Position numbers and translations under genes: made by a program
From: a virus
Reading direction: 5' to 3' (one strand)
Virus record (IMG/VR): IMGVR_UViG_3300021138_000171
Span: 1 to 23,730 of that record
Length of the DNA: 23,730 bases
The notes under the pieces: model-generated
Database searches by the model: none
What the model was told of the DNA's origin: nothing
What the model saw: the letters and a program-made list of their open reading frames with translations, nothing else
In this document: positions 1 to 23,730 of the stretch, piece by piece
Layout: each line of letters begins with the position of its first letter
Position numbering within the stretch: the stretch's first letter is position 1

Positions 1-93
1 TCTCCGGCAGGGACTTGGATTGCTGTAGGTGCTTCCACCGGCGGCTCTATCTCAACTCAGTTGTGCTGCCATGTAGCATTGGAATATATCTAA
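1..93 (+). CDS. C-terminal end of a virion-type protein (partial)
   Basis: The window opens inside an open frame of 30 codons that ends in TAA one base before the next ATG. The visible tail reads like a beta-rich phage structural protein, and its GTWI segment followed by a hydrophobic strand resembles the end of the protein at 5464-6162 (GTWIFPVV). It is probably another tail or fibre-associated protein. No function can be given because the body of the gene lies outside the window. Confidence 0.6.
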   Translation, partial: SPAGTWIAVGASTGGSISTQLCCHVALEYI

Positions 94-94
94 T

Positions 95-1438
95 ATGATT
101 ATTCAAAATATCAGCCTAACTAACTCTACGGTATATGACGGATCATTTAACAGTATCAATGCTTTGTTATATATAGATCTAGGCAATCCTAATAGTTATT
201 CGGGCAGTGGAACGACCTATACAGACCTATCTAGTAATGCCAACAATGGCACTAGTGCAGGTAGTCCTGTGTATAGTAATCAGTATGGCGGTTATGTTAA
301 TTTTAACGGTGCAGGCAATCAGTATATTGCTACTCCTACAGCCAAATACAACAAAACTTACACGGGCAAGACTGTGTTTATTGTAGCTAGATTGACCGGC
401 ATCACTGCTGGTACATTCCGTTGCCTATTTGGCACAGCTAGCGGCACTAGAAATTTTAATACCTACATATACAGTCCTAGTAGTGGTGTTTATCAAATAC
501 ATTATAGTGCAGGCGGTGGTGGAGGGTTTTCAAATAATATATCTTTAACATTAGGTCAGTGGTTCAGTATTGCTGTTGTACACTCTACAGATGGCACTGT
601 TACATATTATTTTAACGGGCAACCTGCAGGAACTAACACAGGACTAACATTTACTCAATGGGTTAGTAATGGCAACGAAAACATAGGTGTCGGTGACAAC
701 TATTGGTATGGTGATATTGCCTTGTGTGCAGCCTATGGTCGCGCTCTTAACGCTAGCGAAATACAACAAAATCATAATACTATGGCAGCTAGGGGTTATT
801 TTAGCATCATTACCAGTAACCTTGCTATCTGGATTGATGCTAATAGCTCAGTCAGCTATCCTGGCACTGGTACTAGTATTGTTGACCTGTCAGGGAATAA
901 TCGTACACAGAATTTAGCACTGGCTTCGCAGTTTGCTACTCTGAGCGATGTAAAATGCTTTGACTGTAATGTTAATAGTATTACAGCCGCAAGTATTGGG
1001 CCTGTGTTACCTACCACAGGGTTTACCTACATTGCCTGGGCAAGAATGAAGTCTAGTAGTGCTGATTATAGAACATTGTTTAGATCTAGCCCCGATGATC
1101 ATGCGATATTAATACAAATAGGCTCAAATAACTTAGGTATGTGGGATAATAGCACCAATTTTCATTCAGCAGGATATGATGTAACAAATCTAACCAATGT
1201 ATGGACTCAATGGGCAGTTACCGGTGATAGCACAGGTCAGACATTTTATATCAACGGACAGCAAGTTGGCACAGTATCGGGATACTCAGTTGCTGGCAAT
1301 AGTAATTGGCTTACCGGCGGCGTAACACAATCACAGAATTTTGGGTATATAGCCAATATGCTTATGTATACTGCTAAACTATCTCAGTCACAGATACAGC
1401 AGAACTATACAGCATTACGGTCTAGATTCAATGTATAA
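95..1438 (+). CDS. Tandem LamG-like (concanavalin A-like) lectin-fold tail protein
   Basis: This is a 447-aa protein with no signal peptide or membrane segment. It consists of two successive jelly-roll modules. Module 1 (about residues 22-235) has an opening strand, a short 'TDLSSNANNGT' loop, a 'GQWFSIAVVHS..TVTYYFNGQPAG' core and a 'GDIALCAAYGRALNASEIQQN' end. Module 2 (about 240-445) repeats the plan with 'VDLSGNNRTQN', 'WTQWAVTGDSTGQTFYINGQQVG' and 'ANMLMYTAKLSQSQIQQNY'. The Y-F/I-N-G-Q and LSxSxIQQN signatures are typical of the LamG-like Laminin_G_3 group, which binds glycans. Flanked by fibre genes, it is probably a receptor-binding or virion-decorating adhesin. The gene follows the previous stop by one base and has only a weak ribosome site (GGA near 81). 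The domain call is firm; the location in the virion is inferred. Confidence 0.8.
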   Translation: MIIQNISLTNSTVYDGSFNSINALLYIDLGNPNSYSGSGTTYTDLSSNANNGTSAGSPVYSNQYGGYVNFNGAGNQYIATPTAKYNKTYTGKTVFIVARLTGITAGTFRCLFGTASGTRNFNTYIYSPSSGVYQIHYSAGGGGGFSNNISLTLGQWFSIAVVHSTDGTVTYYFNGQPAGTNTGLTFTQWVSNGNENIGVGDNYWYGDIALCAAYGRALNASEIQQNHNTMAARGYFSIITSNLAIWIDANSSVSYPGTGTSIVDLSGNNRTQNLALASQFATLSDVKCFDCNVNSITAASIGPVLPTTGFTYIAWARMKSSSADYRTLFRSSPDDHAILIQIGSNNLGMWDNSTNFHSAGYDVTNLTNVWTQWAVTGDSTGQTFYINGQQVGTVSGYSVAGNSNWLTGGVTQSQNFGYIANMLMYTAKLSQSQIQQNYTALRSRFNV

Positions 1439-1453
1439 AAATAGTAAGGAACA

Positions 1454-3244
1454 ATGATGACAACAATAAATTTTCCAACAGGCACCAGCAGTGGACAAAC
1501 ATACTGTGCACCTAATGGTAATACCTACACCTGGGATGGTTACAAGTGGACCGGACAGGTAACTGCTGTTGTAGGACCTAGCGGACCCCGTGGTGCACAA
1601 GGTTCTGTGGGACAACAAGGTGTTAGTGTTACATTAAAGGGCACAGTGGCAACATCAAGTTCTTTACCCGGATCTGGAAATAGTTTAGACGATGGATATA
1701 TTGCTCAAAATACAGGGCACCTATGGTTCTGGGGTAGTGATAATGCTTGGCACGATGCTGGTCAAATTGTAGGGCCAAGCGGACCTACCGGACCTACTGG
1801 ACCTGCTAGTACAGTGAGCGGACCATCGGGTCCCACTGGAGTAGACGGTGCTCGAGGCAATCAAGGTGCCCAAGGTGCAGCCGGAGGTGGCAGCGGGAGT
1901 GGTAGTCAAGGTGCCCAAGGATACCAAGGTACTGCCGGATCACAAGGATATCAAGGTACTGCCGGACCAAGCGGACCTAGTGGTGCACAAGGTTCAACAG
2001 GCGCACAAGGTGCAGCAGGATCGGGTGGTGGCGGGGGTAGCGGATGGCAGCTAACAACTAGCACTGGAGGCAGTGTTTCACTTTACTTTGGAAAGAATCC
2101 TTTCCCAGTCGGCGGCGGGTGCTATTCTGTTACCAGTATTGGCTCGTATACAAACATATTAGGGTTTAACTCTGCTACTATGATTGCCATGGCAGGCTGC
2201 GGTGGAATTGGCGGAACTGGTACCTTTGTTATAGAAAATGTTAAATTTACCTGTAATAATCCCTGTGTTCCTAATCATCCTTCGAACTATAATACTATTA
2301 TTTCCACCTATGGTGGATATATGAATTTCAATAGTTTTACACTGACCAATGTCGGTGGGACATTAAGACCAGTTAGCAATGGCGGCCTAGCTATAGGACC
2401 CGGTGGTAGTGTATTGATCTATGGCGGTGGCGGCGCAGGTGGTGGTAATCTAGTTCCTCAAAGCGGTGGCAGCGGTGTTACTCAACAAACCCTCGGCGGA
2501 TGTTGGGGTGGTTATGGACAAGTAAGCTATTGGAATACTACCTATAGTCAAAGTTTTGTAATGCCGCAGTACATTTTTGGAAATCCCTATGGCACAAATA
2601 CTTTTGGAGCATTATCTTCGGGAACTATCAAATTCAGTGATGGTAGTGTACAGATAACTGCCTACACTGGATCGTTTAATACTAGTACACTGGTAGCTCG
2701 AGCTGTTACAGCCACTAACGCTACTAATGTGTTAGGGTCTACTCAAACTGCAATTACCACATTAGGTACATTAACCAGTTTGTCAGTCAGCGGTAGTGTT
2801 AATGTAGGCGGTAGTGTTACCATGCCAAATCGCCCTGCATTCCGTGTGTATGGTGCAGGTGTTACCAATAATTTATCGACAACTGTTAACACCAACGGAA
2901 TATTAAATGGCAATAATTATGCTGTTGACTATCAACAGGGAACGGCATTAAACACATCAACTGGTGTATTCACTGCTCCTATTGCTGGACTATACAGTAT
3001 ACATCTTAATGCTCGTGTAGTCAGCAATACTACTTCGAGCGCACAGGTTATTGTTATTAAGAACTACGCTACTACCAGTTCAAATATGGTTATGTGGGAG
3101 CACGGAACAAACCCTTCAATCAACCATTTTGGTGTCAGCACCGTGGCTAGACTGGCAGTAGGCGATACACTGGTAACCAAGGTAACAGTGGGAGCCATTA
3201 ACTTCGACATCAATGATAATTGGGCAGTGGCCTACATAGGATAA
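1454..3244 (+). CDS. Collagen-like tail fibre with C-terminal C1q-like head
   Basis: This 596-aa protein has four parts. Residues 1-37 form a short aromatic module (FPTGTSSGQTY...WDGYKWTG) that is also present in the next gene. A folded insert (about 60-105, LPGSGNSLDDGY...WFWG) is flanked by Gly-X-Y runs, and further Gly-X-Y and glycine tracts reach about residue 195. The middle is beta-rich and glycine-rich and includes KFSDGSVQITAYTG, a motif common in phage fibres. The last ~110 residues look like a C1q/TNF-type jelly roll: STGVFTAPIAGLYSIHLNA, a VIKN strand, VSTVARLAVGDTL, and a terminal NWAVAYIG. Collagen-like stalks with C1q heads form trimers, so this is probably a receptor-binding fibre. 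AAGGA lies just upstream of two adjacent ATG codons (1454, 1457); either could be the start. Confidence 0.85.
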   Translation: MMTTINFPTGTSSGQTYCAPNGNTYTWDGYKWTGQVTAVVGPSGPRGAQGSVGQQGVSVTLKGTVATSSSLPGSGNSLDDGYIAQNTGHLWFWGSDNAWHDAGQIVGPSGPTGPTGPASTVSGPSGPTGVDGARGNQGAQGAAGGGSGSGSQGAQGYQGTAGSQGYQGTAGPSGPSGAQGSTGAQGAAGSGGGGGSGWQLTTSTGGSVSLYFGKNPFPVGGGCYSVTSIGSYTNILGFNSATMIAMAGCGGIGGTGTFVIENVKFTCNNPCVPNHPSNYNTIISTYGGYMNFNSFTLTNVGGTLRPVSNGGLAIGPGGSVLIYGGGGAGGGNLVPQSGGSGVTQQTLGGCWGGYGQVSYWNTTYSQSFVMPQYIFGNPYGTNTFGALSSGTIKFSDGSVQITAYTGSFNTSTLVARAVTATNATNVLGSTQTAITTLGTLTSLSVSGSVNVGGSVTMPNRPAFRVYGAGVTNNLSTTVNTNGILNGNNYAVDYQQGTALNTSTGVFTAPIAGLYSIHLNARVVSNTTSSAQVIVIKNYATTSSNMVMWEHGTNPSINHFGVSTVARLAVGDTLVTKVTVGAINFDINDNWAVAYIG

Positions 3245-3258
3245 ACAGGACAGCTTAA

Positions 3259-3266
3259 AATAAATA
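3259..3266 (+). promoter_or_regulatory. Putative T4-type late promoter (AATAAATA)
   Basis: A one-base variant of the T4 late octamer TATAAATA lies in the 44-base gap before the fibre gene at 3289. It fits late transcription of that gene, but it is short and in AT-rich sequence. Confidence 0.4.
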
Positions 3267-3288
3267 ACTTTGGATAAAATAAAATACT

Positions 3289-5451
3289 ATGGCAGCAATA
3301 CCTTTCCCGTCAAGTCCTACATCAGGACAACAATTCACCTATAACGGTACAACATATACCTACAGTGGTGTAGTATGGACTGGCGGCGTTACCCCGGCAG
3401 CAGGCGCCAGCGGCCCGACTGGTCCAAGCGGCCCAGTAGGTGCACAGGGTTCTACAGGACAACAAGGTACTAGTATTACAATATTGAGCACAGTGGCTAC
3501 CTCTGCTAGTTTGCCAGGATCGGGCAATACATTAGATGACGGTTATGTAGCAGCGGATACTGGACATGTTTGGTTTTGGGGCAATGACTCTCAATGGCAC
3601 GATGCTGGTCCAATCGCAGGCCCTAGGGGTGTAAGTGGAGCGAGTGGTGTAACAGGTCCAAGCGGCCCTAGCGGTTCTTGTGGTCCAAGTGGCCCTGTAG
3701 GTATACGCGGAGTAAGTGGTCCTAGTGGTGCAAGTGGACCCAGCGGTGTTCAAGGAACAACCGGATATCAAGGATTCCAGGGAACAATAGGTAACCAAGG
3801 CGTCAGTGGAGCGACTGGCCCTACTGGTGTTGTTGGTCCTAGCGGCGCACAAGGGCACCAAGGAGTCAGTGGCTCTCAGGGAGCTATTGGATCAGTTGGT
3901 ACACAAGGCGTTCAGGGAAATCAAGGCGTTCAGGGAAATCAAGGCGTTCAGGGTGCACAGGGACCTAGTGGTGCACAAGGTGTTATCGGATTAACCGGAT
4001 ATCAAGGATATCAAGGACCTAGTGGTGTACAAGGGCGACAAGGCCTACAGGGATTAATAGGTCCTACAGGTGTGCAAGGCATCAGAGGGTTTCAAGGATG
4101 TACAGGTCAATGCGGCGATACAGGATTTCAAGGTGCACAAGGTGCTCGAGGCTTCCAAGGCAGTGCTGGCCCAACCGGTCCACAGGGATGTAGCGGCAGT
4201 CAGGGTGCACAGGGCGTACAAGGTAATCAAGGAAATCAAGGCGTTCAGGGATTTCAGGGCACACAGGGCATTCAGGGAGCAACAGGCAATCAAGGAAACC
4301 AAGGCGTTCAGGGACGACAAGGTGTTCAAGGCGCAACAGGAAGCCAAGGAAGCCAAGGTAGTATCGGTAATCAAGGCGTACAAGGCACAACTGGTTCTCA
4401 GGGTGTTCAGGGAGCGCAAGGTCAAACTGGTAATCAAGGCAGTCAAGGCAGTCAGGGTGTGCAGGGCAACCAAGGACAAACTGGTGTACAAGGTTTCCAA
4501 GGCAGTCAAGGATTTCAAGGTCCTAGCGGTGCACAAGGAATAACAGGTTATCAAGGATGCAACGGATTTCAAGGCAGTCAAGGGCGCCAAGGTAATCAAG
4601 GCAGCAGCGGTCCGACAGGCCCTACCGGAGTGCAAGGATGTCGTGGTGTACAGGGTTACCAAGGATCTGCTAGTACAATAAGCGGACCAACTGGCCCAAG
4701 TGGGGTATTAGGTCCAAGCGGGCCTAGTGGTGTTACAGGTCCAAGCGGTGTTACAGGACCAAGTGGTGTACAAGGCACACAGGGAAACCAGGGTAGCCAA
4801 GGTGCACAGGGAACTCCTAGCACTGTGAGCGGTCCTAGCGGTGCACAAGGACAAACTGGAACTGGTGCACAAGGGCATCAAGGTTTCCAAGGTAGTGTAG
4901 GACCTACCGGAGTACAAGGCACACAAGGTTATCAAGGTGCTGCTAGTACAGTAAGTGGCCCAACTGGTCCGACTGGTGTACAAGGCACACAAGGTTATCA
5001 AGGTGCTGCTAGTACAGTAAGTGGCCCAACTGGTCCGACTGGTGTACAAGGAGCTGCCGGAACCGGATCCTTTCCATCAAGAGCACCTGCATATGGAACT
5101 GCATATAGTCTAGCACCCAATGCAGTGGGCACTGTAACATTGACAGGATATAAAACCTATGCATTGTCTAAGGTGTTAACATCTGCAGCAGCTCGAGTTA
5201 GATTTTACACAGATGCGACTAGTCAAGCTAATGATAGCTCTAGACCACAAGGATGTAGTGCTGCTCCCGGTAGCGGATTAATAGCCGAAGTTATTACCAG
5301 TTCTACAGCACTGACTCAATTGGTAAGTCCGTCAGTTGTAGGATCAAACAATGATAGTCCAGCATCGACTAATGTCTATGTAAATGTAACTAATCTTACC
5401 GGATCTACACAGGCTATTAGTGTAGAAGCATTTCTCCTAAGATTAGAGTAA
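3289..5451 (+). CDS. Long collagen-like tail fibre protein
   Basis: This 720-aa protein shares its N-terminus with the previous fibre: a short aromatic module (PFPSSPTSGQQFTY..WTGG) and the LPGSGNTLDDGYV...WFWG insert at about 83-105. That points to attachment at the same or an equivalent virion site. Residues ~107-600 are an almost unbroken Gly-X-Y domain rich in G-x-Q, with GPSGPTG blocks. The last ~120 residues form a compact domain (YGTAYSLAPNAVGTVTLTGYKTYALSKV...VEAFLLRLE), presumably the trimerising or receptor-binding tip. Several strings of nearly identical 9-18-base units occur in the gene, and one perfect 66-base tandem duplication lies near its 3' end, so stalk length probably changes by slippage. 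The stop codon overlaps a late-promoter-like octamer. Confidence 0.85.
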   Translation: MAAIPFPSSPTSGQQFTYNGTTYTYSGVVWTGGVTPAAGASGPTGPSGPVGAQGSTGQQGTSITILSTVATSASLPGSGNTLDDGYVAADTGHVWFWGNDSQWHDAGPIAGPRGVSGASGVTGPSGPSGSCGPSGPVGIRGVSGPSGASGPSGVQGTTGYQGFQGTIGNQGVSGATGPTGVVGPSGAQGHQGVSGSQGAIGSVGTQGVQGNQGVQGNQGVQGAQGPSGAQGVIGLTGYQGYQGPSGVQGRQGLQGLIGPTGVQGIRGFQGCTGQCGDTGFQGAQGARGFQGSAGPTGPQGCSGSQGAQGVQGNQGNQGVQGFQGTQGIQGATGNQGNQGVQGRQGVQGATGSQGSQGSIGNQGVQGTTGSQGVQGAQGQTGNQGSQGSQGVQGNQGQTGVQGFQGSQGFQGPSGAQGITGYQGCNGFQGSQGRQGNQGSSGPTGPTGVQGCRGVQGYQGSASTISGPTGPSGVLGPSGPSGVTGPSGVTGPSGVQGTQGNQGSQGAQGTPSTVSGPSGAQGQTGTGAQGHQGFQGSVGPTGVQGTQGYQGAASTVSGPTGPTGVQGTQGYQGAASTVSGPTGPTGVQGAAGTGSFPSRAPAYGTAYSLAPNAVGTVTLTGYKTYALSKVLTSAAARVRFYTDATSQANDSSRPQGCSAAPGSGLIAEVITSSTALTQLVSPSVVGSNNDSPASTNVYVNVTNLTGSTQAISVEAFLLRLE
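4912..5043 (+). repeat. Perfect 2 x 66-bp tandem repeat in the collagen-like gene
   Basis: Bases 4912-4977 and 4978-5043 are identical on reading and keep the frame, encoding two copies of a 22-residue block that starts VQGTQGYQGAAS and ends GPTGPTG. The start of a third copy (GTACAAGG) follows. Identity at synonymous positions indicates a recent duplication. Confidence 0.9.
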
Positions 5452-5457
5452 TAAATA
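5450..5457 (+). promoter_or_regulatory. Late-promoter-like AATAAATA overlapping a stop codon
   Basis: The octamer shares its first two bases with the TAA stop of the collagen-like gene, giving TAATAAATA. Only six bases separate it from the ATG at 5464. If it is used like a T4 late promoter, transcription would begin on or beside that ATG. Confidence 0.45.
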
Positions 5458-5463
5458 CCCCAT

Positions 5464-6162
5464 ATGTCACAAAACGGAATATCAACAGAAGTAGTTTACG
5501 TAGGCACCAGTACCGTTGTAGACCCTATTGCAACCAAAATAAAGCGCCGAGCTGATAAGCTAGCACTAGCACAGTGCACCAGAAGTCATTCTATCTACGG
5601 TTATAGACCGTTGAATCATATTTCCGGTACACATCAATCCTATGTCAATGGAGCCAATGGACCTTCCCTGCAAACATTGTCAGGCACTGCTAGTCCTTCA
5701 GTGGGACATCCTTGGTCTACTGCACCTGCTTTTGATGTTGTTATAACACGGTCTGCGGAACTTGGTTCATCGCAGCAAATAGAAGGTATAACCTATGTTA
5801 CTAGTGCTACTACATTCGTTAGCAACGGTGTCGCTACTGACCCCTCTTATGGATCTAGTAGCTTCTTCTTAAAATCTTTCAGCACAGCTACATCAGACCA
5901 ATTGACTACTATACTAGGAAATCCTGCAACAACATCTTCTCAATATCACAGCGGATTGTTTTATGCACAATGGGCTGCTAGCAGTAGTGCACCGTCTAGT
6001 TTTGTACAGGTAAGTTTTGCAGTAGCACCTGTTGGTGATGTTAACAACGGTAATCCGAACGGTACTAGTATAAACTTTGATATTCAAGACGATCAAGGCA
6101 ACGAAACTACCGGGACTTGGATATTCCCGGTAGTATTAACTCTTGTAGAACAATATAATTAA
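5464..6162 (+). CDS. Putative virion structural protein, family not recognised
   Basis: This 232-aa protein has no signal peptide or transmembrane segment. A short basic stretch near residues 25-35 (KIKRRADK) is followed by Ser/Thr/Gly-rich beta-type sequence. The end (QDDQGNETTGTWIFPVV...) resembles the partial protein at the window start. It lies between tail-fibre genes and the secreted nuclease and is probably late and virion-associated. No Shine-Dalgarno sequence is visible before the ATG; the late-promoter-like octamer is only six bases upstream, so it may be translated from a leaderless mRNA or by coupling to the fibre gene. I do not recognise a named family. Confidence 0.65.
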   Translation: MSQNGISTEVVYVGTSTVVDPIATKIKRRADKLALAQCTRSHSIYGYRPLNHISGTHQSYVNGANGPSLQTLSGTASPSVGHPWSTAPAFDVVITRSAELGSSQQIEGITYVTSATTFVSNGVATDPSYGSSSFFLKSFSTATSDQLTTILGNPATTSSQYHSGLFYAQWAASSSAPSSFVQVSFAVAPVGDVNNGNPNGTSINFDIQDDQGNETTGTWIFPVVLTLVEQYN

Positions 6163-6168
6163 TAAATA
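6161..6168 (+). promoter_or_regulatory. Late-promoter-like AATAAATA overlapping a stop codon
   Basis: It overlaps the TAA stop of the upstream gene (TAATAAATA) and lies 26 bases before the nuclease ATG, with an AAAGG ribosome site between. This spacing would leave a normal short leader. Confidence 0.5.
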
Positions 6169-6194
6169 AAGTACCAACTTTATAAAGGTATTTT

Positions 6195-6923
6195 ATGAAA
6201 AAACTATTCACGTTCTTATTCCTAGCTGTGGCTCTCTTTGCTAGCACAGGTGCATTTGCACAAATCAATCAACAGTGCCCTCAGTTTACTGTCAACGGCA
6301 CTCCGCAATATCAAGCTCACCCTGGTGATCAAGAGATTTGCCACTTAAATTTTGCAGTTATCCATCGCTGCGATGTCAAGGCTCCTGTGGCTGTTTTCGA
6401 ACACTTGACTGTAGCCGCTATGACTGGTCCTGCTAAACGCAAAGACAACTTCCACCCAGATGCCAGCGTTACTCCTGCTTGCTCTGCTAGCCTAGCTGAC
6501 TATGCCACTGTGGGTAAAACACACGACCGTGGACACATGGCTCCTGCTGGCAATAATACTCAAAGCGATGCTATTATGAGCGAGAGTTTTAATCTTTCTA
6601 ACATGGTTGCACAGAACGCTAACAACAATAGAGGCGGCTGGCGCTTACTCGAAACTGCTGAACGCCAATGGGCTATGGCTCCGGGTACCGATTTCTACAT
6701 CATCTCTGGTGGTATTTTCGATGCCGGACATCCAGTAACTGGCAATGGACTAGGTATTCCTACTCGTTTGTATAAGATCATCATCGAGAAAAATAGCAAA
6801 CAAGTTCAAGCATATCTAATGCCAAATGGCCCTATTACCCCTGCTACCAGCTGGGCTCAATACAAAACCACAATGACCGAAGTAGAAAAAGCTACCGGTA
6901 TGAAGTTTAATCTTGGACAATAA
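6195..6923 (+). CDS. Secreted DNA/RNA non-specific endonuclease (EndoG/Serratia nuclease type)
   Basis: This 242-aa protein begins with a clear signal peptide (MKKLFTFLFLAVALFASTGAFA, cleavage after residue 22), so it should be exported by Sec. The mature part has the beta-beta-alpha-metal nuclease signature DRGHMAPAGN at residues 111-120, with His114 as the expected general base. The matching metal-site block NNNRGGWRLLE follows, with Asn145 and Glu153 at the positions of the Serratia nuclease Asn and Glu. Four cysteines (29, 49, 59, 96) could form disulfides outside the cytoplasm. The family cuts DNA and RNA with little sequence preference. In a phage it might degrade periplasmic DNA, help exclude competing phages, or act after lysis; these roles are inference. 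A late-type promoter and a good ribosome site precede it. Confidence 0.9.
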   Translation: MKKLFTFLFLAVALFASTGAFAQINQQCPQFTVNGTPQYQAHPGDQEICHLNFAVIHRCDVKAPVAVFEHLTVAAMTGPAKRKDNFHPDASVTPACSASLADYATVGKTHDRGHMAPAGNNTQSDAIMSESFNLSNMVAQNANNNRGGWRLLETAERQWAMAPGTDFYIISGGIFDAGHPVTGNGLGIPTRLYKIIIEKNSKQVQAYLMPNGPITPATSWAQYKTTMTEVEKATGMKFNLGQ

Positions 6924-7000
6924 TGTCAAATGAATATCCAGTTTATCCAGAGCAAGAGGGTGAGTGGGATCGTCCACTCAATCCTTACAGCCCTGTATGA
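6923..7000 (+). CDS. Possible 25-aa small protein, translationally coupled
   Basis: The ATG overlaps the nuclease stop codon (TAATG), a common coupling arrangement in this window. The product would be acidic and proline-rich (MSNEYPVYPEQEGEWDR...), soluble, and without a recognised domain. A perfect 7-bp hairpin (6961-6980) lies inside it, so this stretch may instead belong to the structured RNA region that follows. Without homologues the call is tentative. Confidence 0.35.
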   Translation: MSNEYPVYPEQEGEWDRPLNPYSPV

Positions 7001-7153
7001 CGGATTGGTAAGATTAGGATGCGGTTTATCAGGTATTCCGTATCCACCCTAACCCTACCTTGGGGACCGTTTGGCGTAACGGTATAGGCGTCCGCGAAAT
7101 TTCACTGCACCGCGTAGTGTGCTGGAGGATAAAGTAACCTCCTTTTCTTTTTT
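6961..7153 (+). ncRNA. Candidate structured non-coding RNA ending in an intrinsic terminator
   Basis: Between the nuclease gene and the next promoter there is a run of hairpins. The first is 6961-6967 with 6974-6980 (TGAGTGG/CCACTCA). The second is a long interrupted stem: 7007-7010, 7014-7017 and 7018-7024 pair with 7056-7059, 7049-7052 and 7038-7044 (GGTA/TACC, TTAG/CTAA, GATGCGG/CCGTATC with one G-T pair). The third is 7066-7071 with 7078-7083 (ACCGTT/AACGGT). The fourth is 7107-7110 with 7119-7122 (GCAC/GTGC). The last is the terminator stem. The region is locally richer in G+C than the flanking spacers and, apart from the small ORF at its start, carries no apparent gene. The D-loop-like GGTA patch is not part of a tRNA: no matching acceptor, anticodon or T arm is present. 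It could be a small RNA or a structured 3' UTR of the nuclease mRNA. Confidence 0.45.
7124..7153 (+). terminator. Rho-independent terminator
   Basis: GGAGG (7124-7128) and CCTCC (7138-7142) form a stem with a nine-base loop, followed by the T-rich run TTTTCTTTTTT. It closes the nuclease unit just before a consensus late promoter. Confidence 0.75.
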
Positions 7154-7172
7154 CTAGGTAATCTTATCCTAC

Positions 7173-7180
7173 TATAAATA
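7173..7180 (+). promoter_or_regulatory. T4-type late promoter, exact TATAAATA
   Basis: An exact match to the T4 late octamer lies 21 bases before the ATG at 7202, with an AGGA ribosome site in between and a terminator directly upstream. This is one of the clearest promoters in the window. Confidence 0.75.
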
Positions 7181-7201
7181 CAACAAATAGGATTTTATAC
7201 C

Positions 7202-7609
7202 ATGATCATCTCCGGCGGAATCAAGCTCAGTGCGGGAATTAACATAGCAGACCCAACAAATCAAGCAATTTTATTTCCACCTAGTCCTCCGCCTAGCCCA
7301 ACCCCAGCTCCAACCCCGGCACCTACTCCTAGCCCAACCCCAGCTCCAACTCCGGCGCCTTCGGGCCCATTTATTGCTAGCTATCTAATTGTGGCAGGTG
7401 GAGGCGGTGGCGGTGTCGGTGATGGTGGCGGTGGCGGCCAGTCTGGCGTCGGAAATGGCGTAGGCGGTGCAGGTGCTTCAGGTGTGGTTCTTATATCAGT
7501 TCCAACTGCAGCATGGGTAGGTACCTACACAGGTACAGCCACAGTGGTCACTACAGTGGGCACTAGTACTGTGCTGATATTTAAAGCCAGCGGAACCTTT
7601 ACTGCTTAA
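7202..7609 (+). CDS. Miniature glycine-rich adhesin with proline-rich linker
   Basis: This 135-aa protein is a short relative of the 304-aa glycine-rich protein at 14071. The two share the start (MIISGGIKLSAGI against MIISGGLNIQPGL), the SYLIVAGGGG entry strand, and the end (SGVVLISVPTAAW...VLIFKASGTFTA against SGVVIISVPAFSW...VVIYKSNGTFIA). Here the glycine core is only about 30 residues instead of roughly 220, and a Pro/Thr/Ala/Ser linker (about residues 28-56, PTPAPTPAP repeats) has been added after the N-terminus. Glycine-rich domains of this kind occur in phage tail adhesins that form packed polyglycine helices. It is probably a virion surface protein. Confidence 0.75.
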   Translation: MIISGGIKLSAGINIADPTNQAILFPPSPPPSPTPAPTPAPTPSPTPAPTPAPSGPFIASYLIVAGGGGGGVGDGGGGGQSGVGNGVGGAGASGVVLISVPTAAWVGTYTGTATVVTTVGTSTVLIFKASGTFTA

Positions 7610-7615
7610 TAAATA
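7608..7615 (+). promoter_or_regulatory. Late-promoter-like AATAAATA overlapping a stop codon
   Basis: TAATAAATA is formed with the stop of the preceding gene and lies seven bases before the ATG at 7623. No Shine-Dalgarno sequence lies between. As at 5450, initiation there would give an mRNA with almost no leader. Confidence 0.45.
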
Positions 7616-7622
7616 CAGCACC

Positions 7623-8042
7623 ATGCACATTACTGAACTACTAGAGGGTATAGAAGGACTTGAACACCATAAGAAACTGTTTATGGAAATGTTTAAGAAA
7701 TTCTTACCTCTAGCCATGCACTATATTAAACTTAAATCTTTACCCAAGATGAAGTTTGAAGCACATATACACGATGATGTGCAGCCTACATTTGGCAAAT
7801 ATGACACCGGGGAGCGCACCCTTTATGTGGCATTGTTGAATCGTCACCCTAACGATATTTTAAGAACAATTGCTCATGAACTTGTCCATTTTCGCCAAGA
7901 CACTCAACACAAATTAGAACCAGATAGCGGCACTACTGGTAGCCCACATGAGAATGAGGCCCATGCCGTCGCTGGTGTAGTCCTTCGCCACTTTAATAAA
8001 CTCTATCCCGAGTATCTATCGGCTAAACCGATAACTGAATAA
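7623..8042 (+). CDS. HExxH zinc metalloprotein (putative metallopeptidase)
   Basis: This 139-aa protein contains the zinc-binding motif HELVH at residues 85-89, within a hydrophobic helix (ILRTIAHELVHFRQD). A later HENEAH segment (109-114) has Glu112 as a plausible third ligand. This arrangement is that of gluzincin-like peptidases, and small HExxH proteins of similar size occur in T4-like phages of aquatic bacteria. The substrate is unknown; virion maturation or cell-wall work are possibilities. The N-terminus MHITELLEG resembles those of other short proteins here (11122, 11514, 13683) and may be a capsid-targeting tag. No Shine-Dalgarno sequence precedes the ATG. A strong terminator begins within the stop codon. 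Confidence 0.75.
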   Translation: MHITELLEGIEGLEHHKKLFMEMFKKFLPLAMHYIKLKSLPKMKFEAHIHDDVQPTFGKYDTGERTLYVALLNRHPNDILRTIAHELVHFRQDTQHKLEPDSGTTGSPHENEAHAVAGVVLRHFNKLYPEYLSAKPITE

Positions 8043-8072
8043 GAGAAAGCACCCGAAGGTGCTTTCTCTTTT
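8041..8072. terminator. Strong bidirectional terminator between convergent genes
   Basis: A 13-bp perfect stem (8041-8053 with 8058-8070, AAGAGAAAGCACC/GGTGCTTTCTCTT) has a four-base loop. It ends in a short T run on the plus strand. Read on the minus strand the loop is C(TTCG)G, the very stable UUCG tetraloop. It separates the plus-strand gene ending at 8042 from the minus-strand gene ending at 8123 and probably serves both. Confidence 0.88.
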
Positions 8073-8122
8073 CATACTATATTATAATGGCTACGCCACT
8101 TTATATTTTTATTGAATAATAT

Positions 8123-8404
8123 TTATTTCTTTGTGGTGCTGCCGGCATTTACAAAGGCATACATCTTTTCAGCAGTTTCCAATACTTTGTCTAGTCCTGG
8201 AAATTGTGGCATCTCAACTGATGTAATAACTTGACCAGTCTTGCTGTCGCGTTCTGCTTTAAGTTCCCAACCTTGGAAAGCAACGCGATATTCAGTTTCT
8301 ACTAGGTCTTTGGCCATGCCTAGAATGTCGCTTCTAATTTCATATCCGTTTCTGGACTGGTTAACTTTAAACTCTGGTAGTTTAGGTGTTTCGAATTTTG
8401 ACAT
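8123..8404 (-). CDS. Small conserved phage protein, function unknown
   Basis: This 93-aa soluble protein begins MSKFETPKLPEFKVNQ and contains RNGYEIRSDILGMAKDLVE, an amphipathic middle, and VLETAEKMYAFVN near the end. Short proteins with the RNGYEIRxDxL pattern seem familiar from T4-like phages of aquatic bacteria, but no function is established that I know of. A strong ribosome site (AAGGAGAA) precedes the ATG, and a late-promoter-like octamer lies 62 bases upstream on the same strand. It is the last gene of the minus-strand block and is transcribed separately from the GNAT gene, with about 100 bases between. Confidence 0.75.
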   Translation of the reverse strand: MSKFETPKLPEFKVNQSRNGYEIRSDILGMAKDLVETEYRVAFQGWELKAERDSKTGQVITSVEMPQFPGLDKVLETAEKMYAFVNAGSTTKK

Positions 8405-8466
8405 ATTATATTCTCCTTATGTGTGTTTAATGTCTGTGTAAGCAGTATAAAACTTAACTGCCTATA

Positions 8467-8474
8467 TATTTATT
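8467..8474 (-). promoter_or_regulatory. Putative late promoter on the minus strand (AATAAATA)
   Basis: The octamer reads AATAAATA on the minus strand, 62 bases before the ATG at 8404. A TATAAT hexamer overlaps it, so a sigma-70-type -10 is an alternative reading. Confidence 0.45.
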
Positions 8475-8508
8475 ATACAGCAATATATCTGTAATAAATC
8501 TAATCTGA

Positions 8509-9072
8509 CTAAAATAGCAGACTAGGTTTTGCCAGAGCACGCTTGCTCCAGTAGTCCCATACACCTAGCTGTGTGTCTACAGTCTCGCCTAGATAAGCAC
8601 CAAAGTCAGCAGGTGCTAGTTTAATATCTGCCAGTGCTTCATCGCATTCGTTCTCAACGGTGATGCCATACTTGCGGCATAGGTGGCGAATCTTGCTGTT
8701 AGAACGCAAGCAGACCATACATCCATCAAGATACCCGTGTATTCTGCACCATTGGATACATCGTGCCATTAACCTATTGCCTAGGCCCTGCCCCTGATAG
8801 TCTTTATGAACGCTGAAGGCCAGTTCCATCTTACGACCTTCTTCCAAGGCAATGTGCCCTACAGCAATAAAATTAAGATCGCTGTCTTCGATGGCAAATA
8901 GAATGTGATTGTAGTGCTTGGCTTCTACACTGTCGCAGAAATTGTCAATTACAAGATCAGAGACTGGATTAGCAAACCGAAGTGTCCTAGATTCTGCATC
9001 CAAGGCTTTAAGGTGGTCGCGATATTTAGAGTACTCACCTTGTAGTACCCTTCTAATAGTTTGGCCCGGCAT
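8509..9072 (-). CDS. GNAT-family N-acetyltransferase
   Basis: This 187-aa protein has the GNAT acetyl-CoA site: a beta strand (MELAFSVHKDY, residues 82-92) followed by QGQGLGNRLM (93-102), matching the family's Q/R-x-x-G-x-G/A motif A. The helix after it (ARCIQWCRIHGY) and the strand MVCLRSNSKI fit the rest of the fold. Upstream, TLRFANPVSD resembles the start of acetyltransferases related to the bacterial Pat/RimI-like groups. It would transfer an acetyl group from acetyl-CoA to an amine; the substrate is unknown and could be a host protein. It is the third gene of a minus-strand operon, nine bases after the 35-aa membrane peptide gene, with AAGG before its ATG. Confidence 0.85.
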   Translation of the reverse strand: MPGQTIRRVLQGEYSKYRDHLKALDAESRTLRFANPVSDLVIDNFCDSVEAKHYNHILFAIEDSDLNFIAVGHIALEEGRKMELAFSVHKDYQGQGLGNRLMARCIQWCRIHGYLDGCMVCLRSNSKIRHLCRKYGITVENECDEALADIKLAPADFGAYLGETVDTQLGVWDYWSKRALAKPSLLF

Positions 9073-9081
9073 AGTTCAGCC

Positions 9082-9189
9082 TTACTTAACATTGGCAAAC
9101 AGTTTTATGGCCAAAGCCATTTGTGTGGCATAAATTGCTAGGGCAGTTACTAGGAACCAGCTAGATTTCTTAAAGATTTTGCTGATCAT
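9082..9189 (-). CDS. 35-aa single-pass membrane peptide
   Basis: This ORF encodes MISKIFKKSSWFLVTALAI... ending in KLFANVK. A basic N-terminus is followed by one hydrophobic span (about residues 11-32), so it should insert in the inner membrane. Its ATG overlaps the TGA of the upstream gene (ATGA), and the GNAT gene starts nine bases after its stop, so its place in a tight operon supports it as real despite its length. Possible roles include superinfection exclusion or lysis timing, but the sequence gives no direct evidence for either. Confidence 0.65.
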   Translation of the reverse strand: MISKIFKKSSWFLVTALAIYATQMALAIKLFANVK

Positions 9190-9353
9190 AGATAACTCCC
9201 ACGGCGACTCATACGATCGTACTGGCGAATATAGTAGTCTACTTCGGCAGCATTGGTTGGGTTTTGAGATTCAATAAAGCGCTCTAGATTGTTTTCTTTT
9301 GAGCTAAACATTTCGCCTAGTTTTGCTAGGGCTAATGTAATATATGTTAACAT
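9186..9353 (-). CDS. 55-aa small protein, DUF3563-like in appearance
   Basis: The frame is open from 9398, but the preferred start is the ATG at 9353 because AAGGAAA lies about eight bases before it. The protein (MLTYITLALAKLGEMF...) has a mildly hydrophobic N-terminal helix, then a polar helical part with LERFIESQNP and AAEVDYYIRQYDRMSRRG. The pattern of a 'residues-in-pairs' helix ending in YDRMSRRG recalls short DUF3563-type proteins of bacteria and phages; this is a tentative match. It is first in a minus-strand operon behind an exact TATAAATA and is coupled by ATGA to the membrane peptide gene. Confidence 0.65.
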   Translation of the reverse strand: MLTYITLALAKLGEMFSSKENNLERFIESQNPTNAAEVDYYIRQYDRMSRRGSYL

Positions 9354-9416
9354 TTTGTGTTTCCTTTTCTGTGTGTTATATAAAGATATCAGTATCATGG
9401 TTTCTACTGATATGTT

Positions 9417-9424
9417 TATTTATA
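9417..9424 (-). promoter_or_regulatory. T4-type late promoter on the minus strand, exact TATAAATA
   Basis: An exact octamer on the minus strand, 63 bases before the ATG at 9353. It would drive the three-gene minus-strand operon that ends with the GNAT gene. Confidence 0.7.
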
Positions 9425-9458
9425 CGAGTATGTGCGGTTGCAGCATAAAAGTCAATAG

Positions 9459-9487
9459 TTGTATTTTACCAAAATGTCGTGTATACT
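9459..9487 (+). promoter_or_regulatory. Sigma-70-like promoter, with overlapping ACTAAATA
   Basis: TTGTAT (9459-9464) and TATACT (9482-9487) are separated by exactly 17 bases, which is good host-type promoter geometry. ACTAAATA (9485-9492), a late-promoter variant, overlaps the -10. The gene at 9515 could therefore be read both early and late. Confidence 0.55.
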
Positions 9488-9514
9488 AAATATTAGAAAC
9501 AAAAGGAAACAGCC

Positions 9515-9814
9515 TTGAAACGTGTCACCCGCAGTCTGCTAGAAGAACTTAATAGTATCTCTGAACGTAAAAATGGTGAAGCCATCATCGAAGCTCGTGC
9601 TACCCACGTAATCGATAGTGCCATTAACCTATTAAGTCTAATCAAAGAGAATTTTAATCCAGAAGAAGCCTACGAACTAGAGCGCAGACTTATCAATTCA
9701 ATCAAAGGCGGTGATGCTAGTAAATTTACTCGCAGTATTCGTAAACTACGCGACAATAAAGAAACTGCCAAAACTTTTAAGATCATCGAAGGTGATCTAA
9801 AAGACGAAGATTAA
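9515..9814 (+). CDS. Small helical protein with TTG start, possibly prohead/core-related
   Basis: The best start is a TTG at 9515: AAAAGGAAA lies just upstream at the right distance, and no ATG is available near it. The 99-aa product is charged and almost wholly alpha-helical: MKRVTRSLLEELNSISER, then IIEARATHVIDSAINLLSLIKENF, ERRLINSIKGGDASKFTRSIRKL, and an acidic tail. It has no signal peptide or membrane span. Small helical proteins of this type occur near head genes in T4-like phages. I cannot assign it to gp67 or gp68. The LLEE near residue 8 fits a prohead-protease LxE site, which is speculative. Confidence 0.75.
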   Translation: MKRVTRSLLEELNSISERKNGEAIIEARATHVIDSAINLLSLIKENFNPEEAYELERRLINSIKGGDASKFTRSIRKLRDNKETAKTFKIIEGDLKDED

Positions 9815-9845
9815 ACTACCATTATAAGTATTTTTTTCCAAAAGA

Positions 9846-9853
9846 CATAAATA
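9846..9853 (+). promoter_or_regulatory. Putative late promoter (CATAAATA)
   Basis: A one-base variant of the late octamer lies 56 bases before the ATG at 9910, upstream of a leader hairpin and a strong ribosome site. Confidence 0.6.
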
Positions 9854-9865
9854 CTACTACAGAAA

Positions 9866-9882
9866 CACTCCGGAGCGGAGTG
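9866..9882 (+). promoter_or_regulatory. 5' leader hairpin before a highly expressed-looking gene
   Basis: CACTCC (9866-9871) pairs with GGAGTG (9877-9882) around a five-base loop. It lies between the late promoter and the AAAGGAGAT ribosome site of the 9910 gene and leaves that site free. Such hairpins can stabilise abundant phage late mRNAs. Confidence 0.5.
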
Positions 9883-9909
9883 GACATAACTGATTAAAGG
9901 AGATATATT

Positions 9910-10335
9910 ATGTCAGCAGGAATCACAAGAGTACACGGAACAGCTATTGTTCCATCACAACGTCCATCTACAATTAGCTTTTTTACAGCTACTTTCCCAA
10001 GCATGGACATCCACACCAGCGAAGTTGGTGTTGTTAACGGCGTTTTCGACCAAGTATTTCGTGTAGCAGCCAACAGCTTCGCTACAGTTGCTATGATTGG
10101 TACACCAGCTTATGCAGCTTCTAACACAACCATTCGTTTCGCTCTAGAAGACACTGGTACAGTTAGCGACACAGGTCAACCAGCTCCAAGCGGTCTAGGT
10201 CTAGGTTCTAGCGAAGGTAACAGCTATGGAACTACAGCTTTGGCACTACAAGCTGCTATTCGTGGTCTAGGCAATTCCGTTGGTCCTAACGGTGTTGACT
10301 TAACTAGCGTTACAGTTGCTGGTTTTACACTATAA
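9910..10335 (+). CDS. Probable abundant structural protein, family unknown
   Basis: This 141-aa protein has no cysteine, no signal peptide and a beta-rich, Ser/Thr/Val/Gly-rich composition (MSAGITRVHGTAIVPSQRPS..., FDQVFRVAANSFATVAMIG, ...DLTSVTVAGFTL). It has its own transcription unit: a late promoter, a leader hairpin, the best ribosome site seen here (AAAGGAGA) and a strong terminator. That set-up is typical of a protein made in large amounts late in infection, such as a head decoration or tail protein. The role is inferred from expression signals alone, since I recognise no family. Confidence 0.75.
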   Translation: MSAGITRVHGTAIVPSQRPSTISFFTATFPSMDIHTSEVGVVNGVFDQVFRVAANSFATVAMIGTPAYAASNTTIRFALEDTGTVSDTGQPAPSGLGLGSSEGNSYGTTALALQAAIRGLGNSVGPNGVDLTSVTVAGFTL

Positions 10336-10356
10336 TCTAATCTAAACATTAGATAC

Positions 10357-10387
10357 AAAAGGGAGTTTTTTAACTCCCTTTTTTTAC
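10357..10387 (+). terminator. Strong rho-independent terminator
   Basis: AAAA, then GGGAGTT (10361-10367), a TTTT loop, AACTCCC (10372-10378) and a long T run. It closes the single-gene unit at 9910-10335 just before an exact late promoter. Confidence 0.9.
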
Positions 10388-10390
10388 GGC

Positions 10391-10398
10391 TATAAATA
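10391..10398 (+). promoter_or_regulatory. T4-type late promoter, exact TATAAATA
   Basis: An exact octamer directly after the terminator and 17 bases before the ATG at 10416. It probably drives the dense cluster 10416-12171. Confidence 0.72.
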
Positions 10399-10415
10399 TG
10401 TTATATAGGTAGTTT

Positions 10416-10844
10416 ATGTATACATTTGAAATTAAAACCTTGGTTGATGTTACCAACACACAGGTGGCTAGACCTAACCAAGGTTCTCCACTGGAGTACG
10501 ACCAAAATAGAAATTTTATCACACTGAGACAATGTGTAGAATTACGCAGCATTGTGAGTTATCAAGTCCCACCCCAGGTTGAAAAAATTGATCTAAAGGA
10601 GTTGGGCTTTGGCACTGACTATAAAGGTAAACATCGTGTGTGGACATTTTCCTTTAGTCCCGATCGTGATGGTGTGTATACTAGTGCTGCTGGAGATATA
10701 TTGGGATTGTTGCTCGATGATCTAGACGGTGTGCCAATCATTAAAAATCTTACAGAAACGGTAAATATTGACAAGGCGATCTTTGACTGCAAAGATATCG
10801 CCGCTAAAAATACAATCATCAAGGCACATTTAGGCACAATTTAA
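10416..10844 (+). CDS. Conserved T4-like phage hypothetical protein
   Basis: This 142-aa soluble protein begins MYTFEIKTLVDVTNTQV and contains the stretches FITLRQCVELRSIVSY, DLKELGFGTDYKG and RVWTFSFSPDRDGVY. From memory, proteins with this layout (an EIKTLVDVT-type start, a central LRQ-type helix and a KGKHRVWTF strand) recur among T4-like phages of aquatic bacteria, without an assigned function. No signal peptide, membrane span or catalytic motif is visible. It is the first gene after a late promoter and leads a run of small genes. Confidence 0.75.
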   Translation: MYTFEIKTLVDVTNTQVARPNQGSPLEYDQNRNFITLRQCVELRSIVSYQVPPQVEKIDLKELGFGTDYKGKHRVWTFSFSPDRDGVYTSAAGDILGLLLDDLDGVPIIKNLTETVNIDKAIFDCKDIAAKNTIIKAHLGTI

Positions 10845-10878
10845 GGCACCGTACTACTCAACTGAAGGAGCTACCCAA

Positions 10879-11118
10879 ATGTCCACCGGACCGATTATTG
10901 ATATAGAAAAAACAAACCTAGAAGCGCACGTTGACCTGTGTGCCCAACGTTACAAGAGCCTAGACGACAGATTGACTTCCATCGAAGGTAAATTTGATTC
11001 GTTAAAGAAACTAATCGAAGATGGCCACTCTAGTATGACCAAGGTCATTATTGGCACTGCTGGCACTGTTATTACAGGTGTCCTAGGTTTAATTGTTGTA
11101 ATACTACAAAAACATTAA
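10879..11118 (+). CDS. Coiled-coil protein with C-terminal membrane anchor (holin/XhlA-like candidate)
   Basis: This 79-aa protein has a helical N-terminal part (residues ~10-50, with the heptad-like region YKSLDDRLTSIEGKFDSLKKLIEDG) and a single hydrophobic span at about 55-76 (VIIGTAGTVITGVLGLIVVIL) before a short basic end. This plan, a soluble coiled coil followed by one membrane helix, is that of XhlA-type haemolysin/holin-associated proteins of phages. It may take part in lysis or bind the inner membrane. A GAAGGAG ribosome site precedes the ATG. The lysis role is inferred from shape alone. Confidence 0.7.
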   Translation: MSTGPIIDIEKTNLEAHVDLCAQRYKSLDDRLTSIEGKFDSLKKLIEDGHSSMTKVIIGTAGTVITGVLGLIVVILQKH

Positions 11119-11121
11119 AAT

Positions 11122-11517
11122 ATGAAAATCAGAGAATTGTTAGAACAAACAGTCGCACCAGTGCCTCCCGGACAGGCCAGTGGTGATAATCCCACAACAC
11201 CTACAGAAGGTCCTCCTAACACTTCTAACACACCTCAGACAACACAGCCTACAGGTACAGCACCTGCAACTCCAGCGGGGCAAACACCACAGCCTACACT
11301 AGGCAATCAAAACCCTCAATCCCCTGCTCCTGGACAACAAGGCAATCCTGCTACACCACAAGTTGGTAAGCCAATGGGTCAGCAACAACAACCTAATCCA
11401 CAGCAGCAACAAAGCCAACAGCAGATGAATCAGTTGACACAGCAGATTCAAGCACTACAAAAACAACAACAGGCTCTACAACAAAAGCTAGGCCAACCTC
11501 AACAGGCACAGGTATGA
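11122..11517 (+). CDS. Low-complexity Pro/Gln/Thr-rich protein with MKIRELLE start
   Basis: This 131-aa protein begins MKIRELLEQ and then turns into disordered sequence rich in P, T, G, N and Q, ending in a glutamine-rich helix (QQQMNQLTQQIQALQKQQQ). It has no folded domain or membrane span. The start matches neighbours with unrelated bodies (11514, 7623, 13683) and fits a targeting tag with a possible LLE cleavage site at residues 6-8. A phage internal or core protein is the best guess. It starts three bases after the preceding stop, and its own stop overlaps the next ATG (ATGA). Confidence 0.7.
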   Translation: MKIRELLEQTVAPVPPGQASGDNPTTPTEGPPNTSNTPQTTQPTGTAPATPAGQTPQPTLGNQNPQSPAPGQQGNPATPQVGKPMGQQQQPNPQQQQSQQQMNQLTQQIQALQKQQQALQQKLGQPQQAQV

Positions 11518-11720
11518 AAATACATCAGCTATTATCTGGCCTAGACATTCCAGTTAACAACGAAGAAAACAAGTTTATAGAACGCCACGAGCGTGTGCAA
11601 CTAACCAGCCTAGACGAGCACGATCAATGGCTTGCCCAGGGTTTAGTACGCAAGGGCATCTATAAAATAAGTAAAGATAGTAATTTGTTAATAAAGAATG
11701 TCAATGAAAGAGATATCTGA
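11514..11720 (+). CDS. Small conserved phage protein, function unknown
   Basis: This 68-aa protein (MKIHQLLSGLDIPVNNEENKF...) is soluble and helical. It contains ERVQLTSLDEHDQWLAQGLVRKGIYKIS, which recalls short T4-like phage proteins with a 'GLDIPVNNEE...' start. Its ATG overlaps the preceding stop (ATGA) and its end overlaps the next gene by 23 bases, so translation is coupled. No catalytic motif is present. Confidence 0.75.
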   Translation: MKIHQLLSGLDIPVNNEENKFIERHERVQLTSLDEHDQWLAQGLVRKGIYKISKDSNLLIKNVNERDI

Positions 11721-12171
11721 AGATCTATACCAAAAGATACTGAACGCAACTCGCGAGATTCGGGCCGAACTGCGAAACAAGGGTCTAGTGGTTCCTGTTA
11801 AACTGCCTAGAGGTTATATCAAGATAGGTGATTATACCATAGTTAAGAATCAAGCAGGTTGGTATAACATAGTAGATGCCTGGGGTGATATAGTGGTCAA
11901 GCAGATCAACCTACCACAGACCGCAGCGGTTGTGGCCAATAGCCTGGCACTGGGTAGAATGTTAGACACTGATCTAGTTAATGCTGATCGTCAATATGGC
12001 TATGCTCTATTTGAAGAACAACTACACGATCGTGCCATTCGCTCAAGCAGCAAGAAGTCTCTCGATAACTATCACATCAGCGTAACAAAATTTAATATTG
12101 CCCGCATCAAGAAGGCAGAATACAAAAAGACCATAGTTAATAGTTTTGACAAACTTTTAAAACTCGTATAA
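11698..12171 (+). CDS. Conserved phage hypothetical protein
   Basis: This 157-aa protein has an N-terminal helix (EISEDLYQKILNATREIRAEL), a beta-rich middle (GYIKIGDYTIVKNQAGWYNIVDAWGDIVVKQI), and a helical, basic C-terminal half (FNIARIKKAEYKKTIVNSFDKLLKLV). No signal peptide, transmembrane span or known catalytic motif is seen. It overlaps the previous gene by 23 bases; a second in-frame ATG at 11704 could be the true start. Its stop codon lies inside an exact late promoter for the next gene. Confidence 0.75.
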   Translation: MSMKEISEDLYQKILNATREIRAELRNKGLVVPVKLPRGYIKIGDYTIVKNQAGWYNIVDAWGDIVVKQINLPQTAAVVANSLALGRMLDTDLVNADRQYGYALFEEQLHDRAIRSSSKKSLDNYHISVTKFNIARIKKAEYKKTIVNSFDKLLKLV

Positions 12172-12174
12172 ATA
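12167..12174 (+). promoter_or_regulatory. T4-type late promoter, exact TATAAATA, overlapping a stop codon
   Basis: The octamer contains the TAA stop (12169-12171) of the upstream gene and lies 24 bases before the ATG at 12199, with a weak GGAAA site between. It should drive the 495-aa prohead-like gene. Confidence 0.72.
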
Positions 12175-12198
12175 ACTTAAACACTTTTTGGAAACCCT

Positions 12199-13686
12199 AT
12201 GAAGACCACTGACTTTAACAAAACAATGACTAGTTCTCATCTAAATGAGAACCTAGAAAAACAATTCGGTGCCCGTGTTAATTTAGAAAAATATGGTCGC
12301 GAACAGTTGGAAGACTTTCGTAATAAACTACGTACTCGTATTTTCCAACATGAAGGTGCTGCTAAGTTCAATGATTTATTAACCAACGAAACTTACCAAA
12401 AAGATAAAGCAATGTTAGAATTGCTCAACACAAGGATTAAAGAAATGCTAGGCGAACAAATGCAAAAACTGCGCGACAAGATCGACGCACTAACAGAAGG
12501 TAAAAAAGGCGTTAAAGTCGCCAAACATCCACAAGCATCTAAAGGTGCTAAACCAGACTTCCTAGATCTAGACAAAGATGGTAATAAAACAGAACCAATG
12601 AAGAGTGCTGCTAAGAGTGCCAAGGTCAAGGAAGGTGCTAAACCAGATTTCTTAGATCTAGACAAAGATGGCAACAAGAAAGAGCCAATGAAGAAGGCTG
12701 CTAAAGACGCTAAAGTTAAAGAAAACTTCGACGGTGATCGTAATGCTGACCAAGATACACCTAGCCGCTTCAACAAGAAGAAAACATCTACTGGTACAGT
12801 ACACACTAAGAAGTCTAAAGAGTTTGACAAAGACTCTAGCGACTCTGGTAAGAAAGACACCAGCCACCTACAAGGTATGCTAGGTGGTGCTCCTAAAGCT
12901 GCTGTTAAAGGCCGTGTACACAAGATGAAGGAAGGTGCAAAACACCCACATGATTGCGACTGCAAAGAATGTGCTATGATGGAACGTGACGAAGGCAAGC
13001 ACAACAACGGTAAGACCACTGGCTTCAAGGCAGTGGCTAAAAAGGCTGCTAAAGAATATGGTTCAAAAGCCGCCGGAGAACGTGTAGCAGGTGCTGTTCG
13101 TGCTAAAATGGCCAAGGCTGGCAAACTAGAAGAAAGCCAATTTAAACACAATGTTCGTTTTGTAAATGAAAGTTTAGAATTCTATCTAGCTGAAGACGAA
13201 GAAGCCAAAGCCAAGACAATTACAGCCGCTGGTGATATCGTTAATGATTATACCAGCTGGATGCAACGTGTTGGTCAATACCAAACCAAGGCTCTTATCG
13301 AACTAGCTGACAGCATTCGTGCTGACTTTGGCCAGGCTGAAGCCGAAGCATTCAAACAAGTTGTTGCTCCTGCTTTGAGTGCTACACTAGAAACACTAAC
13401 ACAACAACGTGAAGCTATCAGCAATGCTGTTGCTGGCCTAGCAGGCGGCGGCATGCCAGCTGCTCCTATGGGCGCTGACCCAATGGCTGGCGGTATGCCC
13501 GGCGAAGAACCTGGTCTAGATATCGGTGCTCCTGATGCTATGAATCCGGGCGACGAGTTTGGTGCCAGCGATGCTGCTGTTGGCGGACCAGAAACTGCCG
13601 GCCGCGGTCTTCGTGAAAGCCGTCAACAACGCACAGCTCGTAGACTAGCTGAAGCACACAGTATCATTGCTCGTTTAGCAAAATGA
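12199..13686 (+). CDS. Prohead/core-like structural protein with EF-hand-like repeats
   Basis: This 495-aa protein opens with a helical region (SSHLNENLEKQFGARVNLEKY...) resembling N-termini of T4-like phage structural proteins. Two 30-residue repeats follow (GAKPDFLDLDKDGNK, then EPMK), encoded by two 90-base units at 12544-12633 and 12634-12723. DLDKDGNK is an EF-hand/dockerin-like acidic loop that may bind calcium. A Lys/Ser-rich stretch contains HPHDCDCKECAMM, a Cys/His cluster that might bind a metal. The later part is helical (EAEAFKQVVAPALSATLETLTQQ), then a flexible Gly/Pro/Met-rich tail ends in a basic helix. Length, charge and repeat content fit a scaffold or core protein, but this is inferred. 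It ends in an ATGA overlap with the next gene. Confidence 0.7.
   Translation: MKTTDFNKTMTSSHLNENLEKQFGARVNLEKYGREQLEDFRNKLRTRIFQHEGAAKFNDLLTNETYQKDKAMLELLNTRIKEMLGEQMQKLRDKIDALTEGKKGVKVAKHPQASKGAKPDFLDLDKDGNKTEPMKSAAKSAKVKEGAKPDFLDLDKDGNKKEPMKKAAKDAKVKENFDGDRNADQDTPSRFNKKKTSTGTVHTKKSKEFDKDSSDSGKKDTSHLQGMLGGAPKAAVKGRVHKMKEGAKHPHDCDCKECAMMERDEGKHNNGKTTGFKAVAKKAAKEYGSKAAGERVAGAVRAKMAKAGKLEESQFKHNVRFVNESLEFYLAEDEEAKAKTITAAGDIVNDYTSWMQRVGQYQTKALIELADSIRADFGQAEAEAFKQVVAPALSATLETLTQQREAISNAVAGLAGGGMPAAPMGADPMAGGMPGEEPGLDIGAPDAMNPGDEFGASDAAVGGPETAGRGLRESRQQRTARRLAEAHSIIARLAK
12544..12723 (+). repeat. Two 90-bp tandem repeats encoding EF-hand-like modules
   Basis: Units at 12544-12633 and 12634-12723 encode near-identical 30-residue modules (GAKPDFLDLDKDG...). 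They differ at several synonymous and a few amino-acid positions (KTEPMKSAAKS against KKEPMKKAAKD), so the duplication is older than the perfect one at 4912. Confidence 0.85.
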
Positions 13687-14042
13687 GATTGTTTGAAGTT
13701 GACCAAGGGGGATCTAGAGAAGTTCTAGCCGTCCTCCAAGGACTAGCTAATAAACCTGGGCATCAACAGGCCAGTGAATTACCTTGGCCTGTTGTTCAAA
13801 ATATATTAAGACCTTTTGCCCTAGGCATCAGCACACCTGATGGATTGATTGCTCTTAAGAATCAAATTGATCCACAAGGTGATGTTATCAAAGACATCAA
13901 AGATGATGGTACAGTTATTCTAAACACCACTGTACAAGATCCAAATGCTCCCCAAGAACCCTCACAGGGCGTTCAGGGTGGCGGCGGCGGTCCTAGTGTA
14001 GATTCAATGGCAGCTCATAACGCCAAAACTGCAATTAAATAA
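13683..14042 (+). CDS. Conserved small phage protein with MRLFE start
   Basis: This 119-aa protein starts MRLFEVDQGG, has a short folded part (REVLAVLQGLANKPGHQQASELPWPVVQNILRPFALGISTPDGL), a strand-turn with DPQGDVIKDIKDDG, and a flexible Gln/Gly tail (QGVQGGGGG). No catalytic motif is visible. The ATG overlaps the stop of the 495-aa gene (ATGA), so the two are translated together and probably work in the same head-related process. The MRLFE start fits the tag shared with 7623, 11122 and 11514. Confidence 0.75.
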   Translation: MRLFEVDQGGSREVLAVLQGLANKPGHQQASELPWPVVQNILRPFALGISTPDGLIALKNQIDPQGDVIKDIKDDGTVILNTTVQDPNAPQEPSQGVQGGGGGPSVDSMAAHNAKTAIK

Positions 14043-14044
14043 TC

Positions 14045-14052
14045 CATAAATA
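14045..14052 (+). promoter_or_regulatory. Putative late promoter (CATAAATA)
   Basis: A one-base variant of the late octamer begins three bases after the previous stop and lies 18 bases before the ATG at 14071, with GGAAA between. It is the same variant as at 9846. Confidence 0.6.
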
Positions 14053-14070
14053 CGCCATAGGAAATAATCT

Positions 14071-14985
14071 ATGATAATATCTGGCGGCCTTAATATTCAA
14101 CCAGGACTTACTATGACGGCAGTTCAACCATATTCGGCCAGTTATCTTATCGTTGCAGGTGGCGGCGGATCCGGAAGCAATTATAGCGGCGGTGGTGGTG
14201 CCGGCGGACTATTAACAGGATATATAACCGTAAATCCTAATACAATTTATACCGTGACTGTAGGCGGCGGTGGCGGAGGTGGTAGTGCTGGCAGTGCTAA
14301 TGCAGGCGCCAATGGTAATCCTAGTTCTGTATTTGGGCAAACTGCTGTAGGCGGCGGCACTAGTATGTATAGAGGCAGTCTTAAAGTCGGAGGTAGCAGT
14401 GGTGGATCGGGCGGCGGTGCCAGTGCACAGGGCAGCGGATATTCGGGTACTCCGGGGCAAGGAAATCCGGGCGGTAATGGCGGCGGTTCTAACGGCGGTG
14501 GTGGCGGGGGCGGCGGTGCTGGATCTGCAGGAGGTTGCGGCACTCCTGGAATAGGCAATTCCGGTGGTGGCGGCGGTTCGGGTATTGCTTCTTCTATTAT
14601 CAATACCACTGTTGCTACAACCTACGGAGTCGGTCAAGTTAGTGGTTGTAGTGTATACTTTGCAGGTGGGGGTGGGGGCGGCACTGGCGCTTGTGGTAGC
14701 TCTGGAAGACCGGGCGGGCCTGGCGGAGTAGGCGGAGGCGGAACCGGAGGTCGTGCTGGGGCTCCTTCTACACAAGCATCTGCTGGATCAGCTTATACCG
14801 GTGGCGGTGGCGGTGGTGCTCGAGGTGGCTGCGGTGCCGGTGCAAGCGGAGGTAGTGGTGTTGTTATAATTTCAGTACCTGCATTTTCATGGCGTGCTAG
14901 TTATAGCGGTTCAAATGTATCAACTGCTACTGTTGGATCAAATATTGTAGTAATATATAAATCTAACGGAACTTTTATTGCTTAA
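14071..14985 (+). CDS. Glycine-rich phage adhesin
   Basis: This 304-aa protein has the start MIISGGLNIQPGL, the strand SYLIVAGGGGSGSN, and a ~220-residue glycine core interrupted by short hydrophobic pieces (GGLLTGYITVNPNTIYTVTVGG; SMYRGSLKVGG; SIINTTVATTYG). It ends with GVVIISVPAFSW and a strand that closes the fold. Such glycine-rich domains are known from phage tail proteins and from adhesins with polyglycine-II helices whose loops contact the receptor. It is the long form of the protein at 7202. A late promoter precedes it. It probably sits at a tail or fibre tip; the assignment to virion surface is inferred. Confidence 0.8.
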   Translation: MIISGGLNIQPGLTMTAVQPYSASYLIVAGGGGSGSNYSGGGGAGGLLTGYITVNPNTIYTVTVGGGGGGGSAGSANAGANGNPSSVFGQTAVGGGTSMYRGSLKVGGSSGGSGGGASAQGSGYSGTPGQGNPGGNGGGSNGGGGGGGGAGSAGGCGTPGIGNSGGGGGSGIASSIINTTVATTYGVGQVSGCSVYFAGGGGGGTGACGSSGRPGGPGGVGGGGTGGRAGAPSTQASAGSAYTGGGGGGARGGCGAGASGGSGVVIISVPAFSWRASYSGSNVSTATVGSNIVVIYKSNGTFIA

Positions 14986-15024
14986 ATTAATTTTCATAAT
15001 ATATACAAATAGGATTTAAGGTGT

Positions 15025-15030
15025 TATAAT
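15025..15030 (+). promoter_or_regulatory. Possible sigma-70 -10 element (TATAAT)
   Basis: An exact TATAAT lies nine bases before the exonuclease ATG at 15040, in AT-rich sequence, and no late octamer is present there. No good -35 is seen at the right spacing. The exonuclease might be read early, but the evidence is thin. Confidence 0.3.
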
Positions 15031-15039
15031 TAATTATAT

Positions 15040-15765
15040 ATGACACCTACATTTACTCCTCCTCCGTTTGTTGAACGATTCCAATATAAAAACTGTGTAC
15101 AGGTAAATGATCCTGTAACTCGCAAACGATCGTATCGAACTCCCGACGGAGAATCGTTGCCCAGCGTGACCACTATCCTTGGTGCTACCAAAGATCAAAC
15201 ACACTTGATTGAATGGCGCAAACGAATTGGTGAGGAAAAGGCCGCCCAGATTACCAAAGAGGCTAGTGGTGTTGGGACTGGCCTTCACGCTAATTTGGAG
15301 AGGTTCTTGGTTGGCGAAGTTCGCCAACCTGGTAATAATCCTGTTCACGTTAAAGCCAATGCTATGGCAAATATTATTATCGAAAATGGATTAAAGGACG
15401 TTGACGAAGTATGGGCTATGGAACAAAGTCTATACTATAAGGGACTATACTCGGGCACAACTGATCTAGTATGCGTTTATAAAGGTAATCCTTGTATTGC
15501 CGATTACAAACAAACCAATCGTCCAAAGAAAGCAGAATGGGTTGAAGATTATTATCTGCAACTCATGGCGTATATCATGGCCCATAACAATACATATGGA
15601 ACTGATATGCGTGAAGGACATATCTTTATGGTTAGTAGGGGTGATGATGGAATGAAGCCTGGTGGAGAGGTATATCAACAGTTTGATCTACTACCAAAAG
15701 ATTTTAACAAATATCAAGATATGTGGCTTGATAAAGTTGAAGAATATTACAAATTAACTAAGTAA
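15040..15765 (+). CDS. PD-(D/E)XK exonuclease, RecB/Cas4-like
   Basis: This 241-aa protein carries the RecB-type nuclease motifs in order: GTGLHANLE (His83), an acidic position in WAMEQSLYY (Glu128), YSGTTDLV (Asp142), IADYKQTN (Asp155 and Lys157), and QLMAYIMAH (Gln174, Tyr178). The G-T-x-D, D-Y-K and Q-x-x-x-Y spacing is characteristic, and the length fits a stand-alone exonuclease. Proteins of this kind in T4-like phages act on DNA during replication, recombination or host DNA breakdown. It is soluble with no signal peptide. The end overlaps that of the minus-strand homing endonuclease by 12 bases. Confidence 0.85.
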   Translation: MTPTFTPPPFVERFQYKNCVQVNDPVTRKRSYRTPDGESLPSVTTILGATKDQTHLIEWRKRIGEEKAAQITKEASGVGTGLHANLERFLVGEVRQPGNNPVHVKANAMANIIIENGLKDVDEVWAMEQSLYYKGLYSGTTDLVCVYKGNPCIADYKQTNRPKKAEWVEDYYLQLMAYIMAHNNTYGTDMREGHIFMVSRGDDGMKPGGEVYQQFDLLPKDFNKYQDMWLDKVEEYYKLTK

Positions 15766-16413
15766 TTTCCGTTTAGCCCACGCATCTTTTAGTTTGGCTT
15801 TAGTCTTTTCTGACAGTTTTCTACCAGCACCCCTACCTTTAGTTTTTTCAGACATTTTTTTCTTATATTCTTCTGAGTAGGTTTTTCCTTTATTAAATTC
15901 AGATAGTTTTTTCTTAGCACTATCCGACATTTTATAACCTGTTCTAGCCTCGGACATTTTTTGTTTAGTTTCTTCCGATTTAGGCTTTCCTTTTAGTGCT
16001 GAGGGTTTTCCCTTGTGAATATTTGATATCTTCTGTTTAGTTTCTTCGCTATGAGATCTGCCCTTCATTGGAGATGGATGCCCTTTCAAAGAATTTGATA
16101 TTTGTAATCTAATTTTTTCAAATTTTCTAGAAGTTGGAATATAACGATCTTGATTGCCGTTAGTAGTTAACATTCGATTTAATGCATAGGCCATTTTATA
16201 ACGAAAATTTCCTGATGTCATCCTAACTAGTAATAAATGACATATAAAATGTTCTTTTGGCGTTAATTTAACTAAATTCTCTTTTGAATTACTTCCACCG
16301 CAGGATTTAGGAATAATATGGTGTTTTTCAATATATCCTGTAGGTGTACGAGAATTGGCGTTGGCTACAATACTGTAATACCAACGAGTGTATTTGTTGT
16401 CTATAAATATCAT
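15754..16413 (-). CDS. HNH homing endonuclease with NUMOD3 repeats
   Basis: This 219-aa protein has an HNH nuclease core at residues 27-59 (GYIEKHHIIPKSCGG, then NLVKLTPKEHFICH), with the His-His, Asn and final His expected for metal and catalysis. The C-terminal half holds about five basic NUMOD3-type DNA-binding repeats (SEETKQKIS, SEETKQKMSEA, SDSAKKKLSEF, SEEYKKKMSEK, SEKTKAKLKD). Such free-standing enzymes spread by cutting related genomes that lack them. It is opposite in strand to all its neighbours and AT-rich, consistent with insertion. A GGAGGA ribosome site precedes the ATG, and an exact late promoter lies upstream on the same strand. Whether it is active is unknown. Confidence 0.92.
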   Translation of the reverse strand: MIFIDNKYTRWYYSIVANANSRTPTGYIEKHHIIPKSCGGSNSKENLVKLTPKEHFICHLLLVRMTSGNFRYKMAYALNRMLTTNGNQDRYIPTSRKFEKIRLQISNSLKGHPSPMKGRSHSEETKQKISNIHKGKPSALKGKPKSEETKQKMSEARTGYKMSDSAKKKLSEFNKGKTYSEEYKKKMSEKTKGRGAGRKLSEKTKAKLKDAWAKRKLLS

Positions 16414-16474
16414 TGCTGATGCTCCTCCAAAGCGTTAGAGTCAGTGGACATTGGCGTGTCGCGACTGACACTTT

Positions 16475-16482
16475 TATTTATA
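16475..16482 (-). promoter_or_regulatory. T4-type late promoter on the minus strand, exact TATAAATA
   Basis: Reads TATAAATA on the minus strand, 61 bases before the homing endonuclease ATG. A hairpin (GTCAGT/ACTGAC, about 16440-16470) lies between it and the start and may affect translation. Confidence 0.7.
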
Positions 16483-16509
16483 TCAGTAGACGGCAAGAGA
16501 ATTTGGTAC

Positions 16510-16517
16510 GATAAATA
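16510..16517 (+). promoter_or_regulatory. Putative late promoter (GATAAATA)
   Basis: A one-base variant of the late octamer lies 19 bases before the ATG at 16537, with AGGGGA between as ribosome site. The divergent late promoter at 16475 is 27 bases away. Confidence 0.5.
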
Positions 16518-16536
16518 GAGTATAGGGGAATATGGT

Positions 16537-17112
16537 ATGCCGATTTTAGAAATTGCAAAAATACAGATACGAAGAGGGCAAGAAAGTACAGGTGGTATCC
16601 CAAAACTCAGCCCCGGTGAGTTTGGTTGGGCAGAAGATACTCAGCATCTTTATATTGGTAAAAGCATTACAGAAGGTGCCGTTGACAATAACAATACTCG
16701 CATTTTAACCGAAGTTGATCTTAACAATATAATGAGCGGCGGAGGTGGCGGAGGATCAGGTAGCCCTACTCTTGAATACTTTACTGTACAAACTGGCCAA
16801 AACAATGTTAAGGTAGTGGACCTAAATGGTCATAATCAAACTTTAATCTTTAATTATACATTAAATCACGATACCACATTTACTAGAAACGGTGTGTTGA
16901 CTTTGGTAATTTCTTCAGACGGGTATGCTAGTGTATCGGATAGCTATTCATTCAGTGAACTAGTACCAAACTCTAGTACTTTATTAACATTCTCTACTGA
17001 TTTATCTAATAGTCCTTATACAGGCGGGGGTGGAAATTATGTTACACTAACATGTAATAACGCAGATAGTAATAATTACGTTTTCGAATATACTGTTACC
17101 ACAATTAAATAA
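16537..17112 (+). CDS. Tail-fibre-type protein with Mtd-like N-terminal domain
   Basis: The first ~45 residues of this 191-aa protein match the short beta module found at the N-termini of many phage tail proteins and of the major tropism determinant: IQIRRGQ, then LSPGEFGWAEDTQHLYIGK (residues 24-42). A Gly-rich hinge (SGGGGGGSGS, 67-76) leads to a beta-rich C-terminal domain of about 115 residues (LEYFTVQTGQNNVKVVDL...YVFEYTVTTIK) without a recognised family. The module is normally used for trimerisation and attachment, so this is a likely short fibre or baseplate protein with its own receptor or structural role. A late-promoter variant and AGGGGA precede it. Confidence 0.75.
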   Translation: MPILEIAKIQIRRGQESTGGIPKLSPGEFGWAEDTQHLYIGKSITEGAVDNNNTRILTEVDLNNIMSGGGGGGSGSPTLEYFTVQTGQNNVKVVDLNGHNQTLIFNYTLNHDTTFTRNGVLTLVISSDGYASVSDSYSFSELVPNSSTLLTFSTDLSNSPYTGGGGNYVTLTCNNADSNNYVFEYTVTTIK

Positions 17113-17117
17113 TATTA

Positions 17118-17552
17118 ATGTTTAAAAAAAATGTCAACGACCGACTAGAGTCGTGGGCACATCATCGTGCTGAATTAGAAGAGTCTCACGACCCTTTGCA
17201 AGCAGTGTGGGACTTTTGGCGAGATGCTCCCTTTGTTCCCTACAATAGAAATATAGATCCATTCAATAAGCAGACTTGGGCAACACCGTGGGAAATCATA
17301 GCAGAAAATGTCTATGACGACTTTACCAAAGCTCTAATGATAGCACAAACACTTAAATTGACTAAAAAGTTTAATAATAGTGTAATAAACATTAGGATTT
17401 TAGTAGATCGCAGCCAATCTAGACAGTATAATATAGTCTGTGTCGACGATTCTTGGGCTATTAACTACAATGATAATGGTCCTGTAGCACTGGAAAAAGT
17501 GCCCGATTCATTTTACCTAGAAAATATAGTTGAAGTCGAAGTCCCCCGGTAA
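17118..17552 (+). CDS. Conserved T4-like phage protein, function unknown
   Basis: This 144-aa soluble protein contains SWAHHRAELEESHDPLQAVWDFWRDAPFVPYNRNIDPFNKQTWATPWE, a pattern recalled from phages of aquatic bacteria with DPYD..TWPTPWE forms, followed by IIAENVYDDFTKALMIAQTL and strands around VDRSQSRQYNIVCVDDSWAINY. No function is assigned that I know of. It begins five bases after the previous stop. The nrdA gene follows after 41 bases. Confidence 0.8.
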   Translation: MFKKNVNDRLESWAHHRAELEESHDPLQAVWDFWRDAPFVPYNRNIDPFNKQTWATPWEIIAENVYDDFTKALMIAQTLKLTKKFNNSVINIRILVDRSQSRQYNIVCVDDSWAINYNDNGPVALEKVPDSFYLENIVEVEVPR

Positions 17553-17593
17553 ATATCATTCTCGACACAATAGAAAAGGTTACTAAACAACAT

Positions 17594-19921
17594 ATGATCA
17601 CAGTGGTCAAACGTAATGGAGAGAGCGTTCCTCTCGATATTTCAAAGATTCAAAGACAAGTAGCCCATGCTTGCACAGGTATAGACGGTGTCAGTCCTAG
17701 CATGGTGGAAATTAAAGCACAGATAGAACTACACGATGGCATGACCACAGAGACAATAGACGAACTATTGCTTAAAGCCATGGTAGACTTAATAGACGAA
17801 ACAGAAAACCCAGAAATCAACAACGTAAATTATCAATACGTAGCAGGGCGCCAGCGTGTCAGTATGCTGCGTAAAGAAGTCTACGGTAGTTATACCCCTC
17901 CCAAATTATTTGACATTGTTAAGAAGAATGTTAGCCTAGGTATGTATACTCCCGAACTGCTAGATTGGTATACAGAAGATGAATGGAACATCATTGATCT
18001 CTTTATTGACCATAGCAAAGACGAAGACTATACCTATGCTGCTATCGCACAGCTAACAGAAAAGTATTTGGTGCAGAATCGTGCCACTAATACCATCTAC
18101 GAAACTCCGCAAGTTCGCTATGCCATTGCCGCCGCCACAGCGTTCCACGCAGAACCCAAAGACAAGAGATTAAAATATGTTAAAGAATACTATGAATGTG
18201 CCAGCGATGGCCACTTTACCCTTGCTACACCAGTATTGGCTGGGTTGGGCACTACCACTAAGCAGTTTTCAAGCTGCGTGCTTATTAGCTCAGATGACAC
18301 CCTGGACAGTATATTTGCCGCAGGCGAAATGATGGCCAAATATGCTTCAAAACGAGCTGGAATTGGCCTAGAAATCGGCCGAATCCGCCCCTTAGGAGCA
18401 CCGATTCGCAACGGAGAAATCAAACACACGGGTATGATACCATTCTTGAAGAAATGGTTCGCTGACCTACGCTCTTGCTCGCAGGGCGGGATTCGTAACG
18501 CAAGTTGCACAGTTACTTTTCCCATCTGGCATTACCAATTCGAAGATCTTATTGTACTGAAAAATAATCAAGGCACCGAAGAAACTCGCGTTCGTCAAAT
18601 GGATTACTCTGTGGTAGTCAATAAGATGTTCTGGAATCGTTATAAGAATAATCAAACCATTACACTATTTGATCCGCACGAAGTTCCGGATCTATATGAA
18701 GCCTATTATCGTAGCACAGAAGAATTTGAACAACTATACTTGAACTATGAAAAGCATCCGACAATTAAAAAGAAAGTCGTATCGGCAGATGAGATATTCA
18801 AAAATCAAATTCTTAAAGAAAGGACTGATACGGGTCGCATATACCTTGTCAATATCGACAATGTCATCGCGCAGGGCCCATTTGATACAACAGTTGATCC
18901 AATTTATCAATCCAATCTATGCCAAGAGATCCTTCTACCCACAAGACCTTTCCAGAGAATTGAAGACTCTACGGGACGAATTGCTCTTTGCACTCTTGGC
19001 AGCATCAACTGGGGCGCCTTCCGTAACCCTCAGGAAATGAAAAAGGCCTGCCGAGTGCTGGTACGCTCATTGAGTAATCTATTGAGTTACCAAGACTTCT
19101 TGTCAGTGCAAAGCGAACTGGCCAATAAAGAGTTTGAACCACTGGGCGTTGGTATTACCAATTTAGCCTATTGGCATGCCAAACGCAACTTCAAGTATGG
19201 TACTGAAGAAGCCTTAAAAGAAGTCAAACGCTGGATGGAGCACCAAGCCTATTACCTTACCGATATGAGTGTTGAGCTTGCCCAAGAGAAGGGCCCCTGC
19301 ACACGTAGTGAACATACATTCTACGGTAAGGGAGTATTTCCTTGGGAACGCCGCAACACCGGTGTTGATGAATTAACAGACTTCGCACCTAGCCTAGACT
19401 GGGAGCCACTGCGTGAACGTATGAAACAATATGGTATTCGCAATGCTACCTTAATGGCTGTGGCACCCGTTGAATCTAGTTCAGTTGTACTCAACTCCAC
19501 CAACGGTATTGAAATGCCAATGGAGTTGATCAGTGTCAAGGAATCCAAAGCCGGCTCGTTCGTGCAAGTAGTTCCTGAATATCGTAGATTAAAGAATCGC
19601 TATCAACTAATGTGGGAACAGAAAGACTGTGCAGGTTATCTAAAGACCAGTGCAGTGTTGGCAGCGTATATTGATCAGTCGTTGAGTACAAACACTTTCT
19701 ATAATCCTGCACACTTTGCCGATGGTAAGGTTCCCGGCACATTAATTGCCAAGAATCTAATGTTGGCCTACAAGTGGGGTTTGAAGACCATGTACTACAG
19801 TTTGATAAACAAAACTGGTGCTAAGAATATTTTAAATACTCAAACTGATAGATTAATCACTGTCGAGCCTGTTACAGTATATGCAGAGCTTGAAGATGAT
19901 TGCGAAGCCTGCAAGCTCTAA
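17594..19921 (+). CDS. nrdA: Ribonucleoside-diphosphate reductase, large subunit (class I)
   Basis: This 775-aa subunit reduces ribonucleoside diphosphates to deoxy forms. Residues 1 to ~95 form the ATP-cone (MITVVKRNGESVPLDISKI..., RQRVSML), so dATP inhibition is possible. The expected active-site residues are present: Cys228 (SSCVLISS), Asn441, Cys443 and Glu445 (SNLCQEILLP), Cys466 (IALCTLGS), and a Tyr-Tyr pair in KTMYYSLI. The C-terminal shuttle cysteines are Cys770 and Cys773 (CEACKL); E. coli NrdA has four residues between its pair, this one two. nrdB follows after ten bases and glutaredoxin after that, giving a complete reductase set. An AAGG lies rather far upstream of the ATG; no late octamer was seen, which fits early or middle expression. 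Confidence 0.97.
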   Translation: MITVVKRNGESVPLDISKIQRQVAHACTGIDGVSPSMVEIKAQIELHDGMTTETIDELLLKAMVDLIDETENPEINNVNYQYVAGRQRVSMLRKEVYGSYTPPKLFDIVKKNVSLGMYTPELLDWYTEDEWNIIDLFIDHSKDEDYTYAAIAQLTEKYLVQNRATNTIYETPQVRYAIAAATAFHAEPKDKRLKYVKEYYECASDGHFTLATPVLAGLGTTTKQFSSCVLISSDDTLDSIFAAGEMMAKYASKRAGIGLEIGRIRPLGAPIRNGEIKHTGMIPFLKKWFADLRSCSQGGIRNASCTVTFPIWHYQFEDLIVLKNNQGTEETRVRQMDYSVVVNKMFWNRYKNNQTITLFDPHEVPDLYEAYYRSTEEFEQLYLNYEKHPTIKKKVVSADEIFKNQILKERTDTGRIYLVNIDNVIAQGPFDTTVDPIYQSNLCQEILLPTRPFQRIEDSTGRIALCTLGSINWGAFRNPQEMKKACRVLVRSLSNLLSYQDFLSVQSELANKEFEPLGVGITNLAYWHAKRNFKYGTEEALKEVKRWMEHQAYYLTDMSVELAQEKGPCTRSEHTFYGKGVFPWERRNTGVDELTDFAPSLDWEPLRERMKQYGIRNATLMAVAPVESSSVVLNSTNGIEMPMELISVKESKAGSFVQVVPEYRRLKNRYQLMWEQKDCAGYLKTSAVLAAYIDQSLSTNTFYNPAHFADGKVPGTLIAKNLMLAYKWGLKTMYYSLINKTGAKNILNTQTDRLITVEPVTVYAELEDDCEACKL

Positions 19922-19931
19922 GGAATAAAAA

Positions 19932-21026
19932 ATGTCAAAAGCACAATACGATTTAGTCACGCCAACAAATTATCTAAAACGTAAAATGTTTTTAGATGGA
20001 GCTGTGACTGTACAACGATTCGAAGAATTTCGCTATCCCAAGATAGCCAAGTTTGAAGAACTGGCTCGTGGATTCTTTTGGGTTCCTGAAGAAATCAGTC
20101 TTACCAAAGACAAGATGGATCACAAAGATGCCACTGAAGCAGTTAAACATATTTTTACCAGTAACCTATTAAGACAAACAGCCTTGGACAGTATCCAGGG
20201 TCGTGCACCAAATCAAGTTTTTGGTCCAGTGGTATCTATCCCTGAACTAGAAGCATTGATCAGTAACTGGAGTTTCTTTGAAACGAATATTCATTCAAAG
20301 AGCTACAGTCACATTATAAGGAATGTCTATGGTGTACCAAAAGAAGAATTTAATAAAATCCACGATACACAAGAAATTGTGTCAATGGCTGCTAATGTCG
20401 GTAGATACTACGAAGCGTTACACACGCTCAACTGCCGCAAAGAGTTGGGTGAGGAAATTTCGACAATGGAACATAAACGTGCTATCTGGTTGGCTCTGCA
20501 GGCCAGCTACGCACTCGAAGCCCTAAGATTCATGGTATCATTTGCTACATCATTGGCCATGGTTGAAAATAAAATCTATATCGGCAACGGTAATATCATT
20601 AGTTTGATCTTGCAAGATGAATTGCTACACGCAGAATGGACTGCTTGGTTGATCAATCAATGTGTTAAAGATGATCCAGATTTTGCCCAGTTAGAAACTG
20701 AGTGTGCTGAAGAAGTCTATGCTATGTATATGGAAGTTATTGCAGAAGAAAAAGCATGGGCTGACTATCTATTCAAGAAAGGTCCTGTGATTGGACTTAA
20801 CGCAGACATTCTAAAGAACTTTGTTGACTATTCAGCATTTACTCGCCTTAAAGACATAGGCATTAAATATCTAGGCGATCATCCTAAGAGCAGCCCCATC
20901 CCATGGTTTAACAAACACGTTAACATAGGTAAGAAACAGGCCGCTTTGCAGGAAACGGAATCTACCAATTATGTAATTGGTGTGATGAGCGACAATGTTA
21001 GCTATGATGAACTACCAGATTTATAA
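19932..21026 (+). CDS. nrdB: Ribonucleoside-diphosphate reductase, small subunit (class I)
   Basis: This 364-aa protein carries the diiron-tyrosyl site. By alignment with E. coli NrdB the ligands are Asp86, Glu117, His121, Glu196, Glu230 and His233, and the radical tyrosine is Tyr125 (SKSYSHIIRN). The C-terminal Tyr of NYVIG matches Tyr356 of the radical path, and the end DELPDL would dock on NrdA. One oddity: the first ligand pair reads E-T-N-I-H, one residue more than the usual E-x-x-H (E. coli ETIH), which would shift the helix locally. The later pair is normal (ELLH). AAGGA precedes the ATG, and glutaredoxin follows 17 bases after the stop. Confidence 0.96.
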   Translation: MSKAQYDLVTPTNYLKRKMFLDGAVTVQRFEEFRYPKIAKFEELARGFFWVPEEISLTKDKMDHKDATEAVKHIFTSNLLRQTALDSIQGRAPNQVFGPVVSIPELEALISNWSFFETNIHSKSYSHIIRNVYGVPKEEFNKIHDTQEIVSMAANVGRYYEALHTLNCRKELGEEISTMEHKRAIWLALQASYALEALRFMVSFATSLAMVENKIYIGNGNIISLILQDELLHAEWTAWLINQCVKDDPDFAQLETECAEEVYAMYMEVIAEEKAWADYLFKKGPVIGLNADILKNFVDYSAFTRLKDIGIKYLGDHPKSSPIPWFNKHVNIGKKQAALQETESTNYVIGVMSDNVSYDELPDL

Positions 21027-21043
21027 TAAAAGGAAAATAAAAT

Positions 21044-21292
21044 ATGACTAAAGCAATTGTTTGGAGTAAGTATCACTGTACCTTCTGTGAACAAGCCAAG
21101 GCATTATTAAATCAACGCGGTATTCCTTTTGAGGAACGTAAGATTGGTGACGGTTATACCAAAGAAGATTTATTAGAAGCAGTGCCTACTGCTCGTACTG
21201 TTCCGCAGATTTTTATCAATGAAAATCTAATCGGTGGCTTTACCGAACTCAAGAAATATATTGAGGAAACGGCTGGCGGGTATGGCGACTAA
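21044..21292 (+). CDS. Glutaredoxin
   Basis: This 82-aa protein has the glutaredoxin active site C-T-F-C at residues 12-15, the cis-proline loop TVPQIF (Pro54) and the GG motif (64-65, NENLIGG) that binds glutathione. It is the usual size for a small glutaredoxin. Placed right after nrdB, its role is to re-reduce the C-terminal cysteines of NrdA. AAAAGGAAA lies upstream of the ATG. Its last 11 bases overlap the start of the next gene. Confidence 0.95.
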   Translation: MTKAIVWSKYHCTFCEQAKALLNQRGIPFEERKIGDGYTKEDLLEAVPTARTVPQIFINENLIGGFTELKKYIEETAGGYGD

Positions 21293-21872
21293 AGAAGATC
21301 TTGATAAAATCAAAGAGGCATTAGGTGGAGTAAAAGCCGCCGAAGTTTCTTGCGGAGAGAAGTCTGCAGGTCTAATAGCCCAAGAAGTTGACGAAGCATA
21401 TAATCATATTACTTTAAACTCTTCTAGCCTCCCGCCGTTGACTACTATAGACATTTCTACGCTGAATTCATTATGGGGTAATATTACCTGCAATGGTGCA
21501 ACTGGTAGTAGTAGCAGTGGATCTATACTAGGTAATGGAGCCAATGGTTCTAGCGGTTCTTATTTAACTGGCAGTATGTCAGGAACATATAATTGGCATC
21601 AACCCGGCGGCCCCTATACCATTTCTACTGCTCCATTGACTACCACAAAGGCTAGTTTAGAAGTTGCTGGCGATGCTAATTTCGACGGCGATATCAAATG
21701 GAAGGGTCGTAGCCTAGGCGATTTGTTGGAAACTATAGAAAAGAGATTGGCCATACTCGCACCTGATCCAGAGAAGTTAGAACACTTTGAAGCATTGCAA
21801 AAGGCCTACGAACATTATAAAACTTTAGAAGCATTGTGCACAATGCCAACAAAAGAAGATCCGATTAATTAA
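21282..21872 (+). CDS. Putative structural protein with conserved C-terminal module
   Basis: The frame is open from 21234, but the ATG at 21282 (MATKEDLDKIKEALGG) is the better start: it gives an 11-base overlap with glutaredoxin instead of 59 and a sensible helical N-terminus. The 196-aa protein has a helical N-terminal part (GLIAQEVDEAYNHI), a Ser/Gly/Asn-rich middle, and a C-terminal module containing DGDIKWKGRSLGDLLETIEKR and LAILAPDPEKLEHFEALQKAYEHYK. That module seems familiar from T4-like phage proteins of aquatic bacteria, with no known function. The Gly/Ser-rich centre suggests a virion component, which is odd in a nucleotide-metabolism operon. Confidence 0.7.
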   Translation: MATKEDLDKIKEALGGVKAAEVSCGEKSAGLIAQEVDEAYNHITLNSSSLPPLTTIDISTLNSLWGNITCNGATGSSSSGSILGNGANGSSGSYLTGSMSGTYNWHQPGGPYTISTAPLTTTKASLEVAGDANFDGDIKWKGRSLGDLLETIEKRLAILAPDPEKLEHFEALQKAYEHYKTLEALCTMPTKEDPIN

Positions 21873-21879
21873 GGTAAAA

Positions 21880-22287
21880 ATGACAACAAAGAAATTATGG
21901 AGTGCTATTGACGGCACCACACTAAAAAGTCTGCCCAATGCAGCAAAAGGATATGAACAACGAATTAGTATTCCTGAATTTACATTTCTAGGAGTGCACA
22001 ACCAACCAGACTTTGGAGACATTACTATTTGGTTCTATGGTAAAGATAAAACCATAGAACTAAAAAGTCTAAAAGAGTATCTATTCCAATATAGAGATAC
22101 TGTGATCAGCTACGAACGTGCCATGGATGTAATGTATAAGCACTTGATGGCTGCTTACGAACCAGATCGTATTAGAATAGAAATAGAGTTCCGTCCCCGT
22201 GGCGGCATCTCAAGTAAACTAACAGTCGACAGCGATTGGGGACACTTAGGTGGTACTGATCAACATTGGCAACATCATAAAAATTAA
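21880..22287 (+). CDS. QueF-like (T-fold) protein lacking the catalytic cysteine
   Basis: This 135-aa protein matches the unimodular QueF fold: [15 protein letters not shown] (residues 34-48), [14 protein letters not shown] (60-73), [13 protein letters not shown] (75-87) and FRPRGGIS (104-111). These correspond to the family's FTSLCP..QPDF, ESKSLKLY, FHE and PRGGI blocks. In QueF a cysteine attacks the nitrile of preQ0; here the position holds Gly38, the loop is one residue shorter, and the whole protein has no cysteine. The FHE histidine is a Tyr (SYE), while the purine-contacting Glu79 and Asp44 are kept. It therefore should not reduce preQ0 by the known mechanism. It may bind a deazapurine or pterin, or have a new chemistry. 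It lies seven bases after the previous gene and seven before ahcY. Confidence 0.75.
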
Positions 22288-22294
22288 GGAATAT

Positions 22295-23584
22295 ATGACC
22301 GATTATAAAGTAGCAGACATTGCCCTAGCAGCCTGGGGACACAAAGAGATTGCAATTGCTGAATCAGAAATGCCAGGTTTGATGGCGATTTTAGCAGAGT
22401 ATCAAGATCAACAACCTCTAGCAGGTGCTCGTATTGTTGGATCATTGCACATGACCATTCAAACAGCCCTGTTGATCAAAGTATTGGTCAAATTAGGTGC
22501 CAGTGTTCGTTGGAGCAGTTGTAATATTTTCTCCACACAGGATCATGCTGCGGCTGCTGTTGCCGATCTAGGTATTCCTGTTTTTGCTTGGAAAGGCGAA
22601 ACTGAAGAAGAATATTGGGACTGTATCGAGCGCACCTGTACTGGCCCCGATGGCTGGACTCCTAACATGATTCTCGATGACGGGCACGACCTAACCTGGT
22701 GGATCATTAACAAGCATCCGGAATTGGTAGCAGGTATTGTTGGTGTTAGCGAAGAAACTACTACAGGTATCTATCGTATCAAGGAAGCCATTGCTGCTGG
22801 TACATTTCCATTCCGTGCGTTCAATGTCAATGACAGTGTAACTAAATCTAAGTTTGACAACTTGTATGGTTGCCGAGAAAGTCTAGTGGACGGTATCAAA
22901 CGAGCCACTGATGTTATGATTGCAGGTAAAGTTGCTGTAGTTGCTGGCTACGGCGATGTGGGCAAAGGTTCGGCACAGGCACTTCGTGCACTAAGTGCTC
23001 AGGTATGGGTAACTGAGATCGATCCTATCAATGCACTACAGGCTGCTATGGAAGGCTATCGTGTGGTTACCATGGAATATGCTGCCGACAAAGCAGACAT
23101 TTTTGTAACAGCCACAGGCAATGTTAATGTCATCACAAGAGCACATATGGATGCTATGAAAGATCAAAGCATTGTATGTAATATTGGGCACTTTGATAAT
23201 GAGATTGATGTTGCTAGCCTCAATGATTGCACTTGGGATGAAATCAAACCACAAGTCGATCATGTTGTATTCCCAGACGGTAAGAAAATTATCTTGTTGG
23301 CCAAGGGCAGACTTATCAACCTAGGCTGCGCCACAGGACATCCTAGTTTTGTTATGAGCAATAGTTTTACCAACCAAGTTCTAGCACAGATTGAATTGTG
23401 GACCAATCCCGGCCAATATAATGTAGGTGAATTGTATACATTACCCAAACATTTAGATGAAAAAGTTGCTAAGTTGCATTTAAATAAGATTGGTGCTATG
23501 CTAACTACATTGACAAAAGAACAAGCTGATTATATCGGTGTTGACCAAAGTGGCCCATATAAACCAGAAACTTATAGGTACTAA
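22295..23584 (+). CDS. ahcY: S-adenosylhomocysteine hydrolase (adenosylhomocysteinase)
   Basis: The frame is open from 22250, but AAGGA lies just before the ATG at 22295, giving a 429-aa protein of normal family length. It splits S-adenosylhomocysteine to adenosine and homocysteine. All the family residues are present: His52 (LHMTIQTA), Asp128 (ILDDGHD), Glu153 (VSEETTTGI), Lys184 and Asp188 ([16 protein letters not shown]), Cys193, the NAD site GYGDVGKG (218-225), and the C-terminal KPETYRY tail that closes the neighbouring subunit's site. The only deviation noticed is His131 where many homologues have Gly in DDGGD. The enzyme looks active. In a phage it would lower SAH and so help SAM-dependent methyltransferases. 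Confidence 0.96.
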
Positions 23585-23587
23585 AAT

Positions 23588-23730
23588 ATGTTATTATTAA
23601 ACAAAGGTTATAAAGCAGGCGATACCGTTAGTTTAAAGCTGATCAACAGCGATGAACTTATTGCTAGATTTGAAAGTGAAACTGATACCGAAGTTAAAAT
23701 TCATCGCCCATTAGCATTAACCATGCAAGG
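23588..23730 (+). CDS. N-terminus of a small Sm-like phage protein (partial)
   Basis: The gene starts three bases after the ahcY stop and runs off the window. The visible 47 residues (MLLLNKGYKAGDTVSLKLINSDELIARFE..., then TEVKIHRPLALTMQG) have the alternating strand pattern of a small beta-barrel. They resemble Sm/LSm-like proteins recalled from T4-like phages of aquatic bacteria, with a SLKLINSDELIARFE core. It might bind RNA; this is a tentative call from a fragment. Confidence 0.6.
   Translation, partial: MLLLNKGYKAGDTVSLKLINSDELIARFESETDTEVKIHRPLALTMQ

Follow-up and report, generated by a model that had tools for sequence, protein, structure and literature searches.

A conserved pseudoknotted RNA element in genomes of uncultured phages

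The locus and its coding upstream half

The window analysed here is a 23,730-nt stretch of IMG/VR record IMGVR_UViG_3300021138_000171, and all coordinates refer to it. Its nrdB gene, which matches Xanthomonas phage X1 best (64%), and the late-promoter-like motif TATAAATA identify the source phage, an uncultured virus, as a T4-like myovirus. A sequence-only reading had proposed a small structured RNA at 6961-7153. The following features lie in and around this region:

Ends at 6923: gene for a DNA/RNA non-specific endonuclease (PF01223; Endonuclease_NS), predicted to be secreted; upstream neighbour of 6961-7153
6923-7000, + strand: ORF1, 25 aa (MSNEYPVYPE..NPYSPV), proline-rich; a neighbouring gene outside the RNA
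6930-7052, + strand: ORF2, 40 aa, overlapping ORF1 out of frame; its end reaches the first bases of the element
7050-7142, + strand: conserved structured RNA element (P1, P2, P4-P6 and a pseudoknot; P3 optional), defined by covariance models and covariation
7143-7153, + strand: U-run after P6, making P6 a possible intrinsic terminator in the source phage
7173-7180, + strand: T4-type late-promoter-like TATAAATA before the next gene
Starts at 7202: downstream neighbour gene

ORF1 had been taken for the only coding sequence here. It is indeed present, but the overlapping 40-codon ORF2 had been missed, and together the two occupy 6961-7049. The ORF1 peptide motif N(D/E)YPVYPEDDGxDRPRNPYSPV accompanies the RNA at 53 of its 111 loci and occurs at 4 of 92 RNA-free loci; at one locus (L111) the peptide comes after the RNA rather than before. 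Homologues of ORF2 (..LTALY..GL..GIPYP) were identified in L008, L088, L092, L121, L122 and L086. In L033, a relative devoid of the element, ORF1 and ORF2 are followed directly by a homologue of the window's 7623 gene, and in L122 this homologue comes after the element.

The series of hairpins on which the original proposal was based is all present in the sequence, but the hairpins within 6961-7049 are incidental by-products of coding. The perfect hairpin at 6961-6980 lies inside both ORFs and is missing from relatives. The long one at about 7024-7046 arises from the Gly and Pro codons of ORF2 and does not exceed in strength what synonymous recodings of that peptide give. Both were rejected as parts of the RNA.

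Two further observations concern the window's proteins. Positions 1454-5451 encode two long proteins of collagen-like (Gly-X-Y) type, 596 and 720 aa in length, which are probably tail fibres. The window genes at 7623, 11122 and 11514, together with genes following the RNA in relatives, show recurrent N-termini such as MRAKEF..E, MKITELLxE and MHITELLEG, which may resemble T4 capsid-targeting sequences.

Relatives, fold and covariation

The first relative, L008, lies near a close homologue of the nuclease and contains the same pieces with changed stems. A pattern made from the bases it shares with the window retrieved 24 viral contigs and wider patterns retrieved more; in total, pattern scans of viral contigs place the element at about 118 loci. 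The first 111 of these hold 81 distinct sequences. Nearly identical contigs from the same lakes account for many of the loci, and distinct sequences are counted where stated. Because relatives were gathered by sequence patterns, the search itself accounts in part for the absolute conservation of the bases in those patterns; a pattern limited to the 5' half recovered mainly the same loci.

A covariance model of 44 sequences (R1) detects the window at 93.7 bits (E 6e-22). A second model (R2), built from 32 sequences with the window and its near-twin L001 left out, scores the window at 88 bits versus 68 bits for sequence only, the base pairs adding 20 bits. The elements of the fold are, in order:

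7054-7065, + strand: P1, 3-bp stem (7054-7056 with 7063-7065), conserved loop ACCUU(A/G)
7067-7082, + strand: P2, hairpin CCGU / ACGG
7083-7086, + strand: site of the optional P3, only UAUA in the window
7093-7095, + strand: 5' strand of the pseudoknot (CGC), pairing over 3 bp with 7112-7114 in the P5 loop
7096-7103, + strand: P4, mini-hairpin with NAUU loop
7107-7122, + strand: P5, hairpin with loop GCGUA and bulged U7118; 7112-7114 form the 3' strand of the pseudoknot
7124-7142, + strand: P6, hairpin GGAGG-AUAAAGUAA-CCUCC with near-invariant loop

Covariation was counted on 73 distinct sequences, with 500 shuffles and slid structures as controls. Paired cells in which both sides differ from the commonest pair numbered 260, against a shuffle mean of 62 (reached by none of the 500) and 23-72 in the slid structures. 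The proportion of paired cells was 93.9%, compared with 73.0% after shuffling and at most 42.5% after sliding; again, no shuffle attained the observed value.

The 3' half is the most regular. All five pairs of P5 and all five of P6 covary, and both stems, as well as the pseudoknot, are paired in every one of the 73 sequences. The P6 loop AUAAAGUNA is nearly universal. Within the pseudoknot, one pair varies (C-G, G-C, U-A, U-G) and the other two are invariant; in a divergent subfamily B (L173, L180, L186, L194, L213-L219), which carries an extra hairpin, the pseudoknot is formed by GGC/GGU with GCC/ACC, so the outer pair also switches from C-G to G-C. The inner pair of P4 is C-G in 55 sequences, A-U in 14 and U-A in 4, with no exception, while its outer pair is G-C in only 16 of 73, being mostly G-A.

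P1 and P2, although short, have support. In P1, 96.8% of cells are paired, with C-G and U-A as alternatives for the outer pair; P2 is paired in 88% of cells as aligned, with C-G, G-C and U-A variants, its unpaired cells being mostly one-base alignment shifts. A P3 hairpin of at least 4 bp is present in 26 distinct relatives and shows matched changes, such as GTGTGAG/CTCACAC, AGCGAG/CTCGCT and GAGC/GCTC. Pairs of the G-U type are frequent in the stems (the P6 closing pair is U-G in 27 of 73), which fits an RNA read from the + strand. Two additional interactions were considered and discarded: a closing helix GGGAC/GUCC suggested by the window's own fold disappears in relatives whose sequence reads GGGCACG or GGAUCCG, and inspection of the alignment revealed no covariation for kissing between the P1 and P6 loops.

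Evidently, 7050-7142 encodes an RNA conserved by selection on its structure. The candidate structured RNA is thereby borne out by strong covariation in related phages, although its limits shrink from 6961-7153 to this element. Folding energy gives a different picture. The box as originally drawn does fold better than shuffled sequence (-62.3 versus -53.6 kcal/mol, z -1.96, 9 of 200 as good), but the element alone does not (z 0.25; mean z of relatives 0.09), and minimum free energy alone would have discarded a real RNA here. The energy of the element, together with the coding nature of the 5' half of the box, is what one would expect if hairpins had formed by chance in coding or tightly packed phage DNA and there were no functional RNA at all. 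Such an explanation is hardly credible in view of the matched changes in the fully paired P5, P6 and pseudoknot. A protein-coding frame conserved within the element was also looked for and none exists: relatives are 90-155 nt long and differ by single-base indels, which excludes a reading frame.

Genomic setting and flanking signals

Whole-record searches of 37 positive phage records (up to 364 kb), many of which may be genome fragments, found exactly one copy of the element in every case. Its neighbours are diverse, falling into 31 gene clusters upstream and 28 downstream. The position after a secreted nuclease, pointed out from the window alone, is common, accounting for 42 of the 97 loci with a called upstream gene, but it is not required, and the nucleases, the most frequent upstream genes, belong to two unrelated families (31 Endonuclease_NS, 11 SNase). 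We rejected dependence of the RNA on the nuclease: eight of ten RNA-positive records, including a 353-kb contig, have no Endonuclease_NS match. Seven large nuclease-carrying contigs lack the RNA.

In two phages the element sits among tRNA genes of the same strand, between tRNA-Met and tRNA-Asn in L143 and between tRNA-Ala and tRNA-Asp in L215; tRNA genes are also near the element in L131, L153 and L197. Three of these contigs contain a second, unrelated structured-looking RNA of the type GGGAUGGGAACGUC..GCGACGUAA..CAUAACCAGC (L131 1453-1540, L215 1656-1752, L143 6733-6848), located directly upstream of the element in the first two and apart from it, within the tRNA array, in the third. Only these three cases were found, and Rfam gave no match there. 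L215 also displays, beside its tRNA cluster, a weak match to the Y RNA-like YrlA family (2225-2324; 31 bits, E 0.001, gathering score 69).

As a rule, the upstream gene has its stop codon only a few bases from the element. Of the distinct elements, 61% have a TAAATA no more than 45 nt downstream, compared with 2.8% of random positions. This enrichment is partly a general habit of such phages, since TAAATA also precedes 10 of the window's 23 gene starts by no more than 35 nt. The late promoter assigned to the unit after the RNA is present as a late-promoter-like TATAAATA at 7173-7180. Window gene starts preceded by such motifs include 5464, 7202 and 7623; at 7623 TAAATA is very close to the ATG, and near-leaderless mRNAs are therefore likely.

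The claim that the RNA carries its own intrinsic terminator holds in part. A terminal stem with U-run is present in the window, but a strong U-run after P6 occurs only there and in L001 and L163; most relatives keep stem and loop without it. Even a loose rule classes no more than 13 of the 81 distinct elements as terminator-like. The "terminator" hairpin P6 is a conserved structural stem. Separate terminators are found downstream of the element in L131, L153 and L087.

These observations bear on the main alternative to an RNA gene, namely a cis-acting 3'-UTR element. In this role it would set the 3' end of the upstream late mRNA by termination or processing, or protect that end, and would insulate the transcript from the late promoter that follows. 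The nearby stop codons, the TAAATA that follows, the plausible terminator formed by P6 in three sequences and the separate terminators behind three others are all in its favour. We nevertheless regard it as unlikely, if a serious contender. Such phages have many late units, yet the element occurs once per genome; no upstream gene is common to its loci, few copies resemble terminators and two sit between tRNA genes. Moreover, termination needs neither a pseudoknot nor invariant loops.

Relatives conserve neither flank of the element, an observation that speaks against an expression platform. This matters for another possibility, that the element is a new, putative self-cleaving ribozyme or ligand-binding RNA. 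Small size, a pseudoknot and many invariant unpaired bases are typical of such RNAs, and a ribozyme has no need of an expression platform. With no conserved flank, no shared regulated gene and no match to an Rfam ribozyme or riboswitch, however, this reading appears improbable.

Novelty and proposed role

The element belongs to no RNA family in the libraries searched and is new in this sense. Covariance models of Rfam 15 (4227 models) gave no match to window 6900-7260 up to E 10, and none over the element in relatives L091, L153, L214, L215, L217 and L143; neither ARAGORN nor Rfam reported a tRNA or tmRNA over it. It is absent from the isolate phages, plasmids and bacterial genomes searched: of nine loose hits in bacterial genomes, none reached significance with the model (lowest E 0.1, and that at other positions). 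No published description was found in the literature searched, though lists of RNA candidates outside Rfam and this literature could include it.

The closest known kinds of RNA are GOLLD, ROOL, manA and wcaG, from all of which the element differs in fold and setting. GOLLD and ROOL are structured RNAs of phages and prophages with no assigned function, often located near tRNA islands (PMC12286853). The element resembles them as a structured phage RNA with tRNA genes nearby in some phages, but GOLLD often exceeds 800 nt and the fold of ROOL is highly complex, whereas the element measures 90-155 nt, has another fold and matches no Rfam model. The manA and wcaG motifs, structured RNAs of T4-like phages known mostly from environmental sequence, have been reported upstream of metabolic or exopolysaccharide genes, which they appear to regulate (PMC2864571). 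Here, too, the likeness extends to host phage and environmental origin; unlike these leaders, the element follows stop codons, precedes mutually unrelated genes, is often separated from them by a late-promoter motif and has no Rfam match. Compared with intrinsic terminators, P6 and its U-run meet the definition in the window, while relatives mostly lack the U-run. A small pseudoknotted RNA beside a nuclease gene also recalls ToxI, the RNA of type III toxin-antitoxin systems. Unlike ToxI, the element is a single unit without tandem repeats or a constant neighbouring gene, and the adjacent Endonuclease_NS and SNase look secreted and are missing from many RNA-positive records.

Taken together, we consider it fairly probable that the element is a gene for a small noncoding RNA, carried by a group of uncultured aquatic T4-like phages, read through from late genes and acting in trans. 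Single copy, unrelated surroundings, tRNA neighbours in some phages and the lack of a conserved flank fit an RNA gene acting in trans better than a cis element. It speaks against this reading that the element mostly follows a stop codon and precedes a gene, as a cis 3'-UTR element would. With no promoter of its own, the RNA would be produced by read-through of the upstream late gene and trimmed to a stable form of about 90-135 nt; in the window, the transcript might alternatively terminate at P6 and the U-run. It would then act during late infection, most likely by presenting the invariant loops ACCUUAGG, CGUCCGCG, GCGUA and AUAAAGUNA to one protein or ribonucleoprotein partner, the conserved unpaired bases probably serving as the contact surface.

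We also examined whether the RNA might be an antisense or mimic of rRNA, as its 5' half looks like antisense to the conserved H69-H71 segment of 23S rRNA. Local alignment to the 23S minus strand is suggestive (mean 15.4, maximum 23, versus mean 12.4, maximum 18 for shuffles), and the location in tRNA arrays would suit such a role. The resemblance was, however, noticed post hoc, duplex energies are unsupportive, being no better than those of shuffles (-81.9 versus -79.5, sd 11.8), and the best-matching bases, ACCGUU, vary among relatives. We set this candidate aside as very improbable.

A bolder form of the trans-acting RNA gene is conceivable, though we hold it to be rather doubtful: a new class of pseudoknotted phage RNA with a trans function of novel kind, for example a catalytic RNA or a decoy that disarms a host protein of translation or defence. 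Diverse aquatic T4-like phages would carry it as a single mobile gene, sometimes in their tRNA arrays.

To our knowledge, lytic phages have few structured noncoding RNAs, and most of these lack an explanation. The covariance model makes the element searchable elsewhere, and the fold gives exact mutations to test. A compact fold backed by covariation, present once per genome in many phages and in some of them within or near tRNA arrays, suggests that this RNA probably serves a specific purpose during infection.

Follow-up and report, generated by a model that had tools for sequence, protein, structure and literature searches.

The window, i.e., the entire 23,730-nucleotide stretch of viral DNA that was analyzed, carries toward its end a series of genes on the plus strand, among which is a small member of the QueF family that we name QueF*:

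17594..19921, plus strand: ribonucleotide reductase large chain (upstream context, Pfam)
19932..21026, plus strand: ribonucleotide reductase small chain (upstream context, Pfam)
21044..21292, plus strand: glutaredoxin (upstream context, Pfam)
21234..21872, plus strand: open reading frame with no PHROG match, its GTG start assigned mechanically and its stop 7 nt before the start of QueF*; grouped with the other genes by position only
21880..22287, plus strand: QueF*, a cysteine-less QueF-family protein of 135 residues in an open reading frame
22295..23584, plus strand: ahcY, S-adenosylhomocysteine hydrolase, with its ATG at 22295, 7 nt past the stop of QueF*

Both Pfam and NCBIfam bear out the identity of the downstream gene as ahcY, which had been proposed from the bare sequence, and it is likely that ahcY and QueF* constitute a single operon concerned with the SAM cycle.

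The sole Pfam domain recovered in QueF* of the window at an E-value of 0.01 is QueF itself (PF14489; E = 2.1e-18, 66.7 bits against a cut-off of 27.3), with neither PF02219 (MetF) nor PF01227 nor any other family being matched. Since there is no PF01227 match at this threshold, the label 'GTP cyclohydrolase' given to the phage family of QueF* in PHROG (5949) is misleading; this label and the NCBI name QueF-II/'preQ(1) synthase' are probably both wrong. The corresponding NCBIfam profile, TIGR03139, scores the window protein at 79.9 bits, below its cut-off of 86.9, and three of nine relatives above it (L139, 89.6; L178, 88.5; L046, 97.3; matched stretches only). At the structural level, an AF2 model (pLDDT 88.7, pTM 0.84) has as its closest solved fold the C55A mutant of QueF (4fgc; Z 16.0, 126 aligned residues, rmsd 2.8, TMq 0.75); next come the archaeosine synthase QueF-L (5jyx; Z 13.2) and GTP cyclohydrolase I (Z about 13), with dihydroneopterin aldolase also present in the list.

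Alignment with the solved B. subtilis QueF (PDB 4f8b/4fgc), a unimodular NADPH-dependent preQ0 reductase of the QueF-II type, brings out both the retained and the altered elements. The two proteins share the fold over most of the chain, the QPD(F) motif (D44 of QPDF in QueF*, equivalent to Asp62), a Glu (Glu79, facing the E97Q-mutant column), a motif of the E-x-K-(S/A)-x-K type (ELKSLK, 60-65) and PRGGI (106-110). In contrast, Gly38 of QueF* faces the C55A-mutant column, the loop is one residue shorter, with the gap two places past Gly38, Tyr78 stands in place of His96 (the His of FHE) and Ala81 in place of Cys99, while a DSDW motif (117-120) has been added, which is absent from the nine phage QueFs aligned and is equally fixed in the QueF* rows. 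The preliminary description is thereby upheld in most respects: the QueF framework is kept, with QPDF, the Glu and PRGGI all in place; Gly replaces the catalytic Cys in a loop with one residue less; Tyr replaces the His of FHE; the nucleophile for the thioimide is missing; and profile searches leave the protein within the QueF family. Its statement that there is no Cys anywhere holds for the whole 135-residue translation of the window protein but does not extend to QueF* in general, as 27 of 85 viral relatives retain a Cys at the position of Cys99.

Viral relatives came from a first scan (at least 48 loci) and a second, profile-based scan (80 of 182 confirmed); the 110 loci fetched yielded, once 25 duplicates were dropped, 85 distinct contigs, many of them near relatives of each other. 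A genome scan provided the bacterial relatives (80 of 201 confirmed), the 80 loci representing 79 genomes, with L206 and L209 being copies in one genome. Within these best 80 of 201, the hosts belong to the Bacteroidota, Gammaproteobacteria, Thermodesulfobacteriota and Neomarinimicrobiota/Fidelibacterota. Gly occupies the Cys55 position in all 85 distinct viral and all 79 parsed bacterial relatives (of the best 80 of 182 and 80 of 201, respectively). None of the patterns used in the second viral scan contained this Gly; the genome scan and the first viral scan each had a single pattern with it. The QueF* of Chitinophaga varians (L205), whose recorded sequence has a frame broken near the start of the gene, was left out of this count. 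Because Gly is found at this position throughout both sets, sequencing error and chance are excluded as its source. The catalytic Cys itself is kept in all nine aligned phage QueFs. Across 41 aligned QueF* rows, G38, D44, E79, Y78, E60, L61, K65 and PRGGI are invariant, with K62 nearly so and S63 variable. A tree built from 29 QueF* rows and 16 rows of other QueFs sets the former apart from the latter by a branch supported at 100/99. The INPHARED phage collection contributes 75 records matching QueF*, every one of them at less than 60% identity.

Two sets of genes were counted in the viral flanks. On the SAM-cycle side, ahcY is found in 40 of the 85 contigs (in 37 of these within 400 nt of QueF*), metK in 32 (18 within 400 nt), and one or both in 64; metF, metH and thyX were found in none of the 85 flanks. 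On the deazaguanine side, QueE is present in 21, QueD in 17 and FolE in 10 (any of the three in 26), and all 21 loci with QueE also carry ahcY or metK. Both sets come together in the 210-kb contig behind L012 (L082/L252), where FolE, PTPS/QueD, QueE, MetK, QueF* and AhcY are lined up in that sequence over some 8 kb. Far from this row, the same contig (G009) encodes a QueC-like protein (L053:1072-1692, 27.3 bits); a second ATP-pyrophosphatase-like open reading frame lies at L052:1309-2238, and no transglycosylase was found there.

The recurrent neighbors in bacteria, unlike those of QueF-II, are methionine and folate genes. Counting all 80 bacterial loci, with neighbor domains assigned by Pfam on representatives, we found that 38 have a gene of folate one-carbon metabolism no more than 600 nt from QueF*: metH in 25, thyX in 10, a pterin-binding methyltransferase alone in two (L186, L199) and metE in one. 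A frequent position of QueF* in the Bacteroidota is between the two parts of a split metH, where it overlaps the end of the first part, as at L147:

6998-8002: metH_N
7992-8429: QueF*
8475-11156: metH_C

In three loci (L147, L168 and L208), metF follows metH_N-QueF*-metH_C in one operon. The same operon occurs without metF at L146 and L149, in genomes lacking PF02219, and these two arrangements are possibly a snapshot of gene displacement. In four Gammaproteobacteria, QueF* is instead divergent from a full-length metH. No folate gene comes within 600 nt of QueF* in the other 42 loci; recurrent among them are an m5U methyltransferase (11), riboflavin synthase (6), ferritin (5) and methionine aminopeptidase (4), the last two names being read from the sequence, as is riboflavin synthase beyond its Lum_binding domain. 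At L207, the only such locus, the neighbor is metE, encoding the B12-independent synthase, as against the B12-dependent metH elsewhere; with both kinds of synthase adjoining QueF*, the common item is therefore methyl-THF.

The distribution of MetF, assessed via PF02219, was surveyed in 296 genomes of one class, a tool-drawn sample that shares some genomes with a hand-picked set of 35. QueF* is present in 12 of the 296 (225-245 bits) and other QueFs in 25 (31-76 bits); all 20 canonical QueFs read, of those 25, keep the catalytic Cys, and no other QueF was detected at an E-value of 0.001 in the 12 QueF*-bearing genomes. PF02219 is found in 269 of the 296, and is absent from 11 of the 12 QueF* carriers as against 16 of the 284 other genomes (Fisher p = 5e-12, with the genomes treated as unrelated and their kinship ignored); for G324, the absence is deduced from its not being among the matches listed. 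The twelfth carrier, G270, has a weak PF02219 match only (9.8e-25). The neighborhoods of QueF* in the 12 carriers vary (split metH, riboflavin synthase and others) and do not represent one arrangement. The genomes may be incomplete.

Each of the 35 hand-picked genomes carries QueF*; PF02219 is present in 23 (two of the matches being weaker, at 135.9 and 105.9 bits) and absent from 12. Where QueF* adjoins metH (14 of the 35), eight genomes are without PF02219, one has the weaker match of 105.9 bits (L202/G058) and five possess it. The eight Chitinophaga and the eight Marinilabiliaceae-type genomes all carry PF02219 as well as QueF*, with QueF* more than 600 nt away from metH. Three gammaproteobacterial genomes, namely G032, G040 (Pleionea sediminis, an isolate) and G042, combine a QueF* divergent from full-length MetH with the absence of PF02219 and a separate long QueF whose Cys and FHE are intact. 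The MetH of G040, the one of the three that was scanned, has the pterin-binding/folate domain; these organisms should need methyl-THF while being without its known maker, as searched for with PF02219. In all, an intact long QueF (Cys and FHE) stands beside QueF* in 12 of the 35 genomes, and QueF* is therefore not needed there for preQ1.

Hence, we propose that QueF* is likely to be a 5,10-methylene-tetrahydrofolate reductase (MTHFR) that depends on NAD(P)H, works without flavin, is built on the QueF scaffold and, in phages, feeds the SAM cycle. We infer the reaction, the residue roles and the flux during infection from what is observed, namely the sequence, the predicted fold, the family, the gene neighbors and the absence of MetF. 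In the canonical reaction, QueF passes a hydride from NADPH to the exocyclic carbon of the nitrile on C7 of 7-deazaguanine, for which a thiol is needed as the activating group. PMC5485725 describes a thioimide on Cys55 as preceding the NADPH reduction of the C7 nitrile, and QueF-L as starting likewise with Cys21, the equivalent of Cys55. In methylene-THF, the exocyclic carbon on N5 would sit where the preQ0 nitrile carbon does, with C7 of the deazaguanine corresponding to N5 of the pterin. Going by established chemistry, 5,10-methylene-THF would open to an iminium that takes up the hydride directly, and the Cys would be dispensable because the iminium accepts a hydride without a thiol. Gly38 and the shorter loop might then provide space for the N10/p-aminobenzoyl arm; by analogy with QueF, Glu79 could hold the pterin edge and Asp44 could donate a proton to N10; and the cofactor would be bound by ELKS-K and PRGG, which we take to be the NADPH motifs. 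Replacement of Cys by Gly with retention of the Asp, the Glu and the cofactor motifs would be the expected trace of such a change of substrate.

The 5-methyl-THF so produced would feed MetH or MetE. Alongside AhcY, which turns SAH into homocysteine, and in many cases MetK, which makes SAM from Met, a phage MTHFR might keep the host SAM cycle running during infection. Regeneration of SAM takes four activities, of which these would be three, with the host supplying the remaining one, methionine synthase. The resulting SAM could serve DNA methylation or the radical-SAM enzyme QueE. We consider it probable on balance that these proteins form a new class of MTHFR, of about 140 residues and flavin-free, which arose from a nitrile reductase minus its nucleophile, provides methyl-folate to bacteria without MetF in several phyla, and was acquired by phages together with ahcY and metK, the three forming a module for the SAM cycle. 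The MTHFR reading is weakest where a genome holds QueF* as well as MetF, where metF sits inside a metH-QueF* operon (three cases, in which the two would be redundant), and in the QueE-linked phages. Further points against it are the 42 bacterial loci with no folate gene close by and the viral flanks, in which metF, metH and thyX were not found.

Under this proposal, QueF* would be the non-homologous counterpart of MetF on a T-fold scaffold. The flavin-dependent MetF, a TIM barrel with FAD, would share with QueF* its reaction and metabolic place and is near-exclusive with it in the 296 genomes, but the two have no sequence relation and differ in fold. A flavin-free reaction has a precedent in the MSMEG_6596-type MTHFR of Mycobacterium, described in PMC7857596 as a flavin-independent, distant relative of MetF, whereas QueF* is of QueF descent. 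The T-fold relative QueF-L likewise offers a precedent for the QueF scaffold supporting a different reaction; according to PMC5485725 it retains Cys21 and the thioimide, while QueF* has neither, with Gly at the equivalent site.

Several of the same observations bear on other readings. QueF* might be a different one-carbon folate or pterin enzyme, e.g., a dihydrofolate/dihydropterin reductase or a methyl-THF partner of MetH, MetE or ThyX, which would agree with its ThyX and pterin-binding neighbors, with the sharing of the metH operon by metF and QueF* in three loci, and with the presence in the fold list of GTP cyclohydrolase I and dihydroneopterin aldolase, relatives within the T-fold that bind pterins. 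However, such an activity would not by itself account for the absence of MetF in 11 of 12 carriers, and the product of ThyX is THF rather than DHF, so that no DHFR is required; we regard this as an unlikely alternative. A helper specific to MetH or B12 is disfavored by the metE that adjoins QueF* at L207. Loss of both the nucleophile and the His of FHE might also be read as the mark of a catalytically dead QueF retained for binding or regulation. Yet Asp44, Glu79, E60, L61, K65 and PRGGI are invariant across phages and four bacterial phyla, and DSDW, which the aligned QueFs lack, is just as fixed and active-site-like, making a dead enzyme highly improbable.

A role closer to that of the parent family would be action on a 7-deazaguanine (CDG, ADG, preQ0 or a DNA-bound form), whether to modify the DNA of the phage or to make preQ1 independently of a Cys. 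Membership in the QueF family, the FolE, QueD or QueE genes near QueF* in 26 viral loci, the QueC-like protein over the cut-off in the 210-kb contig and the lack of another QueF in the 12 carriers are in its favor, and Asp44 could, by chemical inference, protonate C7 in a decarboxylation of CDG. The search for queC/D/E, folE and a transglycosylase that the preliminary description had suggested was made in 28 of the at least 48 viral records, searched whole and mostly fragments, with a mixed outcome: QueE was found in nine, PTPS in eight and FolE in five; QueC was over the cut-off in three, barely (24.1 to 27.7 bits as against 22), and not found in 25; and TGT (PF01702) was found in none. Four DpdA queries matched annotated phage records only and returned nothing from the window, from the viral loci or from the 210-kb record, which was searched as 11 pieces; a divergent DpdA could be missed in this way. 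Against a deazaguanine substrate also stand the long QueF with its Cys in 12 of the 35 host genomes, the Cys kept in every canonical QueF read, and the metH, metE and thyX neighbors and MetF absence, which it does not predict. We regard this reading as quite improbable overall. As the main role, deazaguanine DNA modification was set aside because no transglycosylase was found in the 28 viral records, 25 of which also yielded no QueC, and because of the bacterial context, and an ordinary preQ1 synthase with another nucleophile is disfavored by the genomes holding a long QueF and by the unexplained absence of MetF. Of the two options raised earlier, base modification or a new reaction, it is thus the new reaction that appears likely, while neither the TGT/DpdA searches nor the methionine and folate ties support a main function in modifying DNA with deazaguanines. 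Nevertheless, the phage subset linked to QueE, QueD and FolE points to deazaguanine there, and we keep this as a rival for the QueE-linked phages. DpdL, which Cui et al. are said to have predicted in NAR in 2023 to be a phage CDG decarboxylase found among deazaguanine genes and acting on the QueE product, is a phage enzyme like the phage subset of QueF*, and the two are possibly identical.

If QueF* is indeed an MTHFR, then: (i) a missing step in the making of methyl-folate would be filled in many genomes; (ii) a misnamed family would be corrected, in which three of nine relatives pass the NCBI preQ1-synthase cut-off; (iii) a nitrile reductase would have turned into an iminium reductase through the loss of its thiol; and (iv) phages would carry an MTHFR with AhcY and/or MetK, by which SAM flow is sustained. 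The available portions of the open-access literature consulted (PMC6884629, PMC5485725, PMC7857596, PMC9026213, PMC5041015, PMC6593275, PMC13329287) contain no link between QueF and MTHFR; its publication elsewhere is possible.

The remainder of the window and some of the related loci offer a few further observations. Two large proteins encoded at 1454-5451 on the plus strand contain long collagen-like G-x-x repeats (many units resembling GPSGPTG or GAQGxQG) and perhaps function in the tail or in adhesion; long open stretches are also present on the opposite strand. At 6195-6923 on the plus strand lies a DNA/RNA non-specific endonuclease (PF01223, 2.5e-36), whose start we read as signal-peptide-like. 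A NUMOD3/HNH homing-type endonuclease on the minus strand (15754-16413) adjoins a PD-(D/E)XK nuclease gene (15040-15765), and an open reading frame that comes after QueF* in L023 falls into the same BLAST cluster. Finally, in L207:5279-10473, from a Bacteroidales MAG, QueF* has an anaerobic ribonucleotide reductase (NRDD) on one side and metE on the other, and ribonucleotide reductase genes precede QueF* in the window too.
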